This document shows positions 1 to 64,000 of a DNA stretch of 64,000 nt, piece after piece. The stretch comes from Gemmatimonadota bacterium (GTDB taxonomy: Bacteria > Gemmatimonadota > Gemmatimonadetes > Longimicrobiales > Gaopeijiaceae), in the NCBI GenBank assembly GCA_022826005.1, contig JAJDVT010000121.1, positions 62,001 through 126,000 of the forward strand. The letters are read 5' to 3'. The position numbers and the translations under genes are program-made. The notes below the pieces were generated by a model. The model was given only the letters and a program-made list of their open reading frames with translations, was not told the origin of the DNA and made no database searches. Each line of letters opens with the position of its first letter. Position 1 is the stretch's first letter.

Positions 1-274
1 CCGAGTCCAGATCCACCTCGAAGATCAGCGGGCGGCGACTGCCGCGGTTCCCGTCCGGGCGGGCCTCGCCGGAATCTGCACGCTCGGCACCAGCGCCGGT
101 ATCGTCCGCTCCTTCGGCTCCGGCGGTCTGTCGGGCCGTCTCCAGCCCTTCCATCGGAACGGCGTCCGCGCCGCTGCCGCGCTCGCTCCAGGCGATACCG
201 ATCAGGATCCCGGCGGCGAAGGTGGCGAACAGCAGCACCACCGACATGAGGCGTGCCTGCTTGAAGGGTGCCAT
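1..274 (-). CDS. Membrane-anchored protein of the sigma-factor operon (partial)
   Basis: The reading frame starts at ATG 274 and runs off the left edge, so only about 91 residues are visible. It opens with a short basic segment and one hydrophobic helix (about residues 9-28, core VVLLFATFAAGILIGIAW). An acidic, Ala/Gly-rich linker follows, then the start of a possible folded domain (RRPLIFEVDL). Its ATG overlaps the stop of the upstream anti-sigma-like gene (TGATG), so the two are probably translationally coupled. Small anchored proteins of the metal-sensor or Spy-like type often follow ECF sigma/anti-sigma pairs, but the diagnostic part is outside the window. The function is therefore unassigned. 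Confidence 0.6.
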   Translation of the reverse strand, partial: MAPFKQARLMSVVLLFATFAAGILIGIAWSERGSGADAVPMEGLETARQTAGAEGADDTGAGAERADSGEARPDGNRGSRRPLIFEVDLDS

Positions 275-666
275 CAACGCGTGTCCTCTTCGACGAAGGC
301 CAGGAATGCCGCGGTGTTGGACTGCACTCCTGCGCCCAGCGCGGCGCGGAAGGAGCTTTCGCCCAGCGGCCCGCCCAGCATGTCTTCGAGGACCAGGCGC
401 GGCGGCGGCTGGCGCTGCTGCCGCGCCTCGTTCACGATCATGATCGAGGCGATGAGCGCGGCGGCGGCGGCCACGGGAATCAGGCTCCGCGACCAGCCGG
501 AGAGCACGGCCGCCACCGTCTCCCGGGCCGCTTCACGCCGCCGGGCGAGTTCGAAGGCCGCGTTCTCCAGGATTCGGGCGCGGAATTGCTCCCAGTAGCC
601 CGGACGCTCACGGGCTGGATCAAAAGCCTCCAGCGCTGTGACTCTGTCGTTGTCTTCCATGTTCAC
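274..666 (-). CDS. Anti-sigma-factor-like single-pass membrane protein
   Basis: This is a 130-residue protein with a charged N-terminal cytoplasmic part of about 58 residues. One transmembrane helix follows (about 60-78, SLIPVAAAAALIASIMIV), then a short extracytoplasmic tail. The gene begins 9 nt after the ECF sigma gene and overlaps the next gene by one base, so the three look like one operon. Small single-pass proteins directly downstream of ECF sigma genes usually sequester the sigma factor. I see no zinc-binding HxxxCxxC motif, so it would be a non-ZAS type. The assignment rests on position and topology, not on a recognised domain. Confidence 0.6.
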   Translation of the reverse strand: MNMEDNDRVTALEAFDPARERPGYWEQFRARILENAAFELARRREAARETVAAVLSGWSRSLIPVAAAAALIASIMIVNEARQQRQPPPRLVLEDMLGGPLGESSFRAALGAGVQSNTAAFLAFVEEDTR

Positions 667-675
667 CTCGAAGGC

Positions 676-1224
676 CTATATGTGGTCCTTCCACCCGGCC
701 AGCCGGGCGCGCAGTGCCTTGCGTGCAAAGTGAAGGTGCGACCGGACGGTCCCCGAAGGGATCCCGATGCGCTCCGAAATCTCGTCGTGCTTCCAGCCCT
801 CCAGGTCGTGAAGCAGAACGATCTCCCGCTGCACCTCCGTCAATGTGCTCAACGCCTCCTTCAGCCGGCCCCGCAGGGCCGATATGTCCGCCATCCTGTC
901 GGGACCGGGCCCCGACGAACTCGCGCTTGCCGGGATCTCGTCCCCGCTGCGCAGGTTTTCACGCCGGATGAGGTTCCGCGAGCGGTTCCGGACGATTGCC
1001 AGGAGCCAGCCTGCGAACCGGTCCGCGTTGCGGCAGTCGTCCAGTCGCTGCAGCGCCACCATGAAAGACTCCTGGGCCGCGTCCTCTGCGTCCTGGTGCT
1101 TTCCTGTGACCGAGAGGGCCACGGAGTAGGCCGCACGCTGGTAGCGCCTGACCAGCTCCCCGAACGCCTCCCTGTCGCCGCAACGCGCCTGGGTCACGAG
1201 TTCCGCGTCAGACCGTTGCCTCAT
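676..1224 (-). CDS. ECF-family RNA polymerase sigma factor
   Basis: The 182-residue length is typical of group 4 (ECF) sigma factors. Region 2 is visible at about residues 20-90 (FGELVRRYQRAAYSVALSV, then DAEDAAQESFMVAL and FAGWLLAIVRNRSRNLIRR). Region 4 with its helix-turn-helix is at about 125-178 (LTEVQREIVLLHDLEGWKHDEISERIGIPSGTVRSHL, given here only as the landmark of the HTH). It would direct RNA polymerase to a small regulon, probably including its own operon. The adjacent membrane protein is a likely partner anti-sigma factor. The inducing signal cannot be read from the sequence. Confidence 0.93.
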   Translation of the reverse strand: MRQRSDAELVTQARCGDREAFGELVRRYQRAAYSVALSVTGKHQDAEDAAQESFMVALQRLDDCRNADRFAGWLLAIVRNRSRNLIRRENLRSGDEIPASASSSGPGPDRMADISALRGRLKEALSTLTEVQREIVLLHDLEGWKHDEISERIGIPSGTVRSHLHFARKALRARLAGWKDHI

Positions 1225-1357
1225 TCCTGGAGATTAGACACCTGTAACAGCTTCCTTGTTGAAGCCGCCCGCGTTCGTCTCTCCTCACCGACCGCCGCGT
1301 GCGGGATTCCGTTAGCGCTCCCGGGCTGCCCGGGGCATCCGGGAGGATTCGGCCGCC

Positions 1358-2017
1358 TCACGTCCTTCCCCTGCGGCGGCGGCGCTGCCGGCCGGAACCG
1401 CGCCGTCGTCGCCGGGAAGATCCTGACGTTGCAACCGGCTGCCTGGCTACCTCACGGACCAGGGTAAGGAGTTCGTCCTCGCTGACTTCTTCGAGCCTGC
1501 GCGCAAGGACGTACCGGGTCTCAACGGGATCCGCCCGGTCCTCCGGGGCCTCGAAGCCCACGCTCAGAATCCGGGCGCCGGCATGTCCCGATCCGACGGT
1601 GGCGGCACCCTTCAGCCGGACCCTCCAGGTCTCCTCTCCGAGCCGCACGTGACGGGCGGGTTCGGTCCGGGGGCCGGCCCGGTCCAGGTCGCGCGCGGAG
1701 GGCGGGGAGGTCTCCCGGGCCGCGGGGGGCTTCCGGGGCCCGGGCGTATCGCGCTCCGCGGGCTTCGGCGGCCTTGAGGCAGCGCCGCGATTGGCAGGAG
1801 CGGGGCGCGGTGGCGGACCGCCGTCGCGGACGGGTATCGGCTTCGGCGGCGGATGGACGGACTCCCGGGCAGGGACGGGCCTGGCCGCAGGGGGCGGGGC
1901 CGTGAGGGGCTCACGCGCCGAGGGGGGTGCATCCGGTGCGGGGGAGGGCATCTTGCGCGCCGGTGCAGGAGAGCCCCGATCACGCCTGTCCGAATCTCGC
2001 ATGCTCGCGTCCCGCAA
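1358..2017 (-). CDS. Proline-rich protein with small C-terminal domain and basic tail
   Basis: I do not recognise this 219-residue protein. Residues 1-120 are low-complexity and rich in Pro, Arg, Ala and Ser, probably disordered. Residues about 122-190 look folded (RHVRLGEETWRVRLKGAA, then an acidic helix VSEDELLTLVREV). The last 25 residues are almost all Arg, Gly and Ser, a composition common in nucleic-acid-binding tails. There is no signal peptide or membrane segment. It is monocistronic, with 133 bp to the sigma gene on one side. A role in binding RNA, DNA or ribosomes is only a guess from the tail. Confidence 0.55.
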   Translation of the reverse strand: MRDASMRDSDRRDRGSPAPARKMPSPAPDAPPSAREPLTAPPPAARPVPARESVHPPPKPIPVRDGGPPPRPAPANRGAASRPPKPAERDTPGPRKPPAARETSPPSARDLDRAGPRTEPARHVRLGEETWRVRLKGAATVGSGHAGARILSVGFEAPEDRADPVETRYVLARRLEEVSEDELLTLVREVARQPVATSGSSRRRRRGSGRQRRRRRGRT

Positions 2018-2034
2018 TGAGTGAACGATGCGAA

Positions 2035-2040
2035 ACTATA
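2035..2040 (-). promoter_or_regulatory. Possible -10 element of the proline-rich gene
   Basis: Read on the minus strand, TATAGT lies 17 nt upstream of the ATG at 2017 and matches TATAAT at five of six positions. The best -35 at suitable spacing (TTTCAG, 2058-2063) is poor, so this is a weak promoter call. Confidence 0.3.
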
Positions 2041-2070
2041 CCGGAGACTAGGATTTCCTGAAAGTCCCAG

Positions 2071-2096
2071 GTGAGGGAAACCCATGTGAGGGAAAC
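2071..2096. repeat. Short direct repeat GTGAGGGAAAC
   Basis: Two perfect copies of an 11-bp unit lie at 2071-2081 and 2086-2096 in the gap between the HNH gene and the proline-rich gene. Their function is unknown. The spacing of 15 bp is not a whole number of helical turns. Confidence 0.5.
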
Positions 2097-2109
2097 GGTG
2101 AACGGAGGA

Positions 2110-2694
2110 CTATTGCGCGGTCCGGTGCAGTTCGTATCCTCCGGCCTCGCCCTGCACGAGCGGGACTGCGTCGTCGCCGAAGAACATGCGGATGTACTTG
2201 GCCTGGATGGGCGTCACCTTCCGCACCGCCCAAACGAGCTGCACGTGGTTCGGCTCGACCGGCCGCGACGACAGGCGGAGGCCCGCCTCCCGCGGAAGAT
2301 GGTTCCCCTTGCGGTGGTTGCAGGTGGAACAGGCCGTGACAACGTTCTCCCATGAATTGCCGCCACCCCGCGAGATCGGAAGAACGTGGTCGCGCGTGAG
2401 GAACTCCCGGCGGCGGAGTTCGCGCTTGTGGCGGTGGCAGTACTGGCATGCGTAACCGTCGCGCGCGAACAGGAAGGTGTTGGTGACCTGCCTGCGGAAG
2501 CGCCTCGGGACGTGGACGTACCGGACGAGGCGGATGACCAGCGGGAAGGGGTGGCTGGCGCGCACGGTGCGAAAGGCGCGCAGCGAATCCTCCTCCAGGA
2601 TCTCCGCCTTCCGGTCCAGGACCAGCCGGATCGCCCGCCTGGACGGAACGATCATCAGCGGCTCGTACGATGCGTTCAGGGCGAGGCAGCTCAC
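2110..2694 (-). CDS. HNH endonuclease
   Basis: This 194-residue protein belongs to the widespread family that opens LALNASYEPLMIVPSRRAI. A zinc-binding pair of CxxC motifs (CQYC at about 83 and CSTC at about 123) flanks the HNH core: the DHVLPISRGG region gives the first His, an Asn sits in WENVV, and CNHRKGN closes the motif. The family is common as a stand-alone chromosomal gene with no known partner, and its cellular role is poorly defined. It lies downstream of priA in the same direction with a 114-bp gap. Confidence 0.9.
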   Translation of the reverse strand: MSCLALNASYEPLMIVPSRRAIRLVLDRKAEILEEDSLRAFRTVRASHPFPLVIRLVRYVHVPRRFRRQVTNTFLFARDGYACQYCHRHKRELRRREFLTRDHVLPISRGGGNSWENVVTACSTCNHRKGNHLPREAGLRLSSRPVEPNHVQLVWAVRKVTPIQAKYIRMFFGDDAVPLVQGEAGGYELHRTAQ

Positions 2695-2808
2695 GCGCCG
2701 ACTCCTGTCAGGATCTGTCCACTGGCTTGCAAAATGCGCGCACCATTCAGGATAACGAATCAGCGCGGGAGGCAGGAACAGTCGCCATCGAGTTGTTGCC
2801 GGGCACTG

Positions 2809-5097
2809 CTACATGAGATGCAGGGGGTCCCGGTCGAGGGAAATGCGAATCCCCGCCCCCGGGGACCTGAAGTCGTCGGCCACGGCGTTCAGCGCCCGCC
2901 CGACTTCCGAGGCGCGGCCCCGCAGAAGCAAATGCCAGCGGAAACGGCCGTGCAGCTTTTCGATGGGGGCGGGCGCCGGTCCCAGGATTTCGGGACGTGA
3001 CCGGGTCCTGCCCCGCAGCCAGACGGCGAGGGATTCGGCCCCGGACAGTGCTGCGGACTGGGCCGGGCTGCTCACCAGGATGCGAGCCATGCGCACGCAG
3101 GGGGGGTAGCGCGGGTCGGTCCTGGCACTCAGTTCCCGTTCCACGAAGCCGTGGTAGTCGTGGGCAACCGCCGCGCGGACCACATAGTGATCCGGGACGT
3201 AGGTCTGGATGATGACCTCGCCGCGAAGGTGCCCCCGTCCCGCCCTGCCCGCCACCTGGGAGAGGAGCTGGAAGGTGCGCTCGCAGCTCCGGAAGTCGGG
3301 CAGGTGCAGACCGATGTCCGCGTTGATGACGCCGACCAGGGTGACGCGGTGGAAGTCCAGCCCCTTCGCGATCATCTGGGTGCCGACGAGGATGTCCACC
3401 GCGCCCGACTCGACGCGGGCGAGGATGTCCCGGTGCGACCACTTTCCTCCGGTCGTGTCCATGTCCATGCGTGCGACCCGCGTCCCGGGCAGGCTCTCCA
3501 GCACGATGCGCTCGACCTGCTCGGTGCCGAGTCCCCGGAAGGAGAGCTCGGTGGAGCCGCACCGGGCGCACTGGCGCGGCGGCCGCGCGGTGTGGCCGCA
3601 GTGGTGGCAGATCATCCGGCGCCGGCCGCGGTGGAGGGTCATGGAGACCGAGCAGTGCGTGCACTCGGTGATGTCGCCGCAGCTCCGGCAGAGGGCGAGG
3701 CTCGCGTAGCCGCGCCGGTTCAGGAGGAGGATGGTCTGCTCGCTCCGGCCCACGCGCTGGCGCAGTGCGTCGAGGAGCGGAGGGGAGATGACGTGTACGG
3801 GGGGCGTGGGGGGACCGGACGCGCCGGATGCGGAATTCGGTGACGGGGGGCGGGCGGCGCCGGAATCCGGCTTGCCCCGCGATCTCAGGTCCACGATCCG
3901 GACCTCCGGAAGTACGCCACCGCCTACCCGGTCGGGCAGTTCGAGCAGTGTGTACTTCCCTCCCTGCGCGTTGGCCCAGCTCTCGAGCGACGGGGTGGCC
4001 GATCCGAGGAGGCACACGGCACCCGCCCGTCCGGCGCGCACCACCGCCACGTCGCGCGCGCTGTAGCGAGGGGATTCGGACTGCTTGTAGCTGCCATCGT
4101 GTTCCTCGTCCACGACTACCACTCCCAGGGCGCTCACCGGCGCGAAGACCGCCGAGCGGGCGCCGATCGCGATGCGCTTCTCGCCGGACCGAAGCTGCGT
4201 CCAGGCGTCGAAGCGCTCGCCGTCCGACAGCCCCGAATGCAGTACCGCCACGAGGTCCCCGAAGGCTCGGCGGAAGCGGGCGACCGTCTGGGGCGTCAGC
4301 GCGATCTCCGGGACCAGCATGAGCGCACCCTCGCCCCGCCTCAGCACGCTGCGGATCAGCTCGATGTAGACGAGCGTCTTGCCCGAACTCGTGACGCCGT
4401 GCAGGAGAAACGTCCCACCCCCCCTCCCCAGCATCCCCACCATGCGGCGGAGCACGCCGCGCTGGCCCGCGGTGGGGGTCGGCGCATCCCCCTTTTCCAC
4501 CGGCTCCTCGCGGAAGGGATCGCGCAACACCACTTCGCCCGCTACGCGAATCAGGCCCTTCGCCTCCAGCCCGCGGACCACGCTTCGGCTGAATCCCTGC
4601 TCGGCAAGCGCTGCGACGGCCTGTCTGCCACCCGCTTCGAGGAGCCGCTCGAAGGCTTCCCGCTGCCTCTGCGCCCGTCCGAAGACCCCCTCGAGCTCCG
4701 CGAGTGTGCCGATCGGCCGCACAACCCGGGCGACCAGCCGTCTCCGCGGCGCCGCCGTAGCCGGTGCGGGCAGCATGGCCCGGAGCACCATCCCGACCGG
4801 CGCCACGTAGTACTCGGCGATCCAGCGGGCGAGATCCAGAAGTTCGCCGCCGACGGAGGGGCGCGAATCCAGCACGGCGAGGACATCGCGCATGCCGGCG
4901 ACGTCCTTCCCAGGGCCGAGCACCCACCCGGTGAGCGTGCGGTTGCGGAAGGGAACCTGAACGCGCGTCCCGACCGCCGGCGCCGGGCCGGGCACCCGGT
5001 AGGTAAACAGACGGCGCACCGGCAGCGGCAGCGCCACCTCGACGAGGGAGGCATCGGGGCCGGCCATCGCTGCGGCGCGGGGGCCGGACATGGGCAA
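2809..5097 (-). CDS. priA: Primosomal protein N' (replication restart helicase PriA)
   Basis: PriA recognises stalled forks and D-loops, unwinds DNA 3'-5' and reloads the replicative helicase. The 762-residue product has the N-terminal 3'-DNA-binding domain (LPVRRLFTYRVPG). Walker A is GVTSSGKT (about 236-243) and the DEEH box is DEEHDGSYKQ. Between the helicase lobes is the characteristic set of eight zinc-binding cysteines (CRSC, CTHC, CHHC, CARC, about 470-515). The C-terminal helicase motifs follow (GTQMIAKGLDF, QVAGRAGR). The length matches the family. It is followed by the HNH gene and preceded, 24 nt away, by the M24 peptidase gene. Confidence 0.97.
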   Translation of the reverse strand: MPMSGPRAAAMAGPDASLVEVALPLPVRRLFTYRVPGPAPAVGTRVQVPFRNRTLTGWVLGPGKDVAGMRDVLAVLDSRPSVGGELLDLARWIAEYYVAPVGMVLRAMLPAPATAAPRRRLVARVVRPIGTLAELEGVFGRAQRQREAFERLLEAGGRQAVAALAEQGFSRSVVRGLEAKGLIRVAGEVVLRDPFREEPVEKGDAPTPTAGQRGVLRRMVGMLGRGGGTFLLHGVTSSGKTLVYIELIRSVLRRGEGALMLVPEIALTPQTVARFRRAFGDLVAVLHSGLSDGERFDAWTQLRSGEKRIAIGARSAVFAPVSALGVVVVDEEHDGSYKQSESPRYSARDVAVVRAGRAGAVCLLGSATPSLESWANAQGGKYTLLELPDRVGGGVLPEVRIVDLRSRGKPDSGAARPPSPNSASGASGPPTPPVHVISPPLLDALRQRVGRSEQTILLLNRRGYASLALCRSCGDITECTHCSVSMTLHRGRRRMICHHCGHTARPPRQCARCGSTELSFRGLGTEQVERIVLESLPGTRVARMDMDTTGGKWSHRDILARVESGAVDILVGTQMIAKGLDFHRVTLVGVINADIGLHLPDFRSCERTFQLLSQVAGRAGRGHLRGEVIIQTYVPDHYVVRAAVAHDYHGFVERELSARTDPRYPPCVRMARILVSSPAQSAALSGAESLAVWLRGRTRSRPEILGPAPAPIEKLHGRFRWHLLLRGRASEVGRALNAVADDFRSPGAGIRISLDRDPLHLM

Positions 5098-5121
5098 GGC
5101 GCGGGGCCGGGCGCCCCGGGT

Positions 5122-6339
5122 TCAGTCCTGCAGCAGGAGGAAGACGTCCTGCTGCGGCTCGTCGACCGTCACCTCGGGACCGCCGGGTCCCATGTGGACG
5201 TTGATCTCGGTGCGAATCCCCACGTCGTCGGGGATGTAGATCCCGGGCTCCACCGAGAAGCCGACGCCGGGCACCAGCACCCGGTCGTCGCGCGTCTCCA
5301 GGTTGTCGAGGTTGGGGCCGCGGCCGTGGATGTCCCGGTCGATCGAGTGGCCGGTGCGGTGGATGAACCACTCCCCGTATCCGGCGTCCGTGATGATGCC
5401 GCGGGCCACGTCGTCGCCCTCGAAGCCACGCAGAACCTCGCCGCGCGCGTGGCGTTCCTGGAGGGAGGCCACCACGCCGTCGCGGGCGGCCTTGACCGTC
5501 TCCCACAGTTCGGCGATCCGGGGCGGGAGCGCGCTGCCGAGGAAGCCCATCCAGGTCTGGTCGGCGGGGACGGAGTCTTCGTGGAGCGCGCCCCAGAGGT
5601 CGATGAGGAGGAGGTCGCCGGCGCGGATGGGGCGGCCGGCGGTGCCGGGATCGTAGTGGGGATCGGCGGCCGTGGGGCCGATCGCGACGATGCAGTCGGC
5701 GTGCACCGGGGCGCCGCGCCGGGCCAGTTCGGTGCGGATCCAGGTGGCGAGGGCGCCCTCCGTGATGGCGTCGCCGCGGGTGATGTGGTCGGCGGCGCGC
5801 GTGAAGGCGTCCCGGGCGAGGGTCTTGACCAACTCCGAGGCGCGGCCGTGTTCCCGGCGCTGGGTGGGGGTCCACACCGCGTAGAAGGTGGAGACGAGGT
5901 CGCCGGAGCTGTGGAGTTCGATCCCGGTCGCCTCGATGACGTCACGTATTCCGGCGGGTAGCAGGTCCAGGTAGGGGACATCGCACCGGGCCGAGGTCTC
6001 GGTGGCGACCCGCTTGCGGCCGGCGAGCAGGGTGCGCAGTCCTTCCTCCAAGCGCTGGCGGCTGGAGTAGCTCTCGCGGGGCCAGTCCAGGTGGCGCCAG
6101 GAGGAGTGCTCGATGGCGTGGATGAGGAGGCGGGGACGGCCGCTGGCCGGTACGAGCGCGAATCCCCGCCGGGTGGTCCACTCCAGACCGAGCAGCGAGC
6201 GCCCGATGGGGTTGCGGTCCTTGAAGTCGTAGAGCAGCCAGCCGTCCAGATCGCGTTCGCGGAGCGCCTCCTGAACTCTCGCCACGCCATCGGCGGTTGC
6301 CAGCAGCGCTCCCGAAGCGTCCTCCTGCACCCTCGTCAT
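5122..6339 (-). CDS. M24-family metallopeptidase (Xaa-Pro aminopeptidase-like)
   Basis: This 405-residue pita-bread-fold enzyme is likely a cytosolic dipeptidase or aminopeptidase acting on Xaa-Pro bonds. The C-terminal catalytic domain (about 165-400) shows the expected ligand order: Asp in LLLIDLWG, Asp in PADQTWMG, His in HRTGHSID, Glu in SVEPGIYI and Glu in RTEINVHM. The N-terminal creatinase-like domain (about 10-150) is present. Its start overlaps the ccmH-like stop, so the two genes are coupled. Creatinase or other M24 members share the fold, so the substrate is uncertain. Confidence 0.88.
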   Translation of the reverse strand: MTRVQEDASGALLATADGVARVQEALRERDLDGWLLYDFKDRNPIGRSLLGLEWTTRRGFALVPASGRPRLLIHAIEHSSWRHLDWPRESYSSRQRLEEGLRTLLAGRKRVATETSARCDVPYLDLLPAGIRDVIEATGIELHSSGDLVSTFYAVWTPTQRREHGRASELVKTLARDAFTRAADHITRGDAITEGALATWIRTELARRGAPVHADCIVAIGPTAADPHYDPGTAGRPIRAGDLLLIDLWGALHEDSVPADQTWMGFLGSALPPRIAELWETVKAARDGVVASLQERHARGEVLRGFEGDDVARGIITDAGYGEWFIHRTGHSIDRDIHGRGPNLDNLETRDDRVLVPGVGFSVEPGIYIPDDVGIRTEINVHMGPGGPEVTVDEPQQDVFLLLQD

Positions 6340-7022
6340 TCGCTCTCCTCCATCTCTTCCAGTTCCGCGAGGGCCGCGTCCAGGCGCTCCCTGTCTTCGT
6401 CGGTGAGGTCGGCCCGGGCACCGGCCGGAGCCTGTTCCTTCAGCCGGCGCAGCACCAGGACGACAAGGGCCAGCCCGGCGACCAGCACTGCCGGCGGGAT
6501 CGTCCAGGCGAGGAGCCCTCTTCCGGAGCGCTTCGGCATGCCGCGATACTCCTCGCCGTGAGCCGCCAGCACCCGCTCGATTATGCTATCGGCGGTCATT
6601 CCCGCGTGGGCCATGTCGTTGATGCTGTCCCTGAGCGCGGCGGCACCCGGCGACGGACAGTTCTCGAGCAGGTATGGCGGGGGACAGAAGGGCGAGAGGA
6701 TCCTCGAGATCGCCACGCGCGCCTCGGGGTGGATCTCGCGAGGCGGGGCCTCGGGTTCCTGTGCGCCAGGAGGGACCCGGGCATCCGCGCCAGAGGGTGG
6801 TTCCCGGGTCCCGTGGGCGGCGGCAGGAGCGCCGGGCTCCTGGGCAGCGAGCTGGTTCCGGCCCGCCTCGCCACGCGACACGGCCATTGCGATCAGTGGC
6901 AATGCGACGACGACAGGCAGGAGCCGGGCCGACGCCCGGCGGCCCAGGTCGAGCGCCCTGGCAGTGCGACCGGCAACGGCCGGTCCGCCGGGCCTGCCGC
7001 CCCGGAATCCCCGCTCTCTCAT
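6336..7022 (-). CDS. CcmH/NrfF-like cytochrome c biogenesis protein, divergent
   Basis: The 228-residue protein has an N-terminal membrane segment (about 33-50) and a Pro/Ala-rich linker. A CcmH-type helical domain follows (ALRDSINDMAHAGMTADSII, then HGEEYRGMP), then a second membrane helix (about 168-190) and an acidic tail. CcmH normally carries LRCxxCQ and reduces apocytochrome c for haem attachment. Here the cysteines appear as FC-PPPYLLEN-C, a C-x8-C spacing, so redox chemistry like that of classical CcmH is not assured. It overlaps both neighbours by 4 bp. No other cytochrome c maturation gene is in the window. Confidence 0.75.
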   Translation of the reverse strand: MRERGFRGGRPGGPAVAGRTARALDLGRRASARLLPVVVALPLIAMAVSRGEAGRNQLAAQEPGAPAAAHGTREPPSGADARVPPGAQEPEAPPREIHPEARVAISRILSPFCPPPYLLENCPSPGAAALRDSINDMAHAGMTADSIIERVLAAHGEEYRGMPKRSGRGLLAWTIPPAVLVAGLALVVLVLRRLKEQAPAGARADLTDEDRERLDAALAELEEMEESE

Positions 7023-8050
7023 GCTCGTTGGCCCTGTTCCATCGCTTCACCGTCCATCCCGACCCCCGCCAGGGCGCGGATGACGGCGACGCATCCCGCC
7101 CCGGTGTGCTCCGGGTCGTATCCTCCCTCCAAGAATACCACAACCCGGCCCCCGCAGCAGCGCCCGGCGGCATCCATCACCATGCGGGTGGTCCGGTGCA
7201 GGTCCTCCGGCTCCAGCAGCTGCCCGCCCAGCGGGTCCCCGGCGAGCACGTCGAAGCCCGAAGACACCAGGACAAAGTCGGGATCCGAGCGCGCCACGGC
7301 ATCGTCGAGCGCACGGCGAAAAACCTCCAGATAGTGCTCACGGGATGTCCCCGCGCGCAGCGGCACGTTCATCGTGAACCCCTCCCCCCTCCCCCGCCCC
7401 GTCTCGTGCGCGGCTCCCGTCCCCGGATAGTGCGGGTACTGGTGGAGCGAGAGGAAGAACACGGCGGAGTCCTCGTAGAAGGCGTCCTGCGTCCCGTTGC
7501 CGTGATGGACGTCCCAGTCGATGATCAGGACGCGCTCGGCCGCGCCGTTGGCCCGGAGACTCGCCGCCGCGACGGCAATGTTGTTGAAGAGGCAGAATCC
7601 CATCGCGCGGCCCGGCGTGGCGTGGTGCCCGGGTGGACGCGCGGCCACGAAGGCGTTGCGGAACGTCCCCCCGGCGACCCCGCGCACGGCCTCCAGCCCG
7701 GCGCCCACCGTCCCCAGCGCCGCCTCCCACGACGCCGCCGAAACGCGCGTGTCCGCGTCGATCGCCACCACGCGTCCGCGCTCGCGTGCCTCGTCCACGG
7801 CGCCCCGCACCGTGCCGACCAGCGCCTCGGTGTGGACCAGCGCCAGATCCTCGACCCGGGCCGCCTCCGGCGCCGCCTGCACCACGCGCCCGTGCAGCGC
7901 GACCAGGTCGTTCCTCACCGCCGACGCGATCGCGCGCAGCCGCCCCTGGTGCTCCGGGTGCCCCCAGCCCGTGTCGTGGAGCACGGCCGCAGGGTGCATG
8001 AGGAAGGCGGTCACGTGGGAATCACCGGAGAAGCGCGCATGGCGAAGCAA
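7019..8050 (-). CDS. Histone-deacetylase-family amidohydrolase
   Basis: This is a 343-residue arginase/deacetylase-fold enzyme of the class II HDAC / acetylpolyamine amidohydrolase group. Catalytic and zinc motifs are intact: RPPGHHA (tandem active-site His), DWDVHHGNGTQ (zinc Asp and His), FDVLAGDPLGG (zinc Asp) and LEGGYD near the C-terminus. Bacterial members remove acetyl groups from polyamines, small molecules or proteins. The actual substrate cannot be inferred. It overlaps the ccmH-like gene by 4 bp and lies 110 bp downstream of carB. Confidence 0.93.
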   Translation of the reverse strand: MLRHARFSGDSHVTAFLMHPAAVLHDTGWGHPEHQGRLRAIASAVRNDLVALHGRVVQAAPEAARVEDLALVHTEALVGTVRGAVDEARERGRVVAIDADTRVSAASWEAALGTVGAGLEAVRGVAGGTFRNAFVAARPPGHHATPGRAMGFCLFNNIAVAAASLRANGAAERVLIIDWDVHHGNGTQDAFYEDSAVFFLSLHQYPHYPGTGAAHETGRGRGEGFTMNVPLRAGTSREHYLEVFRRALDDAVARSDPDFVLVSSGFDVLAGDPLGGQLLEPEDLHRTTRMVMDAAGRCCGGRVVVFLEGGYDPEHTGAGCVAVIRALAGVGMDGEAMEQGQRA

Positions 8051-8160
8051 TCGGCCACGATTCCGCCCGGGGGGGTCCGCCAGGCACCGTCATCGGCGCG
8101 GAGCCTGCCCTGGCAGCGCGTCTCCAAGGCGCTTGCGAACTCGGAGCGCCGATGCATCCG

Positions 8161-11100
8161 CTACGCCGCGCCCACCGGTTCCCGTTCCCGCGCGATCCGC
8201 TCCTGGATGCTCAGGATCTCGGGGCGGCGGGTGCGCATCGCGGTCACGGCGTCGACCGCCGCGCTGGTGGCCGACATCGTCGTGAGGTAGGGCACCCCGT
8301 ACGCGATGGCCGCGCGCCGCATGGCGTAGTCGTCGTACTGCGACTTCTTCCCCAGCGGCGTGTTGATCAGCAGCGCAACCTGCCCGCTCACGATCCGGTC
8401 GACGATGTGGGGACGGCCCTCGCCGACCTTGTGAATCCTTTCACAAGGGATGCCGAGCTGGTGCAGGTGGTTGCGCGTCCCGCCGGTCGCAAGTACGTGG
8501 AATCCCAGGTCGGCCAGTCGGCGAACCAGCGGCGTGACCGTGGGCTTGTCGGAGTCGTTGACGGTGACGATCACCGAAAGCGCGTCCTCTCCCTCGGGGA
8601 GCCGATTCCCCGCCGACACCTGGGCCTTGGCAAACGCCATCCCGAAGGAGTCGTCCACGCCCATGGCCTCGCCGGTCGAGCGCATCTCCGGACCCAGGAG
8701 CGTGTCCACGTCGAACCGGCTGAAGGGGAATACCGCCTCCTTGACCGCGACCCCGTTCACCTCCGGCTCCGACACCACCCCGAGGCCGGCCAGCTTTTCC
8801 CCTGCCATCAGCCGCGCCGCCAGGCGGGCCAGCGGCACGCCGGTCGCCTTCCCCACGAACGGGACCGTCCGTGACGCCCGCGGGTTCACCTCCAGCACAA
8901 ACACCTGCCCGTCCTTCACCGCGTACTGAACGTTGAGCAGACCGACGACGCCAAGCTCCAGGGCGAAGCGCTGCGTCAGCCTCCGCATCTCCTCCAACTC
9001 GGCGCGGCCCAGCAGGTAGGGCGGCAGCACACACGCCGAGTCCCCCGAATGCACCCCGGCATCCTCGATGTGCTGCATGATCCCGCCGATCACGACCTCG
9101 GTTCCGTCGCAGAGCGCATCCACGTCCGCCTCGAAGGCGTCCTCCAGGAAGCGGTCCACGAGGACCGGGTGATCCGGTGAGGCCTTGGCGGCCCGTGCGA
9201 AGTAGTCCTTCAGTGACTCCTCGTCGTAGACGATCTCCATGGCGCGACCGCCCAGCACGTACGACGGCCGCACCAGCACCGGGAAGCCGATCTCGCGTGC
9301 GATCGCAAGCGCCTCGTCCACGCTCATCGCCGTCCCGTTCGCCGGCGCCCGCGCCCCGATCCGGCGGCACACCTCCTCGAAGCGGCGCCGGTCCTCGGCC
9401 CGGTCGATCGCGTCCACCGAAGTCCCCAGGATCGGCACCCCCAGCTCTTCCAGCGGCCGCGCCAGATTCAGCGGCGTCTGCCCCCCCAGCTGCACGATCA
9501 CCCCCACCGGCCGCTCCCGCTCCACGATCTCGACCACGTCCTCCAGCGTCAGCGGCTCGAAGTACAGCTTGTCGCTCACGTCGAAGTCGGTCGACACCGT
9601 CTCCGGATTCGAGTTCACCATGATGGTCTCGAAGCCGTCTTCCTTCAGCGCCAGCACCGCCTGTACGCAGCAGTAGTCGAACTCTATCCCTTGCCCGATC
9701 CGGTTTGGCCCGCTGCCCAGGATGACGATCTTGCGCGCGTCGGTCGGATCGGACTCGTCCTCGGATTCGTAGGAGGAGTAGTAGTAGGGAGTCGCCGCGG
9801 GGAACTCGCCCGCGCAGGTGTCGACGACGTTGTACGTCGGCCGGATCCCCCACTCCCAGCGCTGCGAGCGTATGGCGGCCTCGTCCACGCCGCGCAGCGC
9901 GGCCAGCTGGGCGTCGGCGAACCCCTCGCGCTTCATTCGGCGCACCGCGGCCGCATCGAGGGACGGCAGGCCGGCGAACCAGCGTTCCAGCTCGAGGATC
10001 TGCACCAGCTGGTCGAGGAACCAGGGGTCGATGCCGGTGGCGCGGTGGAGGCGTTCGATGGAGATGCCCGCGTCCAGCGCGCGCTTGAGCTGGTATTTGC
10101 GGAAGGTGGTCGGCCTTCGCACCGCGGCGAGCAGTGCTTCCGGGTCGGCGGACTCGATCCCGTCGTCCGCGGGCGTCTGACCCGTCACCCACCCGATCCG
10201 CCCCACCTCCATCCCCCTGAGTCCCTTCTGCCACGCCGACCGGAAGGTGCGCCCAATCGCCATCGTCTCGCCCACCGCCTTCATCTGCACTCCCAGCGTG
10301 TCGTCCACGTCCGGGAACTTCTCGAAAGCGAAGCGGGGGAACTTCACCACCACGTAGTCCAGCGCGGGCTCGAACGACGCCGGCGTCGTCTTCGTGATGT
10401 CGTTGGGGAGTTCGTAGAGATGGTAGCCGACGGCCAGCTTCGCGCCCACGCGCGCAATCGGAAAGCCGGTCGCCTTGGACGCCAGCGCCGAAGAGCGGGA
10501 CACGCGGGGGTTCATCTCGACCACCAGCATCTCGCCGTCTTCAGGGTTCACCGCGAACTGGATGTTGCAGCCGCCCGCCTCGACGCCGATCTCGCGGATG
10601 ATCGCGATGGCGGCGTCGCGCATGCGCTGGTACTCCACGTCGGAGAGCGTCTGCGCTGGCGCCACGGTGATCGAATCGCCGGTGTGCACCCCCATCGCGT
10701 CGAAGTTCTCGATCGAGCAGACGATGATCACGTTGTCGAGTCCGTCGCGCACCACCTCGAGCTCGTACTCCTTCCACCCGATCACCGAGCGGTCGATGAG
10801 CACCTCCCGGATCGGGCTGGCGTCCAACCCCTTGCGCACCTGGGCCTCGAACTCGGCCAGGTTGTACGCGGTGCCGCCGCCGGTGCCCCCCAGGGTGAAG
10901 GAGGGGCGGATGATGGCCGGGTAGCCCGTGTCCTCGATGATGGTGAGCGCGTCGTCGAGGGTACGGGCGAAGCCGCCGTGGGGGACGGCGAGCCCGATGC
11001 GGTTCATCGCGGCGGTGAACTCCTCGCGGTCCTCGGCCATCTTGATCGAGCGCTCGTCGGCGCCGATCAGTTCGACCCCGTGGGCGGCCAGCACCCCCTG

Positions 11101-11412
11101 ACGGTGCAGGTCCATGGCGATGTTGAGGGCCGTCTGCCCGCCCATCGTGGGGAGCAGCGCGTCGGGCATCTCGCGTTCGATCACCCGCTCCACCCATTCG
11201 GGCGTCAGTGGCTCGATGTAGGTCCGGTCCGCCAGATCCGGGTCGGTCATGATCGTCGCCGGATTGGAGTTCACCAGGACGACCCGGTAGCCCTCCTCCT
11301 TGAGCGCGCGCACGGCCTGGGTGCCGGAATAGTCGAACTCGCAGGCCTGCCCGATGACGATGGGACCCGATCCCAGGATCAGGATCGAGTCGATGTCGGT
11401 GCGCCTGGGCAA
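8161..11412 (-). CDS. carB: Carbamoyl-phosphate synthase large subunit
   Basis: CarB makes carbamoyl phosphate from bicarbonate, ammonia (from CarA) and two ATP for pyrimidine and arginine synthesis. The 1083-residue protein begins with the family signature [20 protein letters not shown]. It has the two homologous ATP-grasp halves ([15 protein letters not shown] in the first, [15 protein letters not shown] in the second). The C-terminal methylglyoxal-synthase-like allosteric domain follows ([12 protein letters not shown]). Its start lies 8 nt after the MetS-like small gene. carA is not in the window; pyrC is 32 kb away on the other strand. Confidence 0.98.
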
Positions 11413-11419
11413 TGTACGA

Positions 11420-11536
11420 TCAGCCGTCGGCGCTCTTCGCGGATTCCTTCCGGACCGCGGTGCGGAGAGCCATCGCGAGGCCTCCCCACACGAACGCCAC
11501 GATCACGATCATGGTGATCCAGGTTGCGGTGGTCAT
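11420..11536 (-). CDS. MetS-like small subunit of an NSS-family sodium symporter
   Basis: This is a 38-codon gene on the minus strand, ATG at 11536 and TGA at 11420-11422. The product is one transmembrane helix with a WGGL turn and a basic C-terminus (about 4-24, core [18 protein letters not shown]). This is the pattern of MetS-type proteins, tiny partners of NSS transporters such as the Corynebacterium methionine/alanine importer MetP. A good ribosome-binding site (AAGGGGA, about 9 nt upstream on the minus strand) supports translation. MetS genes normally touch their transporter. Here the only NSS gene is about 19 kb away and the neighbour is carB. Confidence 0.72.
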
Positions 11537-11722
11537 CGGAGCTGTCCCCTTCGACTTCGCGGTGGGCTTGTGCGCGGTGGCCGCGATAAGGTGCGGAAAG
11601 GGGGGCGGCGGGGCAAGGCGGGTGTCGGGGAGGAATCCGGTTCGGGTTGCCGGTCTCGCCTGGGGTCCGCATCATTGTGGCTGGAATACACGGCGCCCGA
11701 CTCAAGAAAACGGAGAAGCCCG

Positions 11723-12247
11723 ATGATCGACGAAAGCAACACGTCCACCACTCCGAGATGGCTGCGCACGGCGGCCTGGATAGCGGTGATCTGCGCGCTG
11801 CCGCTTGGCATCGTGTACTGCGGCGAGCCCGACACGCCCGCCGCTGTCGACGATGCGACGGAAGCGCCCGGCGTGGAAACGAACGAAGCCGCACAGGCGA
11901 GCGATGGTGACGATACATCCCGCGATCGGGGGATGGCGAGGGTCAACCAGCTCCGCCGGGATCTGCGCGCCCAGGTCGCGGCAGGGGAGATTACGGGAGA
12001 GCAGGCGCGCCAGCGGATTTCCAGGGCTCTTCAGCGGCTGGAAGCTGCCGGAGGCGAGACGGCTGGCGACCGGGCGTCGGCGGATCAGGCATCCGAGGGG
12101 GACGGGATGGCGAGAATCAACTACCTCCGCCGGGATCTGCGCGCCAGGGTCGCAGCAGGTGAAATCACCGAAGAGCAGATGCGCCAGCGGGTTTCCAGGG
12201 CCCTGCAGCGGCTGGAGGCATCGCGAAGCGAGGGCGGCAACAGGTAG
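11723..12247 (+). CDS. Membrane-anchored protein with a duplicated helical module, related to the M56 tail
   Basis: The start is ATG 11723, behind GGAGAAG. The 174-residue product has a short N-terminus and one hydrophobic helix (about 15-33) ending in PLGIVYCGEPD. Two copies of a 58-residue module follow (about 70-111 and 128-170: RVNQLRRDLRAQVAAGEIT and RINYLRRDLRARVAAGEIT). Its first 50 residues align with an internal segment of the M56 protein encoded 1 kb downstream (RRLRVATWIGVVC..MPFGMLYCG..TEAP). It is therefore a paralogue of that protein's membrane anchor and tail, without the protease. The cysteine after the helix could be a lipid or disulfide site. Function unknown. Confidence 0.75.
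   Translation: MIDESNTSTTPRWLRTAAWIAVICALPLGIVYCGEPDTPAAVDDATEAPGVETNEAAQASDGDDTSRDRGMARVNQLRRDLRAQVAAGEITGEQARQRISRALQRLEAAGGETAGDRASADQASEGDGMARINYLRRDLRARVAAGEITEEQMRQRVSRALQRLEASRSEGGNR
11931..12226 (+). repeat. Intragenic tandem duplication, period 174 bp
   Basis: Two in-frame copies start at 11931 and 12105 (both GGATGGCGAG). They encode the duplicated LRRDLRA..AAGEIT..ALQRLEA module of the membrane-anchored protein. The copies differ mostly by synonymous or conservative changes, so the duplication is not recent. Confidence 0.8.
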
Positions 12248-12294
12248 AATCGTCAGCAAGGGAGACGGCGGCCGCGATCGCTGCTTGTGGCCAG

Positions 12295-12329
12295 GCGCCC
12301 GGGGTGTTTCGACGCCTCGGGCGCTTTTT
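12295..12329 (+). terminator. Intrinsic terminator with TTCG tetraloop
   Basis: A 13-bp stem opens with GCGCCCG (12295-12301) and closes with CGGGCGC (12318-12324). It is interrupted only by G-T wobbles, is capped by a TTCG loop and is followed directly by TTTTT (12325-12329). It ends the transcript of the membrane-anchored repeat protein and isolates it from the BlaI promoter that begins 4 bp later. Confidence 0.88.
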
Positions 12330-12332
12330 CGC

Positions 12333-12379
12333 TTGACAGTTACGACATTAGGTCTTAATATTACGATATGATGTCGTAA
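12333..12379 (+). promoter_or_regulatory. Promoter of blaI-M56 with two tandem operators
   Basis: A sigma-70-type promoter is visible: TTGACA (12333-12338), a 17-bp spacer and TAATAT (12356-12361). Two 19-bp near-palindromes of the form TTACGAC-N5-GTCGTAA overlap it. O1 at 12340-12358 (right arm GTCTTAA, one mismatch) fills the spacer. O2 at 12361-12379 (left arm TTACGAT, one mismatch) covers the expected transcription start. Their centres are 21 bp apart, two helical turns. Binding by the adjacent BlaI-type protein would block initiation, giving autoregulation. The link to BlaI is inferred from position and from how the family works. Confidence 0.8.
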
Positions 12380-12408
12380 CACCCCGCGGGAACGAAGGAG
12401 CGTGACCG

Positions 12409-12774
12409 GTGACGATGCCTGCCCTGCCCAATTCGGAGATGGCGGTGATGGAGTTGCTGTGGAGGAGAGGCCGGCTGCCGGCCCGGCAAATCCAGGAAGC
12501 TCTCTATCCGGATGATTCCCGCCCTCAGCACGGCACCGTGCAGAGGCTGCTGAAGCGGCTGGAGGACAAGGGGTACGTAGTCCGCGACCGCGACCTGGGT
12601 GTCAACCTCTTCTCCCCCACGCTCTCCAAGGAGACCTACGCGGGCAACCAGCTGGAGGCGCTGGCGAACCGGCTCACCGAAGGCTCGCTGGTGCCGATCA
12701 TCACCCGGCTCGTGGAGGACGACAAGCTGTCCAGCGCCGAAATCGAGCGACTCCGCGCCTTTCTGGACGAATAG
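12409..12774 (+). CDS. BlaI/MecI/CopY-family transcriptional repressor
   Basis: This 121-residue protein has the family's winged-helix DNA-binding domain (about 5-75; MAVMELLWRRGRLPARQIQ, GTVQRLLKRLEDKGYV) and a C-terminal dimerisation helix pair with the acidic SAEIERLRAFL. GTG 12409 was chosen because GAAGGAG ends 8 nt before it; ATG 12415 would be spaced too far. In BlaI/BlaR1 systems the membrane protease triggers cleavage of the repressor. Here the M56 gene follows after 84 nt, so the pair is likely a signal-transduction unit. Neither a beta-lactamase nor a penicillin-binding sensor domain is nearby, so the signal need not be a beta-lactam. Confidence 0.92.
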   Translation: MTMPALPNSEMAVMELLWRRGRLPARQIQEALYPDDSRPQHGTVQRLLKRLEDKGYVVRDRDLGVNLFSPTLSKETYAGNQLEALANRLTEGSLVPIITRLVEDDKLSSAEIERLRAFLDE

Positions 12775-12858
12775 GATGTACGGCCCGGCTGACCGGAACG
12801 TCCAGACTCGCGGCTGCGTCACTCCTTCCCGGCTCAACACCATTCCCGGAGGTCGAGC

Positions 12859-14541
12859 ATGACCAACCTTCTTCTGCAGATCGGCGGCACCAAGCTGATC
12901 CTATCGATCATCCTGGCCGGCGGGGTCTGGGTGGTACACCGGCGAGTGGGGCGCTGCGCGGTTTCCTACCCGCTCTGGTTGCTGGTGCTTATCGCGCTGC
13001 TGGCCCCGGCAGTCGTTGCGCTCCCGGTCTTCCCGGCGGTGGGAAGTGGGGCGGCCGGCTCGTCGGGGATGACGCCCGGCGGGGTTGGTGCCCTGCTGGT
13101 ATTCCTGTGGATGGCGGGCACGGCCGCGCTGCTGGGCTGGACGCTGCTGCGCGCCCTTCGCTTCCAGCACTCGCTCAAGCGGGCGGCGTGGGTGGCGCCA
13201 GCGGAACTCCAGCGGGAGGCGGCAGAGATCGGCCACAATCTCGGCATGACCCGCATCCCCGAAGTCCACACCACGAGCGCGCGAGTCTCTCCCATGGTTT
13301 GGTGGACGGGCGGGAAGGTACGGGTGCTGGTGCCGCAGTTCCTGCTCGACGCGCTCGACCGGGACGAACTGCGCGCCGTCCTCGCCCACGAACTCGCCCA
13401 CGCACGCCGCCGCGACTACCTGGTGCGGTGGCTGGAATGGCTGGCCTGCTCGGTCTTCTGGTGGAATCCGGTCGCCTGGTGGGCCCGCCGCCAGCTCCGC
13501 GTCGCCGAGGAGTGGTGCTGCGACGCGCTGGGTGTGGCCGCGCTGAGGTCCGGTCCCCGGAGCTACGCGCGGTCGCTGCTGCGCGCGATCGAGTTGATGT
13601 CGAAAGCCCGGACCGTCCGCGCCCCCGCCTTCGCCAGCGCCGCCGACCGCGGCAGCAATCCCCGGACACTGAGAAGGAGACTGGAAATGATCATGATACG
13701 GAAGACGGCCGCCCCGGCCCCGCGCCGGCTGCGCGTCGCCACCTGGATCGGCGTCGTGTGCGTGATGCCATTCGGCATGCTGTATTGCGGGTCGGCCGAC
13801 GAGCCGGAGCGCGCGCCGGCCGAGGACACGACCGAAGCCCCGCCGACGCCGCTGGCGTGGTCCGACGAAGCGTTCCTGAACGCCGAAGCAGCTGAGCTCG
13901 CCGACCAGATGCTGGCCGAGGTCGACCTTGCGGCCATTACGGCGGAACATGGGTCGCTGGGAGCCTATTTCCAGGAGAGCTTCGCCGAGATGAGAGGGGA
14001 ACTGGACGCGGAAGTGGAGGCGGGCAATATGAGCGAGGGCACCGCCGGGCAGTTCGCCGCCGTCACGGAGGAATTGGTCGACCAGCTGGTCGCCAGGGTG
14101 GATTCCCGCACGCTCAACGAGGAAGAGGCGCTGAACCAGTTCGTCCATGGCTTCGTACGGGTGCTGTCCGTCCACTTCGAGATGGAGGATGACCGGATTT
14201 CCGACGAGGAGGCCGGCAGACGCATCGAGGCGCTCCGCCGCGAGTTGCGGGAGCGGGAGAACGAGAACCGTGAGTATGCCTTGAACGAGTTCCACGAGGA
14301 GATACTGCGGATCCAGCAAGCGTTCGAGGCGATAAGCAGGAGCCTGCGGGCGCGCGATTCCGTGAACCGCGAGTATGCCGTCCTCACGCCGCCTGCGGGG
14401 GCGGGGGTTATTCCCGTGCGGAGTATCGACCTGGACCTTCGTATCGACATCACCCACTTCTGCGACGAGTGGGGCATCTGCAAGTCGGTGGATTCCCTGG
14501 AGCGCCGCAAGGATACCGGGCGCGATGCGGCTGCGGACTAG
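12859..14541 (+). CDS. M56-family (BlaR1-like) membrane metallopeptidase with unusual extracytoplasmic tail
   Basis: The 560-residue protein has N-terminal membrane helices (about 5-28, 37-58, 75-97) and a zinc-protease domain with HELAH (about 177-181) and the downstream AEEWCCD acidic motif. A last helix follows (about 290-310). The remaining 250 residues are acidic and helical (ADQMLAEV, repeated Glu/Arg-rich segments, a late CDEWGIC pair). BlaR1 has a penicillin-binding domain in this place; this protein does not, so it probably senses something else. It is cotranscribed with blaI. An internal ribosome-binding site and ATG (13674-13689) could produce a separate anchor-plus-tail form of 284 residues. 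Confidence 0.87.
   Translation: MTNLLLQIGGTKLILSIILAGGVWVVHRRVGRCAVSYPLWLLVLIALLAPAVVALPVFPAVGSGAAGSSGMTPGGVGALLVFLWMAGTAALLGWTLLRALRFQHSLKRAAWVAPAELQREAAEIGHNLGMTRIPEVHTTSARVSPMVWWTGGKVRVLVPQFLLDALDRDELRAVLAHELAHARRRDYLVRWLEWLACSVFWWNPVAWWARRQLRVAEEWCCDALGVAALRSGPRSYARSLLRAIELMSKARTVRAPAFASAADRGSNPRTLRRRLEMIMIRKTAAPAPRRLRVATWIGVVCVMPFGMLYCGSADEPERAPAEDTTEAPPTPLAWSDEAFLNAEAAELADQMLAEVDLAAITAEHGSLGAYFQESFAEMRGELDAEVEAGNMSEGTAGQFAAVTEELVDQLVARVDSRTLNEEEALNQFVHGFVRVLSVHFEMEDDRISDEEAGRRIEALRRELRERENENREYALNEFHEEILRIQQAFEAISRSLRARDSVNREYAVLTPPAGAGVIPVRSIDLDLRIDITHFCDEWGICKSVDSLERRKDTGRDAAAD
13674..13689 (+). promoter_or_regulatory. Internal Shine-Dalgarno and in-frame ATG within the M56 gene
   Basis: AAGGAGA (13674-13680) sits 6-7 nt before ATG 13687, in frame with M56. 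The bases come from the codons AGA-AGG-AGA, three rare Arg codons in a row in a genome that overwhelmingly uses CGN. The short form starting here would align from its first residues with the separate small protein at 11723. This supports real internal initiation, though the encoded RRRLEM segment is itself conserved in M56 proteins. Confidence 0.5.
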
Positions 14542-14596
14542 CGGCCTTCGTCCGATGACGCATCCCCGAGAGACCCTCGTGCTTATTCGGCCGACA

Positions 14597-14635
14597 TGTA
14601 AAGAGAACCTTACAGAATGTAATGTTCTCCATACT
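14597..14635. promoter_or_regulatory. 39-bp double operator, copy A
   Basis: Half-sites TGTAA (14597), TTACA (14610), TGTAA (14618) and a degenerate ATACT (14631) lie at spacings 8, 3 and 8. The first three are perfect. The element ends 12 nt before the GTG start of the FGE-fold lipoprotein gene. It is one of five such elements in the window. Confidence 0.72.
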
Positions 14636-14647
14636 GTTTCGGGGCTC

Positions 14648-15538
14648 GTGACTGTGCTCTTCGTCGCTCCTGTGATGGCATTCGCGACATCCGGGTGCAC
14701 GGGAGCGTCGCCCCAGCCGAGGGTTGCGCCCGGGCATGAAGTGGGAGAGGTGTTCCGCGACTGCGCCACGTGCCCGGAGATGGTCGTGGTGCCCTCCGGC
14801 ACCGTCCTGCTGGGAACACCGAAGTCGCAGGTGCCGCCGGGAGTGGGGCGCGGTTCGGAAGCACAGCGGTGGGCTCCGATCGACGCCGCCTTCGCGGCGG
14901 GTGTGTACGAGGTGACTTTCGCGGAGTGGGACGCCTGTGTGGAGGCAGGCGGCTGCAGGGGCTATTCGCCGCGCGACGGGGGCTGGGGCCGCGGCACCCG
15001 GCCGGTGATCAATGTGAACTTCCGGGATGCCGTGGCGTATGCCCGGTGGCTGTCGGAAACAACCGGTCACGACTACCGGCTGCCGACCGAGGCGGAATGG
15101 GAACACGCGGCGAGGGCCGGATCACGGACCCTGCGCTTCTGGGGTGACGAGGAAGCGGAGCAATGCCGCTATGCGAACGGCTACGACGCGACCGGATTCG
15201 CCGCGAAACCACATCCGATTGCGAGACCAGCCGACTGCGAGGACGGTTACGCCTGGACGGCGCCGGTGGGCTCGTTCGCGCCGAATCCCTTCGGGCTGCA
15301 CGATGTCCTGGGCAATGTGAAGGAGTGGAACAACGACTGTTGGCGCCACCCGGCCAAACCGGCCAACGTCATCGACCTGCTGGGGTGGTTCTGCATAAAC
15401 GGCCGCGTGACGAGGGGGGGAGCCTGGGGTTCGATTCCGAGCCTGTTGCGATCAGCGTGGCGGGGCGCACCGAGTGGGGGCACGCGGAGCAGCGCGATCG
15501 GGTTTCGGGTCGTACGCACACTGGACCCGTCTTCCTGA
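14648..15538 (+). CDS. FGE/SUMF1-fold lipoprotein, probably non-catalytic
   Basis: The GTG start at 14648 gives a lipoprotein signal (hydrophobic VTVLFVAPVMAFATSG followed by Cys, about residue 18). Starting further upstream would place the 39-bp operator inside the coding region. The mature part is a formylglycine-generating-enzyme/SUMF1 fold: MVVVPSGTVLLG, YEVTFAEWDACV, RPVINVNFRDAVAYARWLS, YRLPTEAEWEHAAR, NPFGLHDVLGNVKEW, RGGAWG and IGFRVVR. The paired catalytic cysteines expected after the GG(S/A)W motif are absent (GSIPSLLRSAWRGA), so sulfatase maturation is unlikely. A carbohydrate-binding or structural envelope role fits better. Its stop overlaps the next ATG (TGATG). Confidence 0.82.
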   Translation: MTVLFVAPVMAFATSGCTGASPQPRVAPGHEVGEVFRDCATCPEMVVVPSGTVLLGTPKSQVPPGVGRGSEAQRWAPIDAAFAAGVYEVTFAEWDACVEAGGCRGYSPRDGGWGRGTRPVINVNFRDAVAYARWLSETTGHDYRLPTEAEWEHAARAGSRTLRFWGDEEAEQCRYANGYDATGFAAKPHPIARPADCEDGYAWTAPVGSFAPNPFGLHDVLGNVKEWNNDCWRHPAKPANVIDLLGWFCINGRVTRGGAWGSIPSLLRSAWRGAPSGGTRSSAIGFRVVRTLDPSS

Positions 15539-16884
15539 TGGGAAGGGACGCTCCCTTCGACCCGGTGCTCGTCGCCGCTGTGCTCGCCTCGGCGGTTTCC
15601 GCGGGGTGTGACCGCGCGTCTCCCGGCGCGGACGCCGGCTCGCCGCCCGGGTTCACCGTGCGGGACTCCGCCGGGATCGAGATCGTCGAGAACCACGCCC
15701 CGGAGTACCCGCCCGGGCAGTTCTGGACGCTCGACGCCGAGCCCGAGATCGTGCTGGGCGGGGGTGCAGGCGGCGGCGAGGCGCCTCCGGGTGGCGGGGC
15801 GGCCCAGGACTCGGCGCAGCTGATCTGGGAGGTCGTGGGGATCGCGCGGCTGGAAGACGGGAGGGTGGCCGTTCTCTCCCAGGGAAACCAACAGCTCTAC
15901 CTTTTCGAACCTTCAGGTGAGCTGTCCACGGTCATCGGGCGCCGCGGCGAGGGGCCCGGCGAATTCGACCGTCCTCAACTCCTTCAGTACCTGGCCCCGG
16001 ATACCCTGGTGGTGTGGGACTACTGGTTTGCCCCGGCAAGCTACTTCGACACCGGCGGCACGCTTCTGGAGGAACGGTCGATCGATCTCCTGAAGTTGAT
16101 GGCACGCGTCCCCGGGACCACTGCCGAATCGCAGGTGATCCCATTTGTGAACGGCTCGTTCGTGGTCCTCGGAGGGGAGGAGCCGACATCACCCCCGCCG
16201 GCAGGCACCTTTTACAGACCTCCGGTTGATCTCGCTCTGGTGGACAGCATGTACGCGGCGCACCCACTCGGGTCCTGGGCAGTGTGGCAGATCTGGATTC
16301 CGCGAGCCACTGCAAACGGGGATGACGCGTTTCTCATGATCTTTCTCGTCGACCTGCACATCGCGACCGGGGGTGATCCGCCTTCCATCTACATCGGCGA
16401 GGGCGACCGAAACGACATCTACCAGTTCTCGCAGGAGGGCAGCTTGTTGAGGATCATTCGCCGCGCGGCGGGTCCGGTGCCGGTATCGGACAGGGGCCAC
16501 GAGTCGTGGCTGGCGATGCTGGAGGCGTTGGACGGCGGGTTCTCGGAAGACGCATTCGGGATGAGCTGGGAGGAACTCACCCGCGGGATGCCCCGGAGGG
16601 AGATCTACCCGCCCGTGGCCGGTCTGGCTGTCGACGCGGACGGGCACCTGTGGGTCCGCGAATGGTCGGCCGCCGAACCGGGTATGCCCGACCAATGGAG
16701 CGTGTTCAGCCCGGACGGACGGTGGCTGGGAGTCGTTCGCGGCGTTCCGGATCTGTTCCTTTGCCACCAGCGCATAAGCCCCTGCTGGGTCGACCGTGAC
16801 CTCCTGCTTGCCGTCAGGCGGGACGAACTCGGGGTGGAGAGGGTGGAGGGCTACCGGATCCGCCGGGATGGGGAGGGGCCGTGA
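15538..16884 (+). CDS. Six-bladed beta-propeller lipoprotein, first copy
   Basis: The ATG at 15538 overlaps the FGE-fold gene's stop. A signal peptide ending in AVSAG-C (about residue 24) predicts lipid anchoring. The mature protein has the Gemmatimonadota-type opening FTVRDSAGIEIVENHAPEY, then a 6-bladed beta-propeller of about 400 residues with repeated DGRVAVLSQGNQQLYLFEPSG-like strands (each cut here below twenty residues). It ends ELGVERVEGYRIRR. This family has no assigned biochemical function. The propeller probably faces the periplasm or cell surface and binds a ligand or partner protein. It is close in sequence to the next gene, so a tandem duplication is likely. Confidence 0.82.
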   Translation: MGRDAPFDPVLVAAVLASAVSAGCDRASPGADAGSPPGFTVRDSAGIEIVENHAPEYPPGQFWTLDAEPEIVLGGGAGGGEAPPGGGAAQDSAQLIWEVVGIARLEDGRVAVLSQGNQQLYLFEPSGELSTVIGRRGEGPGEFDRPQLLQYLAPDTLVVWDYWFAPASYFDTGGTLLEERSIDLLKLMARVPGTTAESQVIPFVNGSFVVLGGEEPTSPPPAGTFYRPPVDLALVDSMYAAHPLGSWAVWQIWIPRATANGDDAFLMIFLVDLHIATGGDPPSIYIGEGDRNDIYQFSQEGSLLRIIRRAAGPVPVSDRGHESWLAMLEALDGGFSEDAFGMSWEELTRGMPRREIYPPVAGLAVDADGHLWVREWSAAEPGMPDQWSVFSPDGRWLGVVRGVPDLFLCHQRISPCWVDRDLLLAVRRDELGVERVEGYRIRRDGEGP

Positions 16885-16924
16885 GGGCGCGGTGGAGACC
16901 GCACGAGGCTCTCCCGCCGGGAAA

Positions 16925-16963
16925 TGTAAAGTTAACACGACATTATGTAATGTTGTCATGACA
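16925..16963. promoter_or_regulatory. 39-bp double operator, copy B
   Basis: Half-sites TGTAA (16925), CGACA (16938), TGTAA (16946) and TGACA (16959) occur with spacings 8, 3 and 8. The last half-site overlaps the ATG at 16958 of the second propeller gene. A bound protein would cover the translation start region, or the transcript may be leaderless. Confidence 0.75.
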
Positions 16964-18310
16964 CTGCGATCGCGCGAGAACACAGGGTTCGTGGTCTTGC
17001 CCGTCGTGCTGGCCCTGGCGGTGAGCGCGGGGTGCGACGGGCCGGTGCCGGGTAGGCACGGGACCGCGGGTGAGCGCGGCGTGACCGTGCGGGACTCGGC
17101 CGGGATCGAGATCGTGGAGAACCGTGCGCCCGAGCACCCCGCCGGATCATTCTGGACGATCGATGGCGAGCCCGAGATCGTACTTGGCGGGGGCCGGACG
17201 GGGGCGCCGAACGGGGAGACGGGCACCGCCGCCTCCGACTCCGCTCAGTTGATCTGGCAGGTGCGGGGTCTGGCGCGTCTGGAGGACGGCCGCATTGCGG
17301 TTCTGTCCACGGGGAACCACCAGCTCTTTCTCTTCGAGCCGTCAGGGGAGTTGTCGAGGGCGATCGGAGGGCGGGGCGAGGGGCCGGGCGAGTTCACGCG
17401 CCCGCAGCAGCTGCAGTACCTGCCGCCGGACACGCTGGTGGTGTGGGACTACTGGTTCGCTCCGACAAGCTACTTCGATACCGGTGGCAGGTTGCTGGGC
17501 GAGCGGGCGATGGACCTTCGGCGCATGATGGAAGCGGCCCCCGGAACGAACGCCGAATCGACGCAGTATCCGCTTCCCGACGGTTCGCTGGTCGTCGTGG
17601 CCGGCAATGAGTTTCCGTCCGAAGCTCCGACACGGGGCTTTCTCAGGGGGCCGCCGTCCGAGTTCATCAGGATAGACGACAGCTACTCCGCCAGCTCCCT
17701 CGGTTCGTGGGAGGGGATGGAGATCTGGGTGCCGCGGGACCAGAGCGACATGCCGGGCTTCCCCACCCTGATGGTCGAGTCCCACCTGGCGTCCGGGGGC
17801 GACCCGCCATCGATCTACATCAGCAACGGGGACACCGACGAGATCCACCAGTTCTCCCTCGGCGGCGACCTGATCCGGATCATTCGCCGCACGAACGGAC
17901 CGGTGACGGTCACGGAAGCGGCGCAGGAGGCGTGGCAGTCGGCCCTCGTCGCGTTCTGGAGCCGGCTCGGCGATCTGGAAGAGGAACTCGGAATGTCCGC
18001 GGACCGGTTCTTAGCCGGAATGCCGCTGAGGGACGGGTTCCCGCCGGTGGCCGGCCTGGTGGTGGATGCAGGGGGCTTCCTGTGGGTCCGGGAGTGGTCC
18101 GCGTCGGAGGCGGGGATGCCGGACCAGTGGAGCGTCTTTGGTCCGGAAGGACGCTGGCTGGGTGTGATTCCCGGGTTGCCGGATCTGATGCTCTGTCACC
18201 GGTTCCTGAGTCCCTGCTGGATCGACCGGGAGTTTCTGCTGGCCGTGCGCCGTGACGAGCTGGGGATTGAGAGGGTTGAGGGCTACCGGATCCGCAGGAG
18301 CGAGCCGTAG
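16958..18310 (+). CDS. Six-bladed beta-propeller lipoprotein, second copy
   Basis: The 450-residue product starts at ATG 16958 with a lipoprotein signal (VVLPVVLALAVSAG, then Cys at about 26). It repeats the layout of the preceding gene: VTVRDSAGIEIVENRAPEH, the propeller, and the same C-terminal run ending in ELGIERVEGYRIRRSEP. The two paralogues agree along nearly their whole length, apart from the signal peptide and some loops. Unlike the first copy, it has its own 39-bp operator. It lies 131 bp upstream of the first TonB-dependent receptor, suggesting an envelope uptake or surface-binding role shared with the receptors. Confidence 0.82.
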   Translation: MTLRSRENTGFVVLPVVLALAVSAGCDGPVPGRHGTAGERGVTVRDSAGIEIVENRAPEHPAGSFWTIDGEPEIVLGGGRTGAPNGETGTAASDSAQLIWQVRGLARLEDGRIAVLSTGNHQLFLFEPSGELSRAIGGRGEGPGEFTRPQQLQYLPPDTLVVWDYWFAPTSYFDTGGRLLGERAMDLRRMMEAAPGTNAESTQYPLPDGSLVVVAGNEFPSEAPTRGFLRGPPSEFIRIDDSYSASSLGSWEGMEIWVPRDQSDMPGFPTLMVESHLASGGDPPSIYISNGDTDEIHQFSLGGDLIRIIRRTNGPVTVTEAAQEAWQSALVAFWSRLGDLEEELGMSADRFLAGMPLRDGFPPVAGLVVDAGGFLWVREWSASEAGMPDQWSVFGPEGRWLGVIPGLPDLMLCHRFLSPCWIDREFLLAVRRDELGIERVEGYRIRRSEP

Positions 18311-18340
18311 GCGTTTTTTCCCCGGTTCCCTCCGATGCAT

Positions 18341-18398
18341 TTGACAGACGCCCGTCCGGGTGGGGAACATCTCCCTGTTACCGATAGTACTACTGTAG
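18341..18398 (+). promoter_or_regulatory. Candidate control region of the TonB-receptor cluster
   Basis: TTGACA (18341-18346) could be a -35 element, but no good -10 sits 16-18 bp downstream. Overlapping short palindromes TAGTACTA (18385-18392) and CTACTGTAG (18390-18398) lie 44-57 nt before the receptor start and could bind a regulator. No 39-bp operator copy is present here. Confidence 0.3.
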
Positions 18399-18441
18399 AT
18401 GCCCCCGTCTGGCCGCTTGACCGGTAAAGGAGCGGGAATCG

Positions 18442-21400
18442 ATGCAAGCCACCGCCCTCCGGGCGTTTCTGATCACCGCGACCGCCACAACCGCATTCCT
18501 GTGCGTCCTCGCGGTTCCCGCCTCGGTCCGGGCCCAGGGCGTCTCCAGCGCCGGCCTGCGCGGCCGCGTCCTGGACCCGGCGGGCTCCCCGGTTGAAGGA
18601 GCGCTGATCCGGCTGGAGCACACCGAGACCGGCGCGACCGCCACGGCAATCAGCACATCCGATGGCCGCTACGCCCTGCGCGGCCAGCGCCCCGGCGGCC
18701 CCTACACCGTCACCGTGACGCGCATCGGCTTCGGGGACCACACCCGCGAGGGCATCGAACTGCTGCTCGGCCGCTACGTCAACCTGGACGTCACGCTCCT
18801 CTCCGAGGCCGTCGAGATCGAGGGGATCGAGGTCCGGGCCCGGCAGGACATCGAGTTCGATCCCGGCCGGATCGGAATCTCCACGCTCGTCACGGCCGAG
18901 ATCATCGGGCAGCTGCCCACCGTGACGCGCAACTTCGTCGACTTCGCCGCGCTTTCGCCGCTCGCGCGCGTGTCCGAGGAGGGGGTCTCGGTGGCCGGTA
19001 CCAACTACCGCTTCAACACCCTCAACGTGGACGGCGCGCTCAACCAGGATGTCTTCGGGCTCTCGACCGACAACATCGCGGGAGGGAGGGCGGGCGGGCG
19101 CGTCATCCCGCTCGAAGCGGTCGAGCAGTTCCAGGTGCTCGTCGCTCCCTTTGACGTGCGCCAATCGGGGTTTACCGGCGGCGCCATGAACGCGGTGACC
19201 AGGTCGGGCACCAACGAGTTCGAGACCTCCGCCTTCGGGTTCTACCGCAACGAGGCGCTGGTCGGCCCGCTGGTGATCGGCGATGTCGCCACCGAACCCG
19301 AGCTGTCCACCGCGCACGGCGGGTTCACGGCGGGCGGCCCCATCCTCCGTGACCGCGCACACTTCTTCCTCGCCGGCGAGTGGGAGCGGATTCGCGAGCC
19401 GCCGAACGGGTTTCATGTGGGAGAGTCCGACGAGTTCCGGCTGGCGCTGGTCGCCGACTCGGTGGCGCGCATGCGGTCGCTTCTTACGGGCCTCGGAGCC
19501 GATCCGGGCACCGCGGCGTCGCACACGCTCGAGAACACGCTCGTCAACCTCTTCGCGCGGTTCGACTGGGAGATGGGGGACCGCCACGACGCCATGTTCC
19601 GCTACAGCTTCGCCTCGGCGGACGACGAGGCCGACCCGAACCGCCTCCCCGGCGACCTCTACGAGCTGTCGACGAGCGGCAGCACGATCCGTTCGCGCAG
19701 CCACTCGGCGGTCTTCCAGCTGTTTTCGTCGCTGCCTGGCGGGATTTCGAACGAGTTGGCGCTGAACTTCCAGCACCTCGACGACAGCGAGGCGGCGCGC
19801 ACCGCCCTGCCCCAGGTCGAGGTCACCCTCGACGGCACGATCGACGACCTGCCAGTCCGGCGCGACGTACGGTCGGGCGCCAGTTTTTTCTCCCAGGACA
19901 ACGGACTCCGGCAGCGCGTGATCCAGGTGGCCAACAACCTGAGCAACGATCTGGGGCGGCACTCGCTCCTGTTTGGCGCGTCCGCCACCTGGTTCGGATT
20001 CGACCGCCAGTTCCTTCCCGGCGCGTTCGGCAGCTACCAGTTCGAGAGCCTGGAGGAGCTGGAGCAGAACGATCCGGACCGCTACGAGATCACGATCCCG
20101 CTGACGGAGGACGGCTCGAATCCCACCTTCGAGGTTCAGGAAGTCTCCCTCTACATTCAGGACGAATTTGCGGCCAGCGAGCGCTTCACCCTGCGCGCCG
20201 GGGCCCGGATGGACCTCCCGACCTTCCGCGGGCGTCCGGCCGCCAACCCGGAACTGGAATCGGCGCTGGGGATCGACACCTCCCGGCTTCCCGCCGGGAA
20301 CTCAACGCTGTCGCTCAGGGCGGGACTCAACTGGCGCCCCCTCGACGGCACGCAGATCCGGGCCGGTTCCGGGGTGTTCACCGGCCGTCCGGCCTTCGCC
20401 TGGCTCGCGAACGCCTTCCAGAACAATGGAGTCGCCGCGCGGACCGTGGTGTGCAGGGGCGGCTCGGCACCCGCCCTGGACCCCACCGGCCCAACCCCTA
20501 CGGAATGCTCCGGCCCACCCCGGCCGCCGCAGTCGTCGACGGTCATCAACTACTTCGATCCCGATTTCGCCTTTCCGCAGGACTTGCGGACGATGCTCGC
20601 GCTGGACCAGCGGCTGCCCGGGGGTCTGGTCCTCTCGGGGAGTCTCATCTACAACAAGGCCCTCAAGCAGGTCTTCATCGAGAACATCAACCTCCTGGCG
20701 AACCGGATCGTGGGCGAGACGGAAGCCGGGTATTCGCTCGGCTTCGGCCTCGCGCACCGCCAGGTGTTCGGGAACCCCACCCAAGGACACTTCCGGGGCA
20801 ACGAGGTGCTCTGGGAGGGCGGGAGGCGGACCGAGGAGTTCGGTCCGGTGCTCAAGGTCACAAACAAGGGTGACAACTTCACCTACGCCGCCACCTTCGA
20901 ACTGAGGAAGGACTTCGGCGAGACGTTCGGGCTGCGGTTGGGCTACTCGCTGACCCGGTCGGCCGACCTGCAGAACCTCACTTCGATCGACATCACGTCG
21001 AACTTCGCCTCCACTCCCGTCAATGTGCACCCCAACCTGCCGGTGCGGCAGTCGTCGCGCTTCGACCGGCCGGAGAAGTGGGTGGCCAGTGCGCACGCCC
21101 GCATCCTGCCCCGGTTCGGGGGGACGGAGATCAGCCTCCTTTACGTTGGGCAGTCGGGTGTGCCGTACTCGTACGTGTACAAGGGCGACGTAAACGGGGA
21201 CGACTTCCCGGGCCCGAGGACCGCGAGCCTTCCCAACGACCTGATCTACATCACCGACGAGGTCACCGGCTTCCCCGGAGTCCCCGGACACCCGGAGGGC
21301 GAGATTCTGTGGTACAGCCTCTACGACCAGGAAGAGTGTCTCCAGAGGCAGACGATCCGGATCCTGGCTCGGAATACCTGTCGTACGCCCTGGTCGAACC

Positions 21401-21729
21401 AGATCGATCTCCGGGTTGCGCAGACGGTCGAGGCCCGCGGGTTGTCCGTGGACCTCTCCCTGGACCTGCTCAACGTACTCAACCTGCTGCACTCACGCTG
21501 GGGGATCGTGCATGTCGTGAATCCGGTGGTGCAGATCTTCGAGGTGAGGCGGTTCCCGGAGCCCGGTTCGGGGCTTGTCTCGATACCCAGGCTGCAATCC
21601 CGCTACATCGGCGGCCTGCAGCGCGACCGGGTCACCGGCGCGGTCGAGGCGGCACTGCCCTACGTGCCGGAGGTGCCGACATCGCAGTGGCGGACCCAGT
21701 TCGGTGTTCGATTGCGGATGGAAAGGTAG
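18442..21729 (+). CDS. TonB-dependent outer-membrane receptor, copy 1 (Oar/SusC-like)
   Basis: The 1095-residue protein is preceded by AAAGGAG. It has a signal peptide (about 1-31) and a carboxypeptidase-regulatory-like domain (about 35-120; LRGRVLDPAGSPVEGALIRL). A plug domain follows (about 130-260; LPTVTRNFVDFAALSPLARV, FNTLNVDGALNQD), then a long beta-barrel. A loop carries DVNGDDFPGPR (about 914-924), resembling a calcium site, and paired cysteines occur in two other loops. Such receptors import large substrates using TonB energy. No SusD partner is present; the two propeller lipoproteins just upstream may serve instead. The barrel ends in Arg rather than the usual aromatic residue. Confidence 0.88.
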   Translation: MQATALRAFLITATATTAFLCVLAVPASVRAQGVSSAGLRGRVLDPAGSPVEGALIRLEHTETGATATAISTSDGRYALRGQRPGGPYTVTVTRIGFGDHTREGIELLLGRYVNLDVTLLSEAVEIEGIEVRARQDIEFDPGRIGISTLVTAEIIGQLPTVTRNFVDFAALSPLARVSEEGVSVAGTNYRFNTLNVDGALNQDVFGLSTDNIAGGRAGGRVIPLEAVEQFQVLVAPFDVRQSGFTGGAMNAVTRSGTNEFETSAFGFYRNEALVGPLVIGDVATEPELSTAHGGFTAGGPILRDRAHFFLAGEWERIREPPNGFHVGESDEFRLALVADSVARMRSLLTGLGADPGTAASHTLENTLVNLFARFDWEMGDRHDAMFRYSFASADDEADPNRLPGDLYELSTSGSTIRSRSHSAVFQLFSSLPGGISNELALNFQHLDDSEAARTALPQVEVTLDGTIDDLPVRRDVRSGASFFSQDNGLRQRVIQVANNLSNDLGRHSLLFGASATWFGFDRQFLPGAFGSYQFESLEELEQNDPDRYEITIPLTEDGSNPTFEVQEVSLYIQDEFAASERFTLRAGARMDLPTFRGRPAANPELESALGIDTSRLPAGNSTLSLRAGLNWRPLDGTQIRAGSGVFTGRPAFAWLANAFQNNGVAARTVVCRGGSAPALDPTGPTPTECSGPPRPPQSSTVINYFDPDFAFPQDLRTMLALDQRLPGGLVLSGSLIYNKALKQVFIENINLLANRIVGETEAGYSLGFGLAHRQVFGNPTQGHFRGNEVLWEGGRRTEEFGPVLKVTNKGDNFTYAATFELRKDFGETFGLRLGYSLTRSADLQNLTSIDITSNFASTPVNVHPNLPVRQSSRFDRPEKWVASAHARILPRFGGTEISLLYVGQSGVPYSYVYKGDVNGDDFPGPRTASLPNDLIYITDEVTGFPGVPGHPEGEILWYSLYDQEECLQRQTIRILARNTCRTPWSNQIDLRVAQTVEARGLSVDLSLDLLNVLNLLHSRWGIVHVVNPVVQIFEVRRFPEPGSGLVSIPRLQSRYIGGLQRDRVTGAVEAALPYVPEVPTSQWRTQFGVRLRMER

Positions 21730-21779
21730 CGGGTCGATGACACCCGCCTGGATAACCCACCAAGCAACAAGGAGCGAGT

Positions 21780-24700
21780 ATGATTCCCATTTCACGTTCG
21801 AAAACCCCGCTGGACATCGTTTCAAGAAGACTGCGCGCCCTCGTGACCGCCCTGGCGGCGACCCTCGCAAGCACCGTCCCGATCGCCGCCCAGGGAGTCT
21901 CCACCGCCGGGTTGCGCGGACGCGTCCTCGACCGGGAGGGCGCCCCTGTCGAGGGCGCGCTGGTCACCCTGGAGCACACCGAAACCGGCGCGACCAACAC
22001 GGCCATCACCACGGCCGACGGGCGCTACACCCTGCGCAGTCTGCGCCCCGGCGGCCCCTACACCCTGACCATCACGCGCATCGGCTTCGGAGAGCAGACA
22101 CGCGAAGAACTCGAACTGCTCCTCGGCCGCTTCATCAACCTTGACGTCACGCTCCTCCCGGAGGCGGTAGAGATCGAGGGCATCCAGGTCGAGGCGCAGC
22201 GCGATGTCGAGTTCGACCCGGGGCGGATCGGCATCTCCACGCTGGTCACCGCCGAGATCATCCAGGAGCTCCCCACGGTGACGCGCAACTTCGTCGACTT
22301 CGCGGCTCTCTCCCCGCTCACGCGCGTCTCCGAGGAGGGGGTGTCGATCGCCGGCGCCAACTACCGCTTCAACACGCTCAACGTGGACGGCGCGCTCAAC
22401 CAGGACGTCTTCGGGCTTTCGACGGAGAACGTGGCCGGGGGGCGCGCGGGCGGACGCGTCATTCCGCTCGACGCGGTCGAGCAGTTCCAGGTCCTCGTCG
22501 CGCCCTTCGACGTGCGGCAATCGGGATTCACCGGCGGAGCGATGAACGCGGTGACCAGGTCGGGGACGAACGAGTTCGAGACCTCCGCCTTCGGCTTCTA
22601 CCGCAGCGACGCGCTCGTGGGCGAGCTGGTGATCGACGACGTCGCCACCCGGCCCGAGCTCTCCACCGCGCACGGAGGCTTCACGATGGGCGGGCCGATC
22701 CTCCGCGACCGCGCGCACTTCTTCCTGGCCGGCGAGTGGGAACGGATCCAGGAACCCCCGAACGGGTTCCATGTTGGCCAGGCCGACGAGTTCCGGCTGT
22801 CCCTCGTCCCCGATTCGGTCGCTCGCATGCAGTCCCTGCTCCAGGGTTTCGGCACCGACCCGGGCACCGCCGCGTCGCTCACCCTGGAGAACACGATCGC
22901 CAACCTCTTCGCTCGCTTCGACTGGGAGATGGGGGAACGCCACGACGCGATGCTGCGCTACAGCTTCGCCTCCGCGGACGACGATCCGGACCCGAACCGC
23001 CTGCCCGGCGACCTCTACGAGCTCTCCTCGAGCGGCAGCGACATCCGCTCGCGCAGCCACTCGGGCGTCTTCCAGCTCTTCTCCACCTTCTCCGGCGGAC
23101 TGTCCAACGAGTTTGCGGCCAACGTCCAGCACCTCGACGACACCCAGACGGCGAGGTCGGCGTTTCCGCAGGTGGAGGTCACGTTGCAGGGAGATGTCGG
23201 CGACTTCCTCGTGCGGCGCGATGTCCGCTCCGGGGCCGGCTACTTCTCGCAGGACAATGGTCTGAAGCAGCTCATCGTCCAGCTGGCGAACAACCTCAGC
23301 TACGATGTGGGGCGGCACTCGCTCCTGTTCGGCGCGTCGGGTACCTGGTTCGACTTCGACCGCCGGTACGTTCCAGGCGGACTCGGCAGCTACGACTTCG
23401 AGACCATGGGGCACCTCGCCCGGAACCGGCCGGACCGCTACGAGATCACCATCCCCCTGACAGGGGACGGCTCGAACCCGAGGTTCGGCGTGAGCGAGTA
23501 CTCGCTGTACGCGCAGGACGAATGGACGGCCGACGAGCGCTTCACCCTCCGGGGAGGAGTCCGCTTCGACATGCCGGTCTTCCATGGCCGGCCGTCCCGG
23601 AACGACGGACTGGACTCCGAGTTGGGGATCGACACCTCGGAGCTCCCCGGCCGGAACTTCACGGTCTCGCTTCGCGCGGGGTTCAACTGGCGGCCCTTCG
23701 AGGGCTCGCAGCTGCGGGCCGGCGCAGGGGTGTTCACGGGCCGTCCGGCCTATGCCTGGCTCGCCAACGCGTTCCAGAACAACGGTGAAGCGGTGCGCAC
23801 GCTGGTCTGCCGGGGCGACGAGGCGCCTGCCTTCGATCCAGGCCGACCCGCGCCCACGCTATGCGCCGGGGGGCCGGACGCCGGCGACTCGCGGCCGGTC
23901 ATCAACTACTTCGACCGGGATTTCCGCTTCCCGCAGGACCTGCGCACGATGATCGCACTGGACCAGCGGCTGCCGGGCGGGGTCGTGCTGTCCGGAAGCC
24001 TGATGTACAACCTCGTCCTGAATCAGATCTTCATTCAGAACGACAACATCATCGCCGAGGACAGCGAGGGCGGAGCGCTGGAGGGATTCACCGACGGCTT
24101 CGGCTTCGGCGTCCGCTCGGTCTTCGGGACTGCGACGGCGGGCGCCCTCGGACGGGGGCAGGAGCAGCTCTGGGAGGGCAGCCGGCGTTCGGACCGGTTC
24201 GGTCCGGTCCTGCGGATCACCAACCGTGACGACAACCTTACCTACGCCGCCACCCTCGAACTGCGGAAGGATTTCGGCGAGACGCTGGGGTTCAGGGCGG
24301 GCTATTCGGTCACCCGTTCCGCGGACATCCAGAACCTCACCTCCATCGACGTGACCTCGAACTACGCGTCAACGCCGGTGAACCTCCACCCCAACCGCCC
24401 CCTCCGCCAGCGCTCGCAGTTCGACCGGCCCCACAAGGTGGTCGCAAGCGCGCACGCCCGGATCCTGCCCCGCTTCGGGGGCACGGAGATCAGCCTCTTG
24501 TACGTGGGGCAGTCGGGCGTGCCGTACTCCTACGTGTACAAGGGAGATGTCAATGGAGACGGTTTTCCCGGACCGCGTGCGGCCAGCCTTTCGAACGACC
24601 TGCTCTACGTCCCGGATGTTCCCAGCCAGTTCGCGGGCGGCTTTGCCAGCCGCGCGATGTGGGAGAGTCTGTACCAGCTGGAGGAATGCCTTCAGGAACA

Positions 24701-25082
24701 CAGGAACCGGGTCCTGACGCGCAACACCTGCGATGCGCCGTGGACGAACCAGATCGACGTCCGGGTTGCGCAGACTGTCGAGGCCATGGGGCTGTCTGCC
24801 GAAATCAGGGTGGATCTGCTCAACGTCCTGAACCTGCTGGACCCGTCGCAGGGCATTGTGTACGTCGTCAACCCGATGGTTCAGGCGTTCGAGGTCCGGA
24901 GGTTCGCCATTCCCGGGGCGATTCCCCCGGATCCCTCCAACGTCTTGCTGGCCCACTACATCGGTGCGACGAAGAGGAGCCGCGAGACCGGCAGGCTGCG
25001 GGCGGCGCTGCCCTACGTGCCCGAGGTGCCGACCTCGCAGTGGCGGGCGCAGTTCGGCGTTCGGTTGCGGATGGCAAGGTAG
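21780..25082 (+). CDS. TonB-dependent outer-membrane receptor, copy 2
   Basis: This 1100-residue paralogue of copy 1 starts at ATG 21780 behind AAGGAGCGAGT. The signal peptide ends near ASTVPIAAQ. The CarboxypepD-like domain (LRGRVLDREGAPVEGALVTL), plug (ELPTVTRNFVDFAALSPL) and barrel follow the same order. Variation is concentrated in outer loops, while the plug and the DVNGDGFPGPRAAS loop are nearly unchanged. It is 50 nt downstream of copy 1, consistent with one transcript. It probably transports a related but different ligand. Confidence 0.88.
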   Translation: MIPISRSKTPLDIVSRRLRALVTALAATLASTVPIAAQGVSTAGLRGRVLDREGAPVEGALVTLEHTETGATNTAITTADGRYTLRSLRPGGPYTLTITRIGFGEQTREELELLLGRFINLDVTLLPEAVEIEGIQVEAQRDVEFDPGRIGISTLVTAEIIQELPTVTRNFVDFAALSPLTRVSEEGVSIAGANYRFNTLNVDGALNQDVFGLSTENVAGGRAGGRVIPLDAVEQFQVLVAPFDVRQSGFTGGAMNAVTRSGTNEFETSAFGFYRSDALVGELVIDDVATRPELSTAHGGFTMGGPILRDRAHFFLAGEWERIQEPPNGFHVGQADEFRLSLVPDSVARMQSLLQGFGTDPGTAASLTLENTIANLFARFDWEMGERHDAMLRYSFASADDDPDPNRLPGDLYELSSSGSDIRSRSHSGVFQLFSTFSGGLSNEFAANVQHLDDTQTARSAFPQVEVTLQGDVGDFLVRRDVRSGAGYFSQDNGLKQLIVQLANNLSYDVGRHSLLFGASGTWFDFDRRYVPGGLGSYDFETMGHLARNRPDRYEITIPLTGDGSNPRFGVSEYSLYAQDEWTADERFTLRGGVRFDMPVFHGRPSRNDGLDSELGIDTSELPGRNFTVSLRAGFNWRPFEGSQLRAGAGVFTGRPAYAWLANAFQNNGEAVRTLVCRGDEAPAFDPGRPAPTLCAGGPDAGDSRPVINYFDRDFRFPQDLRTMIALDQRLPGGVVLSGSLMYNLVLNQIFIQNDNIIAEDSEGGALEGFTDGFGFGVRSVFGTATAGALGRGQEQLWEGSRRSDRFGPVLRITNRDDNLTYAATLELRKDFGETLGFRAGYSVTRSADIQNLTSIDVTSNYASTPVNLHPNRPLRQRSQFDRPHKVVASAHARILPRFGGTEISLLYVGQSGVPYSYVYKGDVNGDGFPGPRAASLSNDLLYVPDVPSQFAGGFASRAMWESLYQLEECLQEHRNRVLTRNTCDAPWTNQIDVRVAQTVEAMGLSAEIRVDLLNVLNLLDPSQGIVYVVNPMVQAFEVRRFAIPGAIPPDPSNVLLAHYIGATKRSRETGRLRAALPYVPEVPTSQWRAQFGVRLRMAR

Positions 25083-25129
25083 CGGGCTGATGACACCCGT
25101 CCGGAGAACCCGCCAGCCAAGGAGCGAGT

Positions 25130-28100
25130 ATGATTCCCATTTTTCGTTTGAAAACCCTGTTGCACGTTACACCGAGGCTGAACGCCCTTGTGATCGGCCT
25201 TGCGGCGACCCTCGCAAGCACCGTCCCGATCTCCGCCCAGGGCATCTCCACCGCCGGGCTGCGCGGACGCGTCCTCGACCAGGAGGGCGCCCCGGTCGAG
25301 GGCGCGCTGGTCACCCTGGAGCACACCGAAACCGGGGCGACCAACACGGCCATCACCACGGCCGACGGGCGCTACACCCTGCGCAGCCTGCGCCCTGGCG
25401 GCCCCTACACCATGACCGTCACTCGCATCGGCTTCGCAGACCGGACGCGCGAGGACCTCGAACTGCTCCTCGGCCGCTTCATCAACCTTGACGTCACGCT
25501 CCTCCCGGAGGCGGTAGAGATCGAGGGAATCCAGATCGAGGCGCGGCGGGACATCGAGTTCGACCCCGGGCGGATCGGCATCTCCACCCTGGTGACTGCG
25601 GAGATCATTGAGGAACTCCCCACGCTGACCCGCAACTTCGTCGACTTCGCTGCGCTGTCGCCGCTCTCGCGCGTGTCGGAAGAGGGAGTCTCGGTCGCCG
25701 GCGCCAACTACCGCTTCAACACGCTCAACGTGGACGGGGCGCTCAACCAGGACGTCTTCGGGCTTTCGACGGATAACGTAGCCGGAGGCCGCGCGGGCGG
25801 ACGCGTCATCCCGCTTGACGCGGTGGAGCAGTTCCAGGTGCTTGTGGCTCCCTTCGACGTGCGTCAATCCGGCTTCACCGGCGGCGCGATGAACGCGGTG
25901 ACCAAGTCGGGGACCAACGAGTTCGAGACCTCCGCCTTCGGCTTCTACCGCAGCGATGCGCTGGTGGGCGAGCTGGTTATCGACGATGTCGCCACCCGGC
26001 CCGAACTTTCCACCGCGCACGGAGGCTTCACGATGGGTGGGCCGATTCGCCGGGACCGCGCCCACTTCTTCGTCGCCGGCGAGTGGGAACGGAACCGCGA
26101 ACCCCCGAACGGGTTCCATGTGGGCGAGGCCGACGAGTTCCGGCTCTCGCTCGTCGCCGATTCGGTCACGCGCATGCAGTCCCTGCTTCAGGACCTTGGG
26201 GCCGACCCCGGCACCGCCGGGTCGCTCACCCTGGAGAACACGATCGTCAACCTCTTTGCGCGCTTCGACTGGGAGATGGGCGAGCGCCACGACGCGATGC
26301 TGCGCTACAGCTTCGCCTCGGCGGACGACGACCCGGACCCGAACCGCCTCCCCGGCGACCTCTACGAGTTCTCCTCGAGCGGCAGCGACATCCGCTCGCG
26401 CAGCCACTCGGGCGTCTTCCAGCTCTTCTCCACCTTCTCCGGCGGACTGTCGAACGAGTTTGCCGCCAACATCCAGCACCTCGACGACTCCGAGACGGGG
26501 CGCTCGGCGTCGCCTCAGGTGGAGGTCACCCTCAAGGGAGACGTCGGCGACTTCCAGGTGCGGCGCGATGTCCGTTCGGGCGCGAGCTATTTCTCGCAGG
26601 ACAACGGGCTGAAGCAGCTCGTCGTCCAGCTGGCGAACAACCTGAGCTACGATGTGGGCCGCCATTCGCTCCTGTTCGGCGCATCCGGCACCTGGTTCGA
26701 CTTTGACCGCCGGCACGTTCCCGGCGAACTCGGCAGCTACACATTCCCGAGCTTGTGGCATCTGGCCCGGAACCGGCCCGACCGCTACGAGGTCACCATC
26801 CCGCTGACCGAGGACGGCTCGAATCCCAGGTTCGGGGTGAGCGAGTACTCGCTGTACGTGCAGGACGAATGGACGGCCGACGAGCGCCTGACCCTCCGGG
26901 GAGGGATCCGCTTCGACGTGCCGGTCTTCCATGGCCGGCCTTCGTGGAACCGGGGGTTGTACTCCCGGTTCGGGATCGACACCGAGGTGCTGCCCGGCAA
27001 CAACGCCAATGTTTCGCTGCGGGCCGGGCTGAACTGGCGGCCGCTCGCGGGCACGCAGCTGCGGACGGGCGCCGGCGTGTTCACGGGCCGGCCGGCCTAT
27101 GCGGGGCTCGCCAATGCCTTTCAGAACAACGGAGTGGCGGTGCGGACCCTGGTCTGCCGGGGGGTGGCGGCGCCAGCCTTCGATCCGGCGCAACCCCCGC
27201 CCACCCGGTGCGCATTCGGACTCGGCGAGTCGCTGCCGGTCGTCAACTACTTCGACCCGGACTTCCGGTTCCCGCAGGACCTGCGCACAATGGTCGCCCT
27301 TGACCAGCGGCTGCCGGGCGGAGTCGTGCTGTCCGGGAGCCTGATGTACAACCTCGTCCTCAACCAGATCTTCATCCAGAACGACAACCTCATCGCAGAG
27401 CCCAGCGTGGGCGGCGAGATACAGGGGTTCACCGAGGGCTTCGGCTTCTCCAACCGCGAGGTCTTCGGAACCGCGACCCAGGGCAGCGGCGGCGGGCAGG
27501 AACGGCTCTGGGAGGGGGGACGGCACTCGGACCGGTTCGGGCCGGTCCTGCGGATCACCAACCGTGACGACAACCTTACGTTCGCCGCCGCACTGGAGCT
27601 CAGGAAGGAGTTCGGCGAGGCGCTGGGGTTCCGTGCCGGCTATTCGATCACCCGCTCCGCGGACATCCAGAACCTCACCTCCATCGATGTGACTTCCAAT
27701 TACGCGTCCACGCCGGTGAATCACCACCCCAACCGGCCGCGCCGCCAGCGCTCCTACTTTGACCGCCCCCACAAGGTGGTCGCCAGCGCGCATGCCCTGC
27801 TTCCGCCCCGGTTCGGGGGAACCCGGATCAGCGTTCTGTACGTGGGGCAGTCGGGCGCGCCGTACTCCTATGTGTACCGGGGTGATGTGAACGGGGATGG
27901 CTTCCCGGGTCCGCGGGCGTCGAGTCTTTCGAACGACCTGATCAATGTCCCCGACGTTTCCGCACAATTCCCGGGGGGCCTTGCGAGCCGCACGATGTGG
28001 GAGGGTCTGTTCGGGCTGGAGGACTGTCTGCAGGACCAGAGGAACCGCATCCTGACTCGCAACACTTGCGCAACTCCGTGGTCGAATCAGGTCGATCTCC

Positions 28101-28435
28101 GCATCGCACAGTCCGTCACTGCCGGCGGCGTGTCCGCCGAAATCTCCCTGGATCTGCTCAACGTCCTGAACCTGCTAGACTCCTCGCGGGGGATCGTCTG
28201 GGTCGTAAACCCGGTGGTCCAGCTGTTCGAGGTCCAGCGGCAGCGCGTCGGCGAGGAAGACCCCCTTCTCCCCCAACCTCCCGACCCGGAGACCGAACTC
28301 GTCACCCACTACATCGGCGCCACGCAACGGGACCGCGCGACGGGCAGACTGCGGGCGGCGCTGCCGTATGTGCCCGAGGTGCCCACCTCGCAGTGGCGGG
28401 CCCAGTTCGGTGTGCGCTTGAGGACGGCGCGGTGA
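25130..28435 (+). CDS. TonB-dependent outer-membrane receptor, copy 3
   Basis: This 1101-residue paralogue is closest to copy 2. Even the intergenic leader (GATGACACCCGTCCGG..AAGGAGCGAGT) and the first codons (ATGATTCCCATTT) are shared with copy 2, so one is a recent duplicate of the other. Domain order is the same. It differs in loops near 690-740 and in a longer C-terminal insertion (QRVGEEDPLLPQPPDPETE). The gene ends 10 nt before the convergent HD-hydrolase stop, and no terminator hairpin is visible between them. Confidence 0.88.
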   Translation: MIPIFRLKTLLHVTPRLNALVIGLAATLASTVPISAQGISTAGLRGRVLDQEGAPVEGALVTLEHTETGATNTAITTADGRYTLRSLRPGGPYTMTVTRIGFADRTREDLELLLGRFINLDVTLLPEAVEIEGIQIEARRDIEFDPGRIGISTLVTAEIIEELPTLTRNFVDFAALSPLSRVSEEGVSVAGANYRFNTLNVDGALNQDVFGLSTDNVAGGRAGGRVIPLDAVEQFQVLVAPFDVRQSGFTGGAMNAVTKSGTNEFETSAFGFYRSDALVGELVIDDVATRPELSTAHGGFTMGGPIRRDRAHFFVAGEWERNREPPNGFHVGEADEFRLSLVADSVTRMQSLLQDLGADPGTAGSLTLENTIVNLFARFDWEMGERHDAMLRYSFASADDDPDPNRLPGDLYEFSSSGSDIRSRSHSGVFQLFSTFSGGLSNEFAANIQHLDDSETGRSASPQVEVTLKGDVGDFQVRRDVRSGASYFSQDNGLKQLVVQLANNLSYDVGRHSLLFGASGTWFDFDRRHVPGELGSYTFPSLWHLARNRPDRYEVTIPLTEDGSNPRFGVSEYSLYVQDEWTADERLTLRGGIRFDVPVFHGRPSWNRGLYSRFGIDTEVLPGNNANVSLRAGLNWRPLAGTQLRTGAGVFTGRPAYAGLANAFQNNGVAVRTLVCRGVAAPAFDPAQPPPTRCAFGLGESLPVVNYFDPDFRFPQDLRTMVALDQRLPGGVVLSGSLMYNLVLNQIFIQNDNLIAEPSVGGEIQGFTEGFGFSNREVFGTATQGSGGGQERLWEGGRHSDRFGPVLRITNRDDNLTFAAALELRKEFGEALGFRAGYSITRSADIQNLTSIDVTSNYASTPVNHHPNRPRRQRSYFDRPHKVVASAHALLPPRFGGTRISVLYVGQSGAPYSYVYRGDVNGDGFPGPRASSLSNDLINVPDVSAQFPGGLASRTMWEGLFGLEDCLQDQRNRILTRNTCATPWSNQVDLRIAQSVTAGGVSAEISLDLLNVLNLLDSSRGIVWVVNPVVQLFEVQRQRVGEEDPLLPQPPDPETELVTHYIGATQRDRATGRLRAALPYVPEVPTSQWRAQFGVRLRTAR

Positions 28436-28444
28436 ACGGGCCTG

Positions 28445-29044
28445 CTACCCCCCTCGCGCCCGCCGCGCGCGCCGTGCGGCCTGGTCCTCCGCCCGCACCT
28501 CCAGCACGTCCGCCACCGTGCGCAGCCCGTCGATCACGTTCTGGATGTGTTGGGCCCGCGGCAGCCCGATCAGCTCGATGCCCCGATGCACGGCCTCCCG
28601 GTGGACGCCGGCCGCAAACGCCTTGTCCTTCATCTTCTTGACCACCGACTTGGGCTTCAGGTCGTCGATGCCGTTGGGCCGGACGAGACAGCAGGCGTAG
28701 ATCAGGCCGCTGAGTTCGTCGCAGGCGTAGAGCACGCGGTCGAGGGGGGTCTCGGGGACCACGTCGCTGCGGTCCGGGTAGCCATGGGCTTCGACGGCGT
28801 GGACGACCTCCTCGGGGTAGCCGAGTTCGCGGAGGTGGGCGACCCCGATCTGCGGATGCTCGTCCGGGTGGCGCTCCCAATCGAGGTCGTGGAGGAGGCC
28901 GGCGAGTCCCCACAGCTCCTCGTCCTCGCCCATCATGCGGGCATAGTGCCGCACGGCGGCCTCGACCGCGTACATGTGGCGCCTGAGCGCGTCGCTCTCG
29001 ACCCATTCTTCCAGGAGGGCCGCAGCGTCTGATCGGGTGGGCAT
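28445..29044 (-). CDS. HD-domain phosphohydrolase
   Basis: This 199-residue protein has an HD metal-binding fold: HMYAVEAAVRHYAR supplies the first His, LLHDLDWERHPDEHP the HD pair, and VHAVEAHGYPDRSD and ACDELSGL later ligands. HD proteins of this size hydrolyse phosphate esters of nucleotides, but the substrate is unknown. AAGGAG lies about 5 nt upstream of the ATG at 29044. The C-terminus is Arg/Ala-rich. A copy of the 39-bp operator lies 70 nt upstream, between this gene and nth, so this gene is the likely target of that element. Confidence 0.85.
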   Translation of the reverse strand: MPTRSDAAALLEEWVESDALRRHMYAVEAAVRHYARMMGEDEELWGLAGLLHDLDWERHPDEHPQIGVAHLRELGYPEEVVHAVEAHGYPDRSDVVPETPLDRVLYACDELSGLIYACCLVRPNGIDDLKPKSVVKKMKDKAFAAGVHREAVHRGIELIGLPRAQHIQNVIDGLRTVADVLEVRAEDQAARRARRARGG

Positions 29045-29113
29045 TTCAGCTCCTTTCGGTGCGGCGCCCGGGGAACCGTCGGGGGTCCCAGGTCAACGCT
29101 CGGAGTAAACCGA

Positions 29114-29152
29114 TGTAATGTTTGCTTGACATCATGTAAGGCGAATTTGACA
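29114..29152. promoter_or_regulatory. 39-bp double operator, copy C
   Basis: TGTAA (29114), TGACA (29127), TGTAA (29135) and TGACA (29148) occur at spacings 8, 3 and 8. All four half-sites match the consensus. The element ends exactly at the base before the nth stop codon (29153-29155) and lies upstream of the HD-hydrolase gene. Confidence 0.78.
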
Positions 29153-29806
29153 TCACACTGCGCTCGACGGGCACAGGTGCGAGATCGCGCACTGGTTGCA
29201 CTTTGGCTTGCGGGCGTGACAGACCTGCCGCCCGTGGTAGATGAGCAGGTGTGCGAGCATCGTCCAGACGCGGCGCGGGAAGAGCGCCATCAGGTCCCGC
29301 TCGATCTTGTCGGGCGTGGACTGGGTGGTGAAGCGCATGCGCCCGGAGAGCCGCTTCACATGGGTGTCGACGACCACCCCTTCGTCGATCCCGAAGGCGT
29401 TGCCGAGGATGACGTTGGCGGTCTTGCGGCCGATGCCGGGGAGCGCCGACAGCTCCCTGATGTTGCGCGGCAGGCTACCACCGTGCTCCTCGATCAGCGC
29501 GTTGGCCATGCCGATCAGGTTGCGGGTCTTGTTGCGGAAGAACCCGGTGGAGCGGATGACTTCCTCCAGGTCGGCGGGGACGGCCGCCGCGAGAGATTCG
29601 GGGTCGGGATAGCGGCGGAAGAGTTCGGGCGTCACCATGTTCACGCGGGCATCGGTGCACTGGGCGGAGAGGATGGTCGCGACTGCCAGTTCGTAGGGTG
29701 ACACGTGCTCCAGCGCGCACTTCGCGCCGGGGTATTCGGCGAGGAGGATCTCGTAGATCGTGGCGGCGCGCTCGGTCCGGGCCTTTTTCGACTCGCGGGG
29801 GCTCAT
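29153..29806 (-). CDS. nth: Endonuclease III
   Basis: Nth is a bifunctional DNA glycosylase/AP lyase that removes oxidised pyrimidines. The 217-residue protein has the helix-hairpin-helix LPGIGRKTANVILG with its catalytic Lys. The catalytic Asp is in VVVDTHVKRLSGRM. The C-terminal iron-sulfur cluster is spaced C-x6-C-x2-C-x5-C (CHARKPKCNQC then CP). It reads in the same direction as the HD gene, 108 bp upstream of it. Confidence 0.96.
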   Translation of the reverse strand: MSPRESKKARTERAATIYEILLAEYPGAKCALEHVSPYELAVATILSAQCTDARVNMVTPELFRRYPDPESLAAAVPADLEEVIRSTGFFRNKTRNLIGMANALIEEHGGSLPRNIRELSALPGIGRKTANVILGNAFGIDEGVVVDTHVKRLSGRMRFTTQSTPDKIERDLMALFPRRVWTMLAHLLIYHGRQVCHARKPKCNQCAISHLCPSSAV

Positions 29807-29819
29807 GGGGGGCAGGCAG

Positions 29820-29861
29820 GGCTCACGGGGTGGGCAGGCTCACGGGCAGGGGGCTTACGGG
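29820..29861. repeat. G-rich short repeats, unit GGCTYACGGG
   Basis: Three copies of GGCTYACGGG start at 29820, 29837 and 29852, inside a G-rich, GGCAGG-containing tract between nth and the next minus-strand gene. The tract covers the nth promoter region. It may be simple low-complexity sequence. Confidence 0.5.
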
Positions 29862-29905
29862 CAGGCAGGGATTACGACGTGGGCGGGCACACGGACAGGC
29901 CGGGC

Positions 29906-30817
29906 CTACAGGGTGCACCATGGGAGGGTGGTGGGTGGGGGGGACTGGGTGGGGGAAGGAGGGGATGTGGTCGGGGAAGCGTCTGAGGGGGCGGGAGGTT
30001 CGTCCGCAGTGACGCCGGGCTGGGCCGCGTCGGGGGCGGGCGTGGGCGTGGCGATGCCGCCCTGGTGACCGTCCGCGATGGGCAGATGCCCGGCGGGGTC
30101 TTCCCGCGCCAGCCGGCCGAGCAGCAGGGCCGCGAGCTTGAAGACCTCTGCCGGGGTGCGGATTCCCAGTAGTTGGTCGAGGTCGGAGCCGGGCAGCGAG
30201 GTCTCGAAGTCGCGACCGCCCTCGCGGGCCGGGCCCGAGGCCCAGCCGGGCAGGGAGCCCAGGGGCTGCGGGGGTACGGGGGCGAAGAGGTAGCCGGGCC
30301 GGTCGCTCCGCATCCCCGCCACGAGGGCCAGATGGAGGGCGCCGCGGTGGTCGCCGTGCCAGAAGAGGCCGTCGACGGATTCGGGCGCCGTGGTGCGCGC
30401 CTCCTCGATCCACACGAGGTGCTGCGGGAGCTGCAGATACCCCGCCCTCCCGCCAAGTTGCTTTTCCCACAATGACTTGCCGCGGAGACCCAGTCCGTCC
30501 CCATGCCCGGCCAGCAGACCGCGCACCGTTTTCTGGTGCGCGAGCACCACCACGCCGCCGGTCCGCCACATCTGGTAGGCAAAGTAGAGGACGCCGCCGT
30601 GGTCGTGCGCCGCCTGGCCGTCCGTGTCCTCTTCCCGCAGGTCGGCCATGATCCCCTGAACCGCCCCCAGCATTACGAACGCCGCCGGGTTACCGATGTC
30701 CACACCGCGCTCCGTCGCCTCATCCGCAACAGCGGGGAAGCGCTGATCCGGGAATCCCGGCTCCGGGAACAGGAGCTCGTACGGCGTAAGCCGGGCGTAG
30801 GCGTCGTGGATGGCCAC
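29906..30817 (-). CDS. Protein of unknown function with Pro/Thr-rich tail
   Basis: I do not recognise this 303-residue protein. Residues 1-225 appear folded and soluble, with several aromatic patches (HGGVLYFAYQMWRTGGVVVL, LPQHLVWIEEAR, FWHGDHRGALHLAL). Residues about 255-303 are disordered (Pro, Thr, Ser and Ala). There is no signal peptide or membrane helix. It begins 18 nt after the NSS transporter gene, so they are probably cotranscribed, but nothing in the sequence links the two functions. Confidence 0.6.
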   Translation of the reverse strand: MAIHDAYARLTPYELLFPEPGFPDQRFPAVADEATERGVDIGNPAAFVMLGAVQGIMADLREEDTDGQAAHDHGGVLYFAYQMWRTGGVVVLAHQKTVRGLLAGHGDGLGLRGKSLWEKQLGGRAGYLQLPQHLVWIEEARTTAPESVDGLFWHGDHRGALHLALVAGMRSDRPGYLFAPVPPQPLGSLPGWASGPAREGGRDFETSLPGSDLDQLLGIRTPAEVFKLAALLLGRLAREDPAGHLPIADGHQGGIATPTPAPDAAQPGVTADEPPAPSDASPTTSPPSPTQSPPPTTLPWCTL

Positions 30818-30835
30818 GCGGAGGAGTTCGCCCTG

Positions 30836-32326
30836 CTACCCACCACCGTCGTCGGCAGGGCTCGCCACGGCCGCCCCGCCCCGTCCGGCCTGGATCCGTC
30901 GCACCATCCATCCGTTCAGCGCGAAGAGGGCCAGCAACACCACCACCCACTGGATCAGAACCGAACCGACGTTGTAGGTGGAGACCAGGGTCCACGTCTC
31001 GGCCGACCAGAAGTCCTCTCCGCCGGCCTGCCAGAGCCACCACACCATCAGTACCACGGCCTCCACCATGACCAGGCGGACGGCCCAGTCCCACCATCTC
31101 CCGATCCGCACATCGGAATCGGGCGTGTTGATGAAGGTTTCGCGCCACTTCGTCACCCCGTACTTGAGCACCGCAAAGGCGAAGAAGAAGCCCGACAGCA
31201 TCAGGCCCACGCCCCACACCCAATCCTGGTTCTGGAAGACGCCGATCTGGAGCGCCGACGGGATGCCCAACAGGAAGCCCGCGGACCCGACGCCCGCGAT
31301 CGCCTGGCGCCGCGTCAGCCCGAGGTCGATCAGGATCCGGGAAGCCAGCTCGATCATCGCCACCAGGCTCGACCACGCCGCGAAGACCAGCGCCAGGAAG
31401 AACAGGGCCATGAAGAACTGCCCGGCCGGGATCTGGGCGAAGAGCTGCGGGACCCAGATGAAGGTCAGCCCCTCGTTCCCCGCGCCTACGATCTCGTTCG
31501 CCGCCTGCGGCATCACCGAGAAGATCGTGCACAGCACCATGATCCCCGCGAGGAGCGACATCGAGTTGTTCCCGAAGCCGATCACGAAGGCGTTCAGCGC
31601 GGTGTCCTCGCGGGCCCTCATATAGACTGCGTACGAGAGGACCAGCCCCCACCCGGCCCCGGTGTCCCACGCGTTCTGGGTCAGCGCCTCGAGCCAGATC
31701 CTGACGTTGCCGAGTTCGCTGAAGTCGGGGGTGAAGAGAAAGGCCAACCCGGCCGACGCTCCCGGCATCGTGAGTGCCTTGACCGCAAGCACGACCACCA
31801 GGATGACGAGCGACGGGATCAGGAAGCGGGCCGCGGTCTCGATTCCGCGGACCCCCCTCGCGACCACGAAGACGCCGAGCCCGACCGCGATCGCGTGGAA
31901 CAGCACCGCCTGCGGCGTTGAGTTGAACGCGCCCCAGAACTGGTCGGGCACCGCGGTGGGAATCTCGCCGCTCAGCGTCGCGATGAAGAAGCGGATCGTC
32001 CACCCCATCACAACCGAGTAGTAGAACATGATTGCGACCGCCACCCACGCCACCCACGCGCCCATCCACGCGAACTTCGGCCCGATCGTCTTGATGAACG
32101 ACCCGATCGTGCCGCGCCGGGTCCCCTTCCCCATCCCGAATTCGAGGATCAGCAGCGGGATCGACCACAGGAGCAGGAACACGGCCCACGCCACCAGGAA
32201 GCTGCCGCCCCCGTTGGAGGCCGCGATGCGCGGGAAGCGCCAGATGTTCCCGGTGCCGATCGCCATGCCGAGCATGGCCAGGAGCATTCCCCAGCGTGAG
32301 GTGAAGACTTCGGATCGGGTCGACAC
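30836..32326 (-). CDS. Sodium-dependent transporter, NSS (SLC6-like) family
   Basis: This 496-residue inner-membrane symporter probably imports an amino acid with sodium. The NSS signature is in the first helix (MLLAMLGMAIGTGNIWRFPR, then NGGGSFLVAW). About 12 membrane helices follow, including FYYSVVMGWTIRF and AAWSSLVAMIELASRIL. Bacterial NSS proteins of the MetP type work with a tiny subunit. A candidate for that subunit is the MetS-like gene at 11420-11536, which is not adjacent. The substrate is not predictable by eye. Confidence 0.93.
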   Translation of the reverse strand: MSTRSEVFTSRWGMLLAMLGMAIGTGNIWRFPRIAASNGGGSFLVAWAVFLLLWSIPLLILEFGMGKGTRRGTIGSFIKTIGPKFAWMGAWVAWVAVAIMFYYSVVMGWTIRFFIATLSGEIPTAVPDQFWGAFNSTPQAVLFHAIAVGLGVFVVARGVRGIETAARFLIPSLVILVVVLAVKALTMPGASAGLAFLFTPDFSELGNVRIWLEALTQNAWDTGAGWGLVLSYAVYMRAREDTALNAFVIGFGNNSMSLLAGIMVLCTIFSVMPQAANEIVGAGNEGLTFIWVPQLFAQIPAGQFFMALFFLALVFAAWSSLVAMIELASRILIDLGLTRRQAIAGVGSAGFLLGIPSALQIGVFQNQDWVWGVGLMLSGFFFAFAVLKYGVTKWRETFINTPDSDVRIGRWWDWAVRLVMVEAVVLMVWWLWQAGGEDFWSAETWTLVSTYNVGSVLIQWVVVLLALFALNGWMVRRIQAGRGGAAVASPADDGGG

Positions 32327-32423
32327 GGTGCGTGGCTCCTGGTTGGGGCGTGGTTTGGGGGCGGTCCCGTCGCCCTACGCTATCGCCTTGGGTGCCCGGA
32401 GGCCATAGGCGGCCCGAGAGCCT

Positions 32424-33746
32424 CTACAGCCGCTCCCGGATCCAGCCGACCACGTGATCGAGCCCCACCCGCTCCTGCTGCAGCGAGTCGCGGTCGCGAA
32501 TGGTGACGCTCTGATCGTCGGCGGTGTCACCGTCGATGGTGACGCACCACGGCGTGCCGGCCTCGTCCTGCCGCCGATAGCGTCGGCCGATCGAACCGGC
32601 CTGGTCGTACGCCGCGGGGATCCTTGCGCGGCGCAGCTCTCCCAGAAGTCCGGTCGCGATCTCCGGCTGCCCGAACTTCTTCATGAGCGGGAAGACCGCG
32701 GCCTTGATGGGGGCGAGCGCGGGGTGCAGTCCCAGCACGACCCGCTGCTGCCCCGCGACCTCCTCTTCGCGGTAGGCATCCACCAGGGCCACAAGTGCCA
32801 GGCGGCCCACCCCCATCGCGGTCTCGACCACGTACGGGATGTACCGCTCCCCCGAGCCGGGATCGATGTAGAGGAGCCGCTTTCCGGAATACTCCTGGTG
32901 ACGCCCGAGGTCGAAGTCGGTGCGGTTGTGCACGCCCTCGAGTTCCTGCCAGCCGAAGGGGAACTCGTACTCAATGTCGACGGCCGTCTTGGCATAGTGT
33001 GCAAGCTCGCCGGGGCCGTGGGCGTGGCAGCGGAGCCTGTCGGCGCGGATCCCCATCTCACGGTGCCAGCCCAGCCGCCGGTCGAGCCAGTAGTCGAACC
33101 ACTCGTCGTCACTGCCGGGCTTGACGAAGAACTGCATCTCGGCCTGTTCGAACTCACGGGTGCGGAAGATGAAGTTCCCCGGGGTGATTTCGTTGCGGAA
33201 CGCCTTGCCGAGCTGCGCGATCCCGAAAGGGACGCGCTGGCGGGAGGTCTGCTGGACGTTGAGGAAGTTGACGTAGGACCCCTGTGCCGTTTCCGGCCTC
33301 AGGTAGACGACCGACGCGTCCTCCTCCACCGGACCCATGAACGTCTTGAACATGAGGTTGAAGAGGCGGGGCTCTCCGAGTTCGCAATCGGCGTGCCCGC
33401 CTGGGACAACCGACGGCTTGCGCGCGCAGGACGCGTCGTCCAGGTGGTCGGCCCTCCAGCGCTTCTTGCAGGTCTTGCACTCGAGTAGCGGATCGGTGAA
33501 GCCGGAAACGTGGCCGGAGGCCTCCCAGACCCGCGGGTGCATGAGAATTCCCGCGTCCAGCCCCTCGATGTCGTCGCGCGCGTGGACCATGGCCGACCAC
33601 CAGGCGTCCGCCACGTTCTTGCGCAGCTCGACCCCGAGCGGCCCGTAGTCCCACACCGATGCCGCCCCTCCGTAGATCTCCGAAGACTGAAAGACGAAGC
33701 CTCGCCGTTTGCAGAGCGAAACGATCTTTTCCATCCGGTCCGCCAC
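32424..33746 (-). CDS. glyS: Glycyl-tRNA synthetase, single-chain (alpha2) type
   Basis: This class II synthetase attaches glycine to tRNA-Gly. It is the eukaryote/archaeal-like dimeric type, not the bacterial alpha2-beta2 type. I place the start at GTG 33746 (VADRMEKIVSLCKRRGFVF), preceded by GGGGA; an ATG at 33800 would add an unconserved leader. Visible family motifs are SSEIYGGAASVWDYGPLG, a zinc-type cysteine set (CKTC..C..C), FRNEITPGNFIFRTREFEQ (cut here at nineteen residues) and the C-terminal anticodon-binding domain (about 340-440). Confidence 0.95.
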   Translation of the reverse strand: MADRMEKIVSLCKRRGFVFQSSEIYGGAASVWDYGPLGVELRKNVADAWWSAMVHARDDIEGLDAGILMHPRVWEASGHVSGFTDPLLECKTCKKRWRADHLDDASCARKPSVVPGGHADCELGEPRLFNLMFKTFMGPVEEDASVVYLRPETAQGSYVNFLNVQQTSRQRVPFGIAQLGKAFRNEITPGNFIFRTREFEQAEMQFFVKPGSDDEWFDYWLDRRLGWHREMGIRADRLRCHAHGPGELAHYAKTAVDIEYEFPFGWQELEGVHNRTDFDLGRHQEYSGKRLLYIDPGSGERYIPYVVETAMGVGRLALVALVDAYREEEVAGQQRVVLGLHPALAPIKAAVFPLMKKFGQPEIATGLLGELRRARIPAAYDQAGSIGRRYRRQDEAGTPWCVTIDGDTADDQSVTIRDRDSLQQERVGLDHVVGWIRERL

Positions 33747-34026
33747 GTGGTGTCCCCGCAGTGTTCTGTTGTTGGTGATTGCCGGCCGCGGCGCGTGCAA
33801 GCAGCCGACGGCCCGCCGATTCGCGCCCGTAAGTTACCGAAGACGCGAAGGGCCGCCACCCGGTGGACGTGTCCATGCGCGCTCCGGCTCGGGGACACGG
33901 GATCGAACTGGTCCCATCCTGCCATTCTTCCGCCCCCGGCCCTCCCGCACCATGTATGGCAGCCGAAGTGTTTCTGCGGTAGGTTCACCTGGACGGCGTC
34001 GGATGGACGCCGGTGCGGAGGATGCG

Positions 34027-34527
34027 ATGGAATCCTGGCAGTTGTTTGCCACGCTTGGCGCAAACCTGGCGGCCTGGGGTGCGATGCTCGGGCTGATGTG
34101 GCGAATGTACACCAGCTTGCGCAAGGACATCGGTGGTCTTCGTGGCGAGATCGCGGATCTGCGCAGCGAGACGCGACGGGAGATCGCGGGGCTGCGCGGC
34201 GAGATCGCGGATCTGCGCGGCGAGACGAGTAGAGAAATTGCCGGTGTCCGCACCGACCTCGGTGCCGAGATCGCGGGGCTGCGCGGAGAGATCGCGGATC
34301 TGCGCGGCGAGATGCGAAGAGAGATCGACGGTGTCCGCACCGACCTCGGTGGCGACATCGCGGGGCTGCGCGGCGAGATCGCGGATCTGCGCGGCGAGAT
34401 CGCGAAGGTGAGTGCAGAACTCGCCGAATTCCGGGGCGAAATGCGCGGGGATCTAAATGGAGTGAACACGGCCTTGCTGGTTCTGCGGGAGGACTTCCGG
34501 GCCCATGTGCACGGGGTCCGTGCGTGA
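34027..34527 (+). CDS. Membrane-anchored coiled-coil repeat protein
   Basis: ATG 34027 follows GCGGAGGA at 5 nt; ATG 34003 is possible. The 166-residue protein has one N-terminal membrane helix (about 5-26, LFATLGANLAAWGAMLGLMW). A long parallel coiled coil follows, built from repeats of the 11-residue type GLRGEIADLRGE, alternating with GVRTDL spacers (about 35-145). The repetition is visible in the DNA. Similar TM-plus-coiled-coil proteins are widespread with no defined role. It is convergent with the SDR gene, 17 bp apart. Confidence 0.7.
   Translation: MESWQLFATLGANLAAWGAMLGLMWRMYTSLRKDIGGLRGEIADLRSETRREIAGLRGEIADLRGETSREIAGVRTDLGAEIAGLRGEIADLRGEMRREIDGVRTDLGGDIAGLRGEIADLRGEIAKVSAELAEFRGEMRGDLNGVNTALLVLREDFRAHVHGVRA
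34133..34408 (+). repeat. Intragenic repeats encoding GLRGEIADLRGE units
   Basis: At least five imperfect copies of a roughly 36-bp unit (core CGGCGAGATCGCGGATCTGC) lie in this stretch, interspersed with 30-33 bp spacers. Such arrays can expand or contract by slippage, so length polymorphism is expected. Confidence 0.7.
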
Positions 34528-34544
34528 TGGCGTGATAGGCGGAG

Positions 34545-35396
34545 CTACCCTTCCGTAACCGACAGCTTTACAGTGGACGCGCTCCATTCCCACAGGCGTT
34601 CCTGGGCGGCCCGGTCACGTGCGGCCCTGGCCGGCGTCTCCCGCCTGCCCTTGTCAAGGTACGTGCCTGCCAGGTTCTCGTCCCGGCGCCCGGCGGCGAG
34701 TTCGGCAAGGATCGGGCCCGCGCGGTCGGGCGTCCCCGCGAAGACGGTTGCCGCCAGTCCCCCGCCCGGGACATGTCCGACGTAGTTCCTGAGTAGCCCG
34801 GTGTCGTACACGCCCGGGTGGAGCGCCACCGGCTCGATCCCGGTGCCCGTGGTGCGGCGGGCAAGAGCGAGCGTGAAGAGGACGTTGGCCAGCTTGCTCT
34901 GCTGGTACGCCCGGATGCGCCGGTAGGGGCGCCTGGCGAATCCGGGATCGTCGAAATCGAAGGGAGGACCGGAGTGGGCCGCCGACGACACCGTGACCAC
35001 GCGACTCTTCTCTGGATGGCGGCGCAGACGGGGCAGAAGGAGGTCGGTCAGGAGGAAGTGGGCGAGGTGGGTGACCGCGAGCTGGATCTCGAAGCCGTCG
35101 TGGCTCAAGGTTCGCTCCGCAGGGAGGACCGCGGCGTTGTTCACCAGCGCGTCCAGAGTGTGCCCGAGATCAATGATGGCGTGGGCGCCGGCGCGCACCG
35201 ATTCCAGGGACGCCAGGTCGGCGACGACGAGGTGGTGCCCCGCGTCGCCGGGGGGCGCGGTGAGGGATTCCAGGGCGTCGCGGCCACGCTGCTCGTCCCG
35301 GCATAACAGGATGATGCGATGCCCGTCCGCGGCGAGGTGGCGGGCGGCGGCGAGGCCGATGCCGCGGTTGCCGCCGGTGATGGCGATGGTCTGCAT
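34545..35396 (-). CDS. Short-chain dehydrogenase/reductase
   Basis: ATG 35396 was chosen because the Rossmann motif TGGNRGIG follows within ten residues; the longer open frame upstream is not SDR-like. The 283-residue enzyme has the cofactor motif, VNNAAVLP, the catalytic Ser (VSSAAHSG) and YxxxK (YQQSK). It resembles the retinol-dehydrogenase/WW-domain-oxidoreductase-like group of SDRs that act on hydrophobic alcohols or ketones. The substrate is unknown. It is divergent from nurA, with about 140 bp between starts. Confidence 0.88.
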   Translation of the reverse strand: MQTIAITGGNRGIGLAAARHLAADGHRIILLCRDEQRGRDALESLTAPPGDAGHHLVVADLASLESVRAGAHAIIDLGHTLDALVNNAAVLPAERTLSHDGFEIQLAVTHLAHFLLTDLLLPRLRRHPEKSRVVTVSSAAHSGPPFDFDDPGFARRPYRRIRAYQQSKLANVLFTLALARRTTGTGIEPVALHPGVYDTGLLRNYVGHVPGGGLAATVFAGTPDRAGPILAELAAGRRDENLAGTYLDKGRRETPARAARDRAAQERLWEWSASTVKLSVTEG

Positions 35397-35534
35397 GGGG
35401 ATTGGGTGTACGGTTCCACTCTGTGCCGGGCCGCAGAGGCGACCGGCGCGGTACCCTGACATGCTAGCTTTCGTGGCACCTGAGATGAAGTCCGGCGAGG
35501 CTCTGTGCCCCGATCCACCCCCCGAACCACCGAC

Positions 35535-36527
35535 ATGGCCAACCCCGAAGCGAACACTGCAACGAGCCGCCCATTCATAGGAGTCGAGCCCTTCGACGCG
35601 GCCTACGGCGCCGGTTTTCGGGCAGACGAAGAGGATCAGCACACCGTTGAATGCCGCGTAGTGGAGGACGGCGGACATTTCCGCATTCACCGGCCCCCGG
35701 ACGCGGGGCCCCCGGCACGCCTATGCTTCGTGGACGGGGTGCGCCGAACCGAGGCTCACCTGACGCTCACGAATCCGGAGGGTGAGACGATCACGGGTCT
35801 TGCGGGGGCGTGGGGAGCGGGCGCGGTTCTGATCGGCAGCGACGGCCCGGCGGAGATCGACCACGTGGACATTGGGCGGGCGGTGATCTTCTCCGGCGGG
35901 CACCGGGTGCGGCTGAGCCCGCATCCAGGCGGATGGCGCTGGAGGTCCCTTTCGGTCGAGAACGAGGAACTCCGTGCGGCACCGCAACACCTCCAGCGCG
36001 TCATGCGGGACACCGAATCCGAGATCGCCAACCGCCTGTTCGCGGAAGGGTGGCTGGTCGTCTTCGACGGACCGCTTCATTACCTCCGCCGCAGCCGCGC
36101 GGCACCCGTGGTCGGATACGTGAAGACCCACCACAGGCGCACGCTCGCGGTCGAGCACTGGCAGACCGTGCCGAGCCTCGGTGTGGGGGAGCGGACGAGC
36201 CTGTTCGCCATGAAGGACGACCGCTATGCGTGTTATGTCCGCGTGGGCAATCCCGGTCCCTGGGCGGGGCCGTGGGCGGGGGTCGCGCGCCTTGAGGTGC
36301 CAGCGAGCTCGGGGCGCAGCCAAGCCATCGCGACGGTGGACCGCGCCGCGCGCTGGCTTCCCACCTTCGCGTCGGCGCCACACCGCGATGCCCGTGCGCC
36401 GGTCAACCTCGCCCCGGTGGCACGGTTGGAACAGCACCTCCACCACCTTCTCGGCGACTCGCGGCTGGCGTTGCGTGCCGTGCGAGAAGCCGTCATGCAA
36501 CACAACCGACATGAGGAGACCGCGTGA
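35535..36527 (+). CDS. nurA: NurA-family 5'-3' nuclease
   Basis: NurA nucleases associate with HerA and resect DNA ends. The 330-residue protein shows the RNase-H-like core pieces: CFVDGVRR (about 63-70, first acidic residue), VVFDGPLHYL (about 174-183), APVVGYVKTHHRRTL and a late RLEQHLHHLLGDSRLALR segment. It is too divergent to be certain from motifs alone, but its position before herA, with a 4-bp GTGA overlap, is decisive. An upstream GTG at 35505 with GGCGAGG before it is an alternative start. The partner is the HerA-like ATPase. Confidence 0.8.
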   Translation: MANPEANTATSRPFIGVEPFDAAYGAGFRADEEDQHTVECRVVEDGGHFRIHRPPDAGPPARLCFVDGVRRTEAHLTLTNPEGETITGLAGAWGAGAVLIGSDGPAEIDHVDIGRAVIFSGGHRVRLSPHPGGWRWRSLSVENEELRAAPQHLQRVMRDTESEIANRLFAEGWLVVFDGPLHYLRRSRAAPVVGYVKTHHRRTLAVEHWQTVPSLGVGERTSLFAMKDDRYACYVRVGNPGPWAGPWAGVARLEVPASSGRSQAIATVDRAARWLPTFASAPHRDARAPVNLAPVARLEQHLHHLLGDSRLALRAVREAVMQHNRHEETA

Positions 36528-38386
36528 GCAACCAAGACGGCCAGGCGATTGCCAACCAGGACGGAAAACCCCTGCCGGACCCCCGGATCGGGCTGGTGGA
36601 CGGATCACACGGCAGCAATTCGCGCGAGTTTCATGTGGTGCTCGATCCCGACGCGAGCGTCCAGCTGGACCAACTGGTCGCGGTTCGCAACGAACTCCCC
36701 GACGGGACGCAAGTCACACACTATGGCATCGTCACCGAGTTGCGTAGTCGCTTCGAGGGCGCCGACCTGCCCTCGGATACGGCCCGGGTTGTCGATCGGG
36801 TCATTCCGGCCGAGCACGTGCGGCTTGCCGAGGTTCGCGCGCTACGCGTCGTTCCCGAGCTCTTCGTCGCGCCGAACGCGGGTTCCGTGGCCATGCGCGC
36901 CGTCGGCAGCGACCGCACGGTCGCCCTGTTCGAGGACGAGATGAAGCGGGGCAAGCTACCGGTCGGACTGGACATGGGGGGTGAACCCGTCTACGCCGAC
37001 ATGCGCTTCGTCGACGGTCGCTCCGGAGGGCATTTCTCGATCTCGGGCATCTCGGGCGTCGCGACCAAGACCTCGTATGCGCTTTATATCCTCTACCAGC
37101 TCCTTGAAACCGAGGGCGGGATGGCGCTGCTCGGAGGCCGCGCCGAACGAGAGAACGTGCGCGCGCTCGTCTTCAACACCAAGGGTGAAGACCTGCTCCA
37201 CCTCGATCGTCCGAACTCCGAGTTCCCGGGCAGGCCGGGCGCACGCGGCCAGTGGCAAGCCCTGGGTGTCAGCGATCCCGGTCCCTTCCGCTCGGTGCGA
37301 CTGTATGCACCCCGGCGGCCCGGCGTCTCGGGAAAGGTGCCGGGCGTCAAGTCCCGCGACACCGCCGATGTGCACGCCTACGGTTGGACCCCGGAACAGT
37401 TCATCCGCGACCAGCTCCTCCAGTTCTGCTTCACCTCCGAGGACGACCGCTCGACCCAGGTTGGATTCATCGAGCAGCAGTTCCGCATCCAGCTTCTGCG
37501 CCACCTTCGCCGCCTCGAGGGCGGAGAGTCCGGCGCGGTGGTGATCCTTCCGACCGTCCCCGAGGACACGAGCTTCGACCCCGACCGCCTGGCGGCGAGG
37601 GAACCCGAGTCCGTACCCGCGGGTGCCGGCCATGTGATCGCGGACTTCGGGGACTTCGTCGACTTCACCGAGAAGATGGCCAACCGGGACGACGAAGAGG
37701 CGATCAAGGCCTGGTTCGGGCGCACCCAGTCGGGCACCCGCCAGGCCTACCTGCGCCGGCTGCTGCGGCTGCGCAAGCACATCGGGCCACTGATCGGTTG
37801 CGGGCTGAAGCCCGTGTCGTCGGAAAACGCCCGCCTGCACGTGGTCGACATCTCCACCCTGCACGACGACGCGCAACGCTTCGTGGTCGGCTCGCTGCTG
37901 GACGGCGTTTGGCGCGAGAAGCAGGGGACGGGGCGCGTTCCCCTGCGCTTCGTGGTCCTGGACGAACTCAACAAGTACGCACCGGCGAGGGGGTATTCGC
38001 CGCTGCGGGAGCTGCTCGTCGACATCGCGGAGCGCGGACGTTCCCTGGGTGTGCTCCTGGTGGGGGCGCAGCAGGCCGCTTCGGCGGTCGCTCCCGCGCT
38101 TCCCCGCAACGCTTCGATCAAGGTGGCCGGACGGCTCGACGCGAGCGAGGCCGACGCCTACCGCTTCCTGTCGTCCGCGTTGCGCGAACGGGCTTCGCGC
38201 TTCATGCCCGGGACGATGGTGCTGTCCCAGCCGATCGTGCCGGAGCCGATCCCGCTGCGCTTTCCGTTCCCGCCTTATGCCACCAACCCCGATGAGGCCG
38301 AGGCCGACGAGGTGCGGGACCGGGAACGGGCGGAGGCGATCCAGTCCAACCTCACCGCCATGTCGGGTCCGAGGGTAGAGTTGTGA
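36524..38386 (+). CDS. herA: HerA-like DNA translocase ATPase
   Basis: HerA forms hexamers that pump DNA to NurA. The 620-residue protein has an N-terminal HAS-barrel (about 10-90; IGLVDGSHGSNSREFHVVLD) and a FtsK/HerA-type ATPase domain. Walker B is VVLDELNKYAP (about 476-486), and a glutamine sensor region LLVGAQQAASAV follows. The P-loop is unusual: GISGVATKTS (about 175-184) lacks the GxGK glycine. It also has an inserted region with D/E-rich helices (about 330-420). The gene overlaps nurA by 4 bp and precedes sbcD by 246 bp. Confidence 0.88.
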   Translation: MSNQDGQAIANQDGKPLPDPRIGLVDGSHGSNSREFHVVLDPDASVQLDQLVAVRNELPDGTQVTHYGIVTELRSRFEGADLPSDTARVVDRVIPAEHVRLAEVRALRVVPELFVAPNAGSVAMRAVGSDRTVALFEDEMKRGKLPVGLDMGGEPVYADMRFVDGRSGGHFSISGISGVATKTSYALYILYQLLETEGGMALLGGRAERENVRALVFNTKGEDLLHLDRPNSEFPGRPGARGQWQALGVSDPGPFRSVRLYAPRRPGVSGKVPGVKSRDTADVHAYGWTPEQFIRDQLLQFCFTSEDDRSTQVGFIEQQFRIQLLRHLRRLEGGESGAVVILPTVPEDTSFDPDRLAAREPESVPAGAGHVIADFGDFVDFTEKMANRDDEEAIKAWFGRTQSGTRQAYLRRLLRLRKHIGPLIGCGLKPVSSENARLHVVDISTLHDDAQRFVVGSLLDGVWREKQGTGRVPLRFVVLDELNKYAPARGYSPLRELLVDIAERGRSLGVLLVGAQQAASAVAPALPRNASIKVAGRLDASEADAYRFLSSALRERASRFMPGTMVLSQPIVPEPIPLRFPFPPYATNPDEAEADEVRDRERAEAIQSNLTAMSGPRVEL

Positions 38387-38632
38387 GGGGGGTGGGTAAG
38401 CTGATGGATCAAGTGCGTCACACCCGTGCGTGACGCCGGCGCGAGCGAGTTGGCGCCCGCCCGACCCCCCAGGGCGTTCGAACGAGCCGGAACCACCGAA
38501 TCGCGGGGAAGCGTGATATGGCTGTCTGGGTTTATGGTATGGGCATATGGGTAACGTGACGAGAACCCCATCCCGGGAGCTGCCGTCCCTCAGGTCGACG
38601 CCGGTCCGCGCGGTCTACGGGAGCATAGCGCC
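38387..38632 (+). other. Intergenic region between herA and sbcD
   Basis: No open frame of note lies in these 246 bp. A 7-bp inverted repeat (GCGTCAC 38415-38421, GTGACGC 38430-38436, 8-nt loop) has no T-run, so it is not a classical terminator. An AT-richer stretch with several TATGG-like words (about 38515-38555) could hold a separate promoter for sbcDC. Confidence 0.4.
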
Positions 38633-39940
38633 GTGAAACTCCTCCACACCGCCGACTGGCACCTCGGTGCCAAGCTGGGACGCCACGACCGGATGGACGA
38701 TCACCGCGCCGCACTACGCGCGCTCCTGGACATCGCCAACACCGAGCGCCCGGACCTGATCATTCACGCGGGCGACCTCTTCGACGCCTACCGGCCCCCC
38801 TACCCGGCCCTGCGGCTCGGGGTCACCGCCCTGCAGCGACTGGCCCGGATCGCGCCCACCGTGGTGATCAGCGGCAATCACGACTCGGGCGCGCTGTTCG
38901 ATGTACTCGACGACATGGCGGGCATGGCCTCGCCCCGGCGCCTCCGGTTCGTCACCGGGCCGCGCGTCCTGGAGTTCGACGACCTCGTTGAGGTGCCCGT
39001 CGCCCTGGCGTGCGTCCCCTTCATCCCGCCCGGCGCGATCATCGACTACGCCACCGGCGACGCCTCGCGCTTCGAGGGAGACTACGCCGACGGCATCCGC
39101 AGCCTCAACGACCATGTGGTGGACGGCGCACGCGAGGCCGCGGGCCCGAACGGGATCGTCCTCTACACCGCGCACCTGCACGTTGACGGGGCTCGTCCCG
39201 GCAACTCCGAGCGGCGGTTCACGGTCGGCGAGGACCACGCGACACACACCAGGGGCCTGCACCGCGCGCTCTACTGCGCCTTCGGACACATCCACGACCC
39301 GCAGCAGCTTCCTGGAAGCGCACGCGGCCGTTACGCTGGATCGCTCATTCCGCTGGACTACGGCGAAAGCAGCCAGACCAAGCACGCCGTCGTGGTCACG
39401 ATCGGCGACGACGTGCAGGTTGATGAACGGGAGCTGCCCCCGGGGCGGCCGCTGCGGAGCTTCGACGGAACGCTCCGCGAACTGGAGACGCGAGCGGCAG
39501 ACGGGGCGCTGGACGACTGCTTCCTCAAGGCGGTGGTCAAGTCCGAAGAACCGATTCCCGACCTGGCCGACCGGGTGGCCGAGTGGTCGCCGAAGTGCGT
39601 GATCTTCAACCTGGTCAACGAGGTGGCCAACCGGCCCGTCAAGGCGATCTCCGGGGGGGGAGACGGCGAGGAGCCCTCAATCGAGGACCTCTTCGTGGAG
39701 TGGCGGAGCACGGCGGCGACCGGCCGGGCGACGAAGGCGCCCCTGGACACGGTTTTGGCACTCTTTCGCGAGGCGGTGGCCGGATCGGGGGACGAGGACG
39801 GGCCGGATTTCGGGCTGACCGGACTGTCGGCGCAAACCGAGGGGGTTATCGCCGCACTGCGGGGAGGATCGGGAAGCGGCGCGCTAGGCTCTCACGACGG
39901 ATCGCACACACGCGAACCCGGCCGACAAGGGGACGGCTGA
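38633..39940 (+). CDS. sbcD: SbcD/Mre11-type DNA exonuclease subunit
   Basis: SbcD is the manganese-dependent nuclease of the SbcCD (Mre11-Rad50) complex that opens hairpins and processes DNA ends. The GTG at 38633 starts directly with LLHTADWHLG. Phosphoesterase motifs follow: IIHAGDLFDAYRP, VVISGNHDS, YTAHLHVDG and AFGHIHDPQ. At 435 residues it is slightly longer than usual, with a Gly/Ser-rich tail. The last coding base is 4 nt before sbcC. Confidence 0.95.
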   Translation: MKLLHTADWHLGAKLGRHDRMDDHRAALRALLDIANTERPDLIIHAGDLFDAYRPPYPALRLGVTALQRLARIAPTVVISGNHDSGALFDVLDDMAGMASPRRLRFVTGPRVLEFDDLVEVPVALACVPFIPPGAIIDYATGDASRFEGDYADGIRSLNDHVVDGAREAAGPNGIVLYTAHLHVDGARPGNSERRFTVGEDHATHTRGLHRALYCAFGHIHDPQQLPGSARGRYAGSLIPLDYGESSQTKHAVVVTIGDDVQVDERELPPGRPLRSFDGTLRELETRAADGALDDCFLKAVVKSEEPIPDLADRVAEWSPKCVIFNLVNEVANRPVKAISGGGDGEEPSIEDLFVEWRSTAATGRATKAPLDTVLALFREAVAGSGDEDGPDFGLTGLSAQTEGVIAALRGGSGSGALGSHDGSHTREPGRQGDG

Positions 39941-39944
39941 CCGG

Positions 39945-42900
39945 ATGCTCCCGCTTCGAATCAGCATCGAGGGACTGCGTTCCTTCCGGGCCGAGGTCGA
40001 GATCGACTTCGGCGGCCGTACCCAGATCGCGGTGATCGGCGACACCGGCGCGGGAAAGTCCTCGATCCTCGAAGCGATGACCTACGCCCTGTACGGACAG
40101 ACCTCGTTCGGGGGCCGGTCCAAACAGGAGCTGATGAACGACACGTCGGACGTGATGCGCGTGGTGCTGCGCTTCCAGGTGGCCGGCGAGGAGTGGGAAG
40201 TCACGCGGGTGGACCGGCGGGCGGGCGTGGGTGGCCTCCGGCCCGCCCAGGCGCAGCTGGTTCACTACGGGCCCGGAGGCGAGACGCTCGAGAAGGTCGA
40301 GCAGGTCAGGCCGGTGAACGAACGGGTGCAGGCGCTGGTCGGCCTCGACAGCGACGCCTTCCTCCGCACCGTGATCCTGCCGCAGGGACGCTTCGCCCGT
40401 CTGCTGGTGGAGGATGCGCCGTCCGCCCGCACCGAGATCCTGCGCCAGGTGTGGCGCACCCACGATCTGGAGGCGGCGGGAGAGGTGGTGGGGCAAGGAT
40501 TGGCCGATGTCAGGACGCTGGCGGTCGCGCTGCAAGTCGAGGTCCAGCACTATCCGGATGATCCCGAGGCGCACCTTGCGGACCTGACCTCCCAGGCCGA
40601 CGCGGGAAGCCTTCGAGCGGTTGCAATGGCCGATCTGCGGGACCGCTCGACGCGCGCCCGCGACATCCTCCGTGAGTCCGAGGCGACGATCGCAAGGGCC
40701 GGGCAGACCGACCAGCGCGTGACCCCGTCAGCCGTGGACGAACTGGCTGACCGGCTGGCGCCCGTGGAGAGCGCCCAGCGCCGGATGCAGGCCGAAGCAA
40801 CGGAGTTGGAGGGGAAGGAGGCCAGCCTGAAGCGGGATCTGAACGGCATTCCGACCGATGACGGGCCCGACCATCACGAGGTCGCGCGCACCCTGGCCGC
40901 GCTGGACGCGATCCCTGCACAAGTGGGGCAGGCAGTGGGCGCAGCGGAGGCGCTCCGGGGAGCGATCGCCAGCGAGGCCAAGGCGAAGAAGCACCATGCC
41001 CAGGCACAGCACACCGTTAAAGCAGCAACGGATCGGCTGACCCGGCACCAGGCGCTCGAACCGCCCCTCGAGGTAGCAGTCGGTTCCGCCGGCGATTCGC
41101 TCAAGGATGCCGAGCGGTGGTACGAGAAGTGCCACGACCTCCAGGAGCGCATCAGCTCGACGGCGGATGCGTTGGCCAGGCGGGAGAAGGTGATGACCGA
41201 CGTCACCGCGCGGCTCACGACCGCGCGGCGTGATCTGCACGTTGCGCAGGAGCGGCTGCGGAGGGCCGACCAGGAACTGAGTGAAGCACGGCGCGCCAAC
41301 GCGGCCGCCGACGCGGCCCACGGCCTCTGCCCGGGCGACGAGTGTCCCGTCTGCCAGAGGGACCTCCCCGAGGGCTGGATTCCGCCGCAGGACACGGGTC
41401 TGGACGTGGCCCACAAGGCACAACAGGCGGTGGGAACACAAGCCAACGAAGCCAGTAGGGCCGTGGCCGAAGCCGAGGCGCACCAGGAATCCGGCCAGCA
41501 AGGCATCAGGGACACCGAGAGGGATCTGGATCGCCTCCGGTCCGAAATCGCCGACTCGGTCGACCAGCTACGCAACGTCGCCGGGCTCGGCGACGCACTT
41601 GCCCTGGCCGGGGGCACGCCGTTGCCGGACCGCGAAGAGGTTCTCGCCCAGGCTGCGCAGCGTCTCCGCGAAGCCCAGGCGGCGCTGGATCACCACCGCG
41701 CCGAGGCCAAAGAGCTGCGCGAGACGCAGACAAGTGCCCACATGGCCGAGCAATCGGCCCGGCAGACGCTCGAGCACACCCGGATCGACATCGACAGGAC
41801 CCGCAAAGCCGCTGGCGAGGGTCTCGACGCTCTGAACCGGAACATCCAGTCCATCCCTCAACCGTTCCGGACCCAGCTGACACTTCCCCTTGACCCTGTG
41901 GAGCTGGAGGCGGTCGACACCACACCCGTTGACCGCGCCTCGTACGCGGCCCGGGAGCGTGAGGAGATCCTTCAGCACCGCGACCGGAAGCGGAATCGCC
42001 TGCGGACGGCGATCGAGGAGACGAGGACAGCGCTGAAGGATCTTGGCGAGACTCGCAAGGCCCAGGTCGAGGAGCCTTTGCAGGCCCTGGTGCGGGCGCT
42101 GGCCGACCACCGGACCGCTCTCGCGGAAGCCGTTCGCGAATTGGCCACCGACATCGCGCTGCCCGCAGTCACCCACTACCCGGTGGACGCGGAGACGCTC
42201 CGGGTGGGGATCGGCCAGCTTCGCCAGGCGATGGCGGATGCGGTCGAGCTGGCTGCTGACATTCGCCGCCGCGCTCTCGAAGCCGCCGATGAGGCCGGCG
42301 GCGAGGCCCGCCGGATCGCCGAGCAACTCGACCCTCCCGCCGACCCCGGCGACCTCGAGGCCCTGGTCCATTCCACCGGACAGGCCGCTACCGAGGCAGG
42401 CTACGCCGCCCGGGCGGCAATCGAGGCCCGCGACGCATTCGCTGCAATCCTCGGAGACCTCCTGAAACTCCGGCAAACAGCCGATGAAGTCACCGCCCTC
42501 GAAATCGCCCTGGGCGACCTCGACGCCGCGCTCAAGCCCGGAGCATTTCTCAAGTGGCTCACGCTGCGCCGGTCACGGGATCTGCTGGTGTACGCGTCCA
42601 GGATGCTGGAAGAGATGACGGCGAACCGCTACAGCTTCGCCGACCCGGGGGACCTGGAGGACCAGCAATGGCTGGTCGTGGACAACGACTCGGGGCAGGC
42701 GCGCTCCCCTGCCAGCCTCTCGGGCGGGGAGCAGTTCATCGGATCGCTGGCGCTGGCCCTCGGAATGGTGGAGATGATGGGCCGTAGCGGCGGACGCCTC
42801 GAATCGCTCTTCCTCGACGAGGGCTTCGGGTCGCTAGACCGCAACAACCTCGATTCCGCCATCGACGCGCTCTCGATGGTTGCCGGGACGGGCCGGATGG

Positions 42901-43076
42901 TGGGCGTGATCTCCCACGTCGCGGCCGTCGCCGAGCAGATCGACGACGTGCTTGCCGTCACGCGGGGTGCGACCGGCAGCCAGGTAACATGGCTCTCCCG
43001 CGCCCAGCGGCAGGAGCTTGCACGCTCCGACACGGGTCTGGCGGGAGCCTCGGCGCTGGCAGGGTTGCTGGAGTAG
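39945..43076 (+). CDS. sbcC: SbcC/Rad50-type SMC-like ATPase
   Basis: SbcC is the ATPase and tether of the SbcCD complex. The 1043-residue protein has Walker A in GDTGAGKSSILEAM (about 29-36) and a Q-loop (ILPQGRFARLL). Two long coiled-coil arms flank the zinc hook CPVC (about 467-470). The ABC signature LSGGEQFIGSLALALG and Walker B LFLDEGFGSLD are near the C-terminus. Length and order match the family. The gene follows sbcD by 4 nt and is followed 23 nt later by nfuA. Confidence 0.96.
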   Translation: MLPLRISIEGLRSFRAEVEIDFGGRTQIAVIGDTGAGKSSILEAMTYALYGQTSFGGRSKQELMNDTSDVMRVVLRFQVAGEEWEVTRVDRRAGVGGLRPAQAQLVHYGPGGETLEKVEQVRPVNERVQALVGLDSDAFLRTVILPQGRFARLLVEDAPSARTEILRQVWRTHDLEAAGEVVGQGLADVRTLAVALQVEVQHYPDDPEAHLADLTSQADAGSLRAVAMADLRDRSTRARDILRESEATIARAGQTDQRVTPSAVDELADRLAPVESAQRRMQAEATELEGKEASLKRDLNGIPTDDGPDHHEVARTLAALDAIPAQVGQAVGAAEALRGAIASEAKAKKHHAQAQHTVKAATDRLTRHQALEPPLEVAVGSAGDSLKDAERWYEKCHDLQERISSTADALARREKVMTDVTARLTTARRDLHVAQERLRRADQELSEARRANAAADAAHGLCPGDECPVCQRDLPEGWIPPQDTGLDVAHKAQQAVGTQANEASRAVAEAEAHQESGQQGIRDTERDLDRLRSEIADSVDQLRNVAGLGDALALAGGTPLPDREEVLAQAAQRLREAQAALDHHRAEAKELRETQTSAHMAEQSARQTLEHTRIDIDRTRKAAGEGLDALNRNIQSIPQPFRTQLTLPLDPVELEAVDTTPVDRASYAAREREEILQHRDRKRNRLRTAIEETRTALKDLGETRKAQVEEPLQALVRALADHRTALAEAVRELATDIALPAVTHYPVDAETLRVGIGQLRQAMADAVELAADIRRRALEAADEAGGEARRIAEQLDPPADPGDLEALVHSTGQAATEAGYAARAAIEARDAFAAILGDLLKLRQTADEVTALEIALGDLDAALKPGAFLKWLTLRRSRDLLVYASRMLEEMTANRYSFADPGDLEDQQWLVVDNDSGQARSPASLSGGEQFIGSLALALGMVEMMGRSGGRLESLFLDEGFGSLDRNNLDSAIDALSMVAGTGRMVGVISHVAAVAEQIDDVLAVTRGATGSQVTWLSRAQRQELARSDTGLAGASALAGLLE

Positions 43077-43099
43077 TCCCGTTCGACGTTATTCATAGC

Positions 43100-43690
43100 A
43101 TGAAACTCAACTTTACGGATAGAGCCCGCGACATGGTCGTGTCCTTCATGGACATGGACGAGGACGGGCTGCAGGCGCTCAGGGTCGCCGTGGACGGCAG
43201 TCCCTTCGCGCCTCGCTACGAACTCACGCTGGTGGAGGCGGAGACCCGCGCGCCCACCGATGTCGAGGTCGACGCCGGCTCCTTAACCGTGCTGGTGGAC
43301 GAAGAGAGCGTGAAGCGGCTCGACGGCGCCACCGTCGACTACCTCGAGACCATTCAGGAGAGCGGCTTCCAGATTGTTCCGGATCCCGACGCCGTGGCGG
43401 CCGCAATGGACGAGATCGGCCCGACGGGTGAACTCTGGGAGCGCGTGAGTCACGTGCTCGACACCGAGATCAACCCGGCGGTGGCGTCGCATGGGGGCGC
43501 GATCAACCTGGTGGATGTGCAGGGGACGGAGATCTTCATCGAGATGACCGGCGGGTGCCAGGGGTGCGCGATGTCGCGGATGACGCTGCGCCAGGGCGTG
43601 GAGCGCATGGTGTCACAGTCGGTCCCCGAAGTGACCGCGATTCACGATGTGACCGACCACGCGAGCGGAGACAACCCCTACTTCGCATAG
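43100..43690 (+). CDS. nfuA: NfuA-type iron-sulfur cluster carrier
   Basis: ATG 43100 gives a 196-residue protein. The N-terminal half is a degenerate A-type-carrier domain (MKLNFTDRARDMVVSFMD; VDEESVKRLDGATVDYLE). The C-terminal NifU-like domain carries the cluster-binding GGCQGCAMS (CxxC, about 153-156). NfuA delivers 4Fe-4S clusters to client proteins. Its placement right behind sbcC is probably positional only, although Nth in this window is an iron-sulfur protein that would need such carriers. Confidence 0.92.
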   Translation: MKLNFTDRARDMVVSFMDMDEDGLQALRVAVDGSPFAPRYELTLVEAETRAPTDVEVDAGSLTVLVDEESVKRLDGATVDYLETIQESGFQIVPDPDAVAAAMDEIGPTGELWERVSHVLDTEINPAVASHGGAINLVDVQGTEIFIEMTGGCQGCAMSRMTLRQGVERMVSQSVPEVTAIHDVTDHASGDNPYFA

Positions 43691-43691
43691 T

Positions 43692-43790
43692 CCGTGGAAG
43701 ATCCGCGTGTAATACCGAGGCCGGCGAGGAGCTCGCGGGCCGTGGACGATCCCCGCGCAGCTACCGAGGGCGGCGAGGCGCCGGCTTCCG
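43692..43790. repeat. Imperfect 48-bp tandem repeat
   Basis: Two diverged copies begin CCGTGGA at 43692 and 43740 and share TACCGAGG and CGGCGAGG blocks, with a one-base indel. They fill the gap between nfuA and pyrC. Function unknown; slippage duplication is the simplest explanation. Confidence 0.5.
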
Positions 43791-43802
43791 CGGACCGCTA
43801 GA

Positions 43803-45236
43803 GTGCCGCCCCGCACACTGATCCGGGACGCGACGGTCGTCCTGCCGGGAGAGGACGCGCGCGCCAGCGTGCTCCTTGAGGGTGGGCGGATCGCCGCCAT
43901 CGACGCGCCGCCGCACACCCGCGCGGACGAAGTGGTGGACGCGGCCGGGCTGCACCTCCTTCCCGGCGTGATCGACGACCAGGTGCACTTCCGCGACCCC
44001 GGGCTCACGCACAAGGAGGACCTCCGCACCGGCAGCATGGCCTGCGCGGCCGGCGGCGTCACCTCTTTCCTGGAGATGCCCAACACGGTGCCCCAGACCG
44101 TCACGGTCGACGCGCTGGCCGGGAAGCTGGCGCTGGCGGCGCGCCGCTGCGTGGTCAACTACGGCTTCTACATGGGCGCCACGACCGACAACGTCGCCGA
44201 GCTCCAGCGCGCCGCGCACACCCCCGGCGTCGCCACCCCCGGGATCAAGATCTTCATCGGGTCGAGCACGGGGAACATGCTGGTGGACGACCAGGAGCGG
44301 CTCGAGGAGATCTTCGCCGAGACCACCCTCCCCATCACGGCCCACTGCGAGGACGAGTCCACCGTCCGCGCCAACCGGGCGCGGCTCCAGGGCGAGCGCC
44401 CGCTCACCGTCCGCGACCACTCCCGCATCCGGGACCACCACGCCGCCGTCACCGCCACCCTGCGCGCGATCGACCTCGCGGTGCGCCACCGCCACCGCTT
44501 CCACGTCCTGCACGTCTCGACCGCCGAGGAGGTCGGCATCCTCGCCGCCCACCATGACCTCATCACGGCGGAGGCCTGCCCCCACCACCTCTTCCTCGAT
44601 GCCTCCGACTACGGCCGCCTGGGCACCCTCGCGCAGATGAACCCCTCCCTGAAGACGGCGGAAGACCGGGCCGCACTCTGGCGGGGCCTCCGCGACGGCG
44701 CGATCCAGAACATCGCGACCGACCACGCGCCCCACACCCTCGATGAGAAGGCGGCCCCCTACCCCGCCTCCCCCTCGGGCGTGCCGGCCGTCGAGGTCGT
44801 GCTCCCTCTGATGCTCGACCGGGTCAACCGGGGCGCGTGCACCCTCCAGGACCTCGCGCGCTGGATGAGCGACCGCCCCGCGCGCATCTGGGACATCGTC
44901 GGCAAGGGCCGCATCGCCGAGGGCTTTGACGCCGACCTGGTTCTGGTCGACATGTCGTTCGCGCGCGAGGTACGCAACGAGGAGCAGATCACGAAGTGCG
45001 GGTGGAGCCCCTGGCACGGCACCACCTTGCAGGGATGGCCGGTGCGGACGTGGGTGGGGGGACGGACGGTATTCGCGCACGGGGCCGGCACAGCGCACGG
45101 ATCGGGCAGGCATCACGGAACGGGCACACCGCACCCGGCCACCCCGCGAGGGACCTCAACCACGTTCATCGAAACCGAGCCGACCGGCCGCCAAATCACC
45201 TTCGATCACGCCCTTGGTGGCTATTGGGTCACATAA
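43803..45236 (+). CDS. pyrC: Dihydroorotase
   Basis: This enzyme cyclises carbamoyl aspartate to dihydroorotate in pyrimidine synthesis. The 477-residue class I-type amidohydrolase starts at GTG 43803. Metal-site motifs are [41 protein letters not shown] and IATDHAPH. The usual HVH pair reads QVH (IDDQVHFRD), a variant I associate with Bacteroidetes-like dihydroorotases. A Gly/His/Thr-rich insertion (about 430-455) lies near the C-terminus. Related cyclic amidohydrolases are possible, but the motif set favours dihydroorotase. Confidence 0.9.
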
Positions 45237-45237
45237 A

Positions 45238-45276
45238 AGTAAAGTAGAGTTTACATTCTGTCATGTCCGGGTTACA
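45238..45276. promoter_or_regulatory. 39-bp double operator, copy D
   Basis: AGTAA (45238), TTACA (45251), TGTCA (45259) and TTACA (45272) occur at spacings 8, 3 and 8. The element starts two bases after the pyrC stop and covers the gpmI start codon at 45263. A regulator bound here would act as a roadblock or cover the start of transcription. Confidence 0.72.
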
Positions 45277-46885
45277 ACTATCGCGTGCGGCGGAGCGAAT
45301 CCCCCGCCCCGTCGTCCTAATCGTCTGCGACGGCTGGGGCGTCGGCGCCTCCGATCCCGCCGAAATCGAGCGGCAGGGCAACGCCGTCGCGATGGCGCAA
45401 ACACCCGTGCTTGACCGCCTTCTCGCCGAGTGCCCCGCCAGCCTGCTCACCACCTCCGGCGCAGCCGTCGGACTGCCCCCCGGTCTGATGGGCAACTCGG
45501 AGGTGGGGCACCTCAACCTCGGTGCGGGGCGGATCGTGCATCAGGATCTCACCCGCATCAACACGGCCATCCGCGACGGGTCGTTTTTCGACCTCCCGGA
45601 GCTCGCCGAACTCGCGGCCACTCTTCGGCGCTCCGGCGGCAGGCTCCACCTGGCGGGCATGTGCTCCGATTCCGGGGTCCACAGCGACATCGGCCACCTC
45701 GAGGCGCTGCTGGACTGGGCGGACCGGGTCCACTTGCCGGCCCGGATCCACATCATCACCGACGGACGCGACGCGTCGCCTACCGCGGGGCTGGAGTGGG
45801 TCCGGTGGCTGGAAGAGCGGGTCGAACGCAGCCGGGACGCCCACATCGCGACGGTGTCCGGCCGGTACTTCGCGATGGACCGGGACAAGCGGTGGGAGCG
45901 GACGGAGCAGGCCTGCCGGGTGATCGCCGAGGCAACCGGGCCGCGGGTCGCGATGGCATCGGAGCATGTCGCCAGGTGCTACGAAGAGGGGACGACGGAC
46001 GAGTTCATCCCGCCGGCCGTTGTGGGAGGATCCGGCGGCTCCGGCGGGGCGCCCACCACAGGTGGCCCTGGCCCGGGAGAACCCGCAGACCCCTCCGGTA
46101 TCCGGCCCAACGACGGCATCCTCTTCTTCAACTACCGCGCCGACCGGGCGCGGCAGCTCACCGCCGCGCTGGCCGATGAGGACTTCCCCCACTTCGGCCG
46201 CCCCCGTGGCGCCTTCCCGACCTTCGTCGCGATGACCCGTTACCGGGACGACTTCTCCCACCCCGTTCTCTTTCCCCCGCGCACGCTGGACAGGGTGTTG
46301 GGGCAGGTGCTGGCGGAGGCCGGCCGCACCCAGCTCCGCATGGCCGAGACCGAGAAGTACGCGCATGTCACCTACTTCTTCAACGGGGGATTCGAGGAGC
46401 CGTTCCCGGGGGAGGAGCGCCACCTGATCCAGTCGCTCGATGTCGCCACCTACGACCTCAGGCCCGAGATGAGCGCGGTTGAGCTCACCGACGCGCTCAT
46501 CGCCCACATCGGCGAGGGCAGCCACGACCTCATCCTGGTCAACTACGCGAACGCCGACATGGTGGGCCACACCGGAAGCATCCCGGCGGCGGTGGCGGCC
46601 GTCGAGACGGTGGACGAATGCATGGGGCGGCTTGCCGGCGCGATCGGCGAGGTGGGCGGCGCGGCGCTGATCACCGCCGACCACGGCAACGCGGAACGGA
46701 TGCTGGACGACGAGGGTAGGCCCCACACGGCGCACACCACCAACCCGGTCCATCTGATTCTGGCGGGGGCGCGGGATGGAGCCACGCTCCGGGACGGCAT
46801 CCTCGCCGATGTCGCGCCAACGGTACTGGCACTGATGGGGGTCACGCAGCCGCCGGAGATGACGGGCCGCAGCCTGCTCCAGTGA
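45263..46885 (+). CDS. gpmI: 2,3-bisphosphoglycerate-independent phosphoglycerate mutase
   Basis: GpmI interconverts 3- and 2-phosphoglycerate in glycolysis using manganese. The 540-residue protein has VVLIVCDGWGVG, the phosphoserine loop MGNSEVGHLNLGAGRIVHQD, FFNGGFEEPFPGEER, VNYANADMVGHTG and the metal motif TADHGNAERM. A Gly-rich insertion (about 256-280) is unusual. ATG 45263 is the only start before the conserved N-terminus, so the 39-bp element overlaps the coding start. Confidence 0.96.
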   Translation: MSGLQLSRAAERIPRPVVLIVCDGWGVGASDPAEIERQGNAVAMAQTPVLDRLLAECPASLLTTSGAAVGLPPGLMGNSEVGHLNLGAGRIVHQDLTRINTAIRDGSFFDLPELAELAATLRRSGGRLHLAGMCSDSGVHSDIGHLEALLDWADRVHLPARIHIITDGRDASPTAGLEWVRWLEERVERSRDAHIATVSGRYFAMDRDKRWERTEQACRVIAEATGPRVAMASEHVARCYEEGTTDEFIPPAVVGGSGGSGGAPTTGGPGPGEPADPSGIRPNDGILFFNYRADRARQLTAALADEDFPHFGRPRGAFPTFVAMTRYRDDFSHPVLFPPRTLDRVLGQVLAEAGRTQLRMAETEKYAHVTYFFNGGFEEPFPGEERHLIQSLDVATYDLRPEMSAVELTDALIAHIGEGSHDLILVNYANADMVGHTGSIPAAVAAVETVDECMGRLAGAIGEVGGAALITADHGNAERMLDDEGRPHTAHTTNPVHLILAGARDGATLRDGILADVAPTVLALMGVTQPPEMTGRSLLQ

Positions 46886-47012
46886 CTGGCCGTGACTTGC
46901 GGACAGGACCGCTGCCGCTTGCAGACGGCGCCAGGCCGGTGATAGTGTGGGCGTTTCGCCCCCGCGCGGCCCGGGGGGCGATGGCCCCACACCCCGAAAC
47001 CACGGCACGCCG

Positions 47013-47576
47013 TTGAGCGAAAACCTCTACAACCGCATCGTCGACCGCATTACCAGCGGTATGGGCCGCGTCATCTCGTGGATGGTGCTGCTTATGGTGG
47101 TCATCGGCGCCTTCAACGCGCTCGCGCGGTGGGGCGGCAAGTGGATCGGCGTCAACCTCAGCTCCAACCTCTACCTGGAGCTGCAGTGGTATCTCTTCTC
47201 GCTGATCTTCCTTCTCGGCGCCGGGTACGCGCTCAAGGAAAACGCCCACGTGCGGGTCGACGTGCTCTACGGGCGTCTGAAGGCCCGCTCGCGCGCGCTC
47301 ATCAACGTGGTCGGCTCCGTGGTCATGCTGATGCCGTTCTGCCTCTTCGTGCTGTGGGTATCCTGGCCGGCGATCCGCAACTCCTGGGTGGTGCGCGAAG
47401 GATCGCCCGATCCCAGCGGGCTGCCGCGCTATCCGATAAAGGCGGTGATCATCGTGGCCTTCGTCCTGCTGCTGGCGCAGGGTGTGGTCCAGCTGATCAA
47501 GGATATCAGGGTGCTGCGGAGCGGTGCCGACGCCGACGCGGACGCCGATAACGCGCACGCGGGGATCAGGCTCTGA
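47013..47576 (+). CDS. TRAP transporter small permease (DctQ type)
   Basis: This small membrane subunit, four helices in about 187 residues, works with DctM. Hallmarks are VLLMVVIGAFNALARWGGK, the Trp-containing ELQWYLFSLIFLLGAGYAL and ENAHVRVDVLYG. TTG 47013 (LSENLYNRIVDRI) is the likely start; the frame is open up to a GTG at 46947. The last base overlaps dctM's ATG. The C-terminus carries an Asp/Ala repeat (ADADADAD). Confidence 0.9.
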   Translation: MSENLYNRIVDRITSGMGRVISWMVLLMVVIGAFNALARWGGKWIGVNLSSNLYLELQWYLFSLIFLLGAGYALKENAHVRVDVLYGRLKARSRALINVVGSVVMLMPFCLFVLWVSWPAIRNSWVVREGSPDPSGLPRYPIKAVIIVAFVLLLAQGVVQLIKDIRVLRSGADADADADNAHAGIRL

Positions 47577-48895
47577 TGGAGAACATCCTCGCTCCGCTGA
47601 TGTTCGTGGTGGTCTTCGCGATCATCTTCAGCGGCTACCCCGTCGCCTTCGCGCTGGGCGGCGCCTCGCTCCTCTTCGCCTTCATCGGCGTCGAGCTGGG
47701 ACTCTTCGACTGGAACCTGCTCTACGCGATGCCGGAGCGGATCTTCGGGGTGATGTCGAACCAGGTCCTGCTGGCGGTGCCGTTCTTCATCTTCATGGGG
47801 CTGGTGCTGGAGAAGGCGAGGCTGGCGGAGGACCTGCTCACAACGATCGGCACGCTCTTCGGGCACATGCGCGGGGGCCTGGCGCTGGGTGTGGTCGTGG
47901 TCGGCGCGATGCTGGCGGCGGCGACGGGGGTGGTGGGCGCGTCGGTAGTCGCGATGGGGAGCATCTCGCTTCCGGTCATGCTGCGCTACAAGTACTCGGC
48001 GCGGCTTTCTTCCGGGGTGATTCTGGCGTCGGGCACGCTGGGGCAGATCATCCCGCCGAGCATCGTGCTGGTGGTGCTCGCCGACCAGCTCGGCATCTCG
48101 GTGGGCGACCTCTTCATCGGCGGGCTCATTCCCGGCCTCACCCTGGCGGCGCTGTACGCGGTCTACGTGATGGGTGTCGCGGCGGTGAAGCCCGAGGCCG
48201 CGCCCGCGCTGCCCCCCGAGATGACCGACATCCCCGCCCGCGAGCTCCTTCAGCGCGTGGTCGTGGTCCTGCTCCCGCCGCTGGCGCTGATCCTGATCGT
48301 GCTCGGGTCGATCTTCGCCGGCGTCGCGACCCCCACCGAAGCCGGCGCGATCGGGTCGGTCGGCGCGATCGGCCTCGCCGCCGCCCGCCGCCGCATGTCG
48401 TGGAAGGTCGTGCGGGATGCCTGCACCGGAACGACGAAGCTCACGACCATGGTGATGTTCCTGCTGATCGGGTCGACCGCCTTCGCGCTCGTCTTCCGCG
48501 GCCTCTACGGGGACATCTGGATCGAGGACCTGCTGACCGGCCTGCCAGGCGGGAAGATCGGCCTCCTCCTCGTCGCCAACCTGACTATCTTCATCCTCGG
48601 CTTCTTCCTCGACTTCTTCGAGATCGCATTCATCATCATCCCGCTGCTCGTGCCCGCGGCTTCGCTCCTCGGGATCGATCTGGTGTGGTTCGGGGTCATG
48701 ATCGGGATGAACCTGCAGACCTCGTTCCTGACGCCGCCCTTCGGCTTCGCCCTGTTCTACCTGCGTGGGGTGGCGCCCCCGGAGGTGAAGACGACAGACC
48801 TCTACCGGGCGGTGATTCCGTTCATTGTCATCCAGCTGATCGGGCTGCTGCTGATCATCCAGTGGCCGGCGCTGGTGACGGGGCTGGTCGACTGA
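47576..48895 (+). CDS. TRAP transporter large permease (DctM type)
   Basis: This 439-residue ion-transporter-superfamily protein has about 12 membrane helices and forms the translocation path of the TRAP system. Landmarks are FSGYPVAFALGGASLLFA, VPFFIFMGLVLEKARLAEDL, ATGVVGASVVAMGSISLPVM, GQIIPPSIVLVVLAD and LTPPFGFALFYLRGVAP. It overlaps the convergent DUF4143 ATPase by about 40 bp. The binding protein takP lies beyond that gene on the opposite strand. Confidence 0.95.
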   Translation: MENILAPLMFVVVFAIIFSGYPVAFALGGASLLFAFIGVELGLFDWNLLYAMPERIFGVMSNQVLLAVPFFIFMGLVLEKARLAEDLLTTIGTLFGHMRGGLALGVVVVGAMLAAATGVVGASVVAMGSISLPVMLRYKYSARLSSGVILASGTLGQIIPPSIVLVVLADQLGISVGDLFIGGLIPGLTLAALYAVYVMGVAAVKPEAAPALPPEMTDIPARELLQRVVVVLLPPLALILIVLGSIFAGVATPTEAGAIGSVGAIGLAAARRRMSWKVVRDACTGTTKLTTMVMFLLIGSTAFALVFRGLYGDIWIEDLLTGLPGGKIGLLLVANLTIFILGFFLDFFEIAFIIIPLLVPAASLLGIDLVWFGVMIGMNLQTSFLTPPFGFALFYLRGVAPPEVKTTDLYRAVIPFIVIQLIGLLLIIQWPALVTGLVD

Positions 48896-50051
48896 CGGTA
48901 TCGCCAAGACCGCGCTCCGGACTCAATCCCACCAGAAAATCCGCCACCGGCAAGCAACGTACGCCTTTCCGCAGAAGCCGGTACTCACCTCGGTAGAGCA
49001 GCACCCGTTGCGCCTCCGGGTACTCGTTGCCGAAGGCGGTCAGCCCGCGGAGGTCGGCCGGACGCACGCGGTCGGCGTTCATGACGTCGAAGGCCCAGAT
49101 GCCCGGCGCACCGTAAAGCACAAAGTCCACCTCCGATCCCCCGCGAGTGCGCCAGTAGTAGAGCCGGGCGTCAGAGTCCGAGTACGCCAGCCAGGCCCGA
49201 AGGTGCTGCGCGACCAGCCCCTCCAGCGCAGGGCCGCCGATCTCGGCGGGGCGGTCGAGAGGACCGGCGGGACGCAGGCTCCTGAACACCCCGCAGTCGA
49301 AGTAGAAGAACCGGGGGTGCGACACCAGACGCCGCTTGGCACGCCGGGTGAAGACGGGCAGGCGGAAGGCGAGCAACAGGTCTTCGAGAAGCTCCAGATA
49401 GCCTGCGACGGTACTGCGGCTCGTCTCACATTCGCGGGCGATCTCGCTCACGTTCAGCGTTGCCGCGTGCGAGAAGGCGGCCGCCTCCAGGAAGCGGGAA
49501 AAGCTGCCCACATCGCGCGCCAGCCCCTCCGCGCGGACCTCCTGTTCGAGGTAAAGCGATGCGTAGGCGTCCAGTGCGGACGCGGGATCGTCCGAGTCCA
49601 CCACGGTCGGGACGGTGCCCAGGCGCAGGGTCGCGTCCAGATCGAAACTGCAGCCCAGCTCGCCCGCCATGAAGGGGTGCATGGTGCGCAGGATGGCCCG
49701 CCCCGCGAGCAGGTTCACCCCGCCGTGCCTGAGCTTGCGCGCGCTGGAACCGGTGAGGATGAACCGGTGACCTCCTCCAGACTGCATCAGGCTGTGGACC
49801 GCGTTGAGGAGTTCGGGAACCCGCTGGATCTCGTCCACGACGATGTCGCTCCCCGGCGGGGCACTGCGTACCCGTTGGGCCAGCCGCTCGGGGCGCGCGG
49901 ACAGCCGCCGGTACTCTCCCGGCCTGAGCAGGTCCACGACCAGCGCGCCGGGGAGCACGGAGCGCAACCAGGTCGTCTTCCCCGTACCACGTGGGCCGAA
50001 GAGGAAGAAGCTTCCGCGGGGAAGCGTGAGGAATCGCGGCAGCGTCGTCAT
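48855..50051 (-). CDS. AAA ATPase with DUF4143 domain
   Basis: This 398-residue protein starts at ATG 50051; the open frame continues upstream to a TTG inside an inverted repeat. It has a P-loop (FGPRGTGKTTWLR, about 19-31), Walker B (IVVDEIQRVPELL) and GSSARKL. A winged-helix-like segment follows (ECETSRSTVAGYLELLEDL), then the C-terminal DUF4143 nuclease-like region (EGLVAQHLRAWLAY, GSEVDFVLYG). These ATPases are scattered through bacteria as solitary, probably mobile genes of unknown role. Its insertion between TRAP genes fits that picture. Confidence 0.9.
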   Translation of the reverse strand: MTTLPRFLTLPRGSFFLFGPRGTGKTTWLRSVLPGALVVDLLRPGEYRRLSARPERLAQRVRSAPPGSDIVVDEIQRVPELLNAVHSLMQSGGGHRFILTGSSARKLRHGGVNLLAGRAILRTMHPFMAGELGCSFDLDATLRLGTVPTVVDSDDPASALDAYASLYLEQEVRAEGLARDVGSFSRFLEAAAFSHAATLNVSEIARECETSRSTVAGYLELLEDLLLAFRLPVFTRRAKRRLVSHPRFFYFDCGVFRSLRPAGPLDRPAEIGGPALEGLVAQHLRAWLAYSDSDARLYYWRTRGGSEVDFVLYGAPGIWAFDVMNADRVRPADLRGLTAFGNEYPEAQRVLLYRGEYRLLRKGVRCLPVADFLVGLSPERGLGDTVSRPAPSPAPATG

Positions 50052-50053
50052 AA

Positions 50054-50090
50054 TGACAGGCAAAATGACTAATGCGCTGTCATTCTGTCA
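50054..50090. promoter_or_regulatory. Inverted repeat in front of the DUF4143 ATPase gene
   Basis: AATGAC (50064-50069) and GTCATT (50079-50084) form a perfect inverted repeat with a 9-bp centre. Flanking TGACAG (50054-50059) and CTGTCA (50085-50090) extend it asymmetrically. It begins 3 bp upstream of the ATPase ATG, where an autoregulatory operator would be expected. Confidence 0.5.
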
Positions 50091-50114
50091 AACGAAGACG
50101 TTCCTCAGCTGGCC

Positions 50115-51311
50115 CTACAGCGTAAACGCGAACCCCGCGTACCTCAGTTCCGCAGTCCCGAACCAGCGATACGAAGCCTCCTTGAAGCTGCGCCAGTGGT
50201 CGTAGACCTGGCGGTACTGGGCGTCGGCCGCGGCGTTCTCCTCCAGGATCTCGCCGATCGTGGTCCGTGCGAGCGACATGATCTCGTCCGAGAAGGGGCG
50301 CAGCTGGGTGCCTCCCGCGAGGAGGCGCTGCAGCGCGGGCGGGTTCTTCGCGTCGTAGGTGTAGAGCATGCGGCGCGCCGAAGCCTGCGCCGCGACCTCG
50401 AAGACCGCCTTGTAGTCGGCGGAAAGGCTGTCCCAGGCAGCCTGGTTGACCTCGAAGGACACCGAAGCCGACGGCTCCCACCAGCCCGGGTAGTAGTAGT
50501 AGTCGGCCGCCTGGTGGAACCCGAGCTTCTCGTCGTCGTAGGGTCCCACCCACTCGGTGGCGTCGATCGCACCTCGTTCCAGCGCCTGGTAGATCTCGCC
50601 CCCGGCGAGGACCTGCACGGTGACCCCCATCCGGTCCATGACGTCGCCGCCGAGCCCCGGGATGCGCATCTTGAGGCCGCGCAGATCCTCCGGCGTGTTG
50701 ACCTCGCGGCGGAACCATCCGCCCATCTGCGCGCCCGTGTTCCCGCCCGGGAAGGTGATGATGTTGAAATCGGCGAAGACGCCGCGGACGACATCGAGTC
50801 CGCCGCCCTCGTTGAGCCACGCGTCCTGCTGGCGCGCGGTCATCCCGAACGGAACCCCGGCGTCGAATGCCAGCGCCTGGTTCTTGCCGGTGTAGTAGTA
50901 GCTGGTGCTCTGCCCCACCTGGACGGTGCCCTGCTGGACCGCGTCCATGACCTGAAGGCCGGGAACCAGCTCGCCCGCCGGGTAGTCGCGGATCTCGAAG
51001 CGGCCACCGGTCAGCGCCGAGGTGATCTCGCCGAGCATCTCGGCGGATCCGTAGATGGTGTCGAGGCTGCGCGGGAAGCTCGAGGCGCAGCGCCACCGGA
51101 TGCGCTGGGCGGTCTGGACTGCGGGGGCGCCCTCCAGGTCCCCGCCGCCCTCGCCGGAGTCGCTGCCGCATGCGGCCAGGAGGCCGGCGCCCGCCGCGCC
51201 CGCTGCCGCGTGGGAGAGGAAGCTGCGGCGGTCGAGGGGGTCGGGGGTGGGGGCGCCCGGCCCGTCAGCGGTCGGGGCCGGAGGGGATTCCTTTGCGCTC
51301 TTCTTGCTCAT
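50115..51311 (-). CDS. TRAP transporter 2-oxo-acid-binding protein (TakP-like)
   Basis: ATG 51311 gives 398 residues with a twin-arginine signal and lipobox (DRRSFLSHAAAGAAGAGLLAAC). The mature part closely follows TakP, the Rhodobacter alpha-keto-acid-binding protein: CASSFPRSLDTIYGSAE, VGQSTSYYYTGKN, FGMTARQQDAWL, FPGGNTGAQMGGWFR, ATEWVGPYDDEKLGF and YYYYPGWWEP. It would bind pyruvate or a similar oxo acid and pass it to DctQM. It is transcribed towards dctM, with the DUF4143 gene between them. Confidence 0.92.
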   Translation of the reverse strand: MSKKSAKESPPAPTADGPGAPTPDPLDRRSFLSHAAAGAAGAGLLAACGSDSGEGGGDLEGAPAVQTAQRIRWRCASSFPRSLDTIYGSAEMLGEITSALTGGRFEIRDYPAGELVPGLQVMDAVQQGTVQVGQSTSYYYTGKNQALAFDAGVPFGMTARQQDAWLNEGGGLDVVRGVFADFNIITFPGGNTGAQMGGWFRREVNTPEDLRGLKMRIPGLGGDVMDRMGVTVQVLAGGEIYQALERGAIDATEWVGPYDDEKLGFHQAADYYYYPGWWEPSASVSFEVNQAAWDSLSADYKAVFEVAAQASARRMLYTYDAKNPPALQRLLAGGTQLRPFSDEIMSLARTTIGEILEENAAADAQYRQVYDHWRSFKEASYRWFGTAELRYAGFAFTL

Positions 51312-51533
51312 TGGGTGGCTTCCAGGGAGTTGTGGGTTCTGCCGCGGCGGCCCGTTGCGGGCCGGAACTGGTGACGGTGTAGAGTAGCACGGGAGGGGAA
51401 GCGGAGCGAGTGAGGGCGCACCGCTGTGCCGCCCGACGATTCGAGCGACGGACTGCGGCGCTGTTTCCTGCACTTCGCGCTGCTGGCCCGGGAGGCGCGG
51501 CATCGGGCGCGCGGGGAGTAGCGAAGGGAAACT

Positions 51534-52508
51534 TCAGAAGCCTGCTACGAACTGCCGCATCCGCCGCTTCATCGCCTCGTCCGGCAGGCGGCCGAAGCCG
51601 GCTGCCACGTTGTCCTCCATGTGCTCCGGGTTCGTCGTCTCGGTCAGCACGCACGTCACGGCGGGGTGCGCGAGGATGTACTTGAGAGAGAACTGCGCCC
51701 AGGTCGCGCAGTCGAATTCGGACGCCCACTCGGGCAGCGTCCGTCCGCTCACGCGCCCGAAGTAGCTCCCGTTCATGAACGGGCGGTTGATCAGGACGGC
51801 CATCCCGAGGTCCTGTGCGAGCGGCAGGAGCCGGTCCTCAGCCTGCGGCTCCATCACCGAGTAGTTGATCTGCACGAAGTCGAGGGGCTCCGACCTCATC
51901 ACCGCCTCGAACCGGTCGTGCTGGCGATTGTTCGACACGGTGACGCCGATATGGCGCGCCTCGCCCGACTCCTTCCACCCCAGCACGTTGGGCCAGTGCG
52001 TGTCCAGGTCGCGGAGGCTCTCGACCTGGAGCAGGTCCAGCGTGCGGCGCCCGACCAGCATCTGGTTCTGGCGCATCTGTTCGACGCCCACCGCCTCCCC
52101 GTTCGTGTTGATCTTCATGGTGACGAAGAGGCGGTCGCGGAACTCCGGCGCGGTGAGGACCTTGCTGAACTCGGCGTCGATCTCCGGCGTGCGCGGGGAC
52201 GTGTCCACGACGCGGCCCCCGTGCTCGAGGAGGACCCGGATCACGGCAGCGAGGGGGTCTGTGCCCTCGGTGGGGATCTCGAGGACGGGCTTTGACGAGC
52301 CGAGGCCGACGATGGGCAGGGTCTCGGCCGTGCCGGGGATGGGGCGGGTGGGGAGGGGGGCCTGCTGCGGCGGGCCAGGCCGTGGCGGCAGCGTGGGGTT
52401 CACAGACGCCGTGCGCGCGAGCATCTCGCCGCCCGGCCCCAGTACTGCTCCAACGCCCGCAATCTGCGCAAGGAAGTCGCGCCGTGTCGGATCGCTCGGG
52501 TTCGCCAT
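51534..52508 (-). CDS. Tat-exported aldo/keto reductase
   Basis: The 324-residue protein starts with a twin-arginine signal (DPTRRDFLAQIAG), so it is likely exported folded. The aldo/keto-reductase TIM barrel follows (PIVGLGSSKPVL; VDTSPR near the catalytic Asp; HIGVTVSNN; VQINYSVMEPQ; FSLKYILAHPAV). The canonical catalytic Tyr-Lys-His region is not obvious. Exported AKR relatives of this kind are common in soil and marine bacteria without assigned substrates. An upstream gap of about 200 bp to the SLC13 gene shows no strong promoter. Confidence 0.85.
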   Translation of the reverse strand: MANPSDPTRRDFLAQIAGVGAVLGPGGEMLARTASVNPTLPPRPGPPQQAPLPTRPIPGTAETLPIVGLGSSKPVLEIPTEGTDPLAAVIRVLLEHGGRVVDTSPRTPEIDAEFSKVLTAPEFRDRLFVTMKINTNGEAVGVEQMRQNQMLVGRRTLDLLQVESLRDLDTHWPNVLGWKESGEARHIGVTVSNNRQHDRFEAVMRSEPLDFVQINYSVMEPQAEDRLLPLAQDLGMAVLINRPFMNGSYFGRVSGRTLPEWASEFDCATWAQFSLKYILAHPAVTCVLTETTNPEHMEDNVAAGFGRLPDEAMKRRMRQFVAGF

Positions 52509-52710
52509 GGTGCCTCCTCGATCAGCCTGCCCTCCCTACGGGGTCGGAGTGTGCCCCGCGGGCCGCCGGAGCTAAGATACTCCGTGGTCACGCACAGGTC
52601 ACGATCCCGGAGGCGAACGGAAGCGAGCAGCCCGTGGACAAGGTCCGCCCGGCATTCGAGCGGCGATGTGCTCGGGCGGATTCATCCACGGACTGCCGGA
52701 TGACGAAGGC

Positions 52711-54489
52711 ATGACATACGAAATTGCGTTTGTGCTGGTGGTTGCGGCTGCGGCCCTGGTGCTCTTCGCCATGGACCGCATCCGGCTCGACCAGCTCTCC
52801 ATGACGGTTCCGGTCGTGCTCCTGCTGGGTGGCATCATCGGTCCGGCCGAGGCGCTGTCCGGCCTCTCCAGCGAGGCGACGGTGACCGTGGCGGCAATGC
52901 TGGTGCTCGGGCTGGGGCTGCGAAAGACGGGCCTGGTGGCGGCGATCGGCATCTGGGCGCGCACGGCGCCGCTGGGCGGCAAGACCCTGCGCATGTTCAT
53001 CCTCTGCCTGCTGGTGGCGTTTCTGTCGCCGTTCCTGAACAACACCGCGGTCGTGATCGTGTTCATCCCGGTGTTCGCGGCGCTTGCCGAGCAGGCCGAC
53101 GAGCCCGTCTCGCTGTACCTGATGCCCCTGTCGTTCGTGGCCATCATGGGGGGAACGGTCACGCTCATCGGCACGGCGACCAACCTGGTCGTGCACGGGG
53201 AGGCGACCGCGCGCGGGTACGACGAACTGACCATGTTCTCCATCGCGCCGGTCGGACTGATCTGTCTGGCGGTGGGAATGCTCTACCTCTTCACCATCGG
53301 ACGCCGCTACCTGCCCCACCGCGAGCAGCCGCCGGACCTGTCCAGCCGCTACGGCGTCCGCCGGTTCACCACCGAGCTGAGAGTGGGGCCCGATTCCCGC
53401 GCGGCCGGACGATCACTGGCCGTGTTGCGCTGGGGAGAGCGCTTCGACGTTGTCATCGTCGGGGTCGAGCGGGACGGCCGGATCATCTCCCTGCCGGCCG
53501 GCGAGCACGTGGTCGAGGCCGGGGACAGGCTCTACGCCCAGGGCGCGGCCGCCAATCTGATGCGCCTGGCCCAGGGGCAGAAGCTGGACATCCCCGAGGG
53601 AGGGCCGCCCCGGGAATCGAGCGAGAAGGTGGTCGGCGGACGCATGGTGGAAGTCGTTATGGGCCCCGGTTCGGCGCTCCTGGGCCGAACGCTCAGGGAT
53701 CTTCACTTCGCCCAGCGCTACGACGTGACCGTGCTCGGGGTCCAGAGCCACGGCACCACGGTCACCGACCGCATCGCGCAGCTGGAGTTTTCCGTGGGCG
53801 ACATCCTCCTGGTGCGGGGAGACCCGGACGCGCTGGACCGCCTGGTCGACGAACCGGGATTCATCCCGATGGCCGAGGTGGACCACCCGGTGGGCAGCAG
53901 GCCGCGCGCCGCCTTTGCGGCCGCGATCATGGGCGGTGTGGTGCTTGTCGCCAGCCTGGGCATCTTCCCCATCTCCACGGCGGCCATGGCAGGGGTGGCG
54001 CTGATGGTGTTCACCGGGTGCGTGCGCGTCAACGAGATCTACGCCGAGCTTGACTGGCTTGTGGTGTTCGTGATGGCCGGACTCATCCCGCTGGGGCTGG
54101 CGATGGAGTCGACGGGGGCGGCCGCGTGGATCGCTTCGGGCGTGGTGGGCGCGACCTCCGGACTCGGCGAGACCGGGATGATCGCGGCGTTCTACCTGCT
54201 GACCGCCGTCATGACAGCGGTGGTGGCGAATACTGCCACCGCCGTGATGCTCACCCCGGTTGCGATCCTCGTCGCCGAGAGCGCGGGGCTCAACCCCTAC
54301 GCCCTCCTGGTGACGGTCATGTTCGGGGCGTCCGCTTCCTTCGTGACCCCGTTCGGCTACAAGACCAACGTGATGATCTATTCGCCGGGCGGATACCGCT
54401 TCATGGACTTCGTGAAGGTGGGAGGGCCGCTCAACCTGCTGCTGGCGATCGTGGCCTCGATCTGCATCCCCTTCCTCTGGCCCAGCTGA
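52711..54489 (+). CDS. SLC13/DASS-type transporter with two RCK-C (TrkA-C) domains
   Basis: ATG 52711 follows GAAGG; the open frame extends further upstream without good signals. The 592-residue inner-membrane protein is of the divalent anion:sodium symporter type. Two membrane halves (about 1-195 and 405-592) contain the re-entrant motifs LNNTAVVIVFIPVF and GTATNLVVHG in the first half, and VVANTATAVMLTPVAIL and FVTPFGYKTNVMIYSPGGY in the second. Between them sit two RCK-C regulatory domains (about 225-390). Family members carry sulfate, dicarboxylates or similar anions. It is 41 nt before the sterol-reductase-like gene. Confidence 0.9.
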   Translation: MTYEIAFVLVVAAAALVLFAMDRIRLDQLSMTVPVVLLLGGIIGPAEALSGLSSEATVTVAAMLVLGLGLRKTGLVAAIGIWARTAPLGGKTLRMFILCLLVAFLSPFLNNTAVVIVFIPVFAALAEQADEPVSLYLMPLSFVAIMGGTVTLIGTATNLVVHGEATARGYDELTMFSIAPVGLICLAVGMLYLFTIGRRYLPHREQPPDLSSRYGVRRFTTELRVGPDSRAAGRSLAVLRWGERFDVVIVGVERDGRIISLPAGEHVVEAGDRLYAQGAAANLMRLAQGQKLDIPEGGPPRESSEKVVGGRMVEVVMGPGSALLGRTLRDLHFAQRYDVTVLGVQSHGTTVTDRIAQLEFSVGDILLVRGDPDALDRLVDEPGFIPMAEVDHPVGSRPRAAFAAAIMGGVVLVASLGIFPISTAAMAGVALMVFTGCVRVNEIYAELDWLVVFVMAGLIPLGLAMESTGAAAWIASGVVGATSGLGETGMIAAFYLLTAVMTAVVANTATAVMLTPVAILVAESAGLNPYALLVTVMFGASASFVTPFGYKTNVMIYSPGGYRFMDFVKVGGPLNLLLAIVASICIPFLWPS

Positions 54490-54530
54490 CGGCATGGCCC
54501 ATTCCCCTCCCGGGAAGGGAGCATCCTCTC

Positions 54531-55670
54531 GTGATTGAATGGCGGGGCATCGGCCACCTCTTCGAACTGTCGCGCACGGAAGCGATCGCGGGGTTCCTCA
54601 CCCCGCTGGTGGTCTGCGCCGTGTTCTTCGTGGTGCAGATCGTTCTGCCGGGAAGGCGGGTCCCCGGCTACGTGGTCAATCCGGAGACCGGCAGGCCGCG
54701 CAACTACCGGCTGAACGGCATTCTGGTGTTCGCGATCGTGGTGGCCGGGTGGGCTTTCGAGCTCACCGGGATGCCGCGCGACTGGTTCTACCGGTCCGCG
54801 GTCCCTGCCGTGGCCGGCGGGACGGTCCTGTGCCTGTTCCTGGCGATTCCGGCGGTGTTCGGACGTGGACAGAGCAAGGCGCGGAGGCCGCTGGCCGCGC
54901 TGTGGGACGGGCGTTCCCTGGAACTGTCGTTATTCAGCGAGCGCTTCGATGTCAAGATGTACCTGTACGTCGTGGGTGGGACCATGCTGTCCCTCAACGC
55001 CATGTCCGGGGCCGTGTACCACTACGGGCTCTTCGGCGAGGACTCCAACCCGGGCGTCTTCCTCTACGCGGGCTTCCTGACGTTCTACGTCTTCGACTAC
55101 TTCGTCTTCGAGCGCGTCCAGCTGTACACCTACGACGTCATCCACGAACGGATGGGCTTCAAGATGTTCTGGGGGGGCCTCATCGTGTACGGGTGGCTCT
55201 ACATCCTGCCGCTGTGGGGCATGGCGGTGTACCCCGATCCCGGGATTCCATCGGCGTGGAGGGATGTCTGGCTCGTCGGATCGACCGCGCTGTTCCTGGT
55301 CGGCTGGGGCATCGCGCGCGGCGCCAATATGCAGAAATACACCTTCAAGCGATGGCCCGACCGCAAGTTTCTCGGGCTCATCGAACCGGAGCACATCGAA
55401 GCCGGCGACCGCAGGATCCTGTGCAGCGGCCTGTGGGGCGTCGCCCGCCACTTCAACTACCTGGGCGAGGGCTTCTTCTCGCTGGCGATCGCCCTGGTAT
55501 TCGGCCACTTCGCCAATCCCTGGGCGTGGACCTACTTCGTCTTCATCGTCGGGCTGTTCATTGCCCGGCAGCGCCAGGACGACCAATTGTGCGCCGAGAA
55601 GTACGGGGCCGAGAAGTGGGCCGAGTATCGGGCGCGGGTGAAGTGGCGGATCATTCCCGGGGTTTACTGA
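54531..55670 (+). CDS. ERG4/ERG24-family sterol reductase homologue
   Basis: GTG 54531 gives a 379-residue integral membrane protein with about ten helices. The C-terminal third is the ERG4/ERG24 signature: SGLWGVARHFNYLGEGFF, FGHFANPWAWTYFVF, RQRQDDQLCAEKYG and WAEYRARVKWRIIPGVY. These are the NADPH-binding and sterol-site blocks of delta-14, delta-7 and delta-24(28) sterol reductases. The N-terminal portion is more divergent. Bacteria rarely make sterols, so it may act on imported sterols, hopanoid-like or other polycyclic lipids. No other sterol gene is in the window. It is likely cotranscribed with the SLC13 gene. Confidence 0.85.
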   Translation: MIEWRGIGHLFELSRTEAIAGFLTPLVVCAVFFVVQIVLPGRRVPGYVVNPETGRPRNYRLNGILVFAIVVAGWAFELTGMPRDWFYRSAVPAVAGGTVLCLFLAIPAVFGRGQSKARRPLAALWDGRSLELSLFSERFDVKMYLYVVGGTMLSLNAMSGAVYHYGLFGEDSNPGVFLYAGFLTFYVFDYFVFERVQLYTYDVIHERMGFKMFWGGLIVYGWLYILPLWGMAVYPDPGIPSAWRDVWLVGSTALFLVGWGIARGANMQKYTFKRWPDRKFLGLIEPEHIEAGDRRILCSGLWGVARHFNYLGEGFFSLAIALVFGHFANPWAWTYFVFIVGLFIARQRQDDQLCAEKYGAEKWAEYRARVKWRIIPGVY

Positions 55671-55731
55671 GCGGGGCCTATTCCACGGCCGGCCCCTATG
55701 ACGAGCAGCCGCATGCCCGCGGCAGGCTTGC

Positions 55732-57951
<2,220 letters not shown>

Positions 57952-58007
57952 CTATCGGCGTGTTCCCGCCGGGGCAACGGGCCGGAGCAGGCCGGAGCAG
58001 TGCCGAC

Positions 58008-59240
58008 TCAGTTCCGCGCCGCCAGATTCCCGAACACCCCGTTCGGCGCTCCCGAATTGGCCGTGACAATCTCCGGAAAACCATCCCCGTTGAGATCTCC
58101 CACCGCCACCCCGTATGTGGCGCAGTCCACGCACCCGAAGAGGAACTCGTCGAGGCTGGCGGCCCCGGCGCCGCGGTTGAAGTACACCGCGTTCCGTCCG
58201 CCCACGTTCGCCACGACGATGTCCTGATCCCCGTCGAGGTCCAGATCCGCGAGGCGGACAGCGTAGCTCCGGTCGTCGCCGGGGCCAAACGGCAGGGTGC
58301 GCTCGAACCGTCCCGCCGCGTCACCGAAATGGATCGCGTTCTGCTCGCCGATGTTCGCGGTCACGATGTCCAGGCGGCCATCGCCGTCCACGTCTCCCAC
58401 CGCCACACCGCGCGTCTCGTCACTGCCGGTTCCGTACCCGGTGCGCCGCGCAAAGCTGGTCCCGTCGTTCCAGTGGACTGCGTTCGCCCCTCCGTCGCGG
58501 TTGGCGAGCACGAGGTCGAGATCCCCGTCGCCGTCCAGATCCGCGGCTGCGACATCGATCGTGGAGTCGTCCCCCGACCCGAAGGGAATCCCGGCGCCGA
58601 AGGTCCCGGACCCGTCGTTGTGGAAGATGAAGTTTCTCCGTCCCCGGTTCACCACCAGAATGTCCGTGTGTCCGTCGCCGTCCAGATCCGCCATCGCCAG
58701 GCTTCGCGTCGAACTCGGGGCCCCGAAGGTGCCGCCGGCCTCGAAGCGGCCTCTGCCGTCGTTGAGGAAGACGAGGTTGCGGGTGCGGTCGTTCCCCACG
58801 GCGATGTCCAGGTCCCCGTCGCCATCGAGATCGGCGAGCGGGACCGCGTAGCTGCCGGCCTCTTCTTCCCCCAACCGCCGCGCGAGGGTGAAGGCGCCCT
58901 GCCCGTCGTTGAGGTAGACCCGGTTCTGCCCCGGCCAGTGGCGGCCGTTGGCGACGACCGCGTCCAGTGCCCCGTCTCCGTTCACGTCGCCCAGGCTTAC
59001 CGAAGCCGTCAGCTCGCTGCCCGCACCCAGCGACCGGAGTGGGCGAAAGGTCCGCTCCTGCTGTGCGGCCAGCGGGCTCACGGCGAGGTGGCAGAGGAGG
59101 GTCGTGACGGCGAGGAAGGCCGCGAGGCCAGGTCCGGTGGATGCCCACGAGCTCCAGGCACCTCCCCATGGGGGGATTCCGAGCCGAGCCACGGAGTTCC
59201 GATTACCCCGTTGCGAGCTCGTATTCACGTACCAGCACAT
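58008..59240 (-). CDS. Exported FG-GAP/VCBS-repeat beta-propeller protein
   Basis: This 410-residue protein (GTG 59192 is an alternative start) has a hydrophobic export segment ending in AVSPLAAQ. Seven blades follow, each with a calcium-binding DxDxDG-type loop ([63 protein letters not shown]). Such seven-bladed propellers bind calcium and usually mediate surface adhesion or recognition. A single CVDC pair lies in the last blades. The first 16 residues of the longer form are read out of frame through the end of the decayed higA. Confidence 0.85.
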
Positions 59241-59473
59241 CGGCCGGAAGACTCCATTCCGTAGCCAACACCCGGATCCATGACATGATGGATCGCGGAA
59301 ATCGGGTCCGGGGCGTCGATGCTCCGGCGCTCGGCTTCGTATCTCTCGACCAGGGTTGCCAATACCTCCAGTCTGTCAGACTTGGGCGTGCCCGGAGTCA
59401 CGCCCCTCGGGCGGTCGATCTCTACCAGCGCCGCATCGTAGTCGGCCTCGCTTCTGATGGGCTTGATCGTCAT
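59203..59473 (-). pseudogene. higA: Decayed HigA-type antitoxin with internal deletion
   Basis: From ATG 59473, behind GGAGGG, the frame reads a typical HigA N-terminus (MTIKPIRSEADYDAALVEID..EVLATLVERYEAERRSIDAPDP) and stops at an aberrant tail. In another frame the next bases encode a HigA-like C-terminus ([20 protein letters not shown], ending at TAA 59203-59205). The helix-turn-helix that should lie between them is missing. A deletion that removed the DNA-binding core and shifted the frame explains this. No HigB toxin gene is adjacent. Confidence 0.75.
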
Positions 59474-59560
59474 CTTTGATTCCCTCCTGCACACTGGACG
59501 CTTCGAATGTCGCTGTGCCGAACGCTCAACGCCAATGTATCCCCGATCTGAAGCTCAATA

Positions 59561-59599
59561 TGTAAACCACACTTTACACTTGGTAATGCCGAGTTGACA
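59561..59599. promoter_or_regulatory. 39-bp double operator, copy E
   Basis: TGTAA (59561), TTACA (59574), GGTAA (59582) and TGACA (59595) occur at spacings 8, 3 and 8. The outer arms also form TGTAAA-N6-TTTACA. The element ends 26 nt before the ATG of the M28 peptidase gene. Confidence 0.75.
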
Positions 59600-59625
59600 A
59601 CCACCCTCTGGAAGACGGTCCCACC

Positions 59626-61323
59626 ATGACGACCCGCCCCAACTCCACCGTTCCGGCCGCGCTGCTCGCCTGCGCCCTTCTGACCGGTTCCTGCGAAGTA
59701 TACACCTCTCACATGGGTCCGGCCGACTTCGCAATCGCCGCCATGTCCGCCGATTCCTTCTCCGCCGCCATCCGGACCCTCTCCAGCGACGAATTCGAGG
59801 GCCGCGCCCCCTCGTCGCCCGGCGAGGAGCTCACCGTCGCGTACCTGGTCGACCAGTTCCAGGCGGCCGGCCTCGAGCCCGGCAACGGCGACTCCTTCTT
59901 CCAGGAAGTCCCTCTCGTCGCGCTCACCGAACAGGGACAGCCCACGCTTGCGGTGAAGGCGGGCAACCCGGCGGGCGGCCCGGCCAACGACCTCGCCTAC
60001 ACCTGGTCCACCGACTTTGTCGCCTGGACAAAACGCGTCGTCGCGACGGAATCCATCACCGATTCCGAACTCGTCTTCGTCGGCTACGGCATCGTGGCGC
60101 CCGAGTACGGGTGGAACGACTACGAGGGGGTGGACGCCGCCGGCAAGACCGTCGTCATGCTGGTCAACGACCCGGGCTTCGCGACCCAGGACGAAGCCGT
60201 CTTCCGCGGCAACTCGATGACCTACTACGGGCGCTGGACCTACAAGTTCGAGGAAGCGGCGCGGCAGGGGGCGGCGGCGGCGATCGTGGTCCACGAGGAA
60301 GCCGCGGCCGGATACCCCTGGGAGGTCGTGAGCGGGAGCTGGACCGGCCCGCAGTTCGGCCAGGAAGGGGCGGACGGCAACACGGGCCGCGTCCAGGTCG
60401 AGGGATGGGTGCAGCTGGACGTGGCGCGAGAGATCTTCGCGGCCGCCGGTCACGACTACGACGCGCTGGCGGAGGCGGCCGCCCAGCCCGGCTTCAGCGC
60501 CGTCCCCCTGGGCGCTTCGACCTCGGTAACCGTCGCCAACGACATCCGGCGTTCAATGTCGAAGAACGTGCTCGCGCTGCTGCCCGGGAGCGAGCGGCCC
60601 GACGAGTACATCATCTACACCGCCCACTGGGATCACTTCGGCCGCAGCGACGACCCCGCCATGGAGGACCCGATCTTCAACGGCGCTCTCGACAACGCCA
60701 CCGGCACCGCCGGTCTGATCGAGCTCGCGCGGGCGTTTTCGGCGCTGCCAATCCCCCCCGCCCGGTCCGTGCTCTTCCTGGCCGTCACCGCCGAGGAGCA
60801 AGGGCTGCTGGGGTCCGCCTACTACGCCGCCAATCCCGTCTACCCGACCGCAAGCACCGTGGCGACGATCAACATCGACGGGATGAACGTCGACGGCCCC
60901 ATGAACGATGTCACGGTTGTGGGAATGGGAGCGTCGGAGCTGGACGACTACCTGGCCGACGCCGCCGACGCCGTGGGACGCACGCTGCGGCCGGACCCGG
61001 AGCCCGAGAAGGGCTACTACTACCGCTCCGACCACTTCAGCTTCGCGAAGGTGGGCGTCCCCTCGCTCTACACCGATTCGGGCGTCGATCATGTCGAGCA
61101 CGGTGAAGCCTGGACGCTCGAGCGCCGTACCGACTACGTTAGCAACCGCTATCACAAGCCGTCCGATGAGTTCGACCCGTCCTGGGACCTGACGGGGGCG
61201 CTGGACGACCTGGCACTGCTGTTCCGCGTCGGCCACCGGCTGGTAATGTCCGACGAGTGGCCGAATTGGCGGGAGGGGAACGAGTTCCGGGCGATTCGGG
61301 ATGCGGACCTGGCAGGACGGTGA
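59626..61323 (+). CDS. M28-family metallopeptidase lipoprotein with PA domain
   Basis: The 565-residue protein has a lipoprotein signal (AALLACALLTGSC, Cys at about 25), so it is anchored in the envelope. It belongs to the M28 aminopeptidase / glutamate-carboxypeptidase-like group. A protease-associated domain (about 130-290; YGIVAPEYGWNDYEGVD) is inserted before the catalytic part. Zinc ligands and the general base are in YTAHWDHFGRSDD, NGALDNATGTAGLIELA, VTAEEQGLLGS, TINIDGMNVDG and YYRSDHFSFAKVGVPSLY. It probably degrades peptides for nutrition. Confidence 0.93.
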   Translation: MTTRPNSTVPAALLACALLTGSCEVYTSHMGPADFAIAAMSADSFSAAIRTLSSDEFEGRAPSSPGEELTVAYLVDQFQAAGLEPGNGDSFFQEVPLVALTEQGQPTLAVKAGNPAGGPANDLAYTWSTDFVAWTKRVVATESITDSELVFVGYGIVAPEYGWNDYEGVDAAGKTVVMLVNDPGFATQDEAVFRGNSMTYYGRWTYKFEEAARQGAAAAIVVHEEAAAGYPWEVVSGSWTGPQFGQEGADGNTGRVQVEGWVQLDVAREIFAAAGHDYDALAEAAAQPGFSAVPLGASTSVTVANDIRRSMSKNVLALLPGSERPDEYIIYTAHWDHFGRSDDPAMEDPIFNGALDNATGTAGLIELARAFSALPIPPARSVLFLAVTAEEQGLLGSAYYAANPVYPTASTVATINIDGMNVDGPMNDVTVVGMGASELDDYLADAADAVGRTLRPDPEPEKGYYYRSDHFSFAKVGVPSLYTDSGVDHVEHGEAWTLERRTDYVSNRYHKPSDEFDPSWDLTGALDDLALLFRVGHRLVMSDEWPNWREGNEFRAIRDADLAGR

Positions 61324-61357
61324 GCGACGAACACCCGCGTAAAGGAGTCAATCCAGG

Positions 61358-61972
61358 ATGAGTGAATCGGATGCGAAGGCGAGGGACTCTCGGCTGCGCT
61401 GGATGCTGGCCATTGCGATTGGAAGCGTGGTCTTCTCCAATCTGGCGGACTCCGCCAGCCGGACGGTGAGCGAGATTGCAAGCCTCCCCCTATGGGCGGT
61501 CCTGCTCAACATAGTTCTCGGGGCCGTGTCGTTCGGCGGCATCATGGCCGGGATCGCGGCCATACGGATGTATCCCTGGGGGGACTTCGAGCGGGTCACG
61601 GGGCGCACGATCTCGGGGTTGGCCGCCGGCGCCGGGGGCGGAGCGGCGGGACTGGTCACGCTGGCTGCGCTGGCGGACGCCGGCGACCCTGCGGGTGCGG
61701 TGATCCCCGCCGTGGGTGTCGGGATCGCGGCGTGCGCGGGTATCGAGTGGTTCATGTTGCGCGGCCGGGAGGCCCGAGCCGGCGCAATCGCCCTGCTGGG
61801 GCTCGCCGCGCTGGCCGGGGCGGCACTCGGCACGGCGCTGGGGGAGCGAGCCTTGCCGGGCTTCGCCGCCAGTTCGTTGGGGGGCGCCCTCTTCGGTGCC
61901 GTCTACGCGGCTGTAACGAGCATTCCCCTGCGTGACGGCGGGGGACGACAGGGAACCCAGCCGGATTCCTGA
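61358..61972 (+). CDS. Small integral membrane protein, unknown function
   Basis: This 204-residue protein is not recognised. Four to five hydrophobic stretches are visible (about 14-32, 45-67, 84-105, 110-130, 138-190, the last Gly/Ala-rich and probably two helices). A short charged N-terminus and a polar C-terminal tail suggest an inner-membrane protein. AAAGGAG lies about 13 nt upstream of the ATG. It is 34 nt after the M28 gene in the same direction, so cotranscription is likely. Confidence 0.6.
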   Translation: MSESDAKARDSRLRWMLAIAIGSVVFSNLADSASRTVSEIASLPLWAVLLNIVLGAVSFGGIMAGIAAIRMYPWGDFERVTGRTISGLAAGAGGGAAGLVTLAALADAGDPAGAVIPAVGVGIAACAGIEWFMLRGREARAGAIALLGLAALAGAALGTALGERALPGFAASSLGGALFGAVYAAVTSIPLRDGGGRQGTQPDS

Positions 61973-62008
61973 CCGCTCGAATGCCGGGGGGATTGTGTCC
62001 GCGGGCTG

Positions 62009-62638
62009 CTAGGCCGATTCCCCCGTGTAGAACGCGGTCGTGCGCCGGGCCCTCGCTTGCGCTGTCTCGGGATCCGCCCCGCCCGCAACCGCCGCCTCCC
62101 CCCAGGCTTCGCTGCTGCCCGCAATGAACGCCTTGCCCTCCGCGGTCGCGAACACGGACTCATCCGGCATCGGCTCGCCCGGCTGCTCCACATGAATCGC
62201 CAGGCCGATGAGACCCATTTCCCAGCCGACACCGGTCGCGCCGGGCCCGAAACGGTCCCAGTGCCCGGAAAGTCGCTGTGTGTGCGTGAGGGACAGCCGT
62301 ACCCGGCCCGGCCCGCCCTTTGCAACCCGCACCTCCACCCAGCTGACGTCCCCGCCGAACTCCCATGTCAGCGCGAGCAGCGACGGCGGTTCGCAAGCCG
62401 TGATCACCCCGCCCGCGTTGCCCTCCAGCTGATAGCGGCCGCCGGGCTCCAGTTCGCCGCTGACCGGCAGGAACCAGCGCGCGATGCGCTCGCCGTTCGT
62501 GACGGCGTCCCACAGATCCTCCGCCCTGGTTGCGTAGCTGCGAGACAGCGTGACGGCGCGAACCGGATGTCCGTCGCGATCGAGTGCCGACACCACGCGG
62601 TTCACGGCGTCCAGGTCCGGAAACAGTCGCGCGTTCAT
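62009..62638 (-). CDS. SRPBCC (AHSA1/START-like) ligand-binding protein
   Basis: I choose ATG 62638, where AGGAG is 8 nt upstream; the ATG at 62644 has it only 2 nt away. The 209-residue protein has the helix-grip fold of Aha1/START-like proteins (VTLSRSYATRAEDLWDAVT, GERIARWFLPVSGELEPGG, LLALTWEFGG, LSLTHTQRLSGHWDRFGPG). These bind hydrophobic ligands or modulate partner proteins. Its start overlaps the upstream hydrolase stop (TGATG), so the two are translationally coupled. Specific function unknown. Confidence 0.87.
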   Translation of the reverse strand: MNARLFPDLDAVNRVVSALDRDGHPVRAVTLSRSYATRAEDLWDAVTNGERIARWFLPVSGELEPGGRYQLEGNAGGVITACEPPSLLALTWEFGGDVSWVEVRVAKGGPGRVRLSLTHTQRLSGHWDRFGPGATGVGWEMGLIGLAIHVEQPGEPMPDESVFATAEGKAFIAGSSEAWGEAAVAGGADPETAQARARRTTAFYTGESA

Positions 62639-64000
62639 CACCATGGCTCCTGCCAGTTCCAATCCGGGTCCACAGCCCTGACCGCCAACCCCAGCGCCTC
62701 GAACTCGCGTTCCCTGCGGTCCGGCGCGTGGGCCGCGGGCGAGCGGTGGCTCTGCACCACGATCACGAGTTCCCGCGACGGGATGATGTACGTGCGCTGA
62801 TCCCCGGCTCCCGCCGCGTTGTAGGCATCGGGCGGCAGCGTGGGAACCCGGCTTCCCCGCCCCGACTCGTCCGCGGGATTCAACCAGAAGAGTCCTCCAT
62901 ACACGGGCGGGTCCCACGCCGGAGCCGGCGACTGAACGAAGTCCACGAATTCCTCCGGCAGGAGCCTTTCTCCGTTCCACATTCCTCGCTGCAGATAGAG
63001 CAGCCCCAGGCGGGCCCAGTTGCGGGCGGTCCCGTAGTTGTATCCGGTGAGCAGGAAGTTGCCGTAGGCGTCGGTCTCCATGACGAAGCGGCGAATCCCG
63101 ATCCGGTCGAAGAGCGCCCGCTGCGGCCACGTAAGGTACTCCTCGTCCAGCTCGTTCTCGACCGTGTGCTTGACGATGTAGCCCAGCGTCCATGGATCCG
63201 AGTTGCGGTAGCGGCCGACGGTGTTGGGAGGAAACTCTGCTTCGCGGCTGATCGAGAACCTGAACACGTCGATTGGGGCCTCGTACCCGAGCCAGTGGTC
63301 CCGCTGCCCGGCGATGAACGACAGCGCCATCTGTTCCGGGGTCGCACCCGAGTTGGTGAAGCGCAGACCGCTGGACATGCGCAGCAGGTCGGCGATGCGG
63401 ATGGCCGCACGGGGATCACCCGGCGAGTTCTGCCACTCCGGCACGGGCGCCGGCTGCCACAGCTCCAGGTGACCCATCTGGATGAGGCGGCCAACCAGGG
63501 TCGCGGTCATGCTCTTCCCCATCGACCAGCTCTCGAGCTGCATGTGCCGGTGCGCGCCCCCAGCGTACTCTTCGGCAACGATTCGCCCGCGGTGGACCAC
63601 GAGGAAGGCGGCGCGGTTGTCGTCCCGGTTGCCGAGCATCACTTCCACGGCCTCGGCAAGCAGTTCCTCGTTCACGCCGTCCGGGAGCGGCTCGTAGGGA
63701 AGAATGTCCCCCATCGGCCAGGGCGTCGCCGCCGCATCCGGCAGGGCACTGACCACCTCGCGGGGCGTAAAGAAGACATTGTCGCTGTGGGGCGGCAGGA
63801 TCACGCACCCCTGGTCGCCGAAGTGCCGTGCGCGCCCCTCGGCGCCGCCTGTCGAAACGGTCACGACGCGGCGCTCGTCGTCGACTTCGAACACCAGCAT
63901 CCCGTTCTCGTAGTCGCTGACGTCCTCTTCGGTGAGCAGGACGCTGCTGTACAGGGCCTCGTCACGGTCACGCTCCGATACCCAGATCGCGGAACAGTAG
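62638..64000 (-). CDS. Beta-lactamase-fold serine hydrolase (partial, off right edge)
   Basis: An uninterrupted frame runs from the window edge (first visible codons give YCSAIWVSERDRDEALYSSV) to the stop at 62638, so the true start is outside. Family motifs are SWSMGKS (SxxK nucleophile), YRNSDPW (YxN-like) and GAGDQRTYIIPSRELVIVV near the C-terminus. This places it with class C beta-lactamase / esterase-like hydrolases rather than a resistance enzyme. An N-terminal all-beta segment before the catalytic domain (about 100 visible residues) is typical of envelope esterases. Confidence 0.88.
   Translation of the reverse strand, partial: YCSAIWVSERDRDEALYSSVLLTEEDVSDYENGMLVFEVDDERRVVTVSTGGAEGRARHFGDQGCVILPPHSDNVFFTPREVVSALPDAAATPWPMGDILPYEPLPDGVNEELLAEAVEVMLGNRDDNRAAFLVVHRGRIVAEEYAGGAHRHMQLESWSMGKSMTATLVGRLIQMGHLELWQPAPVPEWQNSPGDPRAAIRIADLLRMSSGLRFTNSGATPEQMALSFIAGQRDHWLGYEAPIDVFRFSISREAEFPPNTVGRYRNSDPWTLGYIVKHTVENELDEEYLTWPQRALFDRIGIRRFVMETDAYGNFLLTGYNYGTARNWARLGLLYLQRGMWNGERLLPEEFVDFVQSPAPAWDPPVYGGLFWLNPADESGRGSRVPTLPPDAYNAAGAGDQRTYIIPSRELVIVVQSHRSPAAHAPDRREREFEALGLAVRAVDPDWNWQEPW

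Follow-up and report, generated by a model that had tools for sequence, protein, structure and literature searches.

The window analysed here comprises 64,000 nt of a Palauibacter-type Gemmatimonadota MAG (G000), which we infer to belong to the genus Palauibacter, a group placed by the literature in sponges, corals and marine sediments. It carries five copies of a 39-bp site in which TGTMA-N8-TKACA occurs twice at a distance of 21 bp. An initial annotation of this DNA had described the five sites and their fixed spacing. Both are confirmed here at identical coordinates with invariant geometry and 0-2 mismatches (2, 1, 0, 1 and 1 in order), and 100 dinucleotide shuffles of the window contain no site. 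Furthermore, two single ends of a MITE-like element are present:

14597..14635, + strand: putative 39-bp double operator, solitary, 2 mismatches; ~105 bp before the predicted start of the gene for an FGE-sulfatase-domain lipoprotein
16925..16963, + strand: putative 39-bp double operator, solitary, 1 mismatch; extends over the start codon of the gene (16958-18310) for a DUF5128 beta-propeller lipoprotein
29114..29152, + strand: putative 39-bp double operator, solitary, 0 mismatches; separated by 69 bp from the start of the downstream HD hydrolase gene (28445-29044, minus strand)
45238..45276, + strand: putative 39-bp double operator, solitary, 1 mismatch; gpmI ATG (45263) within the site; position shared by four related species
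52626..52668, - strand: remnant, one end of the MITE-like element without operator; terminal inverted repeat GAGCAGCCCGTGGACAA
59561..59599, + strand: putative 39-bp double operator, solitary, 1 mismatch; followed after 26 bp by the gene for an M28 peptidase lipoprotein (59626-61323)
61955..62011, + strand: remnant, one end of the MITE-like element without operator; terminal inverted repeat

The neighbouring gene products (FGE-sulfatase-domain lipoprotein, DUF5128 beta-propeller, HD hydrolase, iPGM and M28 peptidase) match those guessed before. The start codon lies inside the site at 16925 and 45238, and the site at 29114..29152 abuts nth (29153-29806, minus strand) directly after that gene. 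The window also holds three tandem CarboxypepD_reg/outer-membrane beta-barrel (TonB-receptor-like) genes of ~1,100 aa each at 18442-28435, which have no site of their own; the first was scanned against Pfam and the other two were matched to the first by BLAST.

Each 18-bp dyad of the site follows the improved consensus TGTMAWGTNNACWTKACA. The positions between the half-sites had been thought to vary freely, which does not hold: position 7 is biased to G (76%), position 11 to A (77%) and position 12 to C (85%). Moreover, A is preferred at the two bases outside the 39 bp. Strong 18-bp dyads in 862 kb nearly all have a partner at exactly 21 bp. The sole strong single dyad without partner in these 862 kb is found at G000:C71:106335, and triple dyads with a 21-bp period occur at G000:C41:4484-4543 and in L080, L081, L113 and L160. 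In G000 a C:G variant at positions 15 and 25 of the 39-mer tends to affect one inner half-site, with both affected in 3 of 76 sites, hence the site may have an orientation. An RNA leader or hairpin was rejected, as the dyad positions are without compensatory pairing or covariation. The sites also differ in spacing and half-sites from those of NtcA, TnrA and GlnR (GTA-N8-TAC or N7 spacing), in agreement with the initial annotation. Its view of a protein-bound double dyad likewise stands, the predicted binding partner being very probably a transcription-factor-type HTH protein.

Scanning G000 with the gapped pattern, as had been proposed, yields 219 places at ≤3 mismatches compared to 0 for the reversed-pattern control; the sites are distributed genome-wide. 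The genomes compared are MAGs and may be incomplete. Within the genus, 22 of 23 have 29-265 copies (≤2 mismatches) and one (G009) has 0, while other genera have 0-2 sites per genome at the same threshold.

Site placement was evaluated for 121 sites from three genomes. The earlier reading would have been weakened by sites lying mostly inside genes; 93% are intergenic vs 15% expected. Convergent, divergent and co-directional regions contain 15, 21 and 64% of the sites as compared to 16, 26 and 58% of the available DNA. Convergent regions are thus at chance level (15.0% vs 15.8%), divergent regions are without enrichment, and 16 of 94 solitary intergenic sites lie between convergent genes. Solitary sites show a modest enrichment 0-50 bp upstream of starts as called by a simple gene finder (36% vs 21%). 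Site positions turn over between species and few are found at the same place elsewhere: of eight targets that could be mapped from other species, a single one also bears a site in G000. Sites kept in place are those of gpmI (in place in five species, shifted in three, absent elsewhere), G010/jk11_40 and the rplI region. Hence, of the proposed upstream regulatory sites the intergenic location is retained, whereas a simple promoter regulon is disfavoured by the convergent share and the few conserved positions.

The sites avoid each other at short range. Two pairs are closer than 2 kb where 11 are expected (0 of 2000 simulations as low) and six are closer than 3 kb where 17 are expected, given a null of at most one site per intergenic region. 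Regular spacing is strong under a naive null; the one-per-region null leaves only the short-distance part. The genes beside sites are of mixed function with a leaning towards the envelope (SecD, MreB, M50 and trypsin-like proteases, KDO transferase, heptosyltransferase, TonB receptors, transporters), and N-terminal signal or TM segments are over-represented (22 of 43 site genes, p 0.008); polA and gpmI are among the non-envelope neighbours. Ankyrin-repeat genes have a site in 6 of 10 cases vs 43 of 602, a link that is weak since five of the six are tandem paralogs. In G000:C3 ~75900-99900 (L019, L020) seven tandem ankyrin-repeat genes encode proteins of 1061-1144 aa, and five have an upstream site. 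In sponge symbionts, ankyrin-repeat proteins have been discussed as factors of host interaction.

The initial annotation had named no known regulator. Based on sequence comparison, the site very probably is an operator of CylR2-like Xre regulators, and its owner in Palauibacter very probably is a single-copy CylR2-like Xre/HTH domain fused to a PBP_like (PF12727) domain. In two Gemmatimonadota loci (L057 and L093) the HTH forms the N-terminus of a 381-384 aa protein with a PBP_like PF12727 C-terminal part, and the site lies 98-105 bp upstream of the gene. Their genomes have 2 and 1 sites, respectively, including the autoregulatory one. Within the genus an ortholog is found once in each of the 22 site-bearing genomes (in G005 the gene is split across two contigs) and is absent from G009, the genome with 0 sites. 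In all 22 the regulator gene is preceded by the 39-bp site with 1-2 mismatches. In G000 the gene is located on C26, minus strand, with the site 50 bp upstream of the longer start codon. The fusion proteins comprise 365-394 aa. Their C-terminus matches PF12727 with E 5e-48 and 163-167 bits (Pfam cut-off 27). A PDB profile search with the regulator alignment retrieves CylR2 (2xiu, E 6e-13; 1utx, E 3e-11), which outranks all other Xre repressors but one, the similarly sized PbsX-family regulator 9k3w. An AlphaFold model of the regulator, based on two sequences, is uninformative (pLDDT 35).

Two genomes from other genera of the same family (G033, G034) possess the regulator gene at 56% and 45% identity, with no site upstream of it at ≤5 mismatches. 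Since only one genus genome lacks the regulator, the co-occurrence depends on one negative and on shared ancestry, and this lone negative is thin evidence for a joint loss of regulator and sites. Half-site position 7 varies by species, with G at 82% in G000 as opposed to C at 54% in G011, along with changes around the recognition helix, a parallel that is at most suggestive. No paper on PF12727 regulators or on DUF2178 together with a regulator was found in a limited search of the open-access literature.

To a considerable extent the assignment is derived from unrelated genomes. A public genome collection scanned for the exact site returned at least 116 stretches. Those among the matches listed include Candidatus Palauibacter, other Gemmatimonadota MAGs and 50 loci outside Gemmatimonadota, the carriers of the latter comprising Firmicutes, Bacteroidota, Planctomycetota, Spirochaetes, Chloroflexi, Patescibacteria and one archaeon. 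In 35 of these 50 listed loci a CylR2-like Xre HTH is encoded 4 to ~1,350 bp downstream of the site, the gene starts falling at 4-51, ~390-550 (as second gene) or ~970-1350 bp. Often a small membrane protein bearing a DERD motif is encoded between site and HTH gene in the loci listed. As a control, the same HTH search among the Gemmatimonadota loci listed is positive only in L057 and L093, and no match to the membrane partner is found in these two 8-kb loci. The site upstream of the regulator in 22 of 22 genomes together with the HTH in 35 of 50 unrelated loci argues for an old autoregulatory operator.

How the site multiplied is partly visible in alignments between species. At syntenic gaps the intergenic region is often 195-251 bp shorter in species without the site, and with the site masked its flanks form families that are 85-96% identical over long stretches within a genome. 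The alignment reveals an element of ~249-252 bp with inverted ends TAGCAGYCCGTGGA / TCCACGGRCTGCTA and the operator near the middle. Requiring paired exact ends, a ~172-bp form is found in 11 genomes including G009 and G033, both without sites, and a ~247-bp form is confined to genus genomes with the regulator, of which 20 of 22 have it; as exact ends are required, copy numbers of the element are lower bounds. The two forms, when aligned, are distinguished by a 75-bp cassette that contains the operator and is flanked by a short AAGCG-type repeat. SB0662 and RHO1_56 carry the element in the rplI region, whereas RHO3_73 does not. TA is found at both ends of several copies, although the empty site has diverged. 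The element exhibits several features of a MITE, i.e. terminal inverted repeats, dispersed near-identical short copies and filled as well as empty sites between species. No transposase with matching ends (autonomous partner) was found in the sequences examined.

Element arms can be recognised beside 17 of the 76 sites sampled in G000, 31 of 44 (70%) in G011 and 9 of 31 in G021, as compared to 8 and 19 of 600 control windows for the two arms. The element hence does not explain most of the G000 sites, and the five window sites have no recognisable arms. Element-borne copies escaped the initial annotation because other genomes are needed to see them. In G021 (= G060) three identical sites are spaced 249 bp apart (C1:207279, 207528 and 207777), probably because the operator-bearing element is arranged in tandem.

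Taken together, we propose, with a probability of roughly 0.8, that a CylR2-like Xre/HTH regulator uses the site as its operator and that the site was multiplied in Palauibacter, partly via a MITE-like element. Two HTH dimers would occupy the two 18-bp dyads, two helical turns apart, and the regulator would bind its own promoter as well as the dispersed sites. Through the PBP_like domain, a small ligand (an oxyanion perhaps) may alter DNA binding, and occupied sites near starts may repress or tune the adjoining gene. The starting state would have been one autoregulatory site, as in the two genomes with a related regulator gene, followed by an expansion in Palauibacter to about 30-265 copies. 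One route, demonstrated by alignment, is the MITE-like element, with the 75-bp operator cassette in its 247-bp form and not in its 172-bp form; the direction of events would be that the element captured the operator and not the reverse. Insertion places the operator in intergenic DNA regardless of promoters. Solitary sites, including the five in the window, would have arisen de novo or be remnants of older elements. Regulatory wiring of the cell hence seems to be spread in part by a parasite-like sequence.

What the dispersed sites do is a separate question. In a conventional global regulon each site would be the promoter operator of the adjacent gene or genes, linking envelope, transport and carbon metabolism. 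The intergenic bias, the excess of solitary sites at 0-50 bp upstream of starts (36% vs 21%), the gpmI site in place in five species and the signal/TM genes beside sites (22/43, p 0.008), with targets such as mreB, secD, M50 and trypsin-like proteases, KDO transferase, heptosyltransferase and TonB receptors, are in line with this. Yet convergent regions are at chance level and divergent ones no more frequent, one of eight mappable targets is shared with G000 and some sites came by element insertion, so that such a regulon is conceivable but doubtful; the indifference to promoters fits badly with all sites being working regulatory operators. Slightly less credit is given to the sites being mostly inert, that is passengers and decayed element remnants of which only the autoregulatory and a few exapted ones function. 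Insertion is demonstrated by alignment, turnover is rapid and arms accompany 70% of the sampled G011 sites, but solitary sites hold the exact 39-bp geometry in flanks without trace of an element, the gpmI, G010/jk11_40 and rplI-region sites are in place between species, and unselected remnants should give many broken or single dyads, of which there are almost none.

The lack of promoter bias, the mutual avoidance (2 vs 11 pairs <2 kb; 6 vs 17 <3 kb) and the nearly constant presence of the full double site, single dyads occurring hardly ever, would also suit a role in chromosome organisation, in which the HTH-PBP_like protein bridges or marks spaced sites like nucleoid-associated or nucleoid-occlusion proteins and single-gene effects are incidental. 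We regard this as improbable, given the ~tenfold copy-number range within the genus, one species without protein and sites, the similar spacing expected from one site per operon, and ordinary repressors as close relatives of the HTH. It is equally improbable, as an extension of the multiplied-operator account, that element capture and hundreds of solitary copies turned the self-controlling protein into a ligand-gated genome-wide system acting on chromosome organisation or neighbourhoods instead of single promoters. Tandem ARG boxes or TyrR boxes, with homologs of ArgR or TyrR as binding proteins, resemble the site: ARG boxes are 18-bp palindromes in pairs 3 bp apart and thus have its 18+3+18 layout, and TyrR boxes have its dyad, TGTAAA-N6-TTTACA. 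The ArgR half-site TGAAT, however, is not reflected in the base frequencies of the site, and the co-occurring, site-carrying regulator is an Xre HTH of a type preceded by the operator in many phyla, which makes this reading barely tenable. TyrR boxes, ArgR boxes, PadR and BlaI were set aside once the Xre link emerged.

Cytolysin repressor 2 (CylR2) of Enterococcus faecalis acts as a repressor together with the membrane protein CylR1 on an operator (PMC5454873). The Palauibacter HTH domain is closest in sequence to CylR2 in the PDB, and genes of small CylR2-like Xre regulators follow the same 39-bp operator in many phyla, often behind a small membrane protein. However, CylR2 is a stand-alone protein of ~66 aa with a membrane partner, whereas the Palauibacter HTH is fused to PBP_like and lacks a partner match in L057 and L093; moreover, CylR2-like systems have one or a few sites, Palauibacter up to hundreds.

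For the element, the closest precedent is the 155-bp Correia element with its internal IHF site. Correia/NEMIS elements of Neisseria occur in forms of ~107 and 155 bp differing by a 50-bp internal IHF segment and have TA at their ends (PMC2229807). The Palauibacter element is likewise MITE-like, with TA at the ends of several copies and two sizes (172 and 247 bp) differing by an internal segment with a host-protein site, here the 75-bp operator segment. Unlike in Correia elements, this site would belong to a specific, apparently ligand-sensing regulator that is limited to part of the hosts and whose gene has the same site upstream of itself. RUP of pneumococcus and other IS630-type MITEs are also short and non-coding with inverted ends and TA termini, but no operator is reported for RUP (PMC2229807), while the Palauibacter element carries one, with no transposase of matching ends in the sequences examined. 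ARG box pairs and TyrR boxes differ by regulator family, and ArgR also by its half-sites.

The capture by an element of the operator of a dedicated, apparently ligand-sensing regulator with regulator-linked distribution appears to be new, as does the putative assignment of the 39-bp double operator to CylR2-like regulators; a limited search of the open-access literature found no earlier report of either. An orphan operator would thereby be assigned to a widespread but little-studied regulator type of many bacterial phyla and archaea, and such operators become searchable. Moreover, Palauibacter offers a clear natural bacterial case of regulatory-site expansion tied to a transposable element. 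Since the element occurs in forms that have or lack the cassette, the regulator is present in some genomes but not in others, and sites are found filled as well as empty, regulon growth and the supply of sites by mobile DNA become testable by comparative genomics.

The element seemingly is a target itself. In G011 two copies of a transposase gene, which we take to be IS110-like, start 129 bp downstream of the operator (L119 ~5340-5500 and L123 ~1450-1610). Both junctions are located at the same element position, after AAGCGGTCCAG, which suggests targeting of the element by the IS, much as REP sequences are targeted by known IS110 members.
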